Below are positions 1 through 64,000 of a DNA stretch of 64,000 bases, in pieces. Source of the DNA: Pseudomonas berkeleyensis (GTDB taxonomy: Bacteria > Pseudomonadota > Gammaproteobacteria > Pseudomonadales > Pseudomonadaceae). The stretch is from assembly GCF_014109765.1 (NCBI RefSeq), contig NZ_CP059139.1:2291001-2355000 (forward strand), in the 5' to 3' direction. Made by a program: the position numbers and the translations under genes. Below the pieces are notes generated by a model. The model searched no databases. It saw only the letters and a program-made list of their open reading frames with translations, and was not told where the DNA came from. Numbering within the stretch: the stretch's first letter is position 1; the number at the start of each line of letters is the position of its first letter.

Positions 1-1322
1 TGGAGGCGGCCTACGCCAGCATTCCCGAGACCAACCGCTACCTGATGATCGCCGGCTTCCCCACGGTGGCGCAGGGTATTTCCTTCATGAAGCTGGAGGA
101 TTGGGGCGAGCGTTCACGCAGCCAGTTCGAGATCCGCAACGAACTGCTGCCGCAGTTGCAGGATATCGCCGGCATGCGCGTCACGCCGGTCAACCGACCG
201 CCGTTGGGGCAGAGTGCGCGCAACCAGCCGATCAACTTCGTCATCCGCTCGTCCATGGAGTACGCCGAGCTGCAGGGTTATGTCGACCAGTTGATGGAGC
301 GCATGCGCGATTATCCGGGCCTCGAAGGGCTGGACAGCGACCTCAAGCTCAACTCGCCGCAGCTCAAGATCACCGTCAACCGTGAGCAGGCGGTGGCGGT
401 CGGCACCGATGTGTCGGTGATCGGTCGCAGCCTGGAAAGCCTGTTCGGCAGTCGCCAGGTCACCCGTTTCAAACAGAACGGCGAACAGTACGATGTGCTG
501 GTGCAACTGCAGGACATCGACCGCAGCAATCCGCAGGATCTGGATCGCGTCTACGTGCGTGACCGTGACGGCGGCATGGTGCAACTGTCCAACCTGATCT
601 CGGTACGCGAGACGGTGGCGCCGCGCGAACTCAACCACTTCAACCAGTTGCGCGCAGTGACCATCAGCGCCAACGTCGGCACCGGTTACACCCTGGGTGA
701 GGCGTTGGACTATCTGGAGACTGGCGCCCGCGAGGTATTCCCGCCGGAAACCCAGTACGACTACACCGGCACCTCGCGTGACTTCAAGGAGTCCAGCTCG
801 GGCATCGTGCTGATCTTCGCCCTGGCTCTGGCGTTCATCTTCCTGGTGCTCGCCGCGCAGTTCGAGAGTTTCAGCGACCCACTGATCATCCTCTTCAGCG
901 TGCCCTTGTCGATGGCTGGCGCCTTGCTCGCCCTGACGCTATTCGGCGGCACGCTGAATATCTATTCGCAGATCGGCCTGGTGACGCTGATCGGCCTGAT
1001 CACCAAGCACGGCATCCTTATCGTCGAGTTCGCCAACCACCTGCTGCGTGAGGGCAGGGAGCTACGCGCTGCAGTGATCGAAGCCTCGGTACAGCGCCTG
1101 CGGCCGATCCTGATGACCACTGGCGCCATGGTGCTCGGCTCGTTGCCGCTGGCCATCGCCACCGGTGCAGGCGCCGAGAGCCGCCAGCAGATCGGCCTGG
1201 TGATCGTTGGCGGGCTGATCGTGGGCACCTTCTTCACCCTTTACGTGATCCCCGCGCTGTACCTGCTGCTGCGCCGTTGGGCGCCGCTGCGGGTGATCGA
1301 GGACGAGCCGGCCGCCGCGTAG
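1..1322 (+). CDS. RND multidrug efflux pump, inner-membrane permease, C-terminal part
   Basis: This is the C-terminal roughly 440 residues of a resistance-nodulation-division transporter, the proton-driven inner-membrane subunit of a tripartite efflux pump. The frame is open from the window edge, so the start lies upstream. Visible parts are a periplasmic porter region (about the first 250 residues) and then a run of hydrophobic helices beginning near GIVLIFALALAFIFLVLAAQ, including the conserved QFESF...P segment and the GLITKHGILIVEFAN helix. The stop codon TAG lies inside a dispersed palindrome that begins at 1319, so the last residues may have been changed by that repeat. The substrate cannot be told from this fragment. 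The family call is secure. Confidence 0.93.
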   Translation, partial: EAAYASIPETNRYLMIAGFPTVAQGISFMKLEDWGERSRSQFEIRNELLPQLQDIAGMRVTPVNRPPLGQSARNQPINFVIRSSMEYAELQGYVDQLMERMRDYPGLEGLDSDLKLNSPQLKITVNREQAVAVGTDVSVIGRSLESLFGSRQVTRFKQNGEQYDVLVQLQDIDRSNPQDLDRVYVRDRDGGMVQLSNLISVRETVAPRELNHFNQLRAVTISANVGTGYTLGEALDYLETGAREVFPPETQYDYTGTSRDFKESSSGIVLIFALALAFIFLVLAAQFESFSDPLIILFSVPLSMAGALLALTLFGGTLNIYSQIGLVTLIGLITKHGILIVEFANHLLREGRELRAAVIEASVQRLRPILMTTGAMVLGSLPLAIATGAGAESRQQIGLVIVGGLIVGTFFTLYVIPALYLLLRRWAPLRVIEDEPAAA

Positions 1323-1471
1323 GGTGCGCCGCGCGCACCGGCTTTCTCGACCGTGCAGGTCGACGCTTGATGTTGTGGAAGGCGCTTTAGCGGTGCGCCT
1401 TTGGCTGCGGTTACAGCCCACTCCCATGGTGTTGGCTTTGTAAACTGCCGGTGCGCGTGGCGCACCCTACG
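1319..1471. repeat. Pair of dispersed palindromes (family A)
   Basis: Two oppositely oriented copies of a palindrome (1319-1340 and 1449-1471) flank about 110 bases without a gene. The core is GTAGGGTGCGC followed by GCGCACC. Ten more copies occur in this window. The arrangement resembles REP/BIME pairs. The first copy supplies the stop codon of the RND gene. No promoter or RNA gene is evident between the copies or up to queF. Confidence 0.8.
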
Positions 1472-1557
1472 ACGAGGTTGCATCTGGTTTGGTGCGTGCG
1501 ACTGGCCGGCCAACCCGTTAAACTCGCCCGGTTTTTCGCTACCCTGGATTGCGCGCC

Positions 1558-2388
1558 ATGCAGCACCCTGCCGAACATTCCCCGCTGGGCAAGTCCAGCC
1601 AGTACATCGCCGAGTACAGCCCCGAGCTGCTGTTCCCCATCTCACGCGCCACCAAGTGGGTAGAGCTGGGCCTGGATGGCGCGAGCCTTCCGTATCAGGG
1701 CGTGGACTACTGGAACTGCTACGAACTTTCCTGGCTGTTGCCGTCTGGCAAGCCCGTGGTGGCGATCGGCGAGTTCGCCATCCCGGCGGATTCGCCGAAC
1801 ATCATCGAATCGAAGTCCTTCAAGCTCTACCTCAACTCGCTGAACCAGACGGTATTTGCCAGCTGGGATGAGCTACAGGCGACGCTGGCGCGCGATCTGT
1901 CGGCGGTAGCCGGCAAGCCGGTGGCGGTGCGCCTGCGCTCGCTGGCCGAGGTGGCGGGCGAGGGCGTGGCAACGCTGCCGGGCCAATGCATCGATGAGCT
2001 GGAGGTCAGCGTCAGCCAGTACGACCACCCGCAGCCGGAGCTGCTGCGCTGTGATGCCGAGCGCGTGGTGGAGGAGAGCCTGCACAGCCATCTGCTCAAG
2101 TCCAACTGTCCGGTCACCGGTCAGCCGGATTGGGGCAGCCTGGTCGTGCAATACCGTGGCGCGGCGCTGGATCACGCCAGCCTGCTGGCTTATCTGGTGA
2201 GTTTCCGCCAGCACGCGGACTTCCACGAGCAGTGCGTGGAGCGCATCTTTCTCGATCTGCAGCGTCTGCTGCAGCCGCAATCCCTGACCGTTTATGCGCG
2301 TTACGTGCGCCGCGGTGGCCTGGACATCAATCCGTACCGCAGCACCGCCGCCATCGTCCCGGAAAACGGGCGTCTGGTGCGTCAGTAG
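1558..2388 (+). CDS. queF: NADPH-dependent 7-cyano-7-deazaguanine reductase QueF
   Basis: QueF reduces preQ0 to preQ1 in the queuosine tRNA-modification pathway in the cytoplasm. The protein has 276 residues, the length of the two-domain (YqcD-like) type II QueF. The opening [17 protein letters not shown], the [20 protein letters not shown] segment and the catalytic cysteine in [13 protein letters not shown] (Cys184) are all present. I chose the ATG at 1558 over an in-frame TTG nine bases upstream because it gives the family's usual N-terminus. It is a single gene with its own downstream terminator. Confidence 0.97.
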
Positions 2389-2394
2389 CGCATG

Positions 2395-2430
2395 AAAATG
2401 CCGCCAGCCCGGCAGGGGTGGCGGCATTTT
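2395..2430. terminator. Rho-independent terminator after queF
   Basis: An 11-base perfect stem, AAAATGCCGCC / GGCGGCATTTT, starts seven bases after the queF stop and ends in T residues. The flanking A and T runs mean it could also stop transcription arriving from the convergent gene at 2466. Confidence 0.88.
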
Positions 2431-2465
2431 GAGTGATACCCCGGCTTCTGCCAGGGCTGGTGCAT

Positions 2466-2732
2466 TCAGATACCCATGTTGGCCAGGCTTTGCATGATGT
2501 TGCGCAGGGTACCGGCAAGTGTCGGGTGGCTGGCTTCGAAGCGTTCCACTGCCAGGTTGACGCCATCGACCAGCGTGGCATCGGGCGCTGCTGCGGCTTC
2601 ACGCGCCAGCTGCACTTCGATCTCCTGGGTCAGAAGGTAAAGCGATGCCCGTTCTTCTTCGCTGAGCGGCGTGTCCTGGGCCAGGTGCTGGTGAAGGGCT
2701 TCCAGTTGCTGCTGCAGGTCATTCGCTGGCAT
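2466..2732 (-). CDS. DUF4404 family protein
   Basis: A small acidic protein of 88 residues that matches the DUF4404 family found in pseudomonads. It is almost wholly helical, with two heptad-like stretches (LQQQLEALHQHL near residue 7 and VERFEASHPTLAGTLRNIMQ near 62). There is no signal peptide or membrane segment. The function of the family is unknown. It lies between queF (convergent) and the PhnX-like gene (same strand). Confidence 0.85.
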   Translation of the reverse strand: MPANDLQQQLEALHQHLAQDTPLSEEERASLYLLTQEIEVQLAREAAAAPDATLVDGVNLAVERFEASHPTLAGTLRNIMQSLANMGI

Positions 2733-2850
2733 AGAGTTCTCCCTTATCGAATAGGCATAGGCATTGACCCCTGGCGCTGCCGGAAGTTTTCAGCCCGTAC
2801 CTGCAGGGTAATTCAAGCACGCCGGCTTTGCCTGACTCGGGTCAAATGTG

Positions 2851-3570
2851 TCAGGGCTTTTCGCCTTTCTGCCGACGTAGCCCGATGTCTTCAAGGCTGG
2901 CGCCTATCGCCTCTAGATGGTCGACCACCGCATGCACGCCTAGCCGGTAGAGCAGCAGCGTGGCTTCGGCGCGTAGACGTTCCTGCTCGCTCGCATCCAG
3001 TGCCTGCCAGTCGGCGGGTGCATAGCCGCACAGCGGGCCGCAGGCGGCCAGGCCGATCGTCCAGCAGCCGGCATTGAGCCCGGCTTGTAGTAGCAGCGGG
3101 TTGCCGCTGACCAGAATGCAGCCTTCCAGGCGCTGCACACCCAACTGACTCAGGGCCTGCCAGCAGCTGTCTGGAGCCGGCCAGGGCCTGGCCTGGTGGG
3201 TGAGCACGGCTTTGACAGGTGTCGGCAAGGCCTCGGCCAAACGCAGGCTGGCATCGGGGGGTAGGGCATCGAGCCAGGCGCAGGGTATGCCGTCGGCGTA
3301 CAGTGCGGCGAGCAGTTGAGCGGCGCCGGGTGTCAGTTCGCTATGCTCGTCGGCCACTTCGCTGAGCATCTGCTGCAGATCCTGCAGTTGGGCAGTGTCG
3401 GGAGTCGTTCCCAGCATGCTGGCCAGGGCCTGTTCGGCCGTGCTGGCGAGGGCAGGGCGTTCGCGCTGCGGATATAGGCGTTGCAGCGCGACTGGCAACG
3501 TCCGGGCACCGAAATCGACCAGGCAGCCGGAAAGCTCGAAGATCAGGGCGGTTGGGGAAGCGTGGGGCAT
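2851..3570 (-). CDS. PhnX-like HAD-superfamily protein with substituted catalytic residues
   Basis: The 239-residue protein follows the phosphonoacetaldehyde hydrolase (PhnX) branch of the HAD superfamily: an N-terminal motif I region running into VDFGA, and a late NAGCWTIGLA segment matching the NAGMWTVGV of PhnX. In motif I the usual nucleophilic Asp is Glu (IFELSGCLVDFGA), and the late VGD metal-binding motif reads VSGNP. By family knowledge these changes should abolish or alter phosphatase/phosphonatase chemistry. The start at 3570 is preferred to 3624 because the extra 18 residues have no family character. It is followed by a thioesterase gene that ends near 3633 on the same strand, as at the PAO1 locus I recall. 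It may be a pseudoenzyme with a regulatory or binding role. Confidence 0.8.
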   Translation of the reverse strand: MPHASPTALIFELSGCLVDFGARTLPVALQRLYPQRERPALASTAEQALASMLGTTPDTAQLQDLQQMLSEVADEHSELTPGAAQLLAALYADGIPCAWLDALPPDASLRLAEALPTPVKAVLTHQARPWPAPDSCWQALSQLGVQRLEGCILVSGNPLLLQAGLNAGCWTIGLAACGPLCGYAPADWQALDASEQERLRAEATLLLYRLGVHAVVDHLEAIGASLEDIGLRRQKGEKP

Positions 3571-3632
3571 GGGGGCATCCGTGGCAGTGGCCTCACCCAA
3601 TCTAGCGCCAGCGGATGACCGCAATATGACCG

Positions 3633-4043
3633 TCAGATGACGCTGAACAAGGCGCGCACATGCTCAGGCAGCGCCACGGAATTACCTTTGGCATGATCGA
3701 TCCACACCAGCTTGCAGTAGCCCTCGCCGTAAACCGTCTGTGGATCTTCCACGGTCGTCAGCCTGTGCTCGATCACCAGGCTGCTGCGGCCAACCGCGCC
3801 AGCACGCAACTCGACCACTACGGTGGCAGGGTGCACCACGGGCTTGAGATAGGTGTGCTGGGTTTGCAGTACCACCGGGCCGAATGGCACGTTGCTCATC
3901 GCTACCCCGGCCAGCTTGAACCAGGCTACCCGAGCTTCTTCCAGATATTGCATGTAGATGATGTTGTTGACGTGCCCGTAGCTGTCCATGTCGCCCCAGC
4001 GTACGGGGATACGCGCAGTATGTAGCAGAGTCTTATCGGTCAT
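3633..4043 (-). CDS. Acyl-CoA thioesterase, hotdog fold (4HBT/YbgC type)
   Basis: A hotdog-fold thioesterase of 136 residues, the usual length for the 4-hydroxybenzoyl-CoA thioesterase/YbgC group, which hydrolyses acyl-CoA thioesters in the cytoplasm. The signature VRWGDMDSYGHVNN carries the catalytic Asp (Asp20) and is followed by the expected YMQYLEEARVAWF helix. The exact acyl substrate cannot be inferred. It ends nine bases from the longest possible start of the PhnX-like gene and is probably in the same transcription unit. It is divergent from mlaA. Confidence 0.9.
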   Translation of the reverse strand: MTDKTLLHTARIPVRWGDMDSYGHVNNIIYMQYLEEARVAWFKLAGVAMSNVPFGPVVLQTQHTYLKPVVHPATVVVELRAGAVGRSSLVIEHRLTTVEDPQTVYGEGYCKLVWIDHAKGNSVALPEHVRALFSVI

Positions 4044-4147
4044 CGCATTTGTTCACTATGCTGCCCAAGCGGGGCTCCAGGCTTTATACTACGCGGTCTT
4101 CGGGCCGCTGGCGGTGGCCACATTATTTTCCTCAAGGAGAGATTTCA

Positions 4148-4852
4148 ATGCATGTGATTGGTGCTCGCTGGGTCGCGCGCCTGGGCAGCCTGATGGCGCT
4201 CGTTGGCCTGAGCTTGATGCCTGCCGTGAGCCAGGCCGCTTCGGAAGAAGATCCTTGGGAGAGCTTCAATCGCCCGATCTTCCGCTTCAACGATACCCTC
4301 GATACCTATGCGCTGAAACCGATCGCGCAGGGCTATCAGGCCGTAACCCCACAGTTTCTGGAAGATGGCATACACAATGTCTTCGGCAACATCGGCGATG
4401 TGGGCAACCTGGCCAACAACGTGCTGCAAGGCAAACTGCACAACGCCGGTGTCGATACCGGCCGTCTGATCTTCAACACCACCTTCGGCTTGCTGGGCTT
4501 CTTCGACGTGGCCAAGCACATGGGCCTGCAGAAGAACGACGAGGACTTCGGTCAGACCCTGGGTGTCTGGGGTTTGAACAGCGGCCCGTATCTGGTGATT
4601 CCGTTCCTCGGCCCCAGCACCGTACGTGATGCCACTGGGCGGGTGCCTGACAGCTTCCTCACCCCGTATCCGTACATGGATCACGTGCCGACCCGTAACG
4701 TAGCCATGGGCGTGGAGATCATCGACACCCGTGCCAGCCTGCTGTCGGCCGAGCGTCTGATCAGCGGTGACAAGTACATCTTCATCCGTAACGCCTACCT
4801 GCAGAGCCGTGAGTTCAAGGTCAAGGACGGTGAGGTCGAAGACGACTTCTAA
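4148..4852 (+). CDS. mlaA: MlaA/VacJ family outer-membrane lipid asymmetry protein
   Basis: MlaA is the outer-membrane part of the Mla pathway, which removes misplaced phospholipids from the outer leaflet and passes them to MlaC. The mature protein starts near ASEEDPWESFNRPIFRFND, the family hallmark, and continues through NVFGNIGDVGNLANN and FNTTFGLLGFFDVA. The ATG at 4148 follows a strong AAGGAGA site at 4133. The signal peptide ends in PAVSQA with no lipobox cysteine, so as written this is an ordinary signal-peptidase I substrate, unlike the E. coli lipoprotein. The length (234 residues) is normal. It is followed by a bidirectional terminator. Confidence 0.94.
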   Translation: MHVIGARWVARLGSLMALVGLSLMPAVSQAASEEDPWESFNRPIFRFNDTLDTYALKPIAQGYQAVTPQFLEDGIHNVFGNIGDVGNLANNVLQGKLHNAGVDTGRLIFNTTFGLLGFFDVAKHMGLQKNDEDFGQTLGVWGLNSGPYLVIPFLGPSTVRDATGRVPDSFLTPYPYMDHVPTRNVAMGVEIIDTRASLLSAERLISGDKYIFIRNAYLQSREFKVKDGEVEDDF

Positions 4853-4865
4853 GGCGTTAGCCATG

Positions 4866-4893
4866 AAAAAAGGCGGCCTCTGGCCGCCTTTTT
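4866..4893. terminator. Bidirectional terminator between mlaA and the PilZ gene
   Basis: A stem of AAAAAAGGCGGCC and GGCCGCCTTTTT around a three-base loop lies 13 bases after mlaA and 14 bases after the convergent PilZ gene. It has A and T runs on both sides, so it should work on both strands. Confidence 0.93.
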
Positions 4894-4907
4894 CGTTGCT
4901 ATTGGTT

Positions 4908-5207
4908 TCAGCTCATCGACAGGATGGCCAGCCCCAGAGACTGCCTGCCATCGTCCAGATCAGCGATGCGAACCACTTCGGCCTGGGCATCCAGACCGGC
5001 CAGTTCGCTATGGTCGGACGGGATGTGGACGCGTACTTTGTCGCCCATGCTCAAGCTGACGTTCGCCTCGATTTGCATGCCGGTACTCGACAGATCCAGG
5101 CACAGTGCTGATGTTTCGCCGCCAGCGTGGTGCAGAGTGACTGGCGCTTCCAGTCGCATGCGGATGAAGTCGCGTTTCTCGCTGTACGCTCGATCGTTCT
5201 GACTCAT
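4908..5207 (-). CDS. PilZ domain protein (c-di-GMP binding)
   Basis: A single-domain PilZ protein of 99 residues. It has the RxxxR-type region in YSEKRDFIRMRLE and the second motif DLSSTGMQI, a D/NxSxxG variant, so it probably binds cyclic di-GMP. There is no membrane segment or output domain, and it must act by binding another protein. The ATG at 5207 is preferred to a GTG nine bases upstream because AGAGGG sits at a good distance. The gene is divergent from rssB, in the order seen in PAO1. Confidence 0.87.
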   Translation of the reverse strand: MSQNDRAYSEKRDFIRMRLEAPVTLHHAGGETSALCLDLSSTGMQIEANVSLSMGDKVRVHIPSDHSELAGLDAQAEVVRIADLDDGRQSLGLAILSMS

Positions 5208-5417
5208 GGACGCCACCCTCTTCTTATGATCTTTCCCGCGGCACTTATAACCCTCGCCGATTTACCCTGTAAAGCCGCCGAACGACGACCGGCGCCGGCT
5301 TGAATCGGCAGGCGGATGGGAGTACCGTCTGCCCCTTGAAATTGCCCTGGCACCCCTTTGCGGCGCTGCGCCTCGGCTGCAACTCAATTGCTCCGGCGCA
5401 GTTTGCCTGGATTACCC

Positions 5418-6602
5418 ATGCACAAAACCAGTGCCACTCTGCTGATCATCGACGACGACGACGTCGTACGCGCGAGCCTCGCGGCCTATCTCGAGGACAG
5501 CGGCTTCAAGGTGTTGCAGGCCAACAACGGTCTGCAGGGTCTGGAAGTCTTCCAGCAGGAAAGCCCCGACCTGATGATCTGTGACCTGCGCATGCCGCAG
5601 GTCGACGGTCTTGAGCTGATTCGTCGTATCAACGCTTTGGGTGTGGATGTACCGGTTATCGTCGTGTCCGGCGCGGGCGTGATGAATGACGCGGTCGAAG
5701 CCTTGCGCCTGGGGGCGGCCGATTACCTGATCAAGCCTCTGGAAGACCTGGCGGTACTCGAGCATTCAGTGCGCCGCGCTCTGGATCGTTCGCGCCTGCG
5801 TGTGGAGAACCAGCGTTATCGCGAGAAGCTGGAAGCCACCAACCGCGAACTGCAGGCCAGCCTGCACCTGCTGCAGGAAGACCAGAACGCCGGTCGCCAG
5901 GTGCAGATGAACATGCTGCCGGTGACGCCCTGGCAGGCCGATGGCCTGACCTTTGCCCACCAGATCATCCCATCTCTGTACCTGTCCGGTGACTTCGTCG
6001 ACTACTTCCGTATCGACGAGCGACGTATCGCTTTCTACCTCGCTGACGTTTCAGGGCATGGCGCTTCGTCGGCGTTCGTCACCGTACTGCTCAAGTTCAT
6101 GACCACGCGTCTGCTCTACGAGTGGCGCCGTGGCGGTACGCTGCCTGAGTTCAAACCCTCCGATGTGCTCGGGCACATCAACCGTGGCCTGATCAACTGC
6201 AAGCTGGGCAAGCACGTGACCATGCTGGGCGGGGTGATCGACGAAGAAAGCGGCCAGTTCACTTACAGCATCGGCGGGCATCTGCCCTTACCCGTGTTGT
6301 ACGAAGGTGGCCAGGCACGTTACCTGGAGGGGCGCGGGTTGCCTGTCGGTCTGTTCGAAGAAGCAGAGTACAGCGACTACGTAATGGCGTTACCCGAGTC
6401 TTTCAGTCTTACGCTGCTGTCCGACGGCATTCTCGACCTGCTCCCAGGCGATACGCTCAAGGACAAGGAATTGGCGTTGCCACAACTAGTTAGCCAGGCC
6501 GGCGGCAGCCTAGACGGTTTGCGTCAAGTTCTCGGTCTGGCCAATCTGGGCGAGATGCCGGATGATATCGCCTTGCTGGTGTTGAGCAGGAACCTTGCAT
6601 GA
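5418..6602 (+). CDS. rssB: RssB-type response regulator with C-terminal PP2C-like phosphatase
   Basis: A 394-residue regulator. Residues 1-125 form a receiver domain with the phospho-acceptor Asp in LMICDLRMPQVDG. A short coiled-coil linker follows, then a SpoIIE/RsbU-type PP2C phosphatase from about residue 180, with DVSGHG and DGILDLL metal-site motifs. The partner at 6599 is a STAS protein, so the pair looks like a partner-switching module in which the phosphatase dephosphorylates the antagonist. In Pseudomonas this locus is named rssB-rssC and linked to sigma-factor control. The start at 5418 gives the usual N-terminus; the upstream extension is not conserved in character. The last four bases overlap rssC. 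Confidence 0.9.
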   Translation: MHKTSATLLIIDDDDVVRASLAAYLEDSGFKVLQANNGLQGLEVFQQESPDLMICDLRMPQVDGLELIRRINALGVDVPVIVVSGAGVMNDAVEALRLGAADYLIKPLEDLAVLEHSVRRALDRSRLRVENQRYREKLEATNRELQASLHLLQEDQNAGRQVQMNMLPVTPWQADGLTFAHQIIPSLYLSGDFVDYFRIDERRIAFYLADVSGHGASSAFVTVLLKFMTTRLLYEWRRGGTLPEFKPSDVLGHINRGLINCKLGKHVTMLGGVIDEESGQFTYSIGGHLPLPVLYEGGQARYLEGRGLPVGLFEEAEYSDYVMALPESFSLTLLSDGILDLLPGDTLKDKELALPQLVSQAGGSLDGLRQVLGLANLGEMPDDIALLVLSRNLA

Positions 6603-7093
6603 ATCCTGGGATAAGCCCCGGTCGCATCCAATTTGCCGAGCAGGATGGAACCTTCGTCCTGAAATTCGTCGGTGAAGTCCGCCTGACCTTGTGTTCGGCG
6701 CTGGATGCCACGATTGAAAAGATTTTTACCGCGTTGAATTTCTCGGCCATCGTCATCGACCTGACCGAGACCCGCAGTATCGACAGCACGACCCTCGGTC
6801 TGCTGGCCAAGCTGTCCATCCTCTCGCGGCAGAAGGTGGGCTTGCTGCCGACCGTGGTCACCACTCACGACGATATCACCCGTCTGCTCGAGTCCATGGG
6901 CTTCGATCAGGTGTTCAACATCGTCGAGGGCCCGGTGCCGTGCCCGGATTGCCTGGATGATCTGCCGTCGCAGGATCAGTCCGAGGAAGTGGTAAAGGCC
7001 AAGGTGCTGGAGGCTCACCGCATCCTGATGGGGCTCAACGACTCCAACCGGGCCGCCTTTCACGACCTGGTGAGTGCGCTGGAACGCCACTGA
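6599..7093 (+). CDS. rssC: STAS-domain anti-sigma-factor antagonist (RssC)
   Basis: A STAS domain fills residues 15-115 of this 164-residue protein. The phosphorylatable Ser/Thr lies in the TRSIDSTTLGLLAKL loop, matching the DSxGLG loop of SpoIIAA-type antagonists. The C-terminal 45 residues contain a CPDC pair and an acidic tail. The start overlaps the rssB stop (ATGA), which implies translational coupling. By analogy, phosphorylation of this Ser/Thr and its removal by RssB would decide whether a serine-kinase anti-sigma factor is held; no such kinase is encoded nearby. Confidence 0.88.
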   Translation: MNPGISPGRIQFAEQDGTFVLKFVGEVRLTLCSALDATIEKIFTALNFSAIVIDLTETRSIDSTTLGLLAKLSILSRQKVGLLPTVVTTHDDITRLLESMGFDQVFNIVEGPVPCPDCLDDLPSQDQSEEVVKAKVLEAHRILMGLNDSNRAAFHDLVSALERH

Positions 7094-7132
7094 CCGCTTT
7101 CCTGGTAGGGCGTACTGGCTCTCATTCCTCCA

Positions 7133-7162
7133 AAGGGGCGCCCGCCTAAGCTGGCGCCCCTT
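7133..7162. terminator. Bidirectional terminator between rssC and tal
   Basis: A ten-base stem AAGGGGCGCC / GGCGCCCCTT around a ten-base loop, followed by TCTTCG on the plus strand. It lies between two convergent genes and is placed to stop both. Confidence 0.85.
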
Positions 7163-7169
7163 CTTCGTT

Positions 7170-8096
7170 TCACGCCTTGGCGCTGAGCAGCGCTTCGAGT
7201 TTTTCCTGATCGCGGGCGAACAGGCGAATGCCTTCTGCCAGTTTTTCGGTGGCCATGGCGTCTTCGTTCATGGCCCAGCGGTATGCGCGTTCGTCGAGGC
7301 TATGACGCGCTTCGCCGGCTGCCCCGGGCGTCAGCACGCGCTCCAGCTGGCCCTGGTCATCGGCCAGTTTCTGCAGCAGATCCGGGCTGATGGTCAGGCG
7401 GTCGCAACCGGCCAGCGCCTCGATCTGCCCCTGATTACGGAAGCTCGCACCCATCACTACGGTCTGGTAGGCGTTGGCCTTGTAGTAGTCGTAGATGCGC
7501 GTCACCGAGCGCACGCCCGGATCTTCGCTGCCGACGTAGTCGCGGCCTTCGGCCTTCTTGTACCAGTCGTAGATACGACCGACGAAGGGCGAAATGAGGA
7601 ACACCCCGGCGTCGGCACAGGCCTGGGCCTGGGCGAAGGCGAACAGCAGGGTGAGATTGGTCTGGATGCCGGCTTTCTCCAGTTGCTCGGCAGCGCGGAT
7701 GCCTTCCCAAGTCGAAGCAATCTTGATCAGCACCCGTTCGCGCCCGATACCGGCCTGATCGTAAAGGCCGATCAGGCGTTCGGCGCGGCGCAGGGTGGCA
7801 TCGGTGTCGAAGGACAAGCGTGCGTCCACTTCGGTGGAAATGCGCCCGGGGATGACCTTGAGAATCTCCTGGCCGACAGCGACGGCGAAATGATCGCACG
7901 CCAGGCCCAGGTCGCCCTGGCCGGCGTCCACGGCCTGTTGCAGCAGGTCGGTATAGCGCGGCAATGCTGCGGCCTTGAGCAGCAGGGACGGGTTGGTGGT
8001 GGCGTCCACCGGTTGCAGGCGGGCGATGGCGTCGAGATCACCGGTGTCGGCGACCACGGTGGTGAACTGCTTGAGTTGTTCCAGCTTGGAGGTCAT
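7170..8096 (-). CDS. tal: Transaldolase
   Basis: Transaldolase of the non-oxidative pentose phosphate pathway transfers a dihydroxyacetone unit between sugar phosphates in the cytoplasm. The 308-residue length matches TalB. The N-terminus [16 protein letters not shown], the [14 protein letters not shown] loop and the Schiff-base lysine in [15 protein letters not shown] are all present, as is the late MGASFRN phosphate-binding motif. The gene stands alone, convergent with rssC and divergent from the Fur-like gene. Confidence 0.97.
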
Positions 8097-8289
8097 GACG
8101 AGGCCTTGTCGTTGCAGATGATGTGACCTTACCCGAGGCGCCTTGGGCGCTCAACGGGCGCTTCACTGACAATATTTACCTTTTGGGTATGCGTTTTTTC
8201 CCGGCTCGTTCGTCTTTATTGGAGAGACACTGAAAAATACCCGAAGCCAGTGGAGTCCGGCTTTCGTAACGCAGCCAAGGAGCCCGAAC

Positions 8290-8625
8290 ATGTCGACCCA
8301 ACACAATCCGCCTCGTTCACTGAACCACACAGAGAATGGCCCGGACAGCCGCCAGTGCCGCGCCTTGCTGCAGGCCGTCGGGCTGCGCTTCAGCATGCCG
8401 CGGCAGAAAGTGGTTGAGGCTCTGTACGGTGCCGACGAGGACGAGGGGATTTCCAGCCGCGAGCTGCACCAGCAACTCAGTGAGGCCGGCGAGCCGCTGT
8501 CACTGGTGAGCGTGCGTCAGGTACTGCGGCGTATGGAGGAAGGCGGCATGATCCAGGCGACCGGGCGTAGCCGTTATCGCCTGACGATTTCGGCTCAGTG
8601 TCCGCGCAACAGTTCGGCGGCCTGA
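8290..8625 (+). CDS. Fur-family-like winged-helix regulator, DNA-binding half only
   Basis: This 111-residue protein carries a winged helix similar to the N-terminal DNA-binding domain of Fur/Zur/PerR ([47 protein letters not shown]). It stops where the metal-binding dimerisation domain should begin: there are no His/Cys clusters, and Fur proteins are normally about 135-160 residues. It could be a metal-independent relative or an adaptor. The ATG at 8290 follows CAAGGAG. The last 31 bases overlap the convergent 3' end of dusA. Confidence 0.75.
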
Positions 8626-9590
8626 TCGAGCAGGCCAAGCGGATCCAGCACCTTGTGGATGTCCACCGACAGCAACTGACGGAAGCGCCGCGCACCGGGG
8701 AAGCCCTGGGCCAGACCGAGCACGTGACGACTGACGTGATGCAGGGTGCCGCCGTCGCGTAGGTGCTGTTCGACGTAGGGTTTGAGGGCGAGCAGGGCGT
8801 CCATGCGGGTGATGGGCGTCGTCTCGGCAGCGAACAAGCGATTGTCCACCTGCGCCAGCAGGAAGGGGTTGTGGTAGGCCTCGCGACCGAGCATCACGCC
8901 GTCGAAGGTCTGCAGGTGCTGCTCGCATTCTTCCAGCGTCTTGATGCCACCGTTGAGGATGATCTCCAGATCTGGGAAGTCCTGCTTGAGCTGGGCGGCG
9001 ATGTCATAGCGCAGCGGCGGGATTTCACGGTTTTCCTTGGGCGACAGGCCTTCGAGAATGGCGATGCGGGCGTGCACGGTAAAGCTGCGGCAGCCGGCTT
9101 CGCGCACCTGGCCAACGAAGTCGCACAGTTCTGCATAGCTGTCGCGGCCGTTGATGCCGATCCGATGCTTGACCGTGACCGGAATGCTCACGGCGTCCTG
9201 CATGGCTTTCACGCAATCGGCTACCAGCGCGGGATGGCCCATCAGGCAGGCGCCGATCATGTTGTTCTGCACCCGGTCGCTGGGGCAGCCGACGTTCAGG
9301 TTCACCTCGTCATAGCCGTGTGCTTCGGCCATCTTCGCGCAGGTCGCCAGATCCTGCGGGTTGCTGCCTCCCAGTTGCAGCGCGATGGGGTGTTCGCACT
9401 CGCTGTAGCGCAGGAAGCGCTCGCGGTCGCCATGGATCAGCGCGCCGGTGGTGACCATCTCGGTGTAGAGCAGCGCATGACGCGACAGCTGGCGCAGGAA
9501 GTAGCGGCAGTGACGGTCGGTCCAATCCATCATCGGTGCCACGGAGAAGCGGCGTGAGAGGGCGGCGGGGCGGCTGGATTGCTGGGGCAT
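8595..9590 (-). CDS. dusA: tRNA-dihydrouridine(20/20a) synthase DusA
   Basis: DusA is a flavoenzyme that reduces uridine 20/20a in the tRNA D-loop. The 331-residue protein has the N-terminal [19 protein letters not shown]-binding segment, the catalytic cysteine in [11 protein letters not shown] (Cys102) and [20 protein letters not shown], which is typical of DusA rather than DusB or DusC. I chose the ATG at 9590; the open frame extends 85 codons further upstream but without family character. It overlaps the convergent Fur-like gene by 31 bases. Confidence 0.96.
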
Positions 9591-9774
9591 GGGTGCGCTG
9601 CGATAGGCTGGTGAAAAACGGGCGCATATTCTAACAGCAAGCCCAAATGGCTCCTGCCGCTTTTTGTCGCTTGCCCACCTTGGCGGCAACCCTGTGGGCC
9701 ATCGTTGGGCGACGTGAAGCATCGCTTCTGGCAATTTTTCGCGCTCGCCACGAGCTGTTCGGTGCTTTTGCGAC

Positions 9775-9804
9775 CAAAGTGCTGATCGAACTCGACCCAA
9801 AGCA
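9775..9804 (+). promoter_or_regulatory. Possible PQQ-regulon-like repeat upstream of pqqF (weak)
   Basis: The 274 bases between dusA and pqqF hold no convincing gene. Two related boxes, CGACCAAAGTGCTG and CGACCCAAAGCAGC, occur 23 bases apart, about 60-90 bases before the pqqF start. They resemble the CAARGTA boxes near 20368 and 24551-24665, but two of seven positions vary. This is a tentative operator only. Confidence 0.3.
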
Positions 9805-9864
9805 GCATTGTCGGACAGTGGTGCTGGAGGGAATCTAGGCGGCAAGCTGCCCCGAGAATAATCG

Positions 9865-12246
9865 ATGTCTGATCAAGCCGTTCTTGTCAGGCGCCTGAGC
9901 AATGGCGCCGAGATCCGTGTCCTGCAACAGCCCTGGACGGAGCGGGTGGGGCTTTGCCTGCGAGTGGCAGTGGGCAGCCATGATGAGCCGCATGCCTATC
10001 CGGGGTTGGCGCATTTTCTCGAACATCTGCTGTTTCTCGGTAGCCGTCACTATGCTGCCGAGCAGGGTTTGATGGCCTTCGTCCAGGGGCAGGGCGGTGT
10101 GGTCAATGCCTCCACTCAGGCGCGGCATACCGATTTCGTTTTCGAGCTGGCGCCCGAGCAGTTGCAACCCGCGTTGCTGCGGCTGCTGGATATGCTGCGT
10201 TGGCCGCTGTTGCAGGTCGAGGCGCAGACGCGCGAGCGCGAGGTGCTGCAGGCCGAATATCAGGCGCGTAGCCAGGATGCCGGCTGCCGCATCGATCATG
10301 CCCTAGGCCAGGCTCTGGCCGCTGGTCATCGTTGCGCGGACTTTCTCGCCGGGGATCGTGCGAGCCTGCCGCTCGAGCAGGCGGCATTCCAGATGGCGCT
10401 GCATGGCTATCACCAACGCCATTACCAGGCCGGGCGTATGCGTCTGACCCTGGTCGGGCCGCAGCCGGCGGAGCAGTTGCTGGCCATTGTTGAAGAGCTG
10501 TTCGGGCAGACTCCAGGCGGTGACGATGAGTTGGGCAGCAGGGCACCGGCCGCTATGCTGCCGTTGCGCGCGCCTCGCTTGAGCCTGCAGCACAGCCGGG
10601 CGGGTGTGTACCTGGGCTGCGCCGTGCAGTTGCAGGCGGATGGCCTGGAGCCGGCGCTGGATCTGCTACTCGATGCGCTGCAGGATTCCGCACCCGGCGG
10701 CTTGCTCGCGGGGTTGCGTGAGCTGTGCTTGTGTCAGCAGTTGCAGGTGCGGGTGCTGTATTGCCATGCCGGGCAATGCCTGTTGCGTTTCGATTTTGAC
10801 GGAGCTGAGGGCGCTCGGGGCAGTGCATTGCGGGGTGCCATTCAAGGCTGGTTGCAGTCTGTACAGGACGACCCGAGCTGGGCGTCACGTTTGCGTGAGT
10901 GGCGTCAGAGCGCCGCGCTGCGCCAGCTCGTGGCGAGCCCCCTGGCTCTGGCGCAGCATCTGCAAGCGCCGCAGTGCGATGAGGCGTGTACGCTGCGAGC
11001 GCTCAAGAACCTGTTGGCACAGATGGCGGCTGATAAGGGCTGGATCGAGTTGCAGTGCAGCGAACAGTCCCAGCCTGACTGGCCCGCTAGCGGCTTGAGC
11101 CTGCCATTGTCTGCTCGGCCGACGCGGGAGCCTGTCGTCGTTGCTCGTCGCGACTGGCGTCTACCGCCTGGTGATGCACTGTTGCAGGTGAAGGTGCCAG
11201 CCGTGGCCGTTCTACCTGCTGCCCGGCTGCGTCATTACGCCAGCCTGAGCAGCGGTGGCCCGGCGGCGCTGCACTGGCGCGGACGGTTGAACGGTGAGGG
11301 CGCTTGGGATGAACTCGATGCCACCTTGCAGGCGCGGATTGGCGATATCCGTCAGCGTGGTGAGCGCTTGGGCATCGTCACCCAACTGAGTGTCCAGCGT
11401 GAGAGCTGGACGCTGGTTCTGCAGGGGGCGGCAAGGCTGTTGCCGTGCTTCAGTGCGCAGATACTGCCATTGCTGCTGGCGCCCATCGCTCAGCGGGTCG
11501 AGCCGGCCTCTCAGGGGCTGCTGCTGAGGGTACTGCTGCAACGCCTGCCAGCGCTTTGCGAAGCCTCGGGCGAGCTGGAGTTGCAGGGGATGGGAGTCGG
11601 TTTTAGCGAGCGTGAGCAGGAACAACTTGCCCAACTCTGCACGAGTGTCGAGCCGCTGCTCGCTCTACCCCCGGTGCGGGGCGATGGGGCGGGGCTCACC
11701 TGGCGCCAGACCGTGCAGCCAGGTAGTGATGCGGCGCTGTTGCTGTTCTGTCCGCTGCCTGCTGTCGATGCCTGTACCGAGGCGGCCTGGCGTCTGCTCG
11801 GGCAGTTGTTGCAGGGCCGCTTCTTCCAGCGGCTGCGTGGCGAACTGCAGCTCGGCTACGCGCTGTTTGCCGGTTTTCGTCAGGTGCAGGACCGGCGTGG
11901 GCTGCTGTTCGCGCTGCAGTCGCCGGTGTGCGATGCGGCCGGCATCTTCGGCCATATCCGCGCGTTTCTCGATGAGCAGCGCGAGTCACTCGCAACGCTG
12001 GATGACGCGCTCTTGTCAGGTTGCCGCGCGGCATTGCAGCAGACGCTTCGTCCGCTGCAGGCGAACCTGCCGCGTGCCGAGCAGCTCTGGCAATTGCATC
12101 TGGCCGGATTGCCCGAGGTGCACCCGCAACGGGTGCGAGAGGCGTTGGAGGCGCTGACCTCGAGCGATCTGCTCAAGGCTCACGAACAATTGCTGCGAGT
12201 GAGCGACTGGCGTGTGCTGGCCAGCGGAGCGCAGTCGCCCGCTTAG
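9865..12246 (+). CDS. pqqF: PqqF, M16-family zinc protease of PQQ biosynthesis
   Basis: PqqF belongs to the M16 pitrilysin family and is proposed to trim the PqqA peptide during pyrroloquinoline quinone synthesis. The 793-residue length fits. The inverted zinc motif HFLEH lies at residues 50-54, with the distal Glu expected in the [12 protein letters not shown] helix near residue 130. The second, inactive M16 half follows. No pqqABCDE genes are in the window; in PAO1 pqqF is likewise separated from them and close to nosP-nahK-agmR. The start at 9865 has a weak Shine-Dalgarno, but the N-terminus fits well. The gene probably supplies cofactor for the alcohol dehydrogenases controlled by agmR downstream. 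Confidence 0.92.
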
Positions 12247-12340
12247 GCGCGTTTTCCTTCTTCACGATTTCGTTCTCGGTACGTGCGGCCCGTCCTGCGC
12301 TTGCAGTGAGTGCCGGGCTTTTCTACGCCCAAGGACTGCC

Positions 12341-12356
12341 CAGGTACTACGACCTT
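12341..12356 (-). promoter_or_regulatory. Weak match to the PQQ-region motif upstream of the porin gene
   Basis: The 281-base gap between pqqF and the porin contains AAAGGTCGTAGTACCTG on the minus strand, partly matching the GAAGGTAGTAG box at 24573 but with inserted bases. No terminator is visible after pqqF. Nothing else in the gap could be assigned. Confidence 0.22.
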
Positions 12357-12527
12357 TCTCCCGCTACCGGTAGCAGATCGGTCGCGAGTCGCCAGAAGCA
12401 GACCGAGACCTCCACGCCAAAGCAGCAGGCAATCGCTGCCAAGGCAGCGTATGGCCAGTCTGACCTGCTTTCGATAATCGCCTCCGACACGACTGCCCTG
12501 GTGGTCGCCACTCAAGCGGAGAGCGTT

Positions 12528-13712
12528 ATGAACAACAACAAGATCGCCATCACTCGATTTCTGCCCCTCACTCTGGCTGCCGCCGTCGCCCTTGCGACCG
12601 CTCAGCAGGCTGCTGCCGAGATCGTCCTGTACGACAAGGACGACACCACTTTCTCCACCGACGGCTATATCAACGCCTTTTACGTCAACAGCGACGTGAA
12701 CCGTGACGGCGAGCAATTTGACCGTCGCCAGTCGCGGGTGAAGATGGGCTTTCTGCCTAACTGGATCGGTTTCAATTTCGGCAAGCAGATCGATGGCCTC
12801 AAGCTGACCGGCCGCTCGTCCTTCTGGGTCACCATCAACGACAGCGAAACCAACGGTACCGACACTGCCATCGACGTTCGTCAGTTCTACGGCACCGTCT
12901 CCAGCCCGGAGTGGGGCGAGGTGCTGGTGGGTAAGGACTTCGGTCTGTTCTCGCGCTCCAACATCTTCCTCGACGAGTTGCTGGCCGGTTATGGCAACGT
13001 CTCCGACACCCTCGGTCTGGTCGACGGCACCGGCGTTTCGTTCGGCAATATCGGCACTGGCTACCCGTACCCGTTCCCGACTTCGCAGATCACCTATCGC
13101 AACAACAACCTGGCCGAAGGCCTGCGTGTCGCGGTCGGCATCATGGATCCGGTCGACACCAATGACGACAGCGCCACTGGCAAGGCCTATCAGGAAAACC
13201 CGCGCTTTGAGTCCGAGGTCAGCTATCAGTTCGATCTGGGTGGCTCGACCATCTACACCTGGGTCAACGGCGCCTACCAGACCTCCGAGAACACCGACGA
13301 CACCGTCGACAAGGTCACCTCCAAGGGCCTTGGCTATGGCGTGCAGGCCAAATTCGGTGGTCTGTCGCTGACCGGCTCGGGCTTCCAGGCCAAGGGCATC
13401 AACCCGTTCTTCACCAACAACCTGGGCGAGCCGACCCTGCGTGACATCGACAGCGACGGCTACCTGCTGCAGGGCTCCTACACCTGGGGCAAGAACCGCG
13501 TGGCGCTGTCCTACGGTAAGACCGAGGACGACGGCAACGGCCTGGGCGTGGCGGCGGACTACGAGACCCGCGGCATCGCCTACTTCCGCACCATCAACGA
13601 CAACCTCAAGCTGGTCGCCGAGTACAACCAGTACCAGATCGATGCCGCTGCCGGCAGTGGTCTGAACGAGGATACCGACACCTTCGCCGTAGGTGCGGTG
13701 CTCAGCTGGTAA
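12528..13712 (+). CDS. Outer-membrane porin (Gram-negative general porin type)
   Basis: A 394-residue beta-barrel protein with a signal peptide (cleavage near LATAQQAAAE|I) and regularly spaced amphipathic strands. It has the aromatic-rich SSPEWGEVLVGKDFGLF segment typical of 16-strand trimeric porins of the Neisseria/Burkholderia type. It ends in AVGAVLSW, with the aromatic C-terminal residue needed for BAM insertion. The ATG at 12528 has GGAGA upstream; the open frame extends further but is not coding-like. It lies between pqqF and the nosP region, so it may admit alcohols or other PQQ-enzyme substrates, but that is only context. Confidence 0.87.
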   Translation: MNNNKIAITRFLPLTLAAAVALATAQQAAAEIVLYDKDDTTFSTDGYINAFYVNSDVNRDGEQFDRRQSRVKMGFLPNWIGFNFGKQIDGLKLTGRSSFWVTINDSETNGTDTAIDVRQFYGTVSSPEWGEVLVGKDFGLFSRSNIFLDELLAGYGNVSDTLGLVDGTGVSFGNIGTGYPYPFPTSQITYRNNNLAEGLRVAVGIMDPVDTNDDSATGKAYQENPRFESEVSYQFDLGGSTIYTWVNGAYQTSENTDDTVDKVTSKGLGYGVQAKFGGLSLTGSGFQAKGINPFFTNNLGEPTLRDIDSDGYLLQGSYTWGKNRVALSYGKTEDDGNGLGVAADYETRGIAYFRTINDNLKLVAEYNQYQIDAAAGSGLNEDTDTFAVGAVLSW

Positions 13713-13730
13713 GCCATTGGCTTGTAGACG

Positions 13731-13760
13731 ACGGGAGGCCTGATGGCCTCCCGTTCTTTT
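13731..13760 (+). terminator. Terminator after the porin gene
   Basis: A stem of ACGGGAGGCC / GGCCTCCCGT with a TGAT loop, followed by TCTTTT, lies 19 bases after the porin stop. It separates the porin from the small membrane protein gene at 13783. Confidence 0.92.
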
Positions 13761-13782
13761 AGGGATCGAAAGAGAAAAATTG

Positions 13783-14175
13783 ATGATCGGACTCTGGAGC
13801 CTTCACGCTCAAACCTACCTGCTGGTGTTGGCGATCAGCACCACGCTGGTATTCGCACTACCCATCTTCCTGTTTCCGCTGACCTGGGCGCGTCTGATGC
13901 GCTGGCGCATCCCGCAGGATATCGACCTGGCCGTCTACTTCGGTCGTTGCCTGGGTGCCTTCATCCTTATCGTTGAGGTACTGATGTTGCGGGCGGCGCT
14001 GACCGGCGAAGCGCTGCACACCACCTTCGAAGTCTTGGCAGCGGTGGCCCTGCTGATGGTGCTGGTGCATGTGCACGGCGCGATCATGCGCATCCAGCCG
14101 TGGACGGAAACCCTGGAGATCGGTTTCTACGCCGGGATGTTCGTGCTGACCCTGATGTTCTGGCCTGTGCTTTGA
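13783..14175 (+). CDS. Small membrane protein of unknown function
   Basis: The 130-residue protein has four predicted transmembrane helices: residues about 9-31, 48-67, 80-101 and 111-129. A charged, histidine-containing loop, LVHVHGAIMRIQPWTE, lies between helices three and four. I do not recognise a named family. In PAO1 a hypothetical gene occupies the same place between pqqF and nosP. The ATG at 13783 is preferred to the overlapping TTG at 13780 because AAAGAGAAA lies upstream. Confidence 0.8.
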   Translation: MIGLWSLHAQTYLLVLAISTTLVFALPIFLFPLTWARLMRWRIPQDIDLAVYFGRCLGAFILIVEVLMLRAALTGEALHTTFEVLAAVALLMVLVHVHGAIMRIQPWTETLEIGFYAGMFVLTLMFWPVL

Positions 14176-14182
14176 GGGCCGT

Positions 14183-14361
14183 GGTGCGCGCGGCGCACCC
14201 TACACAAGCATGGCGGCGTCCCAGGTAGGGTGCGCCATGCGCACCAGCTATCCCGGTTCGTGATGATGAACGGAGTGGGCGAAAGCCCCCTTCGGCGCCA
14301 GATACCTTGTTCCCGATTGCCCTTGGTGCCTGGCGTACTGCTTCGCGAGTACGCCCTACGG
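14183..14361. repeat. Palindrome cluster: two family-A copies and one family-B copy
   Basis: The 263-base gap before nosP holds an inverted pair of family-A palindromes (14183-14203 and 14224-14245). It also holds one family-B hairpin (14332-14361), whose core is GGCGTACTGCTTCGCGAGTA followed by CGCC and CTACGG. Family B recurs at 20518-20548 in the opposite orientation. No gene is evident. Confidence 0.82.
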
Positions 14362-14438
14362 ATCTACTACCCAGTACTCAAGTAGCATGGGGCGGCCATC
14401 GTCAGCTTCGTAAAATTTCCCCCTGATCACTAGGTGTA

Positions 14439-15614
14439 ATGGGGCGTGTTATGGCCTTGGAACAGTCGGAGGGCGTGCTCAGCGCCGTATCCAACACGAA
14501 GGATGTCGAGTTGGCCGCTCAGGAACTGGCGCGCCAACTGATCCACCCTTATCTCGGCTTCGTGCTGTTCTTCTGCTCGGCCGAATACGACCTCGACGGC
14601 CTTGGCCAGGCGCTGGAGCAGCATTTCGGTGGCGTGAGCCTGGTGGGCTGCACCAGCGCCGGCGAAATCACCCCGCAAGGCTATGGCCGTGGCTGCGTGG
14701 TGGCGCTGGGGTTCGACCTGCGCTGTTTCTCCATCGCCAGCGTGCTGATCGACGAGATGGAGCGTTTCAACCTGCTCGATGCGCAGCACTTGGTCGACGG
14801 TCTGGTGAAGGATTGCCGCAGCAACGAGCTGGCCTCGATCAAGGGCCACAGCTTCGCCCTGACATTGCTCGATGGACTTTCCAGCCGCGAGGAGCTGGTG
14901 CTCGGCGCGCTCAGCGCGGCGTTGGGCAGCATTCCGCACTTCGGCGGTTCGGCCGGCGATGACAACCATCTGACCCATACCCACGTCTACCACGGCGGGC
15001 GCTTTCACAGTGGCGCGGCGGTGGTGGTGCTGTTCAACACCTGGCTGGAGTTCGAGGTGTTCAGCTCTCATCACATCGAGCCCAGTGGCGAGAAGCTGGT
15101 GGTCACGCGCGCCGACAGCTCCAGCCGGCGCGTCTATGAGCTCAATGCTGCACCAGCGGCGCAGGAATACGCCGACCTGATCGGCGTGCCGCTGGATGCA
15201 CTGGATCTACGGGCGTTCGCCGCCTATCCACTGGCCGTACGCATCAGCGATCACTACTACGTGCGTTCGATCCAGCAGGTGCATGACGACCTCAGCCTGA
15301 CCTTCTACTGCGCGGTGGAGAACGGCATCGTCCTCACCGCCATGCGCCCCGGCCCCTTGTTGCCCAACCTGCAGCAACTGTTCGCCGGGCTGGAGCAGCG
15401 CCTCGGGCCGCTGCTGCTGACCATCGGCTGCGATTGCTTCCTGCGTCGCCTGGAAATCGAGAACGACGGTGGCGTCGAGCCGGTCGCCTCACTGCTGCGC
15501 CAGCAGCGGGTGATCGGCTTCAACACCTACGGAGAGCAGTTCAATGGCATGCACATCAACCAGACATTCACCGGCGTCGCCATTGGTCGCCCCACTGGCC
15601 GTAGCGAGCGCTGA
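14439..15614 (+). CDS. nosP: FIST-domain sensor protein, NosP-like
   Basis: The 391-residue protein has FIST N (about residues 25-215, with FVLFFCSAEYDLDGL and LVGCTSAGEITP) and FIST C (about 230-370, with the ELNAAPAAQEYADLIGV motif). In PAO1 the FIST protein next to the NahK kinase is NosP, a heme-containing nitric oxide sensor that inhibits the kinase. The same adjacency is seen here, and the downstream kinase gene starts inside this gene. Heme binding itself cannot be seen from sequence. The ATG at 14439 is used; a second in-frame ATG four codons later is equally possible. Confidence 0.85.
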   Translation: MGRVMALEQSEGVLSAVSNTKDVELAAQELARQLIHPYLGFVLFFCSAEYDLDGLGQALEQHFGGVSLVGCTSAGEITPQGYGRGCVVALGFDLRCFSIASVLIDEMERFNLLDAQHLVDGLVKDCRSNELASIKGHSFALTLLDGLSSREELVLGALSAALGSIPHFGGSAGDDNHLTHTHVYHGGRFHSGAAVVVLFNTWLEFEVFSSHHIEPSGEKLVVTRADSSSRRVYELNAAPAAQEYADLIGVPLDALDLRAFAAYPLAVRISDHYYVRSIQQVHDDLSLTFYCAVENGIVLTAMRPGPLLPNLQQLFAGLEQRLGPLLLTIGCDCFLRRLEIENDGGVEPVASLLRQQRVIGFNTYGEQFNGMHINQTFTGVAIGRPTGRSER

Positions 15615-18186
15615 ACTGCAGGCGCGTTGCGAGGCGCTGGAGCGCGAGAACGACCGCCTCAAGCGCATCAATGCCGCATTGATCGAGCGGGTGGAGTCGA
15701 TTCACTCACGCGGTGACGACGCCTATGCGGCCTTCCAGCACTCGGTGGTGCTCTCCGAGCAGGTGCGTGAGCGCACCGACGCCTTGAACCAGGCGATGGC
15801 CGAGCTGAAGTCGAGCAACCAGTTGCTCAGCGATGCGCGGCTGCGCGCCGAGACTGCCCACCACCATCTGATCGACGCCATCGAGAGCATTTCCGATGCC
15901 TTCGTGCTGTTCGATGATCGTCAGCGCATCGTGCTGTTCAACAGCCGTTTCAAGGCGCTGCTGGCCCGCAGCCGCGCACGCATCGGCACTGGTGCGCGAC
16001 TGGAGGAAATCCGCCGGCTGACCCGCAGCAGCGGCCTGGTTCTGGAGGAGCAGCGCGGCAAGGAGGGCGAGCCGAGCCTGCTGCGGTTGCAGGACGGGCG
16101 TTGGGTGCAGGTCAGTGAACGCCCGACCCGCGAAGGCGGCTTGGTGATCCTCTACACCGACATCACCGAGGTGAAGCAAAGCGAGGCGTTGCGCCGTGAG
16201 CAGGCGCTGGCGCAGAAGTCGCGCCTGTTGCAGCGTGCGGTCGACAACCTGTCCCAGGGCATGGCCATGGTCAACGCCGAGGGCGCATTGGAGCTGTGGA
16301 ACCACCGCTTTCTCGAACTCTGCGGGCTGGCGCCGATCAGCGCCCATCGGCCGTTCGCCGAGGTGATGGCCGAAAGTGAGCTCGAACCACTGACGCCAGA
16401 CAGCCGCGACATTGGCGGCAAACCCCTGCGCCAGGTCGAAGTGCGACTGTTCGACGGACGCATGCTGGAGGTGCGTACCCATCCGTTGCCCACCGGCGGC
16501 TTCGTCAACACCTTCACCGACATCACCGAACGCCATCGTCAGGCGCAGGCGCTGAGCGACAGCGAGCGTTGGGTACGCCTGATCACCGACCACGTGCCGG
16601 CGCTGATCGCCTACCTGTCGGCCGACCTGGTCTACGAATTCACCAACAAGGTCTACGAAGAATGGTACTGCTGGCCGCGCGGCGCGATGCTCGGGCAGAG
16701 CCTGCGCGAGGTGCACAGCGAGGAGCATTGCCAACGCCTGGAGCCTTACGTCGAGCTGGCGTTGTCCGGTGAGAGCGTGACCTTCGAGTTCGCCGAGACC
16801 AACCACAGCGGCCAGGAGCGCTATATGCTGCGCTCCTATGTGCCCAATCGTCAGGCCAGTGGCGAGGTGGTGGGCATCTTCGTGCTGATCCGCGACATCA
16901 CCGAGCGCCGTCGCACTGCCGAGGCGCTGCACCAGGCCTATCACCATCTGGAGCAGCGGGTACGTGAACGCACTGCCGAGCTGACCACGGTCAACGACCA
17001 GTTGCGCCGCGAGATCGACGAACGCACGCAGATGGAGTCGCGCCTGCGCGAGGCCAAAGGCGAAGCGGAGCAGGCCAACCTGTCCAAGACCAAGTTCCTC
17101 GCGGCGGTGAGCCACGATCTGTTGCAGCCACTGAATGCCGCGCGGCTGTTCACCAGTGCGCTGCTGGAGAAGAACGACCTGAGCGGCTGCGCGCCACTGG
17201 TGCGCAACGTCAGCAACTCGCTGGATGACGTGGAAAGCCTGCTGGGTACGCTGGTCGATATCTCCAAGCTCGATGCCGGGGTGATCAAACCGGATATTGC
17301 GCCGTTCGCCGTCAGTGAATTGCTGGAGAACCTGGCAGCGGAATATCACCAGATTGCCCGCAGCGAAGGCCTGCGCCTGGATTACCTGCCAAGCTCGGCG
17401 CTGGTGCGCAGCGACGTGCAACTGCTGGCGCGGATTCTGCGTAACTTCCTCAGCAACGCCATCCGCTATACCGCCAGCGGGCGCATCCTGCTCGGCTGCC
17501 GGCGTCGCGGCAACAGCCTGTCCATCGAGGTCTGGGATACAGGTATCGGTATTCCCGCGGACAAGCTCAACGAGATATTCCAGGAGTTCAAACGCGGCGA
17601 TACGGTGCAGCGCAAGCAGGATCGCGGCCTGGGTCTGGGCCTGGCGATCGTCGACAAGATCGCGGGCATGCTCGGCCACCGCATTCGCGTGGCCTCGCAG
17701 CAGGGCAGGGGCTCGATGTTCGCCGTGGAAGTTCCGCTGACCCGTCGCGCGCCGCGTGCACGCGCGGTACAGGACAGCCCGGATCAACTGCTCGAACGCC
17801 TCAGCGGCGCGCGGGTGTGGGTGCTGGATAACGACGCGGCGATCTGCGCCGGCATGCGCACCCTGCTCGAGGGCTGGGGGTGCCGGGTGGTCACGGCGCT
17901 GTCCGAGGAAGACCTGGCGCGCCAGGTGGACAACTACCACGCCGAGGCGGATCTGCTGATCGCCGACTACCACCTCGACGACGAGCGCAACGGTGTCGAT
18001 GCCGTGGCGCAGATCAACGCCCGGCGCAGTTCGCCGTTACCGGCGTTGATGATCACCGCCAACTACAGCAACGAACTCAAGCAGCAGATGCGTGAGCTCG
18101 GCCACAGCCTGCTGCACAAACCGGTGCGGCCGATGAAGCTCAAGGCGGCGATGAGTCACCTGATGGAGCGTGGGGCAGGGGCTTGA
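15544..18186 (+). CDS. nahK: Hybrid PAS sensor histidine kinase, NahK/ErcS'/PedS1-like
   Basis: A soluble hybrid kinase of 880 residues. In order it has an N-terminal coiled coil (about 20-100), three PAS domains (about 105-215, 225-335 and 345-455), a second coiled coil, a HisKA domain with the phospho-acceptor His524 in AAVSHDLLQPLNAARLF, a HATPase domain with DTGIGIP and GLGLGLAIV, and a C-terminal receiver with Asp808 in LIADYHLDD. Length and order match NahK/ErcS' of PAO1, which links nitric oxide sensing and ethanol-oxidation control. The ATG at 15544 overlaps nosP by 71 bases; a TTG at 15583 is an alternative start. There is no membrane segment. Confidence 0.9.
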   Translation: MACTSTRHSPASPLVAPLAVASAELQARCEALERENDRLKRINAALIERVESIHSRGDDAYAAFQHSVVLSEQVRERTDALNQAMAELKSSNQLLSDARLRAETAHHHLIDAIESISDAFVLFDDRQRIVLFNSRFKALLARSRARIGTGARLEEIRRLTRSSGLVLEEQRGKEGEPSLLRLQDGRWVQVSERPTREGGLVILYTDITEVKQSEALRREQALAQKSRLLQRAVDNLSQGMAMVNAEGALELWNHRFLELCGLAPISAHRPFAEVMAESELEPLTPDSRDIGGKPLRQVEVRLFDGRMLEVRTHPLPTGGFVNTFTDITERHRQAQALSDSERWVRLITDHVPALIAYLSADLVYEFTNKVYEEWYCWPRGAMLGQSLREVHSEEHCQRLEPYVELALSGESVTFEFAETNHSGQERYMLRSYVPNRQASGEVVGIFVLIRDITERRRTAEALHQAYHHLEQRVRERTAELTTVNDQLRREIDERTQMESRLREAKGEAEQANLSKTKFLAAVSHDLLQPLNAARLFTSALLEKNDLSGCAPLVRNVSNSLDDVESLLGTLVDISKLDAGVIKPDIAPFAVSELLENLAAEYHQIARSEGLRLDYLPSSALVRSDVQLLARILRNFLSNAIRYTASGRILLGCRRRGNSLSIEVWDTGIGIPADKLNEIFQEFKRGDTVQRKQDRGLGLGLAIVDKIAGMLGHRIRVASQQGRGSMFAVEVPLTRRAPRARAVQDSPDQLLERLSGARVWVLDNDAAICAGMRTLLEGWGCRVVTALSEEDLARQVDNYHAEADLLIADYHLDDERNGVDAVAQINARRSSPLPALMITANYSNELKQQMRELGHSLLHKPVRPMKLKAAMSHLMERGAGA

Positions 18187-18201
18187 GGGTGTCGTGAACC
18201 C

Positions 18202-18440
18202 CGGTGCGCATGGCGCACCCTACGGACGCCCTACGCTCAGGCCACCACGATCCCGTAGGGTGCGCTGCGCACACCGAAGCTAGCGAAAACCGAGGTTAGC
18301 AGGCTGCTGCAGCGCGAGAACGCGGTGCGAATGGCGCATCATACGACGACCAGGCATCGATCACGCCGTAGGGTGCGCCGTGCGCACCGACGCGTGCGCA
18401 TCCATGCAATTGAACGCGGTACGCATGGCAAACCCTACGC
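18202..18440. repeat. Cluster of five family-A palindromes
   Basis: Five copies in alternating orientation (18202-18224, 18254-18275, 18322-18345, 18367-18389, 18416-18440) fill the 258 bases between nahK and the convergent acetyltransferase gene. Several copies are diverged, for example GCGCATCATACG and GGCAAACCCTACG. No gene or classical terminator was seen; the palindromes may serve as one. Confidence 0.85.
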
Positions 18441-18444
18441 GTCA

Positions 18445-18864
18445 TCAATCATCCGCGATCAGGCGTTTGCCCAGGCTGACCGAGGCATCGACCTTGTAGC
18501 CAAGGCGCTCGTAGAAGGCCAGGGCCGCTGCGTTGGTATCGCGTACCTGCAGGCTGAGCTTGGGGCAGCCCATGGCCAGCAACTGCTCTTCGATGTAGGT
18601 CATCAGCTGACGGGCCAGGCCCTGCTGGCGGCGCTCGGGGCAGACCGCCAGGTAGTTGACCCAGCCACGATGCCCTTCGTAGCCGGCCATGGCCGAGGCC
18701 ACAAGCTTGCCGTCGATCTCACCCACCAGAAAAAGCTCGGGCTGCACCTGCAGCTTGCGCTGGATGTCCTTGTGCGGATCGTTCCAGGGGCGGGTCAGGT
18801 CGCAGCGTTGCCAGAGGTCGACGATGGCGGCTTCGTCAGCGAGCCGGAAAGGGCGGATGTGCAT
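18445..18864 (-). CDS. GNAT family acetyltransferase, YpeA type
   Basis: A 139-residue N-acetyltransferase. The acetyl-CoA binding loop appears as VCPERRQQGLARQLMTYIEEQL, and the C-terminal AALAFYERLGY motif is intact. The N-terminus MHIRPFRLADEAAIVDLW and the WNDPHKDI segment match the YpeA subgroup, whose substrate is unknown. The ATG at 18864 is preferred over an upstream open extension without family character. The gene sits alone between palindrome clusters and is convergent with nahK. Confidence 0.9.
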   Translation of the reverse strand: MHIRPFRLADEAAIVDLWQRCDLTRPWNDPHKDIQRKLQVQPELFLVGEIDGKLVASAMAGYEGHRGWVNYLAVCPERRQQGLARQLMTYIEEQLLAMGCPKLSLQVRDTNAAALAFYERLGYKVDASVSLGKRLIADD

Positions 18865-18937
18865 GGTGGGCTCCAATCGGTGAGGCCGCCGTTTTAGCAC
18901 GGGTTGATGACGGGAGTCAGGACAAACTCGTCCGGCA

Positions 18938-19001
18938 CTCCCGCGCAGGCGGGAGCCCAGTGGCATCACGGTTTCTGGGTTCCCGCCTGCGCAGGAATGA
19001 C
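18938..19001. repeat. Large imperfect inverted repeat downstream of agmR
   Basis: Two 23-base arms, CTCCCGCGCAGGCGGGAGCC.. (18938-18960) and its near reverse complement (18975-18997), surround a 14-base spacer. Each arm is itself palindromic. The core resembles the CGTCATTCCCGC...GCGGGAA repeat common in proteobacteria. It lies 16 bases past the agmR stop and could end that transcript. Confidence 0.72.
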
Positions 19002-19016
19002 GGCCACCTTCAACAG

Positions 19017-19682
19017 CTAGCGCCGCAGATAGGACGCGAAATCGATATCGCCGGCCGAGAGAATGGCCTGCACGCGGTTGTGCACGTTGAGTTTGCGCAG
19101 AATGGCCGAGACATGGGCTTTGACCGTGGTTTCGGCGATATCCAGGCTGTAGGCGATCTGCTTGTTCGACTCGCCCTTGGTCATGCGCTCGAGCACCAGC
19201 AGTTGCTTGCGCGTCAGTGCCTGCAGCAGCTCTGGCGGGATGCTGTGGTTGTCGTGATGGGGGCGCGAGTTGCTGCTCTTCTGCGAGCGGATGATGTCCG
19301 GCGGCAGGTAGACGTTGCCGTCGAGAATCTGCGCGATAGCGTCGGTCATCTGTGCGCGCGGCGAGGATTTGGTGATGAAACCCACTGCGCCGTAGGTGAT
19401 GGCCTGCAGCACGATCTGCTTGTCCTGCTCGGCCGAGACGATCACCACCGGAATGGTCGGCGCCTCGTTGCGCAGGTTCATCAGCCCGCCCAGGCCGTGC
19501 ATGCCGGGCATGTTCAGGTCGAGCAGGATCAGGTCCAGGTCGTCGTGGCTCTGGGTCAGCTCCAGGGCGCTGTCCAGGTCGGCGGTTTCCATGATCTCGC
19601 TGCCGGGAAAACCGTCGGCGATGACGTTATGGATGGCTTCACGAAACAGCGGATGGTCGTCGGCAATCAGAATCTTGTACAT
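19017..19682 (-). CDS. agmR: LuxR-type response regulator AgmR/ErbR/PedR1
   Basis: A NarL/FixJ-type response regulator of 221 residues. The receiver has Asp55 in [13 protein letters not shown], with ADDHPLF in the acidic pocket. The output HTH is [35 protein letters not shown]. The sequence, length and neighbours match AgmR (ErbR in PAO1, PedR1 in P. putida), the activator of PQQ-dependent alcohol oxidation. Its likely kinase is the nahK product, which lies beyond one acetyltransferase gene on the other strand. It is 23 bases downstream of the CXXCW gene and is probably cotranscribed with it. Confidence 0.92.
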
Positions 19683-19705
19683 GGCCTTGCACCTCGTTGT
19701 TGTGA

Positions 19706-20281
19706 TTATGGGGTGGCGGTGGGCGTGAGGAAAGCGGCAGGCAATTCGGCCGGTTGGGCGGGCGCCACCGGCAGGCCGGCCTGTTCCCAGGAGTCGATAC
19801 CATCACGATACCAATACAGCTGGCGGTATCCCATGGCATGGGCGCGGCGCGCGGCATTCCAGCTCGGCCAGCAGTCGGGGCGGCAATAGAAAACGAAAGG
19901 CTTGTCCAGGTCGCCTTTGCTGGCCTGGCTCAGATAGTGGGTGAAGTAGCGCAGCCATAACGCTTCCAGGTTTCCGCTGCCGGTATTGGGTAGCCACAGA
20001 CTGCCGGGGATGTTGGCGTGGGGCTCTTCTTCGATGAAACGATCATGGCGCCACAGCTGGCGGTAGACATCGATCAGTTGAACATCGGGGCGTTCGTTGA
20101 GCAGCTTTTGCAGGGCGGGAGTATCGAGAACCTGAACACCTTCAAGCGTTGACGGTGTCGGGCTGCGGTACTGATTGCTGCGGTAGCCCTCGGCATCGAA
20201 CAGCTCTTCGGCGTCCACGACGCAGACCAGCAGCAGGGAGGCGAGCATCAAGCCTGCTTGCACGGGCAGACGGTACTTCAT
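19706..20281 (-). CDS. PQQ-dependent catabolism-associated CXXCW protein
   Basis: A secreted 191-residue protein with a signal peptide (cleavage near CVVDAEE) and a rhodanese-like fold. The family motif appears as [15 protein letters not shown] near residue 149, following FVFYC where a rhodanese active-site cysteine would sit. The family is known only from genomes carrying PQQ alcohol dehydrogenase systems; its role (redox, cofactor or maturation) is not established. The ATG at 20281 gives a clean signal peptide. A motif copy at 20364 lies about 85 bases upstream, and agmR follows on the same strand. Confidence 0.9.
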
Positions 20282-20363
20282 GGCAAGGTCTCTACTTATT
20301 GTTGTGGCGGTATTACAGGCCATGGTCGCAAGCTTGGGAATTCTACGTTGGAGAGGAAAACCA

Positions 20364-20378
20364 GTACCAAAGTAGTAG
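20364..20378 (+). promoter_or_regulatory. PQQ-region motif upstream of the CXXCW-agmR unit
   Basis: GTACCAAAGTAGTAG is nearly identical to GTACCAAGGTAGTAA (24655) and GTACGAAGGTAGTAG (24569). The element is partly palindromic (TAC..7..GTA). It is centred about 90 bases before the CXXCW start, a typical activator distance. The rest of the 20282-20630 gap holds only palindromic repeats. Confidence 0.55.
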
Positions 20379-20431
20379 AGGTGACTGGTGAGAGTGGCTG
20401 GAATCTGTCGTAGGAAGGCTAGGCTTGGCGT

Positions 20432-20613
20432 GTACTGGCGGACTGTTCGCTTCGCTCCGAGCGGTCGGCGTCCCGATCCGCCCTACGGGTCGAGTGCAGT
20501 CTACGTACAGGCATTTGCCGTAGGGCGTACTCGCGAAGCAGTACGCCATCAGATTTGCGTGTCTACGAAGACCGGCGGGCTGTTCGCTTCGCTCCTGAGC
20601 CCGCCCTACGAAC
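20432..20613. repeat. Palindrome cluster: family-C pair flanking a family-B copy
   Basis: Two copies of a third palindrome type (20432-20477 and 20576-20613) share GCGG(A/G)CTGTTCGCTTCGCTCC and end in CGCCCTACG. Between them is a family-B hairpin (20518-20548). All three palindrome types end in a CCCTACG or CGTAGGG terminus, so they may be related. The cluster follows the permease gene and may act as its terminator. Confidence 0.75.
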
Positions 20614-20630
20614 GAAGCCGCCCTACGGCA

Positions 20631-21422
20631 TTAACCCGCCTTGCGCAGCGCGGCATGTTGCGGATTGAAGCTGGCCACGGCGAGCAGCGTCAGCAGCACC
20701 GTCAGGCCGGTGCAGATCAGCAGTGCATCGACATGCAAACGCAGGTACAGCGCGTTGCGCACCAACTCCACCGCGTGGGTGAAGGGATTGACCGCGCACA
20801 GCCAGTACAGCCACTCGCTGGACTCGCGCATTTTCCACAGCGGATACAGCGCCGACGACAGGAAGAACATCGGGAAGATGACGAAATTCATCACCCCGGC
20901 GAAGTTCTCCAGCTGGCGAATGCCGTTGGATAGCAGCAGCCCCAGTGCGCTGAGCAGCAACGCTACCAGCAGCAACGCCGGCAGTGCGGCGAGCAGGCCC
21001 CAGGCTGGCGGTTGCACGCCATACACCCAGGCGATGGCGAGGAAGGCATAAACCTGCAGCAGCGAGATCAGCGCCGTGGCCAGTAGCTTGGCCACCAACA
21101 GGAAGGCGCGCGGAAGCGGGCTGGTGAGCAGCACGCGCATGCTGCCCATCTCGCGGTCGTAGACCATCGACAGCGAGCCCTGCATGCCGTTGAACAGCAG
21201 AATCATGCAGGCCAGGCCCGGCACGATGTAGGTGTCGTAGGTGATGTAGGTGTCGTACGGCTCGATGATGGCGATGCCCAGCGCGGCGCGAAAGCCAGCG
21301 GCGAACACCAGCAGCCACAGCAGCGGGCGCACCAGGGCGCTGAGAAAGCGCGAGCGCTGCAGCACGAAGCGCAACCATTCGCGTAGCACGATACCGCGCA
21401 GGCATTCCCAGTAGACGCTCAT
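20631..21422 (-). CDS. ABC-2 type permease of the PQQ alcohol dehydrogenase system (PedC-like)
   Basis: A 263-residue ABC-2 transporter permease with six predicted membrane helices. The first stretch, LVRPLLWLLVFAAGF, is followed by the conserved VYDREMGSMRVLLTSPLPR coupling segment and a VMNFVIFPMFFLSSALYP helix pair. It matches the permease family found only beside PQQ-dependent alcohol dehydrogenases, typified by PedC. It is probably an exporter partner of the ATPase whose stop overlaps its start (ATGA). The exported substrate is not known. Confidence 0.9.
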   Translation of the reverse strand: MSVYWECLRGIVLREWLRFVLQRSRFLSALVRPLLWLLVFAAGFRAALGIAIIEPYDTYITYDTYIVPGLACMILLFNGMQGSLSMVYDREMGSMRVLLTSPLPRAFLLVAKLLATALISLLQVYAFLAIAWVYGVQPPAWGLLAALPALLLVALLLSALGLLLSNGIRQLENFAGVMNFVIFPMFFLSSALYPLWKMRESSEWLYWLCAVNPFTHAVELVRNALYLRLHVDALLICTGLTVLLTLLAVASFNPQHAALRKAG

Positions 21423-22243
21423 GGGTGGACACCTCGTGTAGGGTGCGCCGTGCGCACCGAGGCTGTTTCGCTATTGCCGTTGTCGTCATCGAGTCGCGGC
21501 CGCAGCGCCTCACGCACATGCCCACGGCCCAGCGCCTCGTCGCCGGTCAGGCGGGCGAAGCTGATGGCCAGGTCGTCGCCGAGCTGGCTGGCCTTGCCCC
21601 AGCCCACGCGCTCGCCACGATGCAGAATCAGCAAGTCGTCGCTGGACTCGACCTCGTCCAGCAGGTGGGTCGTCCACAGCACGCACAGGCCCTGCTCGCG
21701 GCACAGGTTGCGCACATGCCGGCCGAGCGCCAGACGGCTGGCCGGATCGAGCCCGGCGCTGGCCTCATCGAGCAGCAGCAGGCGTGGCTGGTGGAGCAGA
21801 GCGCGGGCGATCTCCACGCGGCGACGATGGCCGCCATTGAGCGTGCGCACCTTGTCGTGACGTCGGTCGGCGAGATCCTGGCGCAGCAGTTCCTCGTCGA
21901 TACGCGCCTGCGCCTCGCGGCGTGGCATGCCGTGCAGTGACGCGTGGTAGGCGAGGTTCTGCTGCACCGACAGGTCGAGATCCAGCGTGCTCTGCTGGAA
22001 TACCACGCCGAGCTGGCGCAGTGCCTGGCGTGGCTCATCGCGCAGGCTGTGGCCGAAGATGCGGATGTTGCCCTGCTGCAGGTCGTACAGGCGCGTGAGC
22101 AGGGCAATCAAGGTGGATTTGCCGGCGCCGTTGGGGCCGAGCAGGGCGCCGAAGCGCCCCGGCGCCAGTTCGAAGGCCAGGTCGCTGAGCGCCTGGCGCG
22201 CGCCATAGGCGAAGCCGACGCCACTCACTTCCAGCGCATTCAT
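21419..22243 (-). CDS. ABC transporter ATP-binding protein, PQQ alcohol dehydrogenase system
   Basis: A 274-residue ATPase with Walker A GPNGAGKST near residue 39, Walker B LLLLDEASAGLD, and the switch His in LWTTHLLDEVE. The signature loop reads LNGGHRRRVEIARAL instead of LSGGQ, a variation that occurs in ABC-2 exporters. The ATG at 22243 overlaps the propeller gene's stop. The last 12 residues (VRTAHPTRGVHP) are encoded by a family-A palindrome at 21437-21459, so the natural C-terminus has been replaced or extended by a repeat. It works with the permease at 20631. Confidence 0.9.
   Translation of the reverse strand: MNALEVSGVGFAYGARQALSDLAFELAPGRFGALLGPNGAGKSTLIALLTRLYDLQQGNIRIFGHSLRDEPRQALRQLGVVFQQSTLDLDLSVQQNLAYHASLHGMPRREAQARIDEELLRQDLADRRHDKVRTLNGGHRRRVEIARALLHQPRLLLLDEASAGLDPASRLALGRHVRNLCREQGLCVLWTTHLLDEVESSDDLLILHRGERVGWGKASQLGDDLAISFARLTGDEALGRGHVREALRPRLDDDNGNSETASVRTAHPTRGVHP
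21437..21459. repeat. Family-A palindrome inside a coding region
   Basis: A full copy, TGTAGGGTGCGCCGTGCGCA followed by CCG, lies within the last codons of the ABC ATPase gene, just before its 4-base overlap with the permease gene. All other copies in this window are between genes or at a stop codon. Confidence 0.85.
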
Positions 22244-23205
22244 GGCGTCACCACCACGCCCCAAGGGTAGCGGCCGACCTTGATCGACTTGGTCACCTTG
22301 AGTGAATCGACATCGATCACCGACACATCACCACTGACGCCATTGGTGGTCAGCAGGCGCTTCTGATCCGGGGTGAACGCCAGATGCCAGACGCGGCGGC
22401 CCACCAGCAGATAGTCGAGAATCTCGAAGCTCTTGGCATCCACCACCGCCACATGGTTGGCCGGGCCGAGGGCGACGAAGGCGTACTTGCCGTCATCGGT
22501 GAGCTTGACCCCCACCGGCTGCACCTTGTCCGGGTGCACGCCCTTGATGGCGAACTTCAGCACCTTGAGCACCTGGCGCGAATCCACGTCCAGCACCGTC
22601 ACCGTGCCGCCGATCTCGGCCGAGGCCCACAGGCGTTTGCCGTCCTTCTCGAACTCGACGTGGCGCGGGCGCTGATCGACCAGGGTGTTGTCCACCAGTT
22701 GATTGGTGCTGGTGTCGATCCAGTGCAGCATGTTGGTGGTCTCGCTGGTGTTGACCGCCCACTTGCCGTCCGGGCTGACGGCCATGCCTTCCGGCTCCAC
22801 GCCGACTTCGATCTGCGCCAGCACCTCGTCGCTCTGGGTATCGACCACCGTGACCAGGGCATCGTCCTCGTTGGAGATGTACAGCCAGCGGTCGTTGGGG
22901 TGCAGGGCGAACTGCTCGGGGTCGGCGCCGGAGGGCAGCTCCTTGATGATCTTGCGCGTGGCCAGATCCATCACCTGCACTCGATCCGAGTCGCTGGCGC
23001 AGATGTACAAAAGCTTGTTGTCGGAGGACAGCAGCAACCCGCGCGGGCGCATGCCAACGTCGAGGGTGGCGGTGACTTCCAGGCTGTCGAGATCGATGAC
23101 GCTGATGCTGTCATCCTTTTCGTTGGACACATAGGCGGTGGCGGCAAAAGCCGAGTGGCAGGCCAGGCCCAGGGCGACGGCGCAGGCGAGACGGGTAAGG
23201 CGCAT
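22240..23205 (-). CDS. PQQ-dependent catabolism-associated YVTN beta-propeller protein
   Basis: A periplasmic 321-residue beta-propeller with a signal peptide (cleavage near CHSAFAA). About seven YVTN-type blades repeat forms such as VSNEKDDSISVIDLDSLEV and VSVIDVDSLKVTKSIKVG. It matches the propeller family encoded in PQQ-ABC clusters. The role is unknown; it may bind the exporter substrate or dehydrogenase partners. It overlaps the ATPase gene by four bases, and a palindrome pair separates it from the binding-protein gene upstream. Confidence 0.9.
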   Translation of the reverse strand: MRLTRLACAVALGLACHSAFAATAYVSNEKDDSISVIDLDSLEVTATLDVGMRPRGLLLSSDNKLLYICASDSDRVQVMDLATRKIIKELPSGADPEQFALHPNDRWLYISNEDDALVTVVDTQSDEVLAQIEVGVEPEGMAVSPDGKWAVNTSETTNMLHWIDTSTNQLVDNTLVDQRPRHVEFEKDGKRLWASAEIGGTVTVLDVDSRQVLKVLKFAIKGVHPDKVQPVGVKLTDDGKYAFVALGPANHVAVVDAKSFEILDYLLVGRRVWHLAFTPDQKRLLTTNGVSGDVSVIDVDSLKVTKSIKVGRYPWGVVVTP

Positions 23206-23251
23206 GGGGTTGATCCTCTTGTTGTAGTCGTGTGCAGCCGTGTTTTTGGAT

Positions 23252-23305
23252 GGTGCGCACGGCGCACCCTACGGGCCAGCGTCGGTAGGGTGCGCCGTGC
23301 GCACC
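23252..23305. repeat. Inverted pair of family-A palindromes
   Basis: Copies at 23252-23273 and 23284-23305 face each other across ten bases in the 101-base gap between the binding-protein and propeller genes. Paired in RNA they would form a strong hairpin inside the operon, which may stabilise the upstream message or lower downstream expression. Confidence 0.88.
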
Positions 23306-23306
23306 G

Positions 23307-24488
23307 TCAGTTGGTGGTGCCGGCCAGATCGCAGCTCACCTCAGGCCGGTCATAGCCGAGGCTGTCCATTTCGTTGCTCGGATGGAGGAAACCGTCCTGC
23401 GGTGAGGTGCTGACCAGCGCGCGCGGGTGCACCAGCTCGATAGGTTGGCGCAACTCGCCGTTCCACGGGCGGAAGCTCAGCTTGCGACCCTTGAAACCAT
23501 CCAGCGGCAAGTCGGCGGACAGCACCAGAGTGCGAATGGCCTGCGGCTCGGCGGCGCGTAATTTGGTCACGGCGGCGGCGACGCTGCGCACAGCCATCCA
23601 GGCGGCGAAGTCGCGGTCGTTCATCCAGCGTCCGGCCAGTTCCTCGAAGCGCTTCTGCAGTTGCGCGGCGCCGAAGGTTTCCACTGTTTTGTGCCAGGCG
23701 GTTGGGGTCAGGCCCTGGGTGCCGGCCACCGGGCGCGGGTACCAGGTGTTGTAGGGCAGGTACTCGCCGAAGTCGCCGCGCTCGTCGGCCACCAGTACCA
23801 CGTCGTATTCGGCGGTCTGGGTGAACAGCGGCATTTCCGCCTGGGCACTGCGGCGCTGGTCGTTGTCGAAGCTCCAGGGCTTCTCGGCGACGATCGTGTG
23901 GCCGAAACGTTTGGCGGCGCGCTTGAGCGCATCGGCGTAGGCGATGTCGTCCTCGGTGCTGCCGGTCACCAGCAGCCAGCGTGTCCATTTGCGCACGGCG
24001 AGAAACTGCGCCAGCGCGTCGGTCAGCATCGCGCGGCTGGGCAGGGTGTGCAGCACGTTGCCCAGGCATTGCGCACGGCGCAGGTCGTCGTCGGCGCTGC
24101 CGGCATTGAAAAGCAGGCTGTCCGGCAGCTTTGCACTGAGCTGGCGCAGGGTCGCGGCGGGGGCGTTGATCACGAACAGGCGGATGCCGGCCTGGTGTTG
24201 TCGTTCAGCGGCGGCGAACAGCTCGGCAGCATCGGCGCTCTCGGCGCTCTGTAATTCGAACTGCTGCTTGAGGAAGCGCCCGGTGCTGTTGCTGTCGATG
24301 ATCGCCAGCTCGGCGCCACGGCGGCCGGCGTCCAGCGGTTCGGGGATGACGTTGGACAGCAGCGGGCCTTGCGGTGGCAGGTGCGCCAGGTAGCCGATGC
24401 GCACCTGCAGTTCATCTGCTACCGCACTCGTCGCCAGGCCGAGCGCGGCAGTGAGGCAGAACAACAGACGGCAACCGATCCGGTGCAT
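23307..24488 (-). CDS. ABC substrate-binding protein, PQQ alcohol dehydrogenase system
   Basis: A periplasmic type I binding protein (branched-chain amino-acid-binding-like fold) of 393 residues, with a signal peptide ending near TSAVADEL. Characteristic segments are IGYLAHLPPQGPLLSNVIPEP.. at the start, then RGAELAIIDSNSTGRF, and VVLVADERGDFGEYLPYNTW. It matches the family found with PQQ-dependent alcohol dehydrogenase ABC systems. A binding protein beside an ABC-2 exporter is unusual; whether it serves this exporter or acts as a sensor or chaperone is open. It is the first gene of the minus-strand unit and is divergent from 24735. Confidence 0.9.
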   Translation of the reverse strand: MHRIGCRLLFCLTAALGLATSAVADELQVRIGYLAHLPPQGPLLSNVIPEPLDAGRRGAELAIIDSNSTGRFLKQQFELQSAESADAAELFAAAERQHQAGIRLFVINAPAATLRQLSAKLPDSLLFNAGSADDDLRRAQCLGNVLHTLPSRAMLTDALAQFLAVRKWTRWLLVTGSTEDDIAYADALKRAAKRFGHTIVAEKPWSFDNDQRRSAQAEMPLFTQTAEYDVVLVADERGDFGEYLPYNTWYPRPVAGTQGLTPTAWHKTVETFGAAQLQKRFEELAGRWMNDRDFAAWMAVRSVAAAVTKLRAAEPQAIRTLVLSADLPLDGFKGRKLSFRPWNGELRQPIELVHPRALVSTSPQDGFLHPSNEMDSLGYDRPEVSCDLAGTTN

Positions 24489-24536
24489 GGGGCGACTCCT
24501 GCAGAGGGTGCCGCCAGCATAGAAAGCGTTGCCGGG

Positions 24537-24673
24537 CCGGGAAATATGCCCAAGGTAGCGCCGGACACGTACGAAGGTAGTAGTCCCTCGAGTGGCAATG
24601 GCTTACGCGGCGCCGGCTGGAACCGGGAAATATGCCCAAAGTACCAGCCCATCAGTACCAAGGTAGTAACCCG
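24537..24673 (+). promoter_or_regulatory. Tandem regulatory units in a divergent promoter region of the PQQ cluster
   Basis: Two related units of about 51 bases lie 86 bases apart. Each begins with CCGGGAAATATGCCCAARGTA-like sequence (24537-24557 and 24623-24643, one mismatch) and continues to GTAC(G/C)AAGGTAGTA (24569 and 24655). Inside each unit the two (C/G)AARGTA boxes are exactly 22 bases apart, about two helical turns, as expected for a regulator bound twice on one face. The second unit ends 66 bases before the ATG at 24735. Confidence 0.6.
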
Positions 24674-24734
24674 GCGCGGGGCTTTACTTCCTAGCATGGC
24701 AGGCAACGTCCAATAACAAGAACAGGTGAACGCC

Positions 24735-25172
24735 ATGCGTATTCTCAAGGCCTTGCTGCTGCCGCTGCTGCTGATCATCAGCCTGCTCGGCGTTGACCAG
24801 CTTCATGCCGCTGGCGACATGACCCGGCGCCCGGTAGCGCTGCCCGATCTGGTGCTGGGCAGCGAGGAGAGCGACTACTCCATGTCGCAGAGCGAGTACC
24901 AACTGGAAACCGGCCAGGCCTACCAGCTCAAGATCATCGCCAGCGGGCAGAAGGAGTACGCCTTCCAGGCGCCGGAGTTCGCGACCTCCATCTACCTGCG
25001 CAAGGTCGAGGCGGGTGGTGTGGAGATCAAGGCAGTCACCCTGACCGAACTGGAGTTCGAAGAAGCCGGTGAGGCGGAGATTTTCTTCCTGCCGGTCAAA
25101 CCGGGCAAGTTCCGCTTCTATGCCAAGGGCCTGGAAGGTAAGGGCATGCTCGGCCATTTCGTGGTCAAGTAG
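24735..25172 (+). CDS. Small secreted cupredoxin-like protein of unknown function
   Basis: A 145-residue exported protein with a signal peptide (LLLPLLLIISLLGVDQLHAA). The mature part is beta-rich, with segments such as YQLKIIASGQKEYAFQAPEF, ELEFEEAGEAEIFFLPVKPG and FRFYAKGLEGKGMLGHFVVK that suggest a cupredoxin-like sandwich. The usual Cys/His/Met copper ligands are not all present, as there is no cysteine. The ATG at 24735 follows ACAGGTGA; an in-frame GTG at 24726 is less likely. A similar small gene lies near pedS2 in P. putida. It is 13 bases upstream of the kinase gene, so they are probably cotranscribed. Confidence 0.8.
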   Translation: MRILKALLLPLLLIISLLGVDQLHAAGDMTRRPVALPDLVLGSEESDYSMSQSEYQLETGQAYQLKIIASGQKEYAFQAPEFATSIYLRKVEAGGVEIKAVTLTELEFEEAGEAEIFFLPVKPGKFRFYAKGLEGKGMLGHFVVK

Positions 25173-25185
25173 CGTGGTCAAGTAG

Positions 25186-26451
25186 ATGACCACCCTCGGC
25201 CGTATCAACCTCGGCGTCAGCCTGCTGTTCGTGCTGGTGACTCTGGCTGGGCTGGTGCTGCTGTTGCGCCAGGCCAGCCACGATGTGCAGCGCGAGCTGC
25301 TGGCTGCTGAAGCCGTGGTCGAATACCTCGGTGAAGTGGCGCGCAGCAACCCTGGCAGCCTGCGCCCGGAGCTGACCGAGAACCTGCGGCATATTCGCGT
25401 GAGCTGGCTGCGCCCGGGTGAAGAGCCCAAGCAGCAAACCGAGAGTGCCATCGAGCACTGGATCGCCGAACGCTTGCTGGGCTCGGCATTACTGGTGGCC
25501 GATGCCTGGCCGCTGGACGATGGCCGCGAGCTGCGCATCGCCCTCGATCCCTACGACGAGATCGAGGAAATCTACGACTCGCTGCTGCAATTGCTGCTGC
25601 TCAGCGCCTTTGCTCTGATCCTCAGCCTGCTCACCATCCGCTTTGCCGTGCGCCGTGCTCGGCGTGTGTTGGACGAGCTGCTTACCGGCCTGCGCGAAGT
25701 CGGTGCCGGCCACTTCGATACGCGCCTGCATGACCACGGCCTGTCCGAGGCCAAGCATCTTGCAGCGCACTTCAACGACATGGCCATCACCCTGCAACAG
25801 GTGCAGGCGGACAACGCCGAGCTGACCCAGTCGCTACTGGAGCTGCAGGAGCGTGAGCGCACGCGCCTCGGCCAGGCCCTGCATGACGATCTGGGCCAGT
25901 ACCTCAGCGGTATTCGCGCCCAGGCCTGCCTGCTCAAGGTGATCGCCGACCGGCCGCAACAGGTGCAGGACACCGCGCGCCTGCTTGATGACAACTGCGA
26001 GCGCCTGCAGCAGGGCTTTCGCAGCCTGATCCGCGACCTCTACCCGGTGGTGCTGGAGCGCCTGGAGCTTGGCCCGGCGCTGCAGCAACTGGCCGCCGAC
26101 TGGCAACAGGCGCAAGGCATTCGCTGCCGCCTGCAACTGGGTGAACAACTGCCGAGCCTGCCGCTGGCGAGCAAGGCCCACCTCTATCGCCTGGTACAGG
26201 AGGCGCTGACCAACGTCGCCCGTCATGCAGATGCCAGTGAAGTACGCATTCGCCTGCAGAGCCGTGGCCAGGGTTTGCGCCTGTTGGTGCGCGATAACGG
26301 CCGTGGCACGGCTTTGCCGCTGCGCCCCGGCATCGGCCTGCGCTCGATGCGCGAACGCAGCCGTAGCCTCGGTGGCGAACTGCGCCTGCACAGTCGCCCG
26401 CAAGCGGGCTGGGCGCTGTGCCTGAACATTCCTCTGGAGGCGATGCGATGA
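25186..26451 (+). CDS. Membrane sensor histidine kinase, NarX/UhpB type (PedS2-like by context)
   Basis: A 421-residue kinase with two membrane helices (about 8-28 and 132-152) enclosing a periplasmic domain of roughly 100 residues. A HAMP region (about 153-205) follows, then HisKA_3 with His233 in RLGQALHDDLGQYLSGIRAQ and a HATPase domain (EALTNVARHA, DNGRG). The gene order (propeller, binding protein, small protein, kinase, LuxR regulator) matches the pedS2-pedR2 region of P. putida, whose kinase responds to lanthanides. The periplasmic domain ends in an acidic stretch, LDPYDEIEEIYD, that might bind a metal; this is speculation. It overlaps the regulator gene by four bases. Confidence 0.88.
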   Translation: MTTLGRINLGVSLLFVLVTLAGLVLLLRQASHDVQRELLAAEAVVEYLGEVARSNPGSLRPELTENLRHIRVSWLRPGEEPKQQTESAIEHWIAERLLGSALLVADAWPLDDGRELRIALDPYDEIEEIYDSLLQLLLLSAFALILSLLTIRFAVRRARRVLDELLTGLREVGAGHFDTRLHDHGLSEAKHLAAHFNDMAITLQQVQADNAELTQSLLELQERERTRLGQALHDDLGQYLSGIRAQACLLKVIADRPQQVQDTARLLDDNCERLQQGFRSLIRDLYPVVLERLELGPALQQLAADWQQAQGIRCRLQLGEQLPSLPLASKAHLYRLVQEALTNVARHADASEVRIRLQSRGQGLRLLVRDNGRGTALPLRPGIGLRSMRERSRSLGGELRLHSRPQAGWALCLNIPLEAMR

Positions 26452-27104
26452 AGGTTCTACTGGTGGACGATCACGCTGTGGTGCGTCAGGGCTACGCCAG
26501 CCTGCTGCGCGCCTTGTTGCCGGAAGTGCAACTGCGTGAGGCCTGCGATGGCGAGCAGGCCTTGCTGCGCGTGCAGGAAGAAATTCCCAACCTGGTGATC
26601 ATGGATATCGGCTTGCCCGGCATCAGCGGTCTGGAAACCACCCGCCGCCTGCGCCAGCGCCTGCCGCAACTGCGCGTGCTGTTCTTCAGCATGCACGACG
26701 AACTGCCCCTGGTGCGCCAGGCATTGGATGCTGGCGCCATCGGCTACCTGACCAAGAATTCATCACCGGAAGTACTGGTGGAAGCGGTCAAACGCACCGC
26801 CGCCGGCCACGCCTATATCGAACAGCAACTGGCTACTCAACTGGCCTGCAACCCCGCCAGTGGCGATGGCCTTGACCCGCGCCTGCGTGAACTGACCCAG
26901 CGTGAGTTTGAAATCTTCGTGATGCTTGCCCGCGGCCTGCCTCCCCGGCAGATCGCCGAGAAGCTGTGCATCAGCGCCAAGACTCTGTCCAACTACCAGA
27001 CCCTGGTGAAGAACAAGCTGCAGATCAGCTCGCAGGCGGAGCTGGTGCACCTAGCCATCGATAGTGGGGTCGTGCGAGTGGGCACAGACTTAAAGTTTTC
27101 CTGA
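26448..27104 (+). CDS. LuxR-type response regulator (PedR2-like by context)
   Basis: A 218-residue NarL-type regulator with a receiver (VDDHAVV, Asp53 in VIMDIGLPGISG, Lys in YLTKNSS) and a C-terminal HTH (LTQREFEIFVMLARGLPPRQIAEKLCISAKTLSNYQ). It is translationally coupled to the kinase at 25186 (ATGA overlap) and is therefore its probable partner. PedR2 activates or represses PQQ dehydrogenases according to lanthanide supply in P. putida; the same role here is an inference from gene order. Those dehydrogenase genes are not in this window. Confidence 0.88.
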   Translation: MKVLLVDDHAVVRQGYASLLRALLPEVQLREACDGEQALLRVQEEIPNLVIMDIGLPGISGLETTRRLRQRLPQLRVLFFSMHDELPLVRQALDAGAIGYLTKNSSPEVLVEAVKRTAAGHAYIEQQLATQLACNPASGDGLDPRLRELTQREFEIFVMLARGLPPRQIAEKLCISAKTLSNYQTLVKNKLQISSQAELVHLAIDSGVVRVGTDLKFS

Positions 27105-27123
27105 GGGCAATAAAAAATTGTGG

Positions 27124-27143
27124 CTTAGATTTTTTAATCTGAG
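27124..27143. terminator. Possible AT-rich hairpin between convergent genes
   Basis: CTTAGATT / AATCTGAG with a TTTT loop lies 20 bases after the LuxR regulator and overlaps the end of the convergent AT-rich gene. The stem is AT-rich with one G-T pair, so it is a weak terminator at best. Confidence 0.4.
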
Positions 27144-28117
27144 CACTCTCTCCATAAAAGTTTTTTTCTGAGCGCAGTCTCTCTTTGTGGGATTTCACTA
27201 TTGTGGTCATATCTTGCGGTAAAAGTGGAGCGAGGAAATGGTGGTAGACCAAATATCCTCATTCCATTGCCTACTTGGCATATGTGACGGTCAAATCCCA
27301 TTAGTCTGTCATGAGATTCACCTTGGAAGAAAGATTCTTGAGCTGATATTAATTCCCAGCTCTCTAGGGCTTGATAGAGTGCGGGGGATTTAATGATTGA
27401 TTTGTAAAAAAAATCATAAATGCCGGTGTGGAATTCGCTGTTTTTTATGTCGCCATAGGAAATGATTTTTACATGATATTTTTTCCCCATTTTGGAAAGG
27501 AATGTGAAAAAATTTTTCATGCTACTTTCTTTATCTTTTCTTTGAGCTGATTCCCACGTGTTTTGGAAGAAATATCTGTCTATGATTGTTATTTTTTTTG
27601 AAAATTTGGCAAGAGGCTCGAAGCGGTCGACCCAAACATGCTCTGCAGAAGTGTGGCCAAATATGTCTGATCGAGATAGATTTAGAGAGTTTTGAAAATT
27701 TATTGATTCACTACATAGGCCAGCACCAAGCATTTCAAAACCAGTCTGAGAGCAATGGGCTTTACAATCAACTCCTCCGCTAAGTACGAAACATGTCTCA
27801 TCATTTGAAAAGGCTGTTTTAAACTGTTTGCTGAGGCTGCAAGAATCTGCAAAGTTTTCAAAGCTGGAAAAATTCCACCAGCTTGTATTTAGTTCGGAGC
27901 TTTTTCCATACTCTGCAGCGGTTAACCATCGCTGCTTATATTTTAGAGGTAGTTTTTCTATTAGGTTTAAAAGATCTCTTCGTCCATTTTTGGGGAGGAT
28001 CAGTACTCCGTGATCTATCCAGCTTCTTGTGATGAAATCGTGTATGGCACTAAGGTTTTCGTTGTTTAGGCCTGCGGAGGTGAAGAAGTCCTCGTCCAGT
28101 GAGAAATTTGTAATCAT
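27134..28117 (-). CDS. Unrecognised protein, partner of an AAA ATPase in an AT-rich island
   Basis: I do not recognise this 327-residue protein. It is cytoplasmic in character, without signal peptide or membrane helix, and appears to be a mixed alpha/beta fold. A strand-like ITIIDRYFFQNTW (about residue 175), a KIISYGD strand and a late HDRLMGFDRHICQVGNGM segment recall the HD/HDR loops of PLD-like or other effector domains, but the match is loose. Base composition is far more AT-rich than the neighbours, which points to acquisition from elsewhere. Its start overlaps the ATPase stop by four bases, so the two proteins are coupled. In such pairs the second gene is often the toxic effector; that is inference. 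Confidence 0.75.
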   Translation of the reverse strand: MITNFSLDEDFFTSAGLNNENLSAIHDFITRSWIDHGVLILPKNGRRDLLNLIEKLPLKYKQRWLTAAEYGKSSELNTSWWNFSSFENFADSCSLSKQFKTAFSNDETCFVLSGGVDCKAHCSQTGFEMLGAGLCSESINFQNSLNLSRSDIFGHTSAEHVWVDRFEPLAKFSKKITIIDRYFFQNTWESAQRKDKESSMKNFFTFLSKMGKKYHVKIISYGDIKNSEFHTGIYDFFYKSIIKSPALYQALESWELISAQESFFQGESHDRLMGFDRHICQVGNGMRIFGLPPFPRSTFTARYDHNSEIPQRETALRKKLLWRECSD

Positions 28118-29685
28118 TGATCGATTTCCAGATTCGTTGAAAGCCCCATTTTTTCTCTTAGTCGTTCTTCAAAAAAACCCTCCGGCCAGGAGTCAATAAA
28201 GTCCCCTTCTTTGTCTAAGCGTATAGGTATTATTTGGCCACCCTCTTCGGTTGGCTCGACGTAAATAATTGAAACGTCTCTAGGCAATAGTTTACCTGCA
28301 GCGATTAGGCGTTGTAGTCGTATCATCAACGACTCGCTGTGAGTCTCTACAATCCATTGATTCGATTTGCATGTTTTGACGAAAAAATTAGCCAAATGTG
28401 CTTGGAGACGAGGATGCAAGTGAATTTCAGGTTGTTCTACACATATTACGCTATCATCCCTTACGAGTCCCTCCACGATGATCGGAAGCATTTGTCCTAT
28501 ACCGAAGCCAACATCTGAGGGGCCTACCATTACACCTGTTCTGTTGTCCATCAATTGAAGGCATATTACTGGGCCAGAAACATCATTTCCGATTCCATCT
28601 GATGAAAGTTTGTATGGAACCTCAAACATTGAGAACCACTGATTTATATCTTCAGTTATTTCGGGGCGCTCATAAATGAACTTTGCTACATTCTCTCCCT
28701 GCTTTCCCACAGAGTCATTTTGGTCGGTTTTTGGGGCGTAAAAACGGCTGGGGTGACTTCTTAGCGGCCCTAGGTAACTAATGGATGAAAATTTCTCTTT
28801 GAGGTCTCTTGCTAGGCTGGAGAACGCCATGTTTAGCTGTATTAAGCTGTTGAAGTCGAAGTCTTTGTGCATTCGGCTCTCGAACTCTGCGGTAGAGGGC
28901 GTCGCATAGTTGATGTCGCTTTTGAATTTCAAGCCATCAAGGAGCTTCGATATATCATTTTTGCTGAATTCGTGACGTTTGCTTCGATGATTGCTTAAGT
29001 AAGTATAAGTCGATTCCCAGGCATCTTTATCGAGGAATTTAAATTTCTTGGCGGCTGCAACTAGTTGTGCAGATTTTTTCTTGTTGAGACTTTGCTCGCT
29101 TTCTGGTGAGACTTTTTCGGGTGTACTTTTCTTCTCAAAGTTCAGGCCGAGTCGGCGAGGTTCACTTAATTCAGTTATAGTTTCTAACTCTGAAATTACA
29201 GAAGTTGAAAATAGTATCTCCTTTTTTTCTCCAGCCCTCACGATTGTGCTCATCGTGTTGAGGTACGAGAACCCTCTTTTTTTCTCAAGTTCGCTGGATT
29301 TATTCTTGGGTGAGTCGTTTATTAGGTAATACTTATAATTTAGCTCGTATTCTCGGACTGTAGATTTTCCGAATACATCTAGACCGAAGTCAGAATATGA
29401 TTGCTTCTTTGTTGGCTTGTATGTTAGTCGGAAAGATATGTCCCTGTTTAAGTCATGGCCGTGAACCATTGATGAGAAATCACCGAGATCGACAAATTCT
29501 CCATTTGATACGAGACCTCCTTGAAGGTTGGGCCTCGTAAGAGATTGCTTTAATAGCATTATGGAGTGAATGATTGAACTTTTGCCGGAGGAGTTTGGTC
29601 CGTAGATTAATGTTATTGGTGCCAGATTTATCTCTTGCCAAGCTGAAAAGGCTTTGAAATTTTTAATAGACAGTTTTTCTAACAT
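28114..29685 (-). CDS. AAA family ATPase (AAA_15/DUF3696-like), candidate defence protein
   Basis: A 523-residue SMC/OLD-like ATPase. Walker A is YGPNSSGKSSIIHSI near residue 30, followed by the LLKQSL and NGEFVDLGDFSSMVHG segments typical of this group. Near the C-terminus are Walker B, VICVEQPEIHLHPRLQAHLA, and QWIVETHSESLMIRLQRL. A central insertion (about 120-290) is charged and variable. There is no TOPRIM nuclease, so it is not OLD or GajA. The gene is AT-rich against a GC-rich chromosome. ATPases of this kind act as sensors in several phage-defence systems, with a linked effector; the coupled gene at 27134 would be that partner. Confidence 0.88.
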   Translation of the reverse strand: MLEKLSIKNFKAFSAWQEINLAPITLIYGPNSSGKSSIIHSIMLLKQSLTRPNLQGGLVSNGEFVDLGDFSSMVHGHDLNRDISFRLTYKPTKKQSYSDFGLDVFGKSTVREYELNYKYYLINDSPKNKSSELEKKRGFSYLNTMSTIVRAGEKKEILFSTSVISELETITELSEPRRLGLNFEKKSTPEKVSPESEQSLNKKKSAQLVAAAKKFKFLDKDAWESTYTYLSNHRSKRHEFSKNDISKLLDGLKFKSDINYATPSTAEFESRMHKDFDFNSLIQLNMAFSSLARDLKEKFSSISYLGPLRSHPSRFYAPKTDQNDSVGKQGENVAKFIYERPEITEDINQWFSMFEVPYKLSSDGIGNDVSGPVICLQLMDNRTGVMVGPSDVGFGIGQMLPIIVEGLVRDDSVICVEQPEIHLHPRLQAHLANFFVKTCKSNQWIVETHSESLMIRLQRLIAAGKLLPRDVSIIYVEPTEEGGQIIPIRLDKEGDFIDSWPEGFFEERLREKMGLSTNLEIDQ

Positions 29686-29950
29686 GGCAGTCCCTGGCGT
29701 TAGTTGTGTTAAGGCTTGTGTCTCTGGATATACTATCTATGGACGTGCGTGATGGCAATTGGCTTCTTTTATCAGCCACTTTGTCCGCATAGATACCTGT
29801 TGGCTGCAGCGATTTGATCGTTAACACGCTCTACGTGGGAACGCAGCCCTCGACTCTCTGCGTTGACTTACAAGCAGTTGTGCGCCCGAGTCAGCTGGCG
29901 TTGCCAGCCTACTCCTACGCAGAGCGTAGGAGCCATGTAGCTTCACAAGA
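29686..29950. other. Island edge without a gene; one hairpin
   Basis: The 265 bases between the AT-rich ATPase and the sorbosone-dehydrogenase-like gene change from AT-rich to GC-rich near 29800. The region contains a hairpin, CTCCTACGC/GCGTAGGAG (29912-29932), likely a terminator for the minus-strand dehydrogenase gene. No tRNA, integrase or clear attachment repeat is visible. Confidence 0.5.
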
Positions 29951-31252
29951 TCACTCGCTATCTTCCCGCACTACCCGCCAAACCGTATTCGCCAGATCAT
30001 CGGCCACGATCAGTGCGCCGCTCGGATCGACCGTCACGCCCACCGGACGGCCTCGGGTTTTGCCGTCTTCATCGCGAAAGCCGGTGACGAAGTCGATGGG
30101 GTCGCCTGAAGGGCGGCCGTTTTCGAACGGCACGAAGATCACCTTGTAGCCCACCGGATTCTTGCGGTTCCAGCTGCCGTGCTCGCCGACGAATACGCCA
30201 TCGGCATACTGCTCACCCATCACCTCGCTGGAGAAGTCCAGGCCCAGGGCGGCGACGTGGGCGCCGAGGGCGTAGTCCGGGGCGATGGCGCTGGCGACCT
30301 TGTCCGGATTCTGCGGTTTCACCCGTGGGTCGACGTGTTGGCCGAAGTAGCTGTAGGGCCAGCCGTAGAAGCCGTCTTCCTGCACCGAGGTGAGGTAGTC
30401 GGGCACCAGATTCTCGCCCAGTTCGTCGCGCTCGTTGACCACTGCCCACAAGGTGCCGGTACCGGGTTGGATGGCCAGTGCGGTGGGGTTGCGCAGGCCG
30501 GTGGCGTAGGGTTTGTAGGCGCCGGTTTCGGCGTCCACCTGCCAGACCAGGGCGCGGTCGACTTCAGCCTCCATGCCACGCTCGGTGATGTTGCTGTTGG
30601 AGCCGATGCCAACGTACAGGTAGCGGCCGTCTTCGCTGATGGTCAGTGCCTTGGTCCAGTGATGGTTGATCGCCGAGGGCAGGTCGGCGACCTTGCTCGG
30701 CGGGCCGCTGGCTTCGGTCTGGCCTTCTTCGTAGTCGAAGCGCACCAGTTCGTCCTGGTTGGCCACGTACAGGTTGCCTTCGTACAGGGCCAGGCCGTAG
30801 GGCGCATTGAGGTTTTCGGCGAACACCGTCTGCAGCTCGTAGGTGCCGTCGCCATCGGCATCGCGCAGCAGGGTCAGGCGGTTGCCGCTTGCCACCGTGG
30901 TGTTGCCTCGTGCCTTGATCACGCCAGCGATCACGTCCTTGGGCTTGAGCTTGGCCGCGTTGCCGCCACGGCCTTCGGCGACGAGGATATCGCCGTTGGG
31001 CAGCACCAGGGTTTGCCGGGGAATCTTCAGGTCGGTGGCGATGGCGCTGACGCTGAACCCTTCGGGCACGGTGGGTCGCTGATCGCCCCAGGGCGTCGGC
31101 TCGGCGATGGTCATGCTTGGCAGGATGCCGCGTTCGGGCTCGGGCAAGTCCGGCTGGGCGCCGTAGAACTGCTGGTTGCTGCCGGGCTCTTCGCCGCAGG
31201 CGGTCAGCAACAGGATCAGGGGCAGGGCGGTCAGTGCGATGGCGGTTTTCAT
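29951..31252 (-). CDS. PQQ-dependent sugar/sorbosone dehydrogenase-like lipoprotein
   Basis: A 433-residue exported protein with a lipoprotein signal (ILLLTAC|GEE). Its propeller is of the glucose/sorbosone dehydrogenase (GSDH) family: PEGFSVSAIATDLKIPRQTLVLPNGDILVAE at the start, YLYVGIGSNSNITERG in the middle, and FVGEHGSWNRKNPVGYKVIFVPF followed by RPVGVTVDPSGALIVADD at the end. These are family motifs around the quinone and calcium sites. The real substrate is unknown. The start at 31252 has AGGAG upstream and overlaps the membrane-protein gene by four bases, so the two are translated together. A PQQ enzyme here fits the neighbouring PQQ genes. Confidence 0.9.
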   Translation of the reverse strand: MKTAIALTALPLILLLTACGEEPGSNQQFYGAQPDLPEPERGILPSMTIAEPTPWGDQRPTVPEGFSVSAIATDLKIPRQTLVLPNGDILVAEGRGGNAAKLKPKDVIAGVIKARGNTTVASGNRLTLLRDADGDGTYELQTVFAENLNAPYGLALYEGNLYVANQDELVRFDYEEGQTEASGPPSKVADLPSAINHHWTKALTISEDGRYLYVGIGSNSNITERGMEAEVDRALVWQVDAETGAYKPYATGLRNPTALAIQPGTGTLWAVVNERDELGENLVPDYLTSVQEDGFYGWPYSYFGQHVDPRVKPQNPDKVASAIAPDYALGAHVAALGLDFSSEVMGEQYADGVFVGEHGSWNRKNPVGYKVIFVPFENGRPSGDPIDFVTGFRDEDGKTRGRPVGVTVDPSGALIVADDLANTVWRVVREDSE

Positions 31253-31674
31253 CGGGCATCTCCTGTGCGTGGCTGGGCGAGGCCGACCCATGTGGCGGCG
31301 CAGGCCAGCAGGGTGACGATCACCGACAGGGCCAGACCCATGGGCATGGCGGCCCAGGCGTCCTTGGCGTGTTCCAGTGCATTGATGAAACCCAGTACCC
31401 AGGTGACCAGAAGCAGCAGGAAGTAGGTAAGCGGGCGCGGGTTGCCGCGATTTCGGAACAGTCCGACGAGGGCGAACAGCAGCGCCAGGCCGGCGAACAC
31501 CAGTGCGCCGGCGATCAGCCAGGAGGCGAAGTTGCTCCACTGGATCTGGTAGCTGCGGTAGTAGGCGATGTCGGCGATCAGGGCGCCGAGAAACAGCGGC
31601 ACCTGGCCGCACAGCAGGGTGGCGTGCAGGGGACTGAGAATGTTGGGGTAGGCGTGTGGCGTTGCGGTGGTCAC
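31249..31674 (-). CDS. DUF2231-type four-helix membrane protein
   Basis: A 142-residue inner-membrane protein with four helices (about 17-39, 51-73, 83-103 and 113-133). The N-terminal HAYPNILSPLHATLLCGQVPLF segment is typical of DUF2231. Such proteins are often encoded beside GSDH-type dehydrogenases and may anchor them or carry electrons. I chose the GTG start at 31674 because AGAGGGA sits eight bases upstream and the extra 31 residues of the open frame lack family character. It overlaps the dehydrogenase gene by ATGA. The 194 bases upstream to 31868 hold no recognisable gene. Confidence 0.82.
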   Translation of the reverse strand: MTTATPHAYPNILSPLHATLLCGQVPLFLGALIADIAYYRSYQIQWSNFASWLIAGALVFAGLALLFALVGLFRNRGNPRPLTYFLLLLVTWVLGFINALEHAKDAWAAMPMGLALSVIVTLLACAATWVGLAQPRTGDAR

Positions 31675-31868
31675 GGCAGATCCCTCTTGGGTCGTTGATG
31701 GACGGCTGCTCACGGGGAGCGGCCTCGATCCGACTGTTCCTAAAAAGGGATTGCCCTGTAGGGGCATGGTTCAGAGTGTTTTTTGTGGAGGGGGCCGTGC
31801 CGCATGGTCTGTCCCGGGCAGAGTGGACGCTGACTTAAGGTGGATAATGTCCGCCGCAAGGAGTGTTC

Positions 31869-32264
31869 ATGACCCAGACCAGCCGATGTTTTCCCGAATC
31901 TTTCAAACGCGAGGCAGTAGACCAAATGCTTGCCGGCACGCCGCTTCGTCATGTAGCCAAGACGCTGGGCATCGCTGAAAGCCTGTTGGGCAAATGGAAG
32001 CGCCAGTTCGAACAGCAAGGTGATGATGCCTTTCTGGGCAATAGCAAGCAGCGCGGCGAGAGTGCAGAGTTGCGCCGGCTACGCCGGCAACTGGCACAGA
32101 TCGCCGACTACCTGGCCAGAACCGAGCCGCACAGTCCCGTCCCCTACGTCATTCGTCGGGCCGTGGAGTGGGGTAACCAGCCTCTTGGTGAGCTGCTGGA
32201 CGAGTTGATCAGCGCTGACGCCGAGTCCCGGCGTCTATGGAAGCTACTGGGGGTACTCAAGTAA
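31869..32264 (+). CDS. Orphan IS3-type OrfA-like transposase protein with an unusual C-terminus
   Basis: Residues 1-80 match the helix-turn-helix and leucine-rich part of IS3-family OrfA (FPESFKREAVDQMLAGTPLRHVAKTLGIAESLLGKWKRQFEQQG). The last 50 residues (from about RTEPHSPVPYVIRRAVEWG) are not a normal OrfA end or the start of OrfB, and no DDE-domain OrfB follows. No matching terminal inverted repeats were found. It may be a remnant or a retained DNA-binding protein. The ATG at 31869 has AAGGAG upstream, so translation signals are intact. Confidence 0.78.
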   Translation: MTQTSRCFPESFKREAVDQMLAGTPLRHVAKTLGIAESLLGKWKRQFEQQGDDAFLGNSKQRGESAELRRLRRQLAQIADYLARTEPHSPVPYVIRRAVEWGNQPLGELLDELISADAESRRLWKLLGVLK

Positions 32265-32281
32265 AAAGCGTCGAGGCAATA

Positions 32282-32311
32282 GGGGACGCTACAGCGTGTT
32301 CGAACGTCCCC
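32282..32311. repeat. Small inverted repeat in the gap after the OrfA-like gene
   Basis: GGGGACG (32282) and CGTCCCC (32305) form a seven-base stem with a 16-base loop, with no T run after it. The rest of the 248-base gap to the histidine kinase gene shows no recognisable gene or insertion-sequence end. Confidence 0.45.
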
Positions 32312-32512
32312 GATACAAATAGCCCTGCATGAAAGCCTGGTCATCGTTGAACCTGGCGTCAAGGGCGCGTGGGTGACTGCCGGCAGGGCGTTCACTTCTC
32401 GCTGCGCACAAGGCTCTCCAGCGGTTGTCGCGAAGGCTTCTACGTCATTGTCGAAAGAATCGTTTGGCCTGGCTGCAATCCCCGGTTAGGAGTAACGCTT
32501 GCATAGTGGTCT

Positions 32513-34519
32513 TCACAGCGCTGAAACAGCGGTGGTGCCAAGAGGCAGGCTCAGGCGGAAGCAGATGGGCGTTTCTTCTCCGCGGCTTTCCAGGCAGATA
32601 TCGCCGCCATGCAGTTCGAGGATCCGCTTTGCCAGGTGCAGTCCCAGACCCGCACCGGGGCTGTGCTGTGCCTGGCTGCCACGGAAGTATTTCTGGAACA
32701 ACAGTCTGGACTGGTCTTCCGGAATCGCGGGGCCTTCGTTGCTGATCTGAATGTCGAGAAAACCTGGTCGGTCACTCAGGCGCAGTTCGATGGCGCTGCC
32801 GGCTGGCGCGTGGCGATCGGCATTGGCGAGAAGGTTACGCAGGGCGATCTTGATCAGGCTGTCATCGCAGCGGATCGCGGTCTGAGCGCTGTGGTTGCGA
32901 ATGACGACCCGACCGTCAGGAATATCCGCGGTACTTCTTTCCATCAGTGATTGCAGGGCGTGATCCGTATCGCACTGAATGGCAGTGGTGCCTTCCATAC
33001 GATCATGGCTCAGGTAGTGGTCGACGAGGGTTAGCAGGCGCGCCGAGGCCTCTCGGATGTTCTGACAGCGTTTCTCGTTACGCTCAGGCGCCGCGGACAG
33101 ATTGCGGGAAATCTGCTGAGCCGACGTCGAGATGATGGCCAGCGGGGTGCGGAACTCGTGCGAGACCATGGCCACGAAGTCGCGTTGTTCTTCTCGCGTT
33201 CGTTGTTCCTGATGCAGGGTTTCGCGGAGCTCGCCCTCCAGCAGCGTGCGCCGGCTGATTTCTTCGCGTAGTTCCTGGGTGCGTTCGACGATCTGCTGTT
33301 CGAGGTTGCTGTTGTGTTCCTGCAGCAGCAGTTTGAAGTCGAGTTGGGCGCGACGTTTTTCCTCTTCGAGCGTGCGGTAGTGATGGATGATGCGCATGCT
33401 CATCAGCGCCATGTGCAGCAAGGTGCCGATGGCCACGGCATTGTCGGTCACGAAGGTGGTGGGAATCACGCCCAGGTTACGCATGAAACTGATGATGACG
33501 CCCGCGTAGTAGATGCCGAATACCAGCAGGAATACGCGTGCGGATTTTTGCCCTTTGAGCAGCAGCCACAGCGCTGTGCTGATGAGCAGTACGATGTTCA
33601 GTAACGAGAGCACCTGGGTCAGTGGCGCGCCGATCTGATAATGACCGAACAGGATGGCGGTGGCCGCCAGTACGCTGATGAGCAGGCAGATGCCCGTGAG
33701 AGTGCGCCGCACGCCGACAAATTCGCGAACCTGCAGCTGGCGTTGGGCAAAGATGAAACCAATCGGCAGGCTGGCAGCCATGATGCAGCCCAGCATGCGG
33801 TCGCTCCAGGCTACCGGCAGGCCTGTAGCCTGCTGAATCAGCCCGGTGCTGAAACTCTCTATCAGAAAGCAGCACGAGACATAGATCAGATACCAGCCGC
33901 TTTCCGGGGCATCCGTCATGCGCCAGAACACGCTGTGGAACACGATCAGCGCCAGGTAGATACCAAAGTACAGGCCGAGGCCGAGGTATTCGTTGCGCGC
34001 CTGTTGGTGGAACTGCGGTTCGGGCATCAGGCGTGCGCTGACGGACATCGCGTTCTTGCTCTTCAGGCGTAGCAGCAGGGTATGAGGCTGGCCATTTTCG
34101 AGGCTGATGGGGAAGGAAGCCGTGCGGTAGTTCACTGGCCACAACGTTCGAGCCAGAGTCTCGCCACTTTGCAGCTCGTGGGTCGCGCCATTCTGGTTGA
34201 GGTCATAAAGCGTCACCTCGTCGAGCAGTGCATTGCTCAGTGTCAGCATCCAGGCCTCTGGCGCGTCTCGCTCAGCCTGTACCTGCAATTTCAACCAGAT
34301 GACGTCATAGGTGAAACCGGCGTTCAGGGGGCCAGGCAGCGCGATCCAGTCGCTGGATGCCAGTGCGCTCGCGGCATCCAGTGTCCCGGTCGGGTCAGTG
34401 AGCCGCTCCAGATAGCCGTTGGTATTGGTCGCCTGGGTCTGGAGCGTCAGCGTGCTGGCCAGGGCGGGCCATGAGCACATCAGGCACATCAACAGCAGAT
34501 AACGGGGGAGTTGGATCAT
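32513..34519 (-). CDS. 7TM-DISM sensor histidine kinase
   Basis: A 668-residue membrane kinase. It has a signal peptide (cleavage near SWPALAS), a periplasmic 7TMR-DISMED2 sensor domain (about 22-170, which in this family resembles carbohydrate-binding folds), seven transmembrane helices (about 178-375), a coiled coil, and HisKA with His454 in FVAMVSHEFRTPLAII. A HATPase domain with GAGLGLHLAKRI follows. There is no receiver. It is divergent from the atypical regulator at 34688 and near the regulator at 35439; these are the likely partners. Placed next to the giant adhesin operon, it may control it. Confidence 0.92.
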   Translation of the reverse strand: MIQLPRYLLLMCLMCSWPALASTLTLQTQATNTNGYLERLTDPTGTLDAASALASSDWIALPGPLNAGFTYDVIWLKLQVQAERDAPEAWMLTLSNALLDEVTLYDLNQNGATHELQSGETLARTLWPVNYRTASFPISLENGQPHTLLLRLKSKNAMSVSARLMPEPQFHQQARNEYLGLGLYFGIYLALIVFHSVFWRMTDAPESGWYLIYVSCCFLIESFSTGLIQQATGLPVAWSDRMLGCIMAASLPIGFIFAQRQLQVREFVGVRRTLTGICLLISVLAATAILFGHYQIGAPLTQVLSLLNIVLLISTALWLLLKGQKSARVFLLVFGIYYAGVIISFMRNLGVIPTTFVTDNAVAIGTLLHMALMSMRIIHHYRTLEEEKRRAQLDFKLLLQEHNSNLEQQIVERTQELREEISRRTLLEGELRETLHQEQRTREEQRDFVAMVSHEFRTPLAIISTSAQQISRNLSAAPERNEKRCQNIREASARLLTLVDHYLSHDRMEGTTAIQCDTDHALQSLMERSTADIPDGRVVIRNHSAQTAIRCDDSLIKIALRNLLANADRHAPAGSAIELRLSDRPGFLDIQISNEGPAIPEDQSRLLFQKYFRGSQAQHSPGAGLGLHLAKRILELHGGDICLESRGEETPICFRLSLPLGTTAVSAL

Positions 34520-34687
34520 GGGGCGGGTTCTGCCAGACCTGATGAAATTGGAATTCTAACTGGCAGCAGTGCTCTATTGATGGAGCACTCCGATTTGCTC
34601 GGTTGGTTATGGCTGCGCAAGGGGTATCATGGCGGGACTTTGCCCGGGGTGCAGCAACGATCCTCGGTTGCTGATGAGAGCGTATAG

Positions 34688-35458
34688 GTGAAACGAGCTT
34701 CACATTCTGAAAACGCAGCTGTGCTTGAGTCGTCGCAGTTACGGTTGCTGGTGGTGGAATCGGTGGCCGGCAGGCTTCTGAGCAGCTGTCCGCGTTTGCA
34801 CGAGCATGTGTCATGCCTGCAGTTCAGCACCGTCGAGAAGCTGTCGGAAATCGACGTCGCGCTGCTCGCGCCCCATATCGTGCTGCTCGAACTGGACGGA
34901 CAAGCGGGCGTTGAGCTGGATCTGGCTGCGCGTATGCATCGTCTTTGGCCTGGCGTCGGATTTATTCTGGCCTGTGAGCCCGAGCAGATGAACCTGCGTC
35001 TGCAAGGGTATGCACATGGCGCCGATTATTGTCTGGTCAAGCCTCTGGTAGAGGTCGAGCTCGTTTCGGTCATCGACGCCCTGGCCCGGCGCCTGCGCAT
35101 GCAGGTCGCGCCTGCGGGTGATTGCTGGGTCATCGACTCGCAGCGGCAGATGCTCGGCTTGCCAGATGGCCGCTTCATGGAGCTGAGTCGCAACGAATAC
35201 CTGGTGCTGCAGTGCCTGCAGCGTGCGCCGGATCAGACGGCCAGCCGGCAGTCGCTGGCCGAGGGGCTTGGGGTCAATTACATGACCTATGACGAGCGGC
35301 GCCTGGAGGCCATCGTCAGTCGACTGCGACGCAAGATCGCGACCTTCGCCGGGCGTGAGGCGCCGATCCGGGCTTTGCGCAACAAGGGCTACCTGTTTAC
35401 CGGCAGCCTGCTGGCGTACCAGCATGAGCGGACAGAGCCTAGACGCGGATCTGCGTAG
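34688..35458 (+). CDS. OmpR-type winged-helix regulator with an atypical receiver lacking the phospho-acceptor Asp
   Basis: A 256-residue regulator with a receiver-like domain (about 17-125) and a C-terminal winged helix (ELSRNEYLVLQCLQRAPDQTASRQSL... ending AIRALRNKGYLF-like, about 150-240). The normal phospho-acceptor Asp is Glu68 (HIVLLELDGQAG). The acidic pair is reduced to VVES, and the switch Thr is absent (FILACE). The lysine in LVKPL is kept. Such receivers usually work without phosphorylation. The start is GTG at 34688. It is divergent from the 7TM kinase and overlaps the 3' end of the convergent regulator gene by 20 bases. Confidence 0.85.
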   Translation: MKRASHSENAAVLESSQLRLLVVESVAGRLLSSCPRLHEHVSCLQFSTVEKLSEIDVALLAPHIVLLELDGQAGVELDLAARMHRLWPGVGFILACEPEQMNLRLQGYAHGADYCLVKPLVEVELVSVIDALARRLRMQVAPAGDCWVIDSQRQMLGLPDGRFMELSRNEYLVLQCLQRAPDQTASRQSLAEGLGVNYMTYDERRLEAIVSRLRRKIATFAGREAPIRALRNKGYLFTGSLLAYQHERTEPRRGSA

Positions 35459-36122
35459 CTTCGTAGAAGCAGTAGCCGCTGTTGCGCAGCGTCTTCAGAG
35501 GCAGTTCGAGCCCCGTGGCCTGCTCCACGTTGCGCCGCAGACGAAGGATTTGCGTATCCAGGCGACGTTGATCGTAGGCCAGATAGTCTTCGTCGAGCGC
35601 ATTGATGATTTCCCGGCGTGAAACGGTGTTGCCGGCGTTACGCATCAGGCAATGCAATACCAGTGAGTCCTGGTGGGAAAGCCGCAGCCCCTGTCGGTTG
35701 GGAGCCTTGAGTTCTCGTGGGCCCATGTCCAACTGCCAGGGTGAAGATTCGCGTTGCAGGCCGAGCCGGCGGCGCAAGGCATCGAGCACGGCGGCCAGCT
35801 CGTCCAGGTCGCAGCCCTTGGACAGGTAATGGTCGACGCCCTGACGAAAGCCGGTGACGCGGTTGTCGGGGGTGCCGCGTGCGGTGAATGCGACGATACC
35901 GAGCGTACTGCCGCTGCCGCGCAGCTGGCGAATCAGATCCAGGCCATCGCCATCCGGAAGGCCCAGGTCTATCACCGCCAGGTGATGGCGGTGTTCGTCG
36001 AAGGCTTCGGTGAAAGCGGCAAGGCTTTCGACAGCGGTCACGCGATAACCGGAGTCTTCGAGAAATTCGGCCAGTTCCTGGGCAAGAACGGGTTCGTCTT
36101 CTAGCAGGATTAGGTCAATCAT
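35439..36122 (-). CDS. OmpR-type response regulator with a normal receiver
   Basis: A 227-residue regulator with a complete receiver (LEDEPVLAQEL, Asp52 in VIDLGLPDGDG, Thr in AFTARG, Lys in YLSKGCD) and a winged-helix output (LSHQDSLVLHCLMRNAGNTVSRREIINAL, about 140-225). Its output domain resembles that of the atypical regulator at 34688 (both have YDQRRLD- or YDERRLE-like helices and an LRNxGY wing), so the two probably arose by duplication. It is divergent from the tolC-like gene of the adhesin operon. Confidence 0.9.
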   Translation of the reverse strand: MIDLILLEDEPVLAQELAEFLEDSGYRVTAVESLAAFTEAFDEHRHHLAVIDLGLPDGDGLDLIRQLRGSGSTLGIVAFTARGTPDNRVTGFRQGVDHYLSKGCDLDELAAVLDALRRRLGLQRESSPWQLDMGPRELKAPNRQGLRLSHQDSLVLHCLMRNAGNTVSRREIINALDEDYLAYDQRRLDTQILRLRRNVEQATGLELPLKTLRNSGYCFYEATQIRV

Positions 36123-36242
36123 GGGCAGTCGGGCAAAGGAAAATATATACCAGGTGCAGGTTCGCCGGCCCCTTTTGCAGAGGGCGCTTTTGTGAAAGTC
36201 TAGCCAAGCCTGCTCGGCTCTCGAAAGGCGTCAGTGAAAAAC

Positions 36243-36260
36243 ACCTGAAAAATGTCAGGT
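36243..36260. promoter_or_regulatory. Perfect inverted repeat upstream of the adhesin secretion operon
   Basis: ACCTGA-AAAATG-TCAGGT is a perfect six-base inverted repeat with six-base spacing, about 90 bases before the tolC-like start and in the divergent region shared with the OmpR-type gene at 35439. It is a candidate operator for one of the two OmpR-type regulators. The rest of the 225-base gap showed no clear sigma-70 or sigma-54 promoter. Confidence 0.4.
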
Positions 36261-36347
36261 TTTGTCAGTTTCATGGAATGGCACAACGCTAGTATGGGTG
36301 TGCCGGTGCGACTCCCGGCATGTCGATGACCATGACGGGTGTGCCCC

Positions 36348-37730
36348 ATGCTTTCAAGAATCAAACCTGCCTTCCAGGCCCGGCGAGAACTGCTCGCGGC
36401 CTGCGTACTGCTCTGCTCCGCGAATGCTTCGGCCGATCAGGGTTTTGCCGCCAATCTCGACCGTATCCTGCGCGAACACCAACTGGTGCGGATGGTTGAC
36501 GCCGATGTCGAGACCGCCCGCGAGCAGGTCAACGTCGAAAAGGCCGCCTATTACCCGAAGCTGACCGTGAATGCGGGAGCAGGGCGCAGAAACACCCACC
36601 GTGAACAAGGCACCGACGGGCATTACGACCCGGTCGATGCCAGCGTAGGGCTCAATCAGCTGATTACCGACTTCGGTGCCACGTCGTCGCGCGTCCAGGC
36701 AGCCAAAGTGGTGCTGGTCAAGGAAGAGGCCGAGCGCGAACTGCAGGTGCAGAACCTCATCCTGGCGGCCATCGAAGCTCAGCTTCAGGTCATCCAGGCC
36801 GAGCGTACCCAGTCCTACGCTCGCCAGTCCGAGCAGAACATCAAGCAGCAGACCTCGCTGGAGAACGCGCGCATGGAGGCCGGCCGAGGCTATGCGACCG
36901 ACGTGCTGCAGGCGAAGTCGCAACTGGCTGGCGCCGAGGCGCGCCGAGTCATGGCTGATAGCCGCATGCGCGAATCCCTGAACCGTTATCGGGTTATCTT
37001 CGGCGAATCCGCGATTGCTCCGGACACCCTGGAGGCACTGGCTATTCCGAGCGATCGTCTGCCTGCCTCGGAGGCAGCCATCGTCGAGAGCGTGCGTCAG
37101 CAGAACCCTGATCTGCTCGCGGCCATCAAACGCGCCGAGGTCACCCTTGCCGAGCGTGACGCCGCACGCAGCAAGGAACTCATGCCACGCTTGTCCTTCC
37201 GGCTGAGCCAGGAGCACTACGAGGACTACGACGACACGCCGGGATTCCGCAACGACACCAAGGCCATGGTCAATTTCGATTGGCAGTTCGACCTCGGTAT
37301 GCGCGCCAACTATGTCACCCGTGCTGCCGACCAGGCTGTTGCCAGTGCCCAGGAAAAGGCCGACTACGTGCGTATCCAAGCCATGGAAGAGGCCCGCAAT
37401 GCCTGGGTTTCCTGGGAAACCTCGCGTGAGCGCGCTGATCACCTGCGTAATCAGGTGCGCATTGCCGAGAGCTTCCTCGAGCTGGCTCGCAAGGAACGTG
37501 AAATGGGGCGTCGCTCGCTGCTCGACATCCTCAACGGTGAAGTCGGCCTGATCAATGCCCAGAGCGACGCTACCGCTGCCGGTATCGACGAGATCATCGC
37601 TGCCTATCGTCTACTGCGTGCAACCGGTCAGTTGAGTCCGGGGATTTTCCGTCAGCCGGGGATCATCGTTCCGGCGGATCGGGCGCTGCCTGTCGCGTCT
37701 CTGGCAGTGGGTCAGCCCAGTAGCAATTGA
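36348..37730 (+). CDS. TolC-family outer-membrane channel of the adhesin type I secretion system
   Basis: A 460-residue TolC/LapE-like protein with a signal peptide (LLCSANASADQ). The two internal repeats of long helices and beta-strands are seen as VNVEKAAYYPKLTVNAGAG, VGLNQLITDFGATSSR and, in the second half, MVNFDWQFDLGMRANY. It forms the outer-membrane tunnel for a type I exporter. It is the first gene of the operon (channel, adhesin, ABC exporter, adaptor), which is why its partner assignment is firm. The ATG at 36348 is preferred over the GTG at 36339. A hairpin lies between it and the adhesin gene. Confidence 0.92.
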   Translation: MLSRIKPAFQARRELLAACVLLCSANASADQGFAANLDRILREHQLVRMVDADVETAREQVNVEKAAYYPKLTVNAGAGRRNTHREQGTDGHYDPVDASVGLNQLITDFGATSSRVQAAKVVLVKEEAERELQVQNLILAAIEAQLQVIQAERTQSYARQSEQNIKQQTSLENARMEAGRGYATDVLQAKSQLAGAEARRVMADSRMRESLNRYRVIFGESAIAPDTLEALAIPSDRLPASEAAIVESVRQQNPDLLAAIKRAEVTLAERDAARSKELMPRLSFRLSQEHYEDYDDTPGFRNDTKAMVNFDWQFDLGMRANYVTRAADQAVASAQEKADYVRIQAMEEARNAWVSWETSRERADHLRNQVRIAESFLELARKEREMGRRSLLDILNGEVGLINAQSDATAAGIDEIIAAYRLLRATGQLSPGIFRQPGIIVPADRALPVASLAVGQPSSN

Positions 37731-37761
37731 GTCTTGAGTCATCGCAATCGCATCGACACGC

Positions 37762-37782
37762 ACGCACCTGTTCCAGGTGCGT
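37762..37782 (+). other. Perfect hairpin between the channel and adhesin genes
   Basis: ACGCACCTG-TTC-CAGGTGCGT forms a nine-base perfect stem with a three-base loop, without a following T run. It may stabilise or separate messages for the channel and the giant adhesin rather than end transcription fully. Confidence 0.6.
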
Positions 37783-37826
37783 TCGCGCTTCCAAAAGACA
37801 GGCTGTAAATAGCAGGAGTAGCCTCA

Positions 37827-40800
37827 ATGGCTGAATTGACGAGTGCACAGATCGATACCCTGGTGCGTGCCGTACAGGTGGTCACGGATTTCCTGAACGG
37901 GCGTGCACCCGACGGGATCGACTCGCTCGAGCAGGCTCTGACCGTCATGAGTCAGATGCTCCGCAGCGCCGGTATTCCCGTGCAGTTGGCCGAAAGCCTG
38001 CGTCAGTCCATTGCCGAGCAGGCCCGCGCTACGCAGTCGCAGCCGGAAGCGGTCGAAGCGTTTTCCTGGGTACAGAGCTGGTTGGCGAATGCTGATATCG
38101 AGGTTCAGAGGCTCGATGAAGGAAGCACGAGCGCGCCCCTCGATGTGCTCACGCCCATGGCGGAACCGGCTCCGTCGATTTCGGCTCCAGCCCCGTTCGA
38201 CAGTACTCATCGTCCTGAAATCACCGGCCTGCTGGGTCAGGACATCGATCGAAGCGATGTGGCGACGCAACCCGAGCGTACGCAACTGACCGGTGACCTC
38301 AGCGGTAGCGGCGTGTTGCCCCCGGGTGTGCCGCCGGAACTGGCCATGCTCAACCTCGACGGCTTCGGCCCTGGTCTGCTCGGTGGCGTTACCACGGGTA
38401 TTGGCCCAGGCGGCGCATCGCAGGGCACTGGCGGGGTGGCAGGGGGCGGTCTCGGTGTGTTCCCCAACTTCCGTGACGACAGCGGCATCGGCAGCAGTCT
38501 GTCTGCTGGCACTGACCGCGGCTTGCCGCCGGACACCTCAGGCAACGAGGCTACGCCGCCGACTGGTAGCAGCCAGCCGACCTCGGTTCTTTCCGTCCGA
38601 GGTGCTGGTGATGTGGTCGAGGGGGATAGCGGCGACACCATGGTGCTGGTATTTACCGTGAGCCGCACCTCCGCAACGGGTGCTGCTCAGGTGCAGTGGA
38701 CACTCAGCGGTCTCGATCCTGCCCTGTTCGGCGGCTCGCTGCCCAGTGGCGCGCTGGTTTTCGCCGACGGCCAGACCGAACAGCAGATTCGTATCGAGGT
38801 GCCGGGCGACTATCTGGCGCAGGGCGACCGCACGGCCGTGGTGTCCTTGAGCAGCCCGAGTGCCGGCAGCCAGCTTGGCCAGTCCAGCGCTTCGGTACAG
38901 ATTCTCGACAACGACGCCACCGTCAGCATCCAGGCCACGCGTCTGCAGGTGTTGGAGGGTGATGAGGGCGAGCAGCAGTTACTGACCTTCGTGGTCACGC
39001 GCAGCAACGGTCGCGCCGAGGCAACCATCGATTGGGCTGCCAGCGGCCTGGACGAAGCGGACATCGGCGGCCCACTGCCTTCCGGCACCCTGACCTTCGG
39101 CATTGGCGAGGTGAGCAAGACCATCAGCATCCCGTTGCTTGGCGACCGCGTGGTCGAGCCCAATGAGGTGCTGCAGGTCAGCCTGAGCAATCCCAGCAGC
39201 AACCTGACCATCGTCACCGCTGACGCCACCACCACGGTGCTCAACGATGACGGCCTGGTGTCGATTCGCGCCAACCAGTCGCAGGTCGTCGAAGGCGACA
39301 CCGGCACCACCACGACCATCAGCTTCACCGTCACCCGTACCGATTCGCTGAGCAGTGGTTCGGTGCGCTGGTCGGTCAGCGGCGTCGATGCCGAAGACCT
39401 GATCGAAGGCATCGACGGCGGCTTCCTGCATTTCGCCGCCGGCGAGACCAGTCGCGACATCGTGCTTACCGTGCGCGGCGACCGTGAGGTCGAGGACGAC
39501 AAGACCCTGACCGTCAGCCTGCAGAGCGAGCAGAGCAACCTGCGTGTCTCTGGCGGTAGTGCCAGTACCGTGATCCTCAACGATGACACCGGCGTCAGCC
39601 TGCGTGGCGTGACCATGGACGTGATGGAAGGTGGTCAGGGTCAGCAGACCGCGATCACCTTCATGGTGACTCGTTCCGAGCTGCTGGATCAGAGCCTCAG
39701 CATCGATTGGCGCTTCGTCCGTGTGGGTACCCATGCCGCCGACGCTAACGACTTTGTCGCCGGGCAGAACCTGCTCAACCTGGCCGATGGCATGCCCAGC
39801 GGTGGTGTCACCTTCGCGCCCAACGAGACGCAGAAGTTGGTCACCGTGTGGGTCAAAGGCGACAACCTGGCGGAAATGGACGAGACCTTCGGCATCGTTC
39901 TGCACAACCCGCCGGCCGGTGTGCAGATCATCAACGGCGAAGCCTACGGCACCATCCGCACCGACGAATCGGTGTACAGCATCGAGGCCGTCACGCCATC
40001 CACCGTCGAGGGTAATGGCGTAGGCGGGGTGCAGGCATTCATCGTCACCCGCACGGGTAACATCAGCAGTGCCGGGCAGATCGGCTACCAGATCGCCGGC
40101 TATGGCGAGCTGCCGACTGACATCAACGATTTTGCCGTCGACCAACCCATGAGCGGCACCGTGCAGTTTGCCGCGGGTGAAAGCAGCAAGGTCATCTACG
40201 TGCGCCTCAACGGTGATACCCAGATCGAGGGCACCGAGAGCTACACCGTGTCGCTGCAGGCGCAGGATGCCAACAGCCAGATCGATGTCGGTGCCGCGCT
40301 GGCCAGCATCGATTCGGATGACCAGGCCGTCTCCATCGTCGCGCGCAATGCCAACGTGCGCGAAGGCACCACCAGCACCACGCCGCTGGAGTTCGTGGTG
40401 ACTCGTACCGGCGAGCTGTCGCTGTCCGGCACCGTGCAGTGGCACGTGCAGGGCTTCGGCAACAACCCGGTGGACGCGGCCGACTTCGGCGGCACCTGGC
40501 CGTCCGGCACTGTCGAGTTCGCCCCCGGCCAAAGCAGTGCGGTGATTCGTTTCAGCGCGACCCCGGACAGCCACTATGAGCCCACTGAAGGGCTGCAGGT
40601 GGTGATCAGCAGTACCACGCCGGGCATGACCATCATTCAGGATCGCGCCAACGGCAGTCTGATCAACGATGACGCGCGCCTGAGCCTTGATGGCAGTGGC
40701 CTGGTCGCAGCCGAGGGCAATAGCGACACGCCGCGTTCGCTGAACTTCACCGTGCAGCGTCAGGGCGACCTGACCCAGAGTGTCAGCGTCGACTGGCGTC

Positions 40801-43800
40801 TGGTGTTCGGCAGCGATGCCAACTCCGCCAATGCCGCCGACTTCCTCGCCGGTACGGCTTTCAGCGGTACCCTCGAATTCGGTCGCGGCGTACAGAGCCT
40901 GGTGGTGACGCTGCCGCTGTCGCCGGACAATCTGGTCGAGCTGGACGAAACCTTCCAGGTGGTGCTGAGCAACCCCAGCCCCGGCGCGGAAATTTCCGTC
41001 GGATCAGCCAATGGCCTGATCCGCAACGACGACGTGGTGTTCAACCTGCTGTCCCAGGCTGACAGCCTGGAAGGCAGCGGCGGCAGTCATGAGCTGCGCT
41101 ACGTGGTCGAACGCAGCGGCGACCTGACCGGCAGCGACACCATCACCTGGAGCCTTGCTCCTGGCGCCATCAATGGCGTGGATGGCAGCGATTTCGTCGG
41201 TGGTGTGTTGCCCAGCGGCACCTTGGTGTTCACTGCGGGCGTCGATCGCATGGAGATCGTTCTGCACATCGCTACCGACTCGCAGCTGGAAGCTGACGAG
41301 AGTTTCGTGCTCAGTCTCGGCACCCCGAACCCGGGCGCTACCGTTGGCAATGGCAGCGTCAACGGCATGCTGCTCAATGACGACCAGCAGTTCGCCATTC
41401 AGGCGCAGACCGCCAGCGTCGCCGAAGGCGGCGACGGCCAGGTGGCGCAACTGAATTTTCTGGTCAACCGCACCGGCTACCTGAACGGTACCGGCAGCGT
41501 GGCCTGGCGCGTGGTCGGCGAGGGCGGTAACCCGGTCGATGGCGCCGATTTCGTCGGCGGCGTGCTGCCGTCCGGCACACTCAACTTCACCAGCGGCCAG
41601 ACCAGCCAGACCATCACCTTGCAGGTGGCGGGCGACTATCGTCTGGAAGCCAGCGAAGGTCTGCGTGTCGAACTCTACGACCCGTCCACCGGCGCCAGCC
41701 TGGGCAATGCCTCGGCCACGGCGACCATCACCAACGATGACACCGGCCTGGCCATCGCCACCACCCGCAGTGGCCTGGTTGAGGGCGACAGTGGCAGCGT
41801 CATTCATGAATTCACAGTGACCCGCTCCGGTGTCACCACGGGCACCACCAGCGTCGACTGGAGTCTGTCTGGCGAGGTCGATGCCGCGGACTTCGTCGGC
41901 GGTGTGCTGCCGTCCGGTACCGTCACCTTCGGCCCGGGCGAGACCAGCAAGGTCATCCAGATATCTGTGCGTGGCGACCGCGATGTGGAGGGTGACGAGT
42001 CCTTCACCGTGACCCTCGGCAACGCCAGTGGTCATGCCGACATCCTGGTCGGCGAGGCCCAGGGCAGCATCGTTTCCGATGACGTCGGCATCAGTATCCA
42101 GGCCGAGCAAGCCGCGGTGGATGAAGGCGCGGCGGGCGAAACCCAGGTGCTGCGCTTTACCGTGACCCGCAGCGGTGACCTGTCCGGCCCGGTCAGCGTG
42201 ACCTGGACTGCCAGCGGCTTGCAGGCCGATGATTTCGTCCTCGGTACTGCGCTCAATGGTCTTGTGGAATTCGCTGCCGGCGAAACCAGCAAGGTGATCG
42301 AGCTGACCCTGGCCGGTGATGCCGTGCTGGAAAGCGACGAAACCCTCACCCTGACCTTGGGTAACCCGGTCTCGAACCCGGCCTATGGCCAGACCCAACT
42401 GCTCACCGACACCGCCAGCACCCTGGTGCGCAACGATGACCTGGCGCTGTCAATCGACGCTGACCAGGCCAGCGCGGCCGAAGGCGATGCCGGCCAGGAG
42501 CGCAGTTTTACCTTCACCGTGACGCGCAGTGGCGACCTGCGCGCCACCAGCGTCGACTGGAAAGTGGCGGTCGGGCAGGGCGTCGATGCCGCCAGCCTGG
42601 CTGATTTCGTCGTGGGCCAGGACGCACTCGGCGCTAACGCCGGCTTGCCGTCCGGCACCGTGGCCTTTGCCGAAGGCCAGACCAGTGTGCAGATCACCGT
42701 GCGTGTGGCCGGCGATGGCCATATCGAGCTGGATGAAAGCTTCAGCGTCGAGTTGCAGGCCCGCGATGGCAACACCGAGCTGACGGTGGCCAGCGCCGAG
42801 ACTCGTATCGACAACGATGACATGGGCTTCTCCATCACCCCTCTGGCCGCCGACAAGGCCGAAGGCAATAGCGGCACCACCGCGTTCACCTTCACCGTGA
42901 CCCGTGCCGGCGACCTGGGCTCGGCTGCCCTGGTGGACTGGTCGCTGTCCGGTATCGCCAATGCCGCGGATTTCGCTGCCAGCAGCGGTACCCTGAGCTT
43001 CGCCGCTGGCGAAGCGAGCAAGACGCTGACCATCCAGGTCAACGGCGACCTGCAGGTGGAGGCCGATGAAACCTTCACCGTCACTCTGAACAACGCCCGC
43101 CTGGAAGACGGCACGCCGCAGGCGGTGGTCGATGGCACGGCCGATGGGGTGATTCGCAACGACGATCAGGGCTTCTCGGTGAACGCCGAGCAGGCCAGCA
43201 TCAGCGAGGGCAACAGCGGCAGCAAGACGGTGATCTACACCATCGTGCGCAGTGGCGACCTCACCGGCAGCGCCACGGTCGACTATCAGGTCACTGGCAG
43301 CAACGGCGGCGACGCAGCCGACACCATCGGTGGTCTACCGGCCGGTAGCCTGACGTTCGCCCCCGGCCAGTCCGAGCGTACCGTCAGCTTCGTTCTGCGT
43401 GGCGACACCCGCGTAGAGGCGGACGAGGCCTTCACCCTGACGCTGAGCAACCCCAGCGCCGGCATCCTGATCAAGCCCAGCGACAGCACGCTGGTCACCA
43501 ACGATGACACCAACTTCAGCATCAGCGCGCCGGCTGCACAGAACGAAGGCGCCACAGGGGATGTCACCGAATTCACCTTCACCGTCACGCGTAGCGGCGT
43601 GACCACTGGCACAGGCTCCGTGCAGTGGCGCCTGGATCCGGCCACGGGCATCAATGCAACCGATTTCCAGGGTAGCCAGGATACCCTTGACAACAACGCC
43701 GGGCTGCCCAGTGGTACGGTCAGCTTCGCAGCCGGCCAGACCAGCCAGACCATCACCATCCGCGTGCGTGGCGACAACACCGTGGAGAGCAATGAGTCGC

Positions 43801-46800
43801 TGCAGGTATCGCTGTTCAACCCAACGGGCGGCACCATCGAAGCGGGCGAGGGCACGGCCAGCACGCAGATCGTCAATGACGACGCCAGCTTCAGCATCGC
43901 CGCCAATGCTGCCACCCAGGCCGAAGGCAATAGCGGCGAGCGCGATGTCGTATTTACCGTGACCCGCAGCGGTTCTCTGAACGGCGCCCGCGACATGACC
44001 TGGACATTGTCCGGTGGCTTGAACGCCAGCGATCTCGGTGTTGGTCAGGCCTCTAGCGGAACACTCAGCTTCGCCGATGGCCAGAGCACTGCCACCGTGG
44101 TGATCCGCGTGCGCGGCGACTCCAATGTCGAGGATGACGAGGCCGTCACCGTGACGCTCTCCAACCCCTCGGCCAACGCCAGCATCGGCACCGCTAGCGC
44201 CACCACCACCCTGACCAACGACGACGCCTCGCTGAGCATCAGCCCATTGTCCGCCGACAAGGGCGAAGGCAACAGCGGCTACGTCGAGTTCACCTTTACC
44301 GTGACCCGCGCTGGCTATACCAACCAGGTCAGTACGGTCGACTGGCGTGTCGATCCCAGCGTCGCCAACTCGGTGAACGGCGCTGACTTCTTCAGCAGCC
44401 AGGCCGCCGGTGTGCTGCGTGATGTCGATGGCATCCCTTATGGCACCGTGACCTTCGCCGCGGGTGAAACCAGCAAGACCATCACCCTGCGCGTGGCCGG
44501 CGACAGCCAGCTCGAAAGCAACGAAACGCTGCGGGTGCTGCTGGAGAACGCCTCGCCGGGTAACGAGATCGCCACGGCCAGTGCCGATGGCGTGGTGCGC
44601 AACGACGATGCCGAGGTGAGCATCACCGGTACTCTGGTGGTCAATGAGGGAGACGCGGGCCATGGTCAGGGCGCGTTCTTCGAGTATACCGTCACCCGTA
44701 CTGGCAACCTGAACCAGACCAGCACGGTTAACTGGGCCGTGCAGCATATCGATACCACCTCCGCCGACTTCACCAATGGCTCGGTGAACCTCAATCCCAC
44801 CGGCACCGTGACATTCGCTGCGAACGAGACCACCCAGACCTTCCGCGTCTACGCCTATGGCGATACCGGGGTCGGCAGCATCGAGGGTAACGAGCGTTTC
44901 AACCTGGTGCTGAGCAACCCCAGCGGTGGCACCTCGATCGGCAGCAATGGCAGCGTGCAGAGCACCATCGCCAACGACGATACCCGGGTCACCATCGAGT
45001 GGGTACAGGCCCGTCAGGCCGAGAAGATCGAGGGGGAAAGCACCACCTACACCATCAACCTGACCCGCAGCGGCGACACCAGCAAGGTTTCTACACTGAA
45101 CTGGGCGGTCAGCGGCGAGCAGGTGAGCCTCAACGGCGGCTGGAGCTGGGAGGGTATCGCGGATGGCACCGACTTCGGCGGCACACTGCCGTCGGGCAAC
45201 GTGCGTTTCGAGGTCGGCCAGACCAGTAAGACCATAACCTTCACCGTGCGCGGTGACGATGTCGTCGAGAACAATGAGTGGTTCAAGGTACTGTTCAGCA
45301 ATACCGGGGGCATCGACGAGTTGTATGCACCGCAGAGCGGTAACCAGGGCATCATCAGTGCCACGCAGCAGACGACCAACAAGAGCGAGACCGGTGTCTA
45401 CTTGTTCGGTGAGATCCAGCGCGACGAAGCCGAGTTCTACATCCAGGACACGCCTACCACCGGGCGCAATCGTTTCGAAGGCGACACTGTTGCCGATGGC
45501 GGCAGTGCGGCCGATGGCTATATCGAGCACACCTTCGCCGTCTATCGCACCATTTCCACCGCTGGCCCGGCATGGGTCGACTGGGCGGTGCAGACCAGTG
45601 TCGGCAATTACGTGTCGATGGATGCCAATGACTTCGCGCCAGGTGAAGCGCTCTCCGGGCGTCTGGAGTTCGTCGATGGGCAATCGGTCGGCTATGTCAC
45701 CATTCGTACACGTGTGGACGATGTTGGTGAATACGATGAAGCCTTCCGTCTCTATCTCACTCAGGCCAGCCCCGGCAGCAGTATCCAATCCGGTTCGACT
45801 GCCAACCCGGGCTACGTCAACAACCATGTGGTGCTACAGAACGACGACACCCGCTTCGATGTCAGCAGCGAGCGTGTCAGCGAGGGTGACGAGCTGGTCT
45901 TCACCATCACCCGCGCCGGCGACCAGCGCGGTAGTGATTCTGTGGATTGGCAGATCGTCCTGGGCGGTTCGGAGACGAGTAACGAATCCAACAACGTACG
46001 CAACGACTGGTACAAGCTCGACCCGGCCGACCTCGACATGGACGCGATCCTGGCCAACAACCCCGGCCTGTCCTGGAACGCGGCCACGCGCACGCTGAGC
46101 GGCAGCTTCACCTTCCTCGATGGCGAGCTGACCAAGACCGTCACCCTCTACACCGTCAACGACACGCTGACCGAGACCTGGCGCGAAGAAGTGAAGATGG
46201 TGCTGAGCAACCCGCAGAACCTCGATGGCGACATCGAGACGCCGTCGCTCGGTTACAACCAGGATGGCTGGGTGCTGAACGACGAGCCGGCGGCACTGCT
46301 TGCCGTGACCAGCAGCACCAGCGAGGTGTTCGAAGGCAATTCAGGCACCACCAGTGTCACCTTCACCATCACCCGTACCGCACAGCCCGGTGGCAGTGTG
46401 GACTACGCCAGCAGCGTGGCCTGGCAGATCGTCGGCGACAACATCAACTGGGGCGGCAATGGCGGGGCGCAGGTCAGCGCCTATGGTGGCAATGCCACAG
46501 CGGTGACGTCGGCAAGCTCCAGCACCACCTATGGTGTGGTGAATTTTGCTGCGGGTGAGACCAGCAAGCAGGTCACGGTAACCTTCCCGGGTGACACCGT
46601 GATCGAGCCGGACACCCTGCTGAACTTCTCGCTGATCTCGCCGAACGAGGCCTACAACCATCCGTTCATCAGCTCGCAATACCGTGACGAGTACGGCCCG
46701 ACCGGCATTGACCCGGCGCAGAGCAGTGCCAGCACGACGCTGAAGAACGACGATATCCGTCTGTGGGTCGGTTCTTTTGGCAACGCCGATCCGGTCGCCA

Positions 46801-49800
46801 GTGGTTACGAGGGGCAGCCGCTGAACTTCACCATCGTGCGCAGCGGGCGCATGGATAACGCGCTGACCATCGGTTACACCCTGACCAACGGCAGCACCAC
46901 CAACGCCGACTTCGTCAGCCTGAGCGGCACCTTCACCCTGCCTGCCGGGATGTCCAGCTACAACGTCTCGCTGCTCGACCTGCTCAAGGCCGACGGCATC
47001 ATCGAGAACACCGAGAATTTCACCCTGCGTCTCAATGCGCCGGCCGACACCACCGGTGCCACCGTGCGTTTTGGCATCGATGGCTGGAGCGCCAGTAGTG
47101 CCACCAATATGAACGTCACCGGCACGCTGTTGGAAAGCGATACGCGCTACACCGCCACGCCGACCAACGCCAGCCAGAGCGAGGCGGATGCCGGCCAGAC
47201 CACCACCTATTCGTTGACGGTCAACCGCACCGGCTATACCGGCGTTGGGTCGGTGAAATGGCGTGTCGAGGGTGTGGGAGCGAACCCGGCCGATGCTGCG
47301 GATTTCTCCGGTGGTGTATTGCCCAGCGGCACCCTGAGCTTTGCCAATGGTGTGATGACCGGCAACATCAACATCGTCGTGCGCGGTGATGGCCAGGTCG
47401 AGAACAACGAAGGCTTCCGCGTGGTGTTCTACGAGGAGACCCTCAACAGCGCCGGTATCGTCAATCGCCCGGTCACCGGGCAGAACAGCCCTGATCTGAC
47501 CATCGTCAACGATGACACCGGCATCAGCATTGCCGATGCCTCGATCACCGAGACCGATGCCAACCAGACCCTGACCTTCACCGTCACCCGTTCGGGCGTC
47601 ATCAGCGGCACTTCCAGCATGAACTGGTCGCTGCTGCACGACACCACCAACGCCGCCGACTTCACCGGTGCCACCAGCGGCGTGGTGAACTTCGCCGCCA
47701 ACCAGACCACGGCGCAGATCACCGTGACCGTTGTCGGCGATGTCACTCCTGAACAGGTGGAGAAGTTCCGCATCGCTCTGAGCAACTTCAGCAGCGACAT
47801 CAGTGACCAGATCCGCACCACGGCCGAAGGCACCATCCGCAATGACGACGCGAGCTTCTCCATCGCCCCGTTGCAGGGTGCGAGTAACGAAGGCCAGGCG
47901 CAGACCTTCGTTATCACCCGCAGCCACAGCACCGAGCAGAACCAGACCATCAACTGGCAGGTGCTGTTCAACGGCACGGCCAACAACGCCGATCTCAGCG
48001 GGCCGCTGTCGGGCTCGGTGACCTTTGCGCCGGGCGAACTGACCAAGACCATCAGCGTGCAGTCCAACCAGGACGCCGTGGCCGAGGCCGACGAAACCTA
48101 CAGCGTGCAGATCACCCTGGGCGCGGGCACTACGGGTGATACCATCACCCAGGCCGCTGCCGAGGGCACCATCCTCAACGACGATGCGGCCTTCAACATC
48201 GTGGCTGATCAGAGTGAACTGGCCGAAGGGCATAGCGGCACTACGGCCTTTACCTTCACCGTACAGCGCAGTGGCGATACAAGCGGCAGTGCCAGCGTCA
48301 ACTGGCGCCTGGGGTCGATGCTGGCTGGCGTGGCCGATTTCGCCACGGCCGATCAGTTGGGCGACAACAGCGGCCTGCCGAGCGGCAGCCTGACGTTCGC
48401 CGATGGCGAGTCGAGCAAGACCATCACCGTGCTGGTCAACGGCGATACCCTGGTGGAGGGCGACGAAACCTTCCAGATCGTGCTGGGCAACCCGGTCGGT
48501 GCGCAGATCCAGACCGGCAGCGCCAGCAGCACCATCGTCAACGACGATGCCAGCATCAGCATCGCCGCCACCGATGCCAGCAAGGCCGAGGGCAACAGCG
48601 GCACAACCGCATTCACCTTCACCATCACCCGCACCGGTGCGCTAGATCAGCCGAAGACCGTCGATTGGGCGGTGATTGGGCATGGTGCACATCCGGTCGA
48701 TGGCGCTGACTTCGAATTTGGCTCATTGCCGTCCGGCTCGCTGGTACTGCCGGCCGGCCAGGCCAGCGTCACCCTGACCATCAACGTGCGCGGCGATGTC
48801 CTGGCGGAACACGACGAAGGTTTCAGCGTGGTGCTGAGCAACCCGGCCAGCGGCCTGGTGATTGACCAGGCCAGCGCAGACGGCCTGATCATCGCCGATG
48901 ACGTGGTGATCGACGTGACCGCACCGGCCGCCCAGGCCGAAGGCGATGATGGCCAGACCACCTGGTTCGATTTCGTGCTCACCCGAAGCGGCAAGCTGTC
49001 CGGTAGCGAAACCATCAACTGGAGCGTGGCTGGTATCGGCGCCAATCCTGCCTCGGCCGATGACTTCCTGCAGACCAGCGGTAGCGTCACCTTCGCGGCC
49101 GGTCAGGAGCAACTGACCATTCGCGTGCCAGTGCGTGGCGACTACAGCGGCGAGGCCAACGAGGACTTCCGCCTCAGTCTCAGCAGCTCCGATGGCGTGG
49201 TGTTCACCCAGGCCACGGCTGATGCCACCATCGTCAACGACGACGTGTCGCTGACTATCGTGGCCACTGACGCGCGTCACGTCGAAGGTCATGACGGCCT
49301 GCAGACCGTCTACACCTTCACCGTCAGCCGCAGCGGCAACCTCGATCTGGCCACCAGTGTGGACTGGAGCCTGCAGGGGTTGGCCGATGCCGCCGACTTC
49401 CTCGGTGGCGTGCTGCCCAGCGGCACGTTGAACTTCGCTTCGGGCGAGGCCGGCAGCCAGACCATCAGCATCACCGTCATCGGTGATCGCGCGGTCGAGC
49501 CGGACGAAACCTTCCAGGTGGTGCTCGGCAATGCATCGGCTGGCTCCGACATCAAGGTCGGCAGTGCCACCGGTACCATCGTCAGCGATGACGTGCACTG
49601 GGATATCGGTGTCACCACCACGCCGGTCGAGGGCGACAGTGGCGCCACGGGCTACCAGTTCCTGGTTACCCGTACTGGCAGCGGCCTGGCCACGACCCTG
49701 GCCTGGAGCGTGGCTGGCAGCGGTGCCAATCCGGCTTCAGCGGACGATTTCTTCGGCGGCCAACTGCCGTTCGGTGAGCTGACCTTCGCCGAAGGTCAGA

Positions 49801-52800
49801 TGAGCCAGACCATTACCGTCTGGGTCGCCGGTGACAATCAGTTGGAGCCGGACGAAGGCTTCACCGTCAGCTTGCAGGCACCGAGCGACAGCCTCAGCCA
49901 CAGCTTCGCCAATCAGCAGGTGGACGCGGTGATCCGCAACGATGACGACGTGTTCGCCATCGCCCCGCGCGCTGCCGATGCCGCCGAGGGCACCTCGCTG
50001 ACCTTTACCGTGACCCGTACCGGTAGTACCGAAGGTACGTCTACGGTCAACTGGCGCATCAACCATGGCGATACCGATGTCAGTGATTTCTTCGCCTCCA
50101 GCGGCACGCTGACCTTCGCCGACGGGCAGAGCGAGATGGTGCTGACTATCCCGGTACGCAGCGACCGCGACGTCGAAATCGACGAACACTTCAGTGTCGA
50201 GCTGTATCAGCCAGGCCCTGGCAGCACCATCGATGCAGGTGCCGGCAGTGCCGCTGGGGTGATCCGCAACGACGACATCGACCTGACCCTGGCCAGTGTC
50301 GTCGCGCAGGTTCACGAAGGCGATAACGGCACGCCGGGGCGCCTGCACTTCACCGTTACCCGCAGTGGCGATACCAGCGGTGAAACCTCGGTCGACTGGC
50401 AGGTGCAGGCCGGTTCGGCCACCGCAGCTGACTTCCCTGGTGGCGTGCTGCCGTCCGGCTCCGTGGTGTTCGCCGCGGGTGAAACCCACAAGGACATCTA
50501 CATCGATGTCCTTGGCGACGGTTTCGACGAGGGCGACGAGCAGTTCACCCTGCACCTGTCCAACCCGACCGGTAACGCCGATATCGTCGGCAACGATCAG
50601 GTCGGCACCCTCGTCAACGACGACGATAGCCTGGCCCTGAGCGTGGTGACCCGCGAGCTGGTCGAAGGCGACAGCGGCTTGACCCTGTTCACCTTCCGCA
50701 TCGACCGTACCGGCAGCGCCGTGGGCACTGCCAGCGTCGACTGGCGCGCGGCCGGTATCGGCCCGCACCCGCTGAGTGACGCCGAGTTCGCCGCATTGAC
50801 CGGCACCGTACACTTCGCTGACGGCGAGACCAGCAAAACCTTCACCGTCGCCGTGCGCGGTGACGAGCTGGGCGAGGAAGACGAGAGCTTCGCCGTGCAA
50901 CTGGAGAATCCCAGCTACGGTTCCACCATCACCACCGGCCCGGTCAGCGCCGTGGTACTCAACGACGACCCGGTGCTGTGGATCAGCGCCGATGCCGCCA
51001 CGGTGGTGGAGGGCAGCGATGGCCTGCAGACTCCGGTGACCTTCACCGTTACCCGCGGTGGCGATCTGTCCGGCCCGGCCAGCGTGCTCTGGGAGGTGGT
51101 GCCGTCGGGCGCCAACCCGGTCAATGCCGAGGACTTCGGTGGTATCTACGTCAGTGGTGTGGTCGCTTTCGGTGTCGGTGAAACCAGCAAGACCATCACC
51201 GTCTGGGTGGACGCCGACACACTCGGTGAGCAGGACGAGACCTTCTCCGTGGTGCTCAGTGACGCCGAAGGCGCCACCATCCTCACTGGCGAGGCCAGCG
51301 TCACCATCCTCAATGATGACCGTGGCCTTAGCATCGCTGCCCTGGGCAGCGACAGCCAGCGCGAAGGCGACACGGGCGAGGTGATCGAGTTCGTCTACCG
51401 CGTGGAGCGGGTCGGTGACAGCACCGGCAGCGTCAGCGTCGACTGGTCGCTGCGCGGCAACGGTACCTATCCGGCCAACGCCGGCAGCTTCGTCGGTGGT
51501 GTGCTGCCGTCCGGCTCGCTGGTATTCGCCGATGGCGAAACCTACAAGGACATCGTCATCCGCGTGCAGGGTGACGACGTGCTCGGCCCGGATCAGGGCT
51601 TCGAGGTGGTGCTCAGCGACCCGCAGGGCATCGACCTGATCAACGACCGTGCCAGCGGCACCATCCTCAACGACGACAATCAGTTCGCCATTCGTGTGGT
51701 CGATAGCGTGCTGGCCGAGGGCAATGGCGGCGCCACCACGGTGTTCCGCTTCACCGTCACCCGCAGTGGCGACACCTCGTCAGCGGCCAGCATCGACTGG
51801 TCGGTGGCCGGCAGTGGCGCGGCTCCGGCGGACGGCGCCGATTTCGTGGGTGGCGTGCTGCCTACCGGTACCCTGCATTTCGCCGCCGGTGAGACCAGCA
51901 AGGTGCTGGAGATCGCCGTCAACGGCGATGACCTCGGCGAGTCCGATGAACAGTTCACCGTGCAACTGTCCAGCAGCGGTGGTGGCAGCAGCGTCAACCC
52001 GCTGCAGGGCAGCGCACGAGCCACCATCCAGAGCGACGATGTCGCGCTGACCGTGCTGGCGCTGGACAACAGCCGACTGGAAGGTGCTCCTGGCACCACC
52101 ACGCCGCTGACCTACCGCATTCTGCGCGCGGGGCCGGACGATGTTGCACTGACCATTCACTACAGCATCGTCGGGGCGGTGGATGCCAACGACTTCACCA
52201 TCCCGCTGGCCGGCACCATCACTCTGGCTGCTGGCGTGTCGGAGATGATCTTCAATCTGCCGATCCGTGGTGATTCGCTGCGTGAGGGCGACGAGTCGTT
52301 CGACCTGACCTTCACTCACCCGGCCATCGCCGGCGGTGCCACCACCCTTGGCGGTACCATTCGCGACGACGACCTGGGCCTGGCCATCAGCGGCCCGGAT
52401 AGCCTGGTGGAAGGCGACAGCGGCCTGCAGACGGTGACCTACCAGGTGACCCGCAACCCGACGTCCAGTGCCGAGACCTTCTACTGGAGCGTCACGCCGG
52501 GTGCAGGGCAGGGCGTGGATGCCGACGACTTCGGTGGCACCTTGCCTTCGGGCAGCGTCACCTTCGCCGCTGGCAGTACCACGGCCAGCTTCAGCTTCCA
52601 GATCAGTGGTGATCGTGCCGTGGAGGCAGACGAGCAGATGTCCATCGTCCTGCGTGCCACGGCCAACAGTCCGTACGTGCTGATCAGCAAGGACGTGGTA
52701 CTGCGCAATGACGACCAGGCAGGGGCGGGGGATGACCTACTCACCGGGACGTCAGGCGCCGACAACCTGTCTGGCCTGGGTGGCAATGACCGGTTGTTCG

Positions 52801-53357
52801 GCGGTGCCGGCAGCGACGTGCTCAATGGTGGTGATGGCGATGACCTGTTGGTCGGTGGCACGGGGGCCGATGTGTTGATCGGCGGCGCGGGGGCGGATCG
52901 CTTCCACTACACCTCGCCAGCCGATGGCATGGATGCGATCCTGGACTTCCAGGCCGGCGTCGATCACCTGACCTTCGACCCGACGGCCTTCGGTGGCCTG
53001 AATGGCCTGACCTCGGTCTCGCAAGCCTTCACCGGCGACATCATGCAGACCCTGGCGCAACTGGCCGGGCAGGGTAATGCCGACGTCTACCGGGTCAGCT
53101 TCGCGCCAGGGCAGTTCCAGTTCGGCACTGGTAGCAACGGCCACCTGGACGAGCTGGAGGCGGCGATCACGGGCAACGGGCAGCACAGTGGTGCGGCTTT
53201 CTTCCTGATCTCCAATGGCGACGTCACGCGTTTGTATTACGATGCCGACACGTCCAGCGGTACCGATGGCAGCGGCCTGGTGGCGCTCGCCGAGCTGGCC
53301 AACCAGCCCGACGCGCACAGCCTGCCGCAGGACATCATCCAGCCTTACACGGTGTAA
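37827..53357 (+). CDS. Giant RTX/Calx-beta repeat adhesin, type I secretion substrate
   Basis: This uninterrupted gene encodes 5176 residues. Residues 1-95 are helical, with no signal peptide; 110-250 form a Pro/Gly-rich linker with a glycine-rich stretch (GFGPGLLGGVTTGIGPGG). Residues about 252-4963 hold 39 Calx-beta-like repeats averaging 121 residues, with conserved VEGDSG, FTVTRSGD, GGVLPSGT and NDD boxes. RTX nonapeptides (GGAGSDVLNGGDGDD) follow at about 4968-5025. The end is a 150-residue C-terminal secretion region. It is a surface adhesin for biofilm or cell contact. I saw no LapG-type TAAG site near the N-terminus and no lapD/lapG genes nearby, so how the protein is held or released is unclear. 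AGGAG precedes the ATG. Confidence 0.93.
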   Translation: MAELTSAQIDTLVRAVQVVTDFLNGRAPDGIDSLEQALTVMSQMLRSAGIPVQLAESLRQSIAEQARATQSQPEAVEAFSWVQSWLANADIEVQRLDEGSTSAPLDVLTPMAEPAPSISAPAPFDSTHRPEITGLLGQDIDRSDVATQPERTQLTGDLSGSGVLPPGVPPELAMLNLDGFGPGLLGGVTTGIGPGGASQGTGGVAGGGLGVFPNFRDDSGIGSSLSAGTDRGLPPDTSGNEATPPTGSSQPTSVLSVRGAGDVVEGDSGDTMVLVFTVSRTSATGAAQVQWTLSGLDPALFGGSLPSGALVFADGQTEQQIRIEVPGDYLAQGDRTAVVSLSSPSAGSQLGQSSASVQILDNDATVSIQATRLQVLEGDEGEQQLLTFVVTRSNGRAEATIDWAASGLDEADIGGPLPSGTLTFGIGEVSKTISIPLLGDRVVEPNEVLQVSLSNPSSNLTIVTADATTTVLNDDGLVSIRANQSQVVEGDTGTTTTISFTVTRTDSLSSGSVRWSVSGVDAEDLIEGIDGGFLHFAAGETSRDIVLTVRGDREVEDDKTLTVSLQSEQSNLRVSGGSASTVILNDDTGVSLRGVTMDVMEGGQGQQTAITFMVTRSELLDQSLSIDWRFVRVGTHAADANDFVAGQNLLNLADGMPSGGVTFAPNETQKLVTVWVKGDNLAEMDETFGIVLHNPPAGVQIINGEAYGTIRTDESVYSIEAVTPSTVEGNGVGGVQAFIVTRTGNISSAGQIGYQIAGYGELPTDINDFAVDQPMSGTVQFAAGESSKVIYVRLNGDTQIEGTESYTVSLQAQDANSQIDVGAALASIDSDDQAVSIVARNANVREGTTSTTPLEFVVTRTGELSLSGTVQWHVQGFGNNPVDAADFGGTWPSGTVEFAPGQSSAVIRFSATPDSHYEPTEGLQVVISSTTPGMTIIQDRANGSLINDDARLSLDGSGLVAAEGNSDTPRSLNFTVQRQGDLTQSVSVDWRLVFGSDANSANAADFLAGTAFSGTLEFGRGVQSLVVTLPLSPDNLVELDETFQVVLSNPSPGAEISVGSANGLIRNDDVVFNLLSQADSLEGSGGSHELRYVVERSGDLTGSDTITWSLAPGAINGVDGSDFVGGVLPSGTLVFTAGVDRMEIVLHIATDSQLEADESFVLSLGTPNPGATVGNGSVNGMLLNDDQQFAIQAQTASVAEGGDGQVAQLNFLVNRTGYLNGTGSVAWRVVGEGGNPVDGADFVGGVLPSGTLNFTSGQTSQTITLQVAGDYRLEASEGLRVELYDPSTGASLGNASATATITNDDTGLAIATTRSGLVEGDSGSVIHEFTVTRSGVTTGTTSVDWSLSGEVDAADFVGGVLPSGTVTFGPGETSKVIQISVRGDRDVEGDESFTVTLGNASGHADILVGEAQGSIVSDDVGISIQAEQAAVDEGAAGETQVLRFTVTRSGDLSGPVSVTWTASGLQADDFVLGTALNGLVEFAAGETSKVIELTLAGDAVLESDETLTLTLGNPVSNPAYGQTQLLTDTASTLVRNDDLALSIDADQASAAEGDAGQERSFTFTVTRSGDLRATSVDWKVAVGQGVDAASLADFVVGQDALGANAGLPSGTVAFAEGQTSVQITVRVAGDGHIELDESFSVELQARDGNTELTVASAETRIDNDDMGFSITPLAADKAEGNSGTTAFTFTVTRAGDLGSAALVDWSLSGIANAADFAASSGTLSFAAGEASKTLTIQVNGDLQVEADETFTVTLNNARLEDGTPQAVVDGTADGVIRNDDQGFSVNAEQASISEGNSGSKTVIYTIVRSGDLTGSATVDYQVTGSNGGDAADTIGGLPAGSLTFAPGQSERTVSFVLRGDTRVEADEAFTLTLSNPSAGILIKPSDSTLVTNDDTNFSISAPAAQNEGATGDVTEFTFTVTRSGVTTGTGSVQWRLDPATGINATDFQGSQDTLDNNAGLPSGTVSFAAGQTSQTITIRVRGDNTVESNESLQVSLFNPTGGTIEAGEGTASTQIVNDDASFSIAANAATQAEGNSGERDVVFTVTRSGSLNGARDMTWTLSGGLNASDLGVGQASSGTLSFADGQSTATVVIRVRGDSNVEDDEAVTVTLSNPSANASIGTASATTTLTNDDASLSISPLSADKGEGNSGYVEFTFTVTRAGYTNQVSTVDWRVDPSVANSVNGADFFSSQAAGVLRDVDGIPYGTVTFAAGETSKTITLRVAGDSQLESNETLRVLLENASPGNEIATASADGVVRNDDAEVSITGTLVVNEGDAGHGQGAFFEYTVTRTGNLNQTSTVNWAVQHIDTTSADFTNGSVNLNPTGTVTFAANETTQTFRVYAYGDTGVGSIEGNERFNLVLSNPSGGTSIGSNGSVQSTIANDDTRVTIEWVQARQAEKIEGESTTYTINLTRSGDTSKVSTLNWAVSGEQVSLNGGWSWEGIADGTDFGGTLPSGNVRFEVGQTSKTITFTVRGDDVVENNEWFKVLFSNTGGIDELYAPQSGNQGIISATQQTTNKSETGVYLFGEIQRDEAEFYIQDTPTTGRNRFEGDTVADGGSAADGYIEHTFAVYRTISTAGPAWVDWAVQTSVGNYVSMDANDFAPGEALSGRLEFVDGQSVGYVTIRTRVDDVGEYDEAFRLYLTQASPGSSIQSGSTANPGYVNNHVVLQNDDTRFDVSSERVSEGDELVFTITRAGDQRGSDSVDWQIVLGGSETSNESNNVRNDWYKLDPADLDMDAILANNPGLSWNAATRTLSGSFTFLDGELTKTVTLYTVNDTLTETWREEVKMVLSNPQNLDGDIETPSLGYNQDGWVLNDEPAALLAVTSSTSEVFEGNSGTTSVTFTITRTAQPGGSVDYASSVAWQIVGDNINWGGNGGAQVSAYGGNATAVTSASSSTTYGVVNFAAGETSKQVTVTFPGDTVIEPDTLLNFSLISPNEAYNHPFISSQYRDEYGPTGIDPAQSSASTTLKNDDIRLWVGSFGNADPVASGYEGQPLNFTIVRSGRMDNALTIGYTLTNGSTTNADFVSLSGTFTLPAGMSSYNVSLLDLLKADGIIENTENFTLRLNAPADTTGATVRFGIDGWSASSATNMNVTGTLLESDTRYTATPTNASQSEADAGQTTTYSLTVNRTGYTGVGSVKWRVEGVGANPADAADFSGGVLPSGTLSFANGVMTGNINIVVRGDGQVENNEGFRVVFYEETLNSAGIVNRPVTGQNSPDLTIVNDDTGISIADASITETDANQTLTFTVTRSGVISGTSSMNWSLLHDTTNAADFTGATSGVVNFAANQTTAQITVTVVGDVTPEQVEKFRIALSNFSSDISDQIRTTAEGTIRNDDASFSIAPLQGASNEGQAQTFVITRSHSTEQNQTINWQVLFNGTANNADLSGPLSGSVTFAPGELTKTISVQSNQDAVAEADETYSVQITLGAGTTGDTITQAAAEGTILNDDAAFNIVADQSELAEGHSGTTAFTFTVQRSGDTSGSASVNWRLGSMLAGVADFATADQLGDNSGLPSGSLTFADGESSKTITVLVNGDTLVEGDETFQIVLGNPVGAQIQTGSASSTIVNDDASISIAATDASKAEGNSGTTAFTFTITRTGALDQPKTVDWAVIGHGAHPVDGADFEFGSLPSGSLVLPAGQASVTLTINVRGDVLAEHDEGFSVVLSNPASGLVIDQASADGLIIADDVVIDVTAPAAQAEGDDGQTTWFDFVLTRSGKLSGSETINWSVAGIGANPASADDFLQTSGSVTFAAGQEQLTIRVPVRGDYSGEANEDFRLSLSSSDGVVFTQATADATIVNDDVSLTIVATDARHVEGHDGLQTVYTFTVSRSGNLDLATSVDWSLQGLADAADFLGGVLPSGTLNFASGEAGSQTISITVIGDRAVEPDETFQVVLGNASAGSDIKVGSATGTIVSDDVHWDIGVTTTPVEGDSGATGYQFLVTRTGSGLATTLAWSVAGSGANPASADDFFGGQLPFGELTFAEGQMSQTITVWVAGDNQLEPDEGFTVSLQAPSDSLSHSFANQQVDAVIRNDDDVFAIAPRAADAAEGTSLTFTVTRTGSTEGTSTVNWRINHGDTDVSDFFASSGTLTFADGQSEMVLTIPVRSDRDVEIDEHFSVELYQPGPGSTIDAGAGSAAGVIRNDDIDLTLASVVAQVHEGDNGTPGRLHFTVTRSGDTSGETSVDWQVQAGSATAADFPGGVLPSGSVVFAAGETHKDIYIDVLGDGFDEGDEQFTLHLSNPTGNADIVGNDQVGTLVNDDDSLALSVVTRELVEGDSGLTLFTFRIDRTGSAVGTASVDWRAAGIGPHPLSDAEFAALTGTVHFADGETSKTFTVAVRGDELGEEDESFAVQLENPSYGSTITTGPVSAVVLNDDPVLWISADAATVVEGSDGLQTPVTFTVTRGGDLSGPASVLWEVVPSGANPVNAEDFGGIYVSGVVAFGVGETSKTITVWVDADTLGEQDETFSVVLSDAEGATILTGEASVTILNDDRGLSIAALGSDSQREGDTGEVIEFVYRVERVGDSTGSVSVDWSLRGNGTYPANAGSFVGGVLPSGSLVFADGETYKDIVIRVQGDDVLGPDQGFEVVLSDPQGIDLINDRASGTILNDDNQFAIRVVDSVLAEGNGGATTVFRFTVTRSGDTSSAASIDWSVAGSGAAPADGADFVGGVLPTGTLHFAAGETSKVLEIAVNGDDLGESDEQFTVQLSSSGGGSSVNPLQGSARATIQSDDVALTVLALDNSRLEGAPGTTTPLTYRILRAGPDDVALTIHYSIVGAVDANDFTIPLAGTITLAAGVSEMIFNLPIRGDSLREGDESFDLTFTHPAIAGGATTLGGTIRDDDLGLAISGPDSLVEGDSGLQTVTYQVTRNPTSSAETFYWSVTPGAGQGVDADDFGGTLPSGSVTFAAGSTTASFSFQISGDRAVEADEQMSIVLRATANSPYVLISKDVVLRNDDQAGAGDDLLTGTSGADNLSGLGGNDRLFGGAGSDVLNGGDGDDLLVGGTGADVLIGGAGADRFHYTSPADGMDAILDFQAGVDHLTFDPTAFGGLNGLTSVSQAFTGDIMQTLAQLAGQGNADVYRVSFAPGQFQFGTGSNGHLDELEAAITGNGQHSGAAFFLISNGDVTRLYYDADTSSGTDGSGLVALAELANQPDAHSLPQDIIQPYTV
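38580..52716 (+). repeat. 39 tandem Calx-beta-like repeats within the adhesin gene
   Basis: I counted 39 repeats by their NDD/SDD-type ends. Most are 110-127 residues. Repeats 19-22 (about 45000-46760) are longer (130-160) and diverged, with Trp/Asn-rich insertions. The nucleotide repeats are not identical, but phrases such as GGCGTGCTGCCGTCCGGC recur. This region is prone to assembly errors and to repeat-number variation. Confidence 0.88.
52720..52905 (+). repeat. Short RTX nonapeptide block
   Basis: About five GGxGxDxLx-type nonapeptides (GNDRLFGGAGSD, GGDGDDLLVGG and similar) form a single small calcium-binding beta-roll at the end of the adhesin, just before the secretion signal. It probably helps folding after export. 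Confidence 0.9.
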
Positions 53358-53363
53358 CCCGTT

Positions 53364-53387
53364 CCCCTGCGCGGCGACGCGCAGGGG
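53364..53387 (+). terminator. Hairpin between adhesin and exporter genes
   Basis: CCCCTGCGC / GCGCAGGGG forms a nine-base stem with a six-base loop and is followed by GCCTTTCC, seven bases after the adhesin stop. It may act as a partial terminator, giving far more adhesin message than exporter message. Confidence 0.6.
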
Positions 53388-53405
53388 GCCTTTCCGAGTG
53401 TCACG

Positions 53406-55085
53406 ATGAACGAGTTTTTCCGCCGAATCGCCCTGCAACCCAGGCTGCGCCTGGAGCTGTGGCTGTCCTCGCTGTTGATCAATCTGCTCGGTCTGGCCAG
53501 CTCGTTGTACAGCATCCATGTTCTCAACCGGTACCTGGCACTGGGTGTCGACGCGACCCTGGTGACCCTGACCCTCGGCGCCGTCATGGCGGTGGGCTTC
53601 GAGGTGCTGCTACGCAATGCGCGTCTGCGCGTGGCGCAGTGGTTGTGCGCACGGGCCGATACGGAGTTGGGTGAGACGCTGTTCGAAGGCGCCGTGCGTG
53701 GCCAGTACGCCCTGGTCGAGCAGTTGCCGCATACGGCGCGGCGGGAAATCCTTTCCGGGCAGAGCACCGTGCAGCAATGCTTCGGTGCGCCCAACCTGGT
53801 GACCCTGCTGGACACGCCGTTCGCTTTCGTCTTCGTCGTGGTGCTGGGCATGCTCAGCCCGTTCCTGGCCTGCATGGCTTTGCTGGTGATGGCCGGTGTC
53901 ACGCTGGTGTCGCTGTTGGCCCAGCGCCGCCTGCGTGAACCGATGGAGGCGCAGAGTCGCATCGCCATGCAAATGGCCGGTTACCAGCACAACCTCACTG
54001 CTGGCGGCGAAATGGTGCGGGCTTTTTCCGCAGCCGATGCGCTGAAGGAAAAGTGGCGGGCCTGCGCCGACGATCAGGCCGAGCAGCGCGCTCAACTCAA
54101 TCGTCTGCAGAACACCATGCAGAACGCCAGCTACGCCGGCACCCTGATCCTCAGCATGGTGATCATGGGGCTGGGCGCGCGCGAGGTGCTGGCTGGTAAC
54201 CTCGACATCGGTTCGTTGATCGGCTGCAACATTCTCGCCAGTCGAGCCTTGGCGGCGCTGACCCGCGCGCTCGGCCTGGGCGAGCAGATCGGCCGTGGTC
54301 AGCGCGCACTGGAGCTGGCGCGGCAGTTGTGCGCTATTCCGCGTGAGCGTGCCGAGGGCGTGCGCCTGGGTCAGACCCGCGGCAGCCTGCGTTTCGAGGA
54401 CATGGCTTTCGGTTACCCGAAGCAGGCCGTGCCGGTGTTGGAGCATTTCGATTATTCGTTGGAGGCCGGCAAGGTGCTGGTTTTCACCGGTGCCAATGGC
54501 AGCGGCAAGACGACCCTGGCGCGCCTGCTGGTGGGGCTGCTGGAGCCCAGCCGTGGTCATCTGTTGGTCGATGGCATGGATCTGCGCCAGGCCGATCCGC
54601 AATGGTGGCGTCGTCAAGTCGCCTACCTGCCACAGGAACCGCAGTTCTTCGATGGCACCCTGCGTGAGAACCTCTGTGTGCTGGCGCCGGAAACCGCTGA
54701 TGCCAAGGTACTGGAGTTGTGCCGGGAGCTGGCGGTGGGCGCCTTCGTCGAAGGTGGTGCGGAAGGATTGGGCCTGGTGGTGCGCAACGGTGGCGGCAGT
54801 ATTCCGCTGGGTATCCGTCGGCGCCTGGCGCTGGTACGCGCGGTGCTCGGTGGTGGGCAACTGGTGGTACTGGACGACCCTACCGAGGGCGTCGATGCCG
54901 AAGGATGCAAGGCCATCGCGGCGCTGCTCAGCCGCCTGGTACGCGAGGGGCGTACGCTGGTGATGATGAGCAATGAATCGTTCATCCTCGGTGCTGCCGA
55001 TACGGTCATCGACCTCAACCACAAGCCGGTACCGCGCGTGCTGCGAGATGGCAAACCTGCACGCGAAGGAGTCCAGCATGGCTGA
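53406..55085 (+). CDS. Type I secretion ABC exporter, LapB/HlyB-like, with a degenerate ATPase domain
   Basis: A 559-residue exporter with a transmembrane domain (about 15-290, six helices) and an ATP-binding domain (about 325-545). There is no N-terminal C39-like domain. Walker A is normal (GANGSGKTT, Lys368). The signature loop reads GGGSIPLGIRRRLAL instead of LSGGQ. Walker B ends LVVLDDPTEG with Asp491 where the catalytic Glu belongs, and the switch His is Asn523 (LVMMSNES). By family knowledge these changes should slow or alter ATP hydrolysis. Its place between the adhesin and the HlyD gene nonetheless makes it the adhesin exporter. The adaptor gene overlaps its end by eight bases. Confidence 0.88.
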   Translation: MNEFFRRIALQPRLRLELWLSSLLINLLGLASSLYSIHVLNRYLALGVDATLVTLTLGAVMAVGFEVLLRNARLRVAQWLCARADTELGETLFEGAVRGQYALVEQLPHTARREILSGQSTVQQCFGAPNLVTLLDTPFAFVFVVVLGMLSPFLACMALLVMAGVTLVSLLAQRRLREPMEAQSRIAMQMAGYQHNLTAGGEMVRAFSAADALKEKWRACADDQAEQRAQLNRLQNTMQNASYAGTLILSMVIMGLGAREVLAGNLDIGSLIGCNILASRALAALTRALGLGEQIGRGQRALELARQLCAIPRERAEGVRLGQTRGSLRFEDMAFGYPKQAVPVLEHFDYSLEAGKVLVFTGANGSGKTTLARLLVGLLEPSRGHLLVDGMDLRQADPQWWRRQVAYLPQEPQFFDGTLRENLCVLAPETADAKVLELCRELAVGAFVEGGAEGLGLVVRNGGGSIPLGIRRRLALVRAVLGGGQLVVLDDPTEGVDAEGCKAIAALLSRLVREGRTLVMMSNESFILGAADTVIDLNHKPVPRVLRDGKPAREGVQHG

Positions 55086-56490
55086 GCAAGGCATGCCCAT
55101 GAATGACGCACCTAGCCGCCTTGGTCGCATCGCTGACCGGATATTGGGCGTCTTCGAGAACCATCCATTGCTGAGTCGCGTGGCCGGTTTCTTCCTGCCC
55201 GGCAAGACCGACCCGGCATTGCCTGGCGACGAACTGCTGGGCAGCCGCCTGACCATCCGCCTGCTGGCGCTGATGCTCGGTGCCATGCTGCTGTGGTCGC
55301 TGTTCTTCCCGCTGGACATCGCCAGCCACTCCACCGGTGAGGTGACTTCGTTGGGGCAGACCAAGCTGGTTCAGCACCTGGAGGGCGGTATCGTGCGCCG
55401 TATCCTGGTGCGTGAAGGACAGCGTGTGGCAGCTGGCGAGCCGCTGGCGGAAATCGAACGTGTCGCCATGATGTCCGAAGGGCGCGAGACCGAGGCGCTG
55501 CTGGCTGCGTTGCGTATCCGCTCCCTGCGTCTGGAAGCGCAACTGGCCGGTGCCGACGACATGATCGTGCCCGAAGAGCTGGCGCGATACTTCCCCGAGC
55601 AGGTCAAGGTCAACCGTGACCTGTTCATCGCCCAGAAGAGCCGTCTGGACAGCCGCTCCGAGGAGCAGCAGCAGAAAATCCAGCAACGTCGCGCTGAGGA
55701 AAAGGAACTCAAGGCGCGCATCGGCCACGTCAGTTCCAAGCTCAAGCTGCTGCGCGAGCAGATCGCCATCAGCCAGAAGTTGATGGCCGAGGGGTTGGCC
55801 AACCGCTACGAACACCTGGAACTGCTCAAGGACGAACAGCAATTGCGTGGCACCCTGCAGGAAACCGAGGCGTCACTGGGCCGCGTATACGCAGGTCTGA
55901 AGCAGGAGCAGGCAGCCCTCACCAGCCTGGATTCGGGCGGCCACGAGGAATTGCAGAAGGAGCTGGCCGAAGTGCGCCGGCAGATCACCGAGCTGCAGGA
56001 GCGGCTGACGAAGTTCTCCGACAGCCGTGAGCGCCAGGTCGTGCGTTCGCCCATCGAAGGCGTGGTCATGACCCTGCAGGTGGTCACCGAGGGCGGGGTG
56101 ATTCAGCCCGGCGGTACCCTGATGACCCTGGTGCCGGCGGACGAACCGCTGATGATCGAGACGCGCCTGCCGGTCGGTGACATCGGTATGGTCACCCCTG
56201 GGCAGCAGGCTCGTATCCAGCTGGTATCGTCGATCGCCCGCGGCTTTCAGCCTATCGATGGTGAAGTGGTCGATATCAGCCCGGACTCGGTGCTTGACGA
56301 GCAGCGTATCCCGTATTTCCGCGTACGTATCCGCCCGGCGCAGGACGCCTTCGAGCATTCTGGCGCGCGTTATCCCTTGCTGCCCGGCGTACCTGTGAGT
56401 GTCGCCATCCTCACTGGCGAGCGCTCGTTGTTCAACTATATCGCCGGCCCGCTCACCGACGGTATGAACCGTTCGTTCAGCGAGCCCTGA
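55078..56490 (+). CDS. HlyD/LapC-type membrane fusion protein of the adhesin secretion system
   Basis: A 470-residue periplasmic adaptor. A short cytoplasmic N-terminus leads to one membrane helix (about 58-80, LALMLGAMLLWSLFFPL). A lipoyl half-motif, QHLEGGIVRRILVREGQRV, follows, then long coiled coils (about 180-330), the second lipoyl half (SPIEGVVMTLQVVTEGGVIQPG), and a beta-barrel end (FRVRIRPA). It links the ABC exporter to the TolC-like channel. The ATG at 55078 has GAAGGAG upstream and overlaps the exporter gene, which shows coupling. It is the last gene of the operon. Confidence 0.93.
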   Translation: MAEQGMPMNDAPSRLGRIADRILGVFENHPLLSRVAGFFLPGKTDPALPGDELLGSRLTIRLLALMLGAMLLWSLFFPLDIASHSTGEVTSLGQTKLVQHLEGGIVRRILVREGQRVAAGEPLAEIERVAMMSEGRETEALLAALRIRSLRLEAQLAGADDMIVPEELARYFPEQVKVNRDLFIAQKSRLDSRSEEQQQKIQQRRAEEKELKARIGHVSSKLKLLREQIAISQKLMAEGLANRYEHLELLKDEQQLRGTLQETEASLGRVYAGLKQEQAALTSLDSGGHEELQKELAEVRRQITELQERLTKFSDSRERQVVRSPIEGVVMTLQVVTEGGVIQPGGTLMTLVPADEPLMIETRLPVGDIGMVTPGQQARIQLVSSIARGFQPIDGEVVDISPDSVLDEQRIPYFRVRIRPAQDAFEHSGARYPLLPGVPVSVAILTGERSLFNYIAGPLTDGMNRSFSEP

Positions 56491-56520
56491 GCGACCGGGC
56501 GTTTGCCGGAGCAACGTTGA

Positions 56521-56613
56521 TCATGTTTCGGCGAAACGCTCGGCCAGCCAGTCGACGACGCTGACCCGTTTCGACAGGCTGCGCTTGCGCGGATAGAACT
56601 GCGCGCCAATGTC
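56521..56613 (-). pseudogene. Remnant: last ~30 codons of a LysR-family regulator
   Basis: On the minus strand, IGAQFYPRKRSLSKRVSVVDWLAERFAE followed by a stop looks like the C-terminal end of a LysR substrate-binding domain (compare the YPxxRxLSxxVRxFVDWLAExF pattern). The open frame continues upstream only as the shadow of recC, without LysR character. Nothing else of the gene is present, so this is probably a leftover from a deletion at the 3' edge of the adhesin operon. Confidence 0.55.
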
Positions 56614-56721
56614 GGGCGTGGCTTGGTCTGATGCGAGAGCGCTGCGAGGCTGCGATGGATGACGCACCTTGTCGCCAAATGCTGGCAAACTTGCGCTTCG
56701 ATTTTCGACAGGAGTCAGTCG

Positions 56722-59700
56722 ATGCCCGCCCGCCCGGAGCTGTCCCCCGGCCTTATCGTTATTCACGGCAACCACCTCGAAGAGCTGCGTGCGCTGGCGG
56801 TGCAGTGGATGCGGCGCTATCCGCTGCGGCCGCTGGAGAACGAGGTGCTGCTGGTACAGAGCAATGGCATCGCCCAATGGCTCAAGCTGGCGCTGGCCGA
56901 GCGTGATGGCTGTGGCATCGCTGCGGCGTTGGATGTCGACCTGCCAGCGCGCTTTCTCTGGCAGGCGTACCGCAACGTGCTGGGCAAGGACGCGATCCCG
57001 CAGCAGTCGCCGTTGGACAAGGGCGCCGCTGACCTGGCGCCTGATGCGGCTGTGTTGCCGGATCTGTTGGCCGAGGAGGCGTTCGCTCCGTTACGCCGCT
57101 TCCTCGCCGATGACCAGGATTTGCGCAAGCGCCACCAACTGGCCGAGCGTCTGGCCGATCTGTTCGACCAATACCAGGTCTATCGCGCCGACTGGTTGGC
57201 GGACTGGGCTGCCGGGCATGATCGCTTGCGTACCTCGCGCGGCGGCGAGCGGCTGCTGGAGGGCGATTCCCGTTGGCAACCCGCGCTGTGGCGCGCCTTG
57301 CTGGCGGACGTTGGCGAGCAGCACCTGGCCGAGAGCCGCGCTGGCGTGCATCCGCGCTTCGTTGCCCGTATGGGCGAACTGGATGCAGCGCCGCCGGGAC
57401 TGCCTCGGCGCATCACTGTCTTCGGTATTTCCTCATTGCCAGCCCAGGTACTGGAGGCGCTGGCGGCCATGGCGCGCTTCAGCCAGGTCATGCTCTACGT
57501 GCACAACCCCTGTCAGCATCACTGGGGCGATATCGTCGAAGACAAGGATCTGCTGCGCCACGAATACCGCCGTCAGCAGCGCAAGGGCAGACCAGGCGCC
57601 CAGATCGGCTTGTTCGAGGAGGAGGACATGCACCAGCATGGGCAGCCGCTGCTCGCTGCCTGGGGCAAGCAGGGTCGTGACTACATCAACCTGCTGGATC
57701 AGTACGACGAGCCGCAGCGCTACCGCGAACAGTTCGAGCGCATCGACCTGTTCAGTCCGGCCAGCGAGAATAGCCTGCTCGGCCAACTGCAGAACGACAT
57801 CCTTGACCTGCGTCCGCTGGCGGAAACGCGCAGCACCTGGCCTGCTGTCGACCCTGCGCGTGATCATTCGCTGCGTTTTCATATCGCTCACAGCGCTCAG
57901 CGCGAGGTGGAGGTGTTGCACGATCAACTGCTGGCCAGCTTCAGCGAGGACGCCACGCTGCGGCCGCGCGACGTGATCGTTATGGTGCCGGACGTCAATG
58001 CCTATGCGCCGCATATCCAGGCCGTATTCGGCCAGTTCTCCAGCGACGACCCGCGTTTCATTCCCTTCACCCTTGCCGACCAGGGGCTGCGCGGCAAGGA
58101 ACCGATGATCATCGCGCTGGAGCACCTGCTGCGCCTGCCGGAAAGCCGCTTCAGCGTCAGTGAGATTCTTGATCTGCTGGATGTAGCGGCGCTGCGTCAA
58201 CGTTTCGCCATCACCGAGGATCAGTTGCCCACCCTGCGTCGCTGGCTGGAGGGTGCCGGTGTGCGCTGGGGCCTGGATGCGAGCCAGCGGCAATCGCTTG
58301 GCCTCGGCGAGAACCTGGAGCAGAACACCTGGCGCTTCGGCCTGCGGCGTATGCTGCTGGGCTACGCAGTGGGCTCGGCCGACGCCTTTGCTGGTATCGA
58401 GCCCTATGACGAGATCGGTGGACTCGATGCTGCGTTGATCGGCCCGGTGACGCGCCTGCTGGAAACCCTCGACCGGCATCTACAGCAACTGCGCGAGCCG
58501 GCCACACCGGGTCAGTGGGGCGAACGCTTGCGCAGCGTGCTCAACGATTTCTTCCTGCCGCAAAACGACCGCGAAGACGTGCTCACGACTCAGTTGCTCG
58601 ATGCGCTGGATGCCTGGCTGGAGCTGTGCGAGGCCGCGACGCTGGACGAAGCGCTGACCCTGCCGGTGGTGCGTGAAGCCTGGCTCGGCGGGCTCGATCA
58701 GGGGCGGCTGAGCCAGCGTTTTCTCGCTGGCGCGGTGAATTTCTGCACCCTGATGCCGATGCGCGCGATCCCGTTCCGTCAGGTCTGCCTGCTGGGCATG
58801 AACGATGGCGATTACCCTCGCAGCCAGGCCCCGCTGGATTTCGATCTGATGGCTGGCGATTACCGCCCCGGTGACCGCTCACGCCGCGAGGATGATCGCT
58901 ATCTGTTGCTCGAAGCACTGCTGGCGGCGCGTGATCGTCTCTATATCAGCTGGGTAGGGCGCAGTATTCGCGACAACAGCGAGCGCCCGCCTTCCGTGTT
59001 GGTTGGCCAGCTGCGCGACCATCTTGCCAGTGCCTGGACACTGGCTGGCGGCGGCGACCTTCTGCACGGCCTGACCACCGAGCATCCCCTGCAACCGTTC
59101 AGCCCGGCGCATCTCGGCTGGCAAGAGCGCTACATCTTTGCCGATCTGGGAGGAGGGGCAACAGCTCACGCCTGAGCTGTTGCAGTTGTTCCTGCGCGAT
59201 CCGGTGAAGTGCTTCTTCACCCGCCGCCTGAAGGTGTTTCTCGATGAACAAGAGCAGGCGCAGCTCGACAGTGAGCCATTCGCCCTCGACGGTCTGCAGC
59301 GCTACCAGTTGCAGGAAACCTTGCTCAAGGCGGCGACCGCAGGCGAGGGCGACAGCGATGATGCGCTGAGGGCGGCAGCTGATCGTCTGCAACGCAGTGG
59401 TGTCCTGCCGCTGGCCGGTTTCGGCGAGCAGTATCGCAACGCCTTGCTGGAGCCCCTGCCGGCACAATTACGGCGTTACCAGGGACTTTGCCTGTGCTGG
59501 CCGACCCTGCTGGAATCCCCGCAGCGCCTGACTTTCGCCGCAGCCGGTGTTCAGCTCGACGGCTGGCTCGCCGGGCTGCGGCAGAAGGCCGACGGCAGCT
59601 TGGCGCGCCTGGAACTGCTGCCAGGCGCGCTGCACAAGGACAAGAGCTGGAAGTGGCATCGCCTGCTGCGGCCCTATGTACTGCACGTCATCGCCGCGGC

Positions 59701-60077
59701 CTGCGGCGTGACGCTGACCACCTTGCTGGTCGGTGAGGATCGCAGTCTGGCCTTCGAGCCTCTGCAAGCCGAGCAGGCCAGGCGCGTGCTCACGGCTTGG
59801 CTGGATGCATGGAATGGGGGTATGCACTCGCCGTTGCCGGTCGCGCTGAAAACCTCGCTGGCCTGGTTACAGGACAACAACGAGGAAAAGGCGCGCAGCG
59901 TCTACGAGGGTGGCTACAACCTCACCGGTGAAGTCCAGAGCAGCGCCAGTCTGGCGAGGCAGTTCCCCGACTATGCTGCGCTCAGCGCCGATGATCGAGT
60001 TCCAGCACTGGAGCGAGAGGCTCTATCAGCCTCTGCTCGACAGCCATCCCCAGGCGCTCGAGGAGGACGCAGCATGA
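56722..60077 (+). pseudogene. recC: recC, exonuclease V gamma subunit, reading frame broken twice
   Basis: RecC recognises Chi in the RecBCD repair complex. The frame runs from ATG 56722 (ACAGGAGT upstream; IVIHGNHLEELRALAVQWM) to a stop at 59175. RecC homology then resumes in another frame from about 59138 (LPIWEEGQQLTPELLQLF...DPVKCFF) and continues to about 60000. It shifts again so that FQHWSERLYQPLLDSHPQAL ends at 60077. At the first break about 20 family residues seem to be missing, so it looks like a deletion. The second looks like one extra base near 60000. Whether these are real mutations or sequence errors cannot be decided here. Confidence 0.8.
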
Positions 60078-63000
60078 GCCAGCAGCGCCCATTGGCCCTG
60101 ACGTTCCCCCTGCACGGCAGCCGTTTGATCGAGGCCAGTGCCGGCACGGGCAAGACCTTCACCATTTCCGCGCTCTACCTTCGACTGATCCTGGGGCATG
60201 GGGGCGACGCCGCGTTCCGCGAGGCGCTGCTGCCGCCACAGATTCTGGTGGTGACTTTTACCGATGCGGCCACGCGCGAACTGCGCGACCGTATTCGCGC
60301 GCGCCTGGTCGAGGCCGCGACCGTATTCCGGGGCGATGCCCAGGGCGATGATCTGCTGCGTGAACTGCGCGGTGATTTCGCGCAAACGCAGTGGGACGAG
60401 TGCGCCCGCCGTTTGGAACTGGCGGCGCAGTGGATGGACGAGGCCGCCGTGTCCACCATTCACGGCTGGTGCCAGCGCATGCTGCGTGAGCATGCCTTCG
60501 ACAGCGGCAGCCTGTTCAGCCAGACCCTGGAGACCGACCACCGCGAGCTGTTGGCCGAGGTGGTGCGCGACTACTGGCGGCAGCACTGCTATCCGTTGCA
60601 GGATGCGGCGTTGCAATGGGTGGCAAGTGTCTGGGGTACACCTGCCGGGCTGGGGACGAAGCTACGACCTTTACTCAGTGAAGAGAGCGAGGCTTCGGTG
60701 CAGGCTTTGGTGAGTTGCTTGATCTCGTTCTGGAGGAGCGTGATCGGCAACTGCACGTGCTGAAACAGCCTTGGCCGATCTGGGCTGAAGAGCTGGAACT
60801 CTTGCTCGATGGGGCGCGTGACGCTAAAGCTTTCAACGGCAGTAAGCTCAAGCAGCCGGACTACAAGCGTTGGTTCGTCAAACTCAAAGAGTGGGCGTTG
60901 GGTGATGGAGCGAGCCTGGATCTCGGCAAGGGCTTCGAGCGTCTGACCCCTAACGGCTTGGCCGAAGCCTGGAAAGGCGAGCCGCCAGATCATCCGGCAT
61001 TGGCTGCCATGGCTTTACTCAAGTCTCAGATTGATGCGCTGCCTGACCCCGCTGACGCGGCTTTGCGCCATGCGGCGGCCTGGGTTCGCCAGCGCTTCGA
61101 CTGGGAGAAACGCCAGCGCGCGGAAATGGGCTTCGACGACATGCTCATGCGTCTGGACGCTGCCCTGCAGGGCAGCAATGGCCCGCGCTTGGCCGAGGTG
61201 ATCCGGCGGCAGTTCCCTGTCGCGCTGATCGACGAATTCCAGGACACCGACCCGCTGCAGTACCGCATCTTCGACACGCTCTATGAGGTCGAAGCCAATC
61301 GCGACGACTGCGGCCTGTTCATGATCGGTGACCCCAAGCAGGCCATCTATTCCTTCCGTGGCGCCGACATCCACACCTACCTGCGTGCGCGCCGAGCCAC
61401 ATTCGGTCGGCACTACAACCTGGAGAAGAACTTCCGCTCCAGCCAGGCCATGGTCGATGCCGTCAACGGCATTTTCCTGCGTGCCGAACAGCGTGACGGC
61501 GGCGAGGGGGCGTTTCTGCTGCGTGACGACCTGCCTTTTATCGAGGTGGGCGCACAAGGTCGGCGCGAAGTCTGGAGTGTCGGCGGCCAGGCGCAGCCAG
61601 CCCTGACGGTATGGCAACTGGCGAGCGACGAGCCGGTTGCCAAAGGCGCCTATCTGGATGCCATGGCGGCCGGTGCGGCCAGCGAGATCGTGCGTCTGTT
61701 GGATCTAGGCCAGAGCGGGCAGGCTGGCTTTAGCAAGGAGGGCACGCTCAGTGCCTTGCGGCCCAGCGACATCGCGGTGCTGGTGCGCGATTTCAATGAG
61801 GCGCAGGCCATTCGCGGCGAGCTGGCCGCCCGCGGCGTGCGTAGCGTCTACCTCTCCGACAAGGATTCGGTGTTCGCCGCCCAGGAAGCACGCGACCTGC
61901 TGCTGTGGCTGCGCGCCTGCGCTGAGCCGGATCAGGATCGCCCGCTGCGTGCAGCGCTGGCCAGCGCGACGCTGGGGCTGGCGTTGACCGAGCTGGAGCA
62001 GCTCAACCTCGACGAGCGCACCTGGGAGCGCCGCGTCATGCAGTTCCGCGATTACCGTCAGCGTTGGCAGCGCCAGGGCGTGCTGCCGATGCTGCGTCAG
62101 TTGCTGCAGGACTTCGAACTGCCGCAACGGCTGATGGGGCGTGATGATGGTGAGCGAGTACTGACCAATCTGCTGCATCTTGCCGAATTGCTGCAGCAGG
62201 CCGCCGCCGAGCTCGATGGTGAACTGGCACTGATTCGTCACCTGGGCGAACTGCTGGCTGGTGAGGGGCAGGCTGCCGACGAGCAGGTGCTGCGTCTGGA
62301 GAGTGACGAGGCGCTGGTGCGCGTGGTGACCATCCACAAATCCAAGGGCCTGGAATACCCCTTGGTGTTCCTGCCATTCATCTGCGCATTCCGCCCGGTG
62401 GATGACAAGAAGCCGCTGCAGATCCATGACGGCGAACGCCGCCGACTGGTGCTCAAGGCCGATGAAGACAGCCTGGAACGCGCCGAGTGTGAGCGTCTGG
62501 GTGAAGACTTGCGCCTGCTCTATGTGGCGCTGACCCGTGCCCGTCATGCCTGCTGGTTGGGCGTGGCAGACCTGAAGATCGGTAACGGCAAGAAGTCGCG
62601 TCTGCATGAGTCGGCCTTGGGCTATCTGCTCGGTGGCGGCGTATCGCTGGCCGCCAGTGGCGAACTCGCCAACTGGCTCGCGCCCTTTGCCGCTGGGCTG
62701 GAAGGCACCGTTGCGCCGGTGCCACCCGCCAGCGAGCAGCGCTATCGCATGATCGAAGATGAGCAGTTCGAGCCGCATTGGCGTACGCCAGTACGACGCG
62801 CTGCCGAGCATTGGTGGATCGCCTCTTATAGTGCGCTGCGTCTGGACGAGGATGCGCCTAGTCAGGTCAGCCGCCATGAAGACGCCGCGCCCGATAGCCC
62901 GGCGATGCAGAACGCCATCGACGATGAGGATCCGTTGCTGGCCCTGGCGCCGCTGCCGGCATCTGCTCTGGGGCTACATCGCTATCCGCGCGGGCCGAAC

Positions 63001-63702
63001 CCCGGCACCTTCCTCCACGGTCTGCTGGAAATGGCGGCGCAGGAAGGCTTCGCGACCCTGGTGCAGGATTCACCGAGGTTGCGCGAGGCGCTGGCGAGGC
63101 GCTGTCAGCGTCGCGGTCTGGAAAGTTGGATTGATCCGCTACATGACTGGCTGCTGGCGCTGCTGACCCAGCCGCTCGCACTGGATGGCGCGGATACCGT
63201 CGTGCTGGCGCAACTGACGCAATATCAGCCCGAGCTGGAGTTCTGGTTCGAAGCGCGCGGGGTGGATGTCAGGCTGCTGGATCAGTGGGTACAGCAGTAC
63301 GAATTGCCGGGTATGGCGAGGCAGCCGCTGCGTGCCGACACCCTCAATGGCATGTTCAAAGGCTTCATCGATCTGGTATTCGAACATCAGGGGCGTTACT
63401 ACGTGGCGGATTACAAATCCAACTGGCTCGGCAGTGACGGCAGCGCCTATACCCGCGAGGCTATGGAAACGGCCATCGCCAGCCACCGTTATGACCTGCA
63501 ATACGTGCTCTACGTGCTGGCGCTGCATCGGCAACTGCGCTTGCGCCTGCCGGATTACGACTATGACCAGCATGTCGGTGGTGCGCTTTATCTGTTCCTG
63601 CGTGCGCCGCAGCAGGGTGTCTACCTGGCGCGGCCGCCGCGCGAGCTGATCGAGCGACTGGACGCGCTGTTCATGGGCGAAGCCGAGGAGGGCGCTGCAT
63701 GA
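60074..63702 (+). pseudogene. recB: recB, exonuclease V beta subunit, one frame change
   Basis: RecB is the 3'-5' helicase and nuclease of RecBCD. The start ATG at 60074 overlaps the recC end (ATGA). Walker A is in EASAGTGKTFTISALYL, and AVSTIHGWCQRML follows. This frame closes at 60763. Homology continues in another frame from about 60695 (GFGELLDLVLEERDR) to 63702, with DEFQDTDPLQ, GDPKQAIYSFRG, HKSKGLEYPLVFLPF and the C-terminal nuclease YYVADYKSNWLG. Restoring one base near 60690 would give a normal protein of about 1209 residues. All motifs are intact, so sequence error or recent mutation are both possible. Confidence 0.82.
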
Positions 63703-64000
63703 GTACGACGCTTGCGCCGGCGCTACGTGATCGCGCTGAACTCTTTGCCTTGCTTTCTATATGGAGCGCGCGTGGTTGGCTGCGTGAGTTGGATCGTGCG
63801 CTGGCACAGTTGTTCGCTGAGCTGGATCCGGACGCTTCGCCCCTGCTGCTGCTCGGCGCCGCCCTGGCCAGTCATCAACTCGGTCAGGGGCATGTTTGCC
63901 TCGATCTGGCAGCCACGCTGGCCAACCCGGATTTTGTCTTATCCCTGCCGCCGGAAGGCGAGGATTCTGAAGAGGTGATGAGCCTGCCGTCCCAGGTATT
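63699..64000 (+). CDS. recD: recD, exonuclease V alpha subunit, 5' end
   Basis: The start overlaps the recB stop (ATGA). The frame is open to the window edge (about 100 codons). The N-terminal sequence, ELFALLSIWSARGWLRELD and LLLLGAALASHQLGQGHVCLDL, is typical of RecD before its helicase domain. The ATPase motifs lie beyond the window. No frame problem is seen in this part. Confidence 0.9.
   Translation, partial: MSTTLAPALRDRAELFALLSIWSARGWLRELDRALAQLFAELDPDASPLLLLGAALASHQLGQGHVCLDLAATLANPDFVLSLPPEGEDSEEVMSLPSQV

What the first reader, a model, noticed from the sequence alone, without database searches (positions are those of the whole stretch)
53406..55085. Adhesin exporter with three altered ATPase motifs
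The exporter of the giant adhesin has a normal Walker A, but the catalytic Glu is Asp491, the switch His is Asn523, and the LSGGQ signature is IPLGI-like. By ABC-family knowledge a homodimer with these sites would hydrolyse ATP poorly, yet the gene is intact and sits in a complete operon. Either this subgroup uses a different mechanism for a 5000-residue substrate, or another ATPase provides the energy.
Basis: partly seen in the sequence, partly recalled or inferred. Interest (0 to 1): 0.7.

Follow-up and report, generated by a model that had tools for sequence, protein, structure and literature searches.

The report
Adhesin exporter with remodelled ATP site
A Pseudomonas operon exports a giant surface adhesin with a pump whose ATP-splitting site lacks several textbook residues; the change is shared by a whole family of intact pumps, so it looks like a working variant to be tested rather than a broken gene.

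Summary
The 559-aa exporter (53406-55085) has a normal Walker A and Walker B Asp, but Asp491 replaces the catalytic Glu, Asn523 the switch His, and IPLGI (466-470) the LSGGQ signature. No conserved Glu or His nearby substitutes. It is not a private mutation: the protein belongs to a well-supported type I secretion ABC subfamily (115 non-redundant rows) in which the signature changed first, the His was then lost in a 59-row clade, and Glu and Asp interchange. All 65 rows without the His keep a catalytic acid and the Walker A Lys. dN/dS against one relative is 0.044. In 22 of 22 subfamily loci read (6 without the His, 1 of them Asp/Asn) there is one exporter-type ABC gene and no partner. Both kinds of change lie in one chain, so a canonical partner would not give one normal site. 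Three canonical exporters of the same genome also lie beside very large genes, so substrate size does not require the change. Most likely: a dedicated, still ATP-dependent homodimer with a remodelled, probably slow site. Catalysis and oligomeric state are untested. New variant of a known kind.

The parts
36339..37730 (+). TolC-family outer-membrane channel (463 aa, GTG start)
   Evidence: Pfam OEP 2.5e-52; TIGR01844 8.9e-56, 189.6 bits, under its cut-off of 225.15
37827..53357 (+). giant adhesin, 5176 aa: Calx-beta repeats and C-terminal RTX nonapeptide repeats
   Evidence: Pfam on three pieces and NCBIfam on two pieces, since the whole exceeds the size limit
53406..55085 (+). ABC exporter (559 aa) without an N-terminal C39-like domain
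   Evidence: ABC_tran 3.9e-23; ABC_membrane 24.5 bits, under its cut-off of 28; best NCBIfam match TIGR03375 from profile position 142 on, 340 bits; model pLDDT 89.3
54489..54515 (+). Walker A, residues 362-370, canonical
54633..54635 (+). Q-loop Gln410, canonical
54801..54815 (+). signature position, residues 466-470: IPLGI instead of LSGGQ, followed by RRR
   Evidence: the pattern hit starts at the same base
54864..54878 (+). Walker B, residues 487-491: Asp490 canonical, Asp491 (54876-54878) at the catalytic-Glu position
54972..54974 (+). Asn523 at the switch-His position
55078..56490 (+). HlyD-type membrane fusion protein (470 aa from the ATG at 55078, my choice of start; it overlaps the exporter's stop)
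   Evidence: TIGR01843 8e-109, 364 bits, over its cut-off of 208.65

Best explanation
It is the dedicated inner-membrane exporter of a four-gene type I secretion system for a Calx-beta/RTX adhesin, and belongs to a distinct T1SS ABC subfamily marked by a sequence such as [LI][SAP]xG[IV]RRR in place of LSGGQRQR. It most likely works as a homodimer: ATP binds through the intact Walker A, Q-loop, Walker B Asp and D-loop, closes the two nucleotide domains and opens the path for the unfolded adhesin, and hydrolysis, assisted by the remaining carboxylate (Asp491) and without a switch His, resets it, probably slowly. Shown: the sequence, the operon, the fold by prediction, the conservation, the order of changes on a quick tree, the lack of an operon partner in the loci read. 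Inferred: homodimer, ATP dependence, slow rate.
Against: I found no biochemical data on any member. In HlyB, among the nearest solved homologues, loss of the switch His alone abolishes ATPase and secretion (passages), and in ABCB1 changing both Walker B Glu to Asp leaves the same residual ATPase as Gln or Ala (passage), so catalysis could be nil. Oligomeric state was not tested; the model is of one chain. Selection rests on one pair of genes.
Confidence: 0.6

Rival explanations
1. Heterodimer: the protein is the non-catalytic half and pairs with a canonical ABC exporter encoded elsewhere, as in TM287/288, TAP, or perhaps the Vibrio MARTX system with RtxB and RtxE.
For: Glu-to-Asp with an altered H-loop is frequent in degenerate sites such as ABCB2/B3 (section read). 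A T1SS with two ABC proteins is in print (RtxB/RtxE, passages). The genome has canonical exporters that could serve.
Against: One exporter-type ABC gene in 22 of 22 subfamily loci, including the 6 whose exporter lacks the His (motifs). In human degenerate sites the altered signature lies in NBD2 while the degenerate site is NBS1 (section read); here signature and catalytic residues are altered in one chain, so a canonical partner would leave neither composite site normal (inference). The four canonical T1SS-type exporters of this genome each have their own HlyD and TolC-type genes.
Confidence: 0.13
2. ATP-binding-only gate: the nucleotide domains bind ATP but hydrolyse practically nothing, and export is driven by the proton motive force or by folding of the adhesin outside.
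For: Three of the residues that act on the gamma-phosphate or the attacking water are replaced. For HlyA it is discussed that ATP hydrolysis may act as a gate rather than drive each step, and a role of the proton motive force at an early stage is cited (passages).
Against: An acid is kept at the catalytic position in 65 of 65 rows without the His, which a pure gate would not need. Ca2+ did not change the HlyA secretion rate (passages). The four operon genes gave no match to a proton-channel family (no such gene was searched for elsewhere).
Confidence: 0.15
3. Ordinary ATPase: the subfamily has compensated so well that turnover is in the usual range, and the motif changes are of taxonomic interest only.
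For: Glu and Asp interchange along the tree. The signature-helix residue 472 is Arg in 63 of 65 His-less rows against Gln in 21 of 23 canonical rows and could compensate, but it is also Arg in 42 of 50 subfamily rows that keep the His, so it does not track the loss.
Against: By my thresholds only five positions (36, 116, 197, 297, 526) track the loss of the His, so there is no obvious replacement for it; His substitutions in HlyB, HisP and MalK leave under 2% activity (passages; Pdr5 is named there as controversial).
Confidence: 0.1
4. Decaying or misassembled gene.
For: Several motifs altered at once; recC and recB downstream show apparent frame changes.
Against: Intact frame, dN/dS 0.044, near-identical proteins on other contigs, Asp/Asn state in relatives down to about 43-45% identity.
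Confidence: 0.02

Closest known systems
LapB/LssB-type T1SS exporters (TIGR03375)
   Same: best curated-family match; operon with TolC-type, HlyD and giant RTX adhesin
   Different: 340 bits against a cut-off of 693; lacks the N-terminal C39-like domain (match starts at profile position 142); altered signature, catalytic and switch residues, while the three LapB-type proteins of the same genome are canonical
PrtD/HlyB exporters (5l22, 8dck)
   Same: fold over the whole chain
   Different: 22% identity; the 22 rows with LSGGQ in my tree all have Glu and His
Degenerate heterodimeric ABC exporters (TM287/288, TAP1/2, TmrAB)
   Same: Asp for catalytic Glu, altered H-loop and altered signature are known marks of a degenerate site (section read)
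   Different: here all in one chain with no partner gene in the loci read, so both sites of a homodimer would be altered
Vibrio MARTX T1SS with RtxB and RtxE
   Same: T1SS for a very large RTX protein
   Different: there two ABC genes are in the locus and both appear necessary (passages); here one

Membership tests
Type IV (ABCB-like) ABC exporter / T1SS inner-membrane component | transmembrane domain plus nucleotide domain with this fold | tested here: met
   (predicted single chain)
Type IV (ABCB-like) ABC exporter / T1SS inner-membrane component | encoded with HlyD-type and TolC-type proteins and an RTX substrate | tested here: met
Type IV (ABCB-like) ABC exporter / T1SS inner-membrane component | ATP-binding motifs Walker A, Walker B Asp, Q-loop, D-loop | tested here: met
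Type IV (ABCB-like) ABC exporter / T1SS inner-membrane component | LSGGQ signature, catalytic Glu and switch His | tested here: not met
   IPLGI, Asp491, Asn523. These define a canonical ATPase site, not the fold family
Type IV (ABCB-like) ABC exporter / T1SS inner-membrane component | ATP hydrolysis that drives export | not testable with these tools
   needs biochemistry
LssB/LapB subfamily TIGR03375 | score over the curated cut-off of 693.1 bits | tested here: not met
   340.4 bits
PrtD subfamily TIGR01842 | score over the curated cut-off of 510.15 bits | tested here: not met
   271.9 bits
HlyB subfamily TIGR01846 | score over the curated cut-off of 725.55 bits | tested here: not met
   214.1 bits
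Degenerate heterodimeric exporter | partner half-transporter encoded alongside | tested here: not met
   one exporter-type ABC in 22 of 22 subfamily loci and in the window's operon
Degenerate heterodimeric exporter | physical pairing with another ABC protein | not testable with these tools
   needs co-purification
LapA-like adhesin with LapG/LapD control | N-terminal retention module | tested here: inconclusive
   no such family among the NCBIfam and Pfam matches of the first 1200 aa; I did not check that either library holds a model of it, and LapG and LapD were not searched

The most novel reading that the evidence does not exclude
A clade of homodimeric type I exporters does its work with no switch His, a Pro in place of the signature Ser and an Asp for the catalytic Glu in both sites at once. 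The ATP site would have been rebuilt, for example around the always-present carboxylate and an Arg of the GIRRR helix supplied from the partner chain, or turned into a slow ATP-binding gate. Either would contradict the rule drawn from HlyB that the His is indispensable for type I secretion.
Probability: 0.4. Interest if true: 0.75.

Novelty: new variant of a known kind. Interest (0 to 1): 0.52.

Why it matters
Whether ATP hydrolysis drives each step of type I secretion or only gates it is put as an open choice between two models in the HlyA paper consulted (passages). A natural, conserved exporter family that lacks the His known to be essential in HlyB, sitting in the same genome as three canonical exporters beside very large genes, gives a direct comparison. 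It also warns that reading every Asp/Asn ABC site as dead would misjudge a whole family that appears functional.

Tried and rejected
Operon-encoded second ABC: the gene before the exporter in Azospirillum (annotated 'ABC transporter substrate-binding protein', 1022 aa) looked like a partner but is a periplasmic-binding/MscS-channel fusion. In one search my layout hid overlapping frames (in the same way it missed the ABC gene of L176), so I repeated the count on all frames. Besides the subfamily exporters that recount found two ABC hits in the 22 loci: a frame of 563 aa in L153, annotated as a sugar importer ATPase, and a 310-aa frame in L170, which does not have exporter length.

Plasmid search: the 30 of 1233 records listed reach 37% identity at most. 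Named close relatives (Stutzerimonas, Pseudomonas solani, Neopusillimonas, Paucimonas, Amphritea, Magnetospirillum) could not be read in context with the collections I used.

Independent-pairs tests for a link between catalytic Asp and loss of the His, or between signature Pro and loss of the His, were uninformative (6 and 4 pairs; the second trait hardly differed). So a coupling of the changes is seen as an order on the tree, not as a statistical test. The tree is a quick one (SH-aLRT only), long branches were flagged, and 37 of 135 inner branches are open.

Structure searches list the best 50 rows; absence of a family there was not used.

Rows dropped: P proteins of 500 aa or less and P0121, locus frames covering fewer than 480 profile positions, and rows at least 90% identical to a kept one (202 to 138 rows). 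P0036 has no readable motifs. The canonical comparison set is small and mostly from Pseudomonas and its order (23 rows).

Literature: ten searches of an open-licence library; I looked at titles and abstract starts and saw no paper on this subfamily. Subscription papers are mostly missing there, so this is no proof that none exists. Of nine papers opened I saw passages (PMC12153261 with its outline; PMC6222333, PMC5018854, PMC8277102, PMC10630487, PMC7544095, PMC3034196, PMC11026475) and for PMC7756269 passages and section 7. PMC12153261 (BapP) describes a T1SS with tandem ABC genes and a LolD-like ATPase, a different kind.

Full report
Observation. The exporter gene (53406-55085, +, 559 aa) is intact. 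Residues were numbered by script: Walker A 362-370 and Q-loop 407-412 are normal, Walker B ends in Asp490, the next residue is Asp491 instead of Glu, the switch position is Asn523 instead of His, and residues 466-470 read IPLGI instead of LSGGQ. The five printed phmmer alignments to solved ABC exporters run ungapped through these motifs.

Surroundings. The gene lies in a compact set on the + strand: TolC-type protein 36339-37730, adhesin 37827-53357 with Calx-beta repeats and C-terminal RTX repeats, exporter, HlyD-type protein 55078-56490. Downstream follow recC and recB frames. A second Pseudomonas genome (G536) has the same set; the DNA match runs from 36735 (the edge of what I fetched) to 56490, the stop of the HlyD gene, at 87.7% identity, and the next genes differ (recC here, a two-partner secretion pair there), so the set sits at different loci. 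It is rare where I looked: a DNA pattern for IP[LV]GIRRRLA was found in 2 of 298 genomes of the genus (own included) and in 1 of 369 of the class (own only), and a slightly wider one in 0 of 299 of one other family. These patterns see only part of the subfamily. With a profile of the subfamily (A1), 1 of 283 genomes of the order (own only) matched at E 1e-130 or better. In the phylum 33 of 398 genomes (own included) have a best match of 1e-140 or better, after which the next place in the list falls to 3.7e-108; the other 32 lie outside the class.

Relatives. Of 1440 homologues 120 were listed. Their catalytic/switch residues are: 61 Asp/Asn, 18 Glu/His, 17 Glu/Asn, 13 Glu/Arg, 6 Asp/His, 4 others and one unreadable. 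I built a tree of 138 rows under 90% identity, with the motif columns left out. The 115 subfamily rows separate from 22 LSGGQ/Glu/His rows plus L042 (LPGGI, Glu, His), with support 100. Within the subfamily the first signature Gly is changed in 115 of 115, His is retained in 50 rows, a clade of 59 rows with support 99 has none, and six further rows lack it elsewhere. The catalytic position is Glu or Asp in 115 of 115, with at least 7 changes, in two separate Asp/His groups (10 rows) and in the main Asp/Asn group, and with Glu again in P0022 (83% identical to the query). In the 65 rows without the His, Walker A Lys and the catalytic acid are complete, and Q-loop Gln, Walker B Asp, D-loop Asp and the second signature Gly are each 64 of 65. 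The signature Ser is Pro in 48, Ser in 15, Ala in 2. By my thresholds only positions 36, 116, 197, 297 and 526 track the loss.

Selection. Between the window and G536 the exporter has 95.7% amino-acid identity, dN 0.024, dS 0.553, ratio 0.044; for the nucleotide domain the ratio is 0.057. Asp491, Asn523 and IPLGI are unchanged. This is one pair, but it speaks for a maintained gene.

Partner question. I read 22 subfamily loci: Azospirillum L153, Pseudomonas G536, and 20 loci from 17 genomes of the phylum. Counted over all frames, each has one exporter-type ABC frame and a HlyD frame in the same stretch (in L163 both in one 998-aa protein; in L166 some 6 kb apart); 17 of 22 have a TolC-type frame within the stretch, and several stretches are cut by contig ends. 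Six of the 22 exporters lack the His and one of these, G536, is Asp/Asn (motifs); the other 16 keep the His, so the evidence on the altered state itself rests on few loci. In human degenerate sites the changed signature is in NBD2 while the degenerate site is NBS1, so the changes are spread over both nucleotide domains (section 7 of PMC7756269). Here one chain carries both kinds of change, so a canonical partner would leave neither composite site normal. I take this as an argument for a homodimer; it is inference.

Substrate-size question. The own genome has three LapB-type exporters over the family cut-off, each with LSGGQ, Glu, His, HlyD and TolC-type genes and an open frame of at least 2066 to 2694 aa beside it (cut by the stretch), and a fourth canonical set whose ABC protein lacks the C39-like part (L176). 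So very large substrates do not call for the altered site.

Mechanism. The model (pLDDT 89.3) has the fold of HlyB, PrtD and other ABCB-like exporters. In HlyB, H662A leaves under 0.1% ATPase activity (passages of PMC6222333) and abolishes secretion (passages of PMC5018854); the first paper names Pdr5 as a controversial case. Glu-to-Asp sites are described as still able to hydrolyse ATP but much slower than the transport cycle (PMC7756269), and in ABCB1 Asp is no better than Gln or Ala. HlyA is secreted at about 16 aa per second per transporter; if that rate held here, 5176 residues would take about 5 minutes, so a slow ATP cycle is not excluded on kinetic grounds. The constant acid argues that hydrolysis is kept; the lost His and Ser argue that it is slow or differently assisted. 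Arg472 (63 of 65 His-less rows, canonical Gln) is a candidate for compensation, but it is also present in 42 of 50 rows that keep the His and is untested.

Verdict. This is a conserved variant subfamily of T1SS exporters that appears functional, not a lone exporter in need of outside energy. Its chemistry is an open question that an ATPase assay would settle.

Noticed in passing
window 56659-63702 (+): recC and recB are spread over three overlapping frames (838, 541 and 995 aa; Pfam Exonuc_V_gamma, then RecC_C with the UvrD start, then the rest of UvrD): apparent frame changes near 59.15 and 60.74 kb and no stop between recC and recB. Could be assembly errors or real.
   Followed up: partly
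window 32513-36122: Two-component genes beside the adhesin operon: 7TMR-DISM histidine kinase 32513-34519 (-), response regulator 35439-36122 (-), and between them a protein for which Pfam found only the winged-helix output domain, 34688-35458 (+). Possible regulators.
   Followed up: no
L163:8832-11825: Exporter and HlyD-type adaptor fused in one 998-aa frame (Pfam ABC_membrane, ABC_tran, HlyD_3).
   Followed up: partly
L153:16807-19875, L164:4366-7467, L174:5827-8934, L175:10743-13853: Proteins of 1022-1036 aa that join a periplasmic binding domain to an MscS-type channel domain lie next to or near the subfamily exporters. A link to the secretion system is unknown.
   Followed up: partly
window 28114-29685 (-): AAA_15/AAA_21 ATPase (523 aa) with weak matches to retron-effector and defence ATPases, under their cut-offs; its neighbour 27134-28117 (327 aa) matched no Pfam or NCBIfam family at E 0.001.
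   Followed up: no
P0097, P0099, P0105, P0112, P0113, P0120 and L137, L138, L141, L142: Two separate groups with Asp at the catalytic position but the switch His kept.
   Followed up: partly
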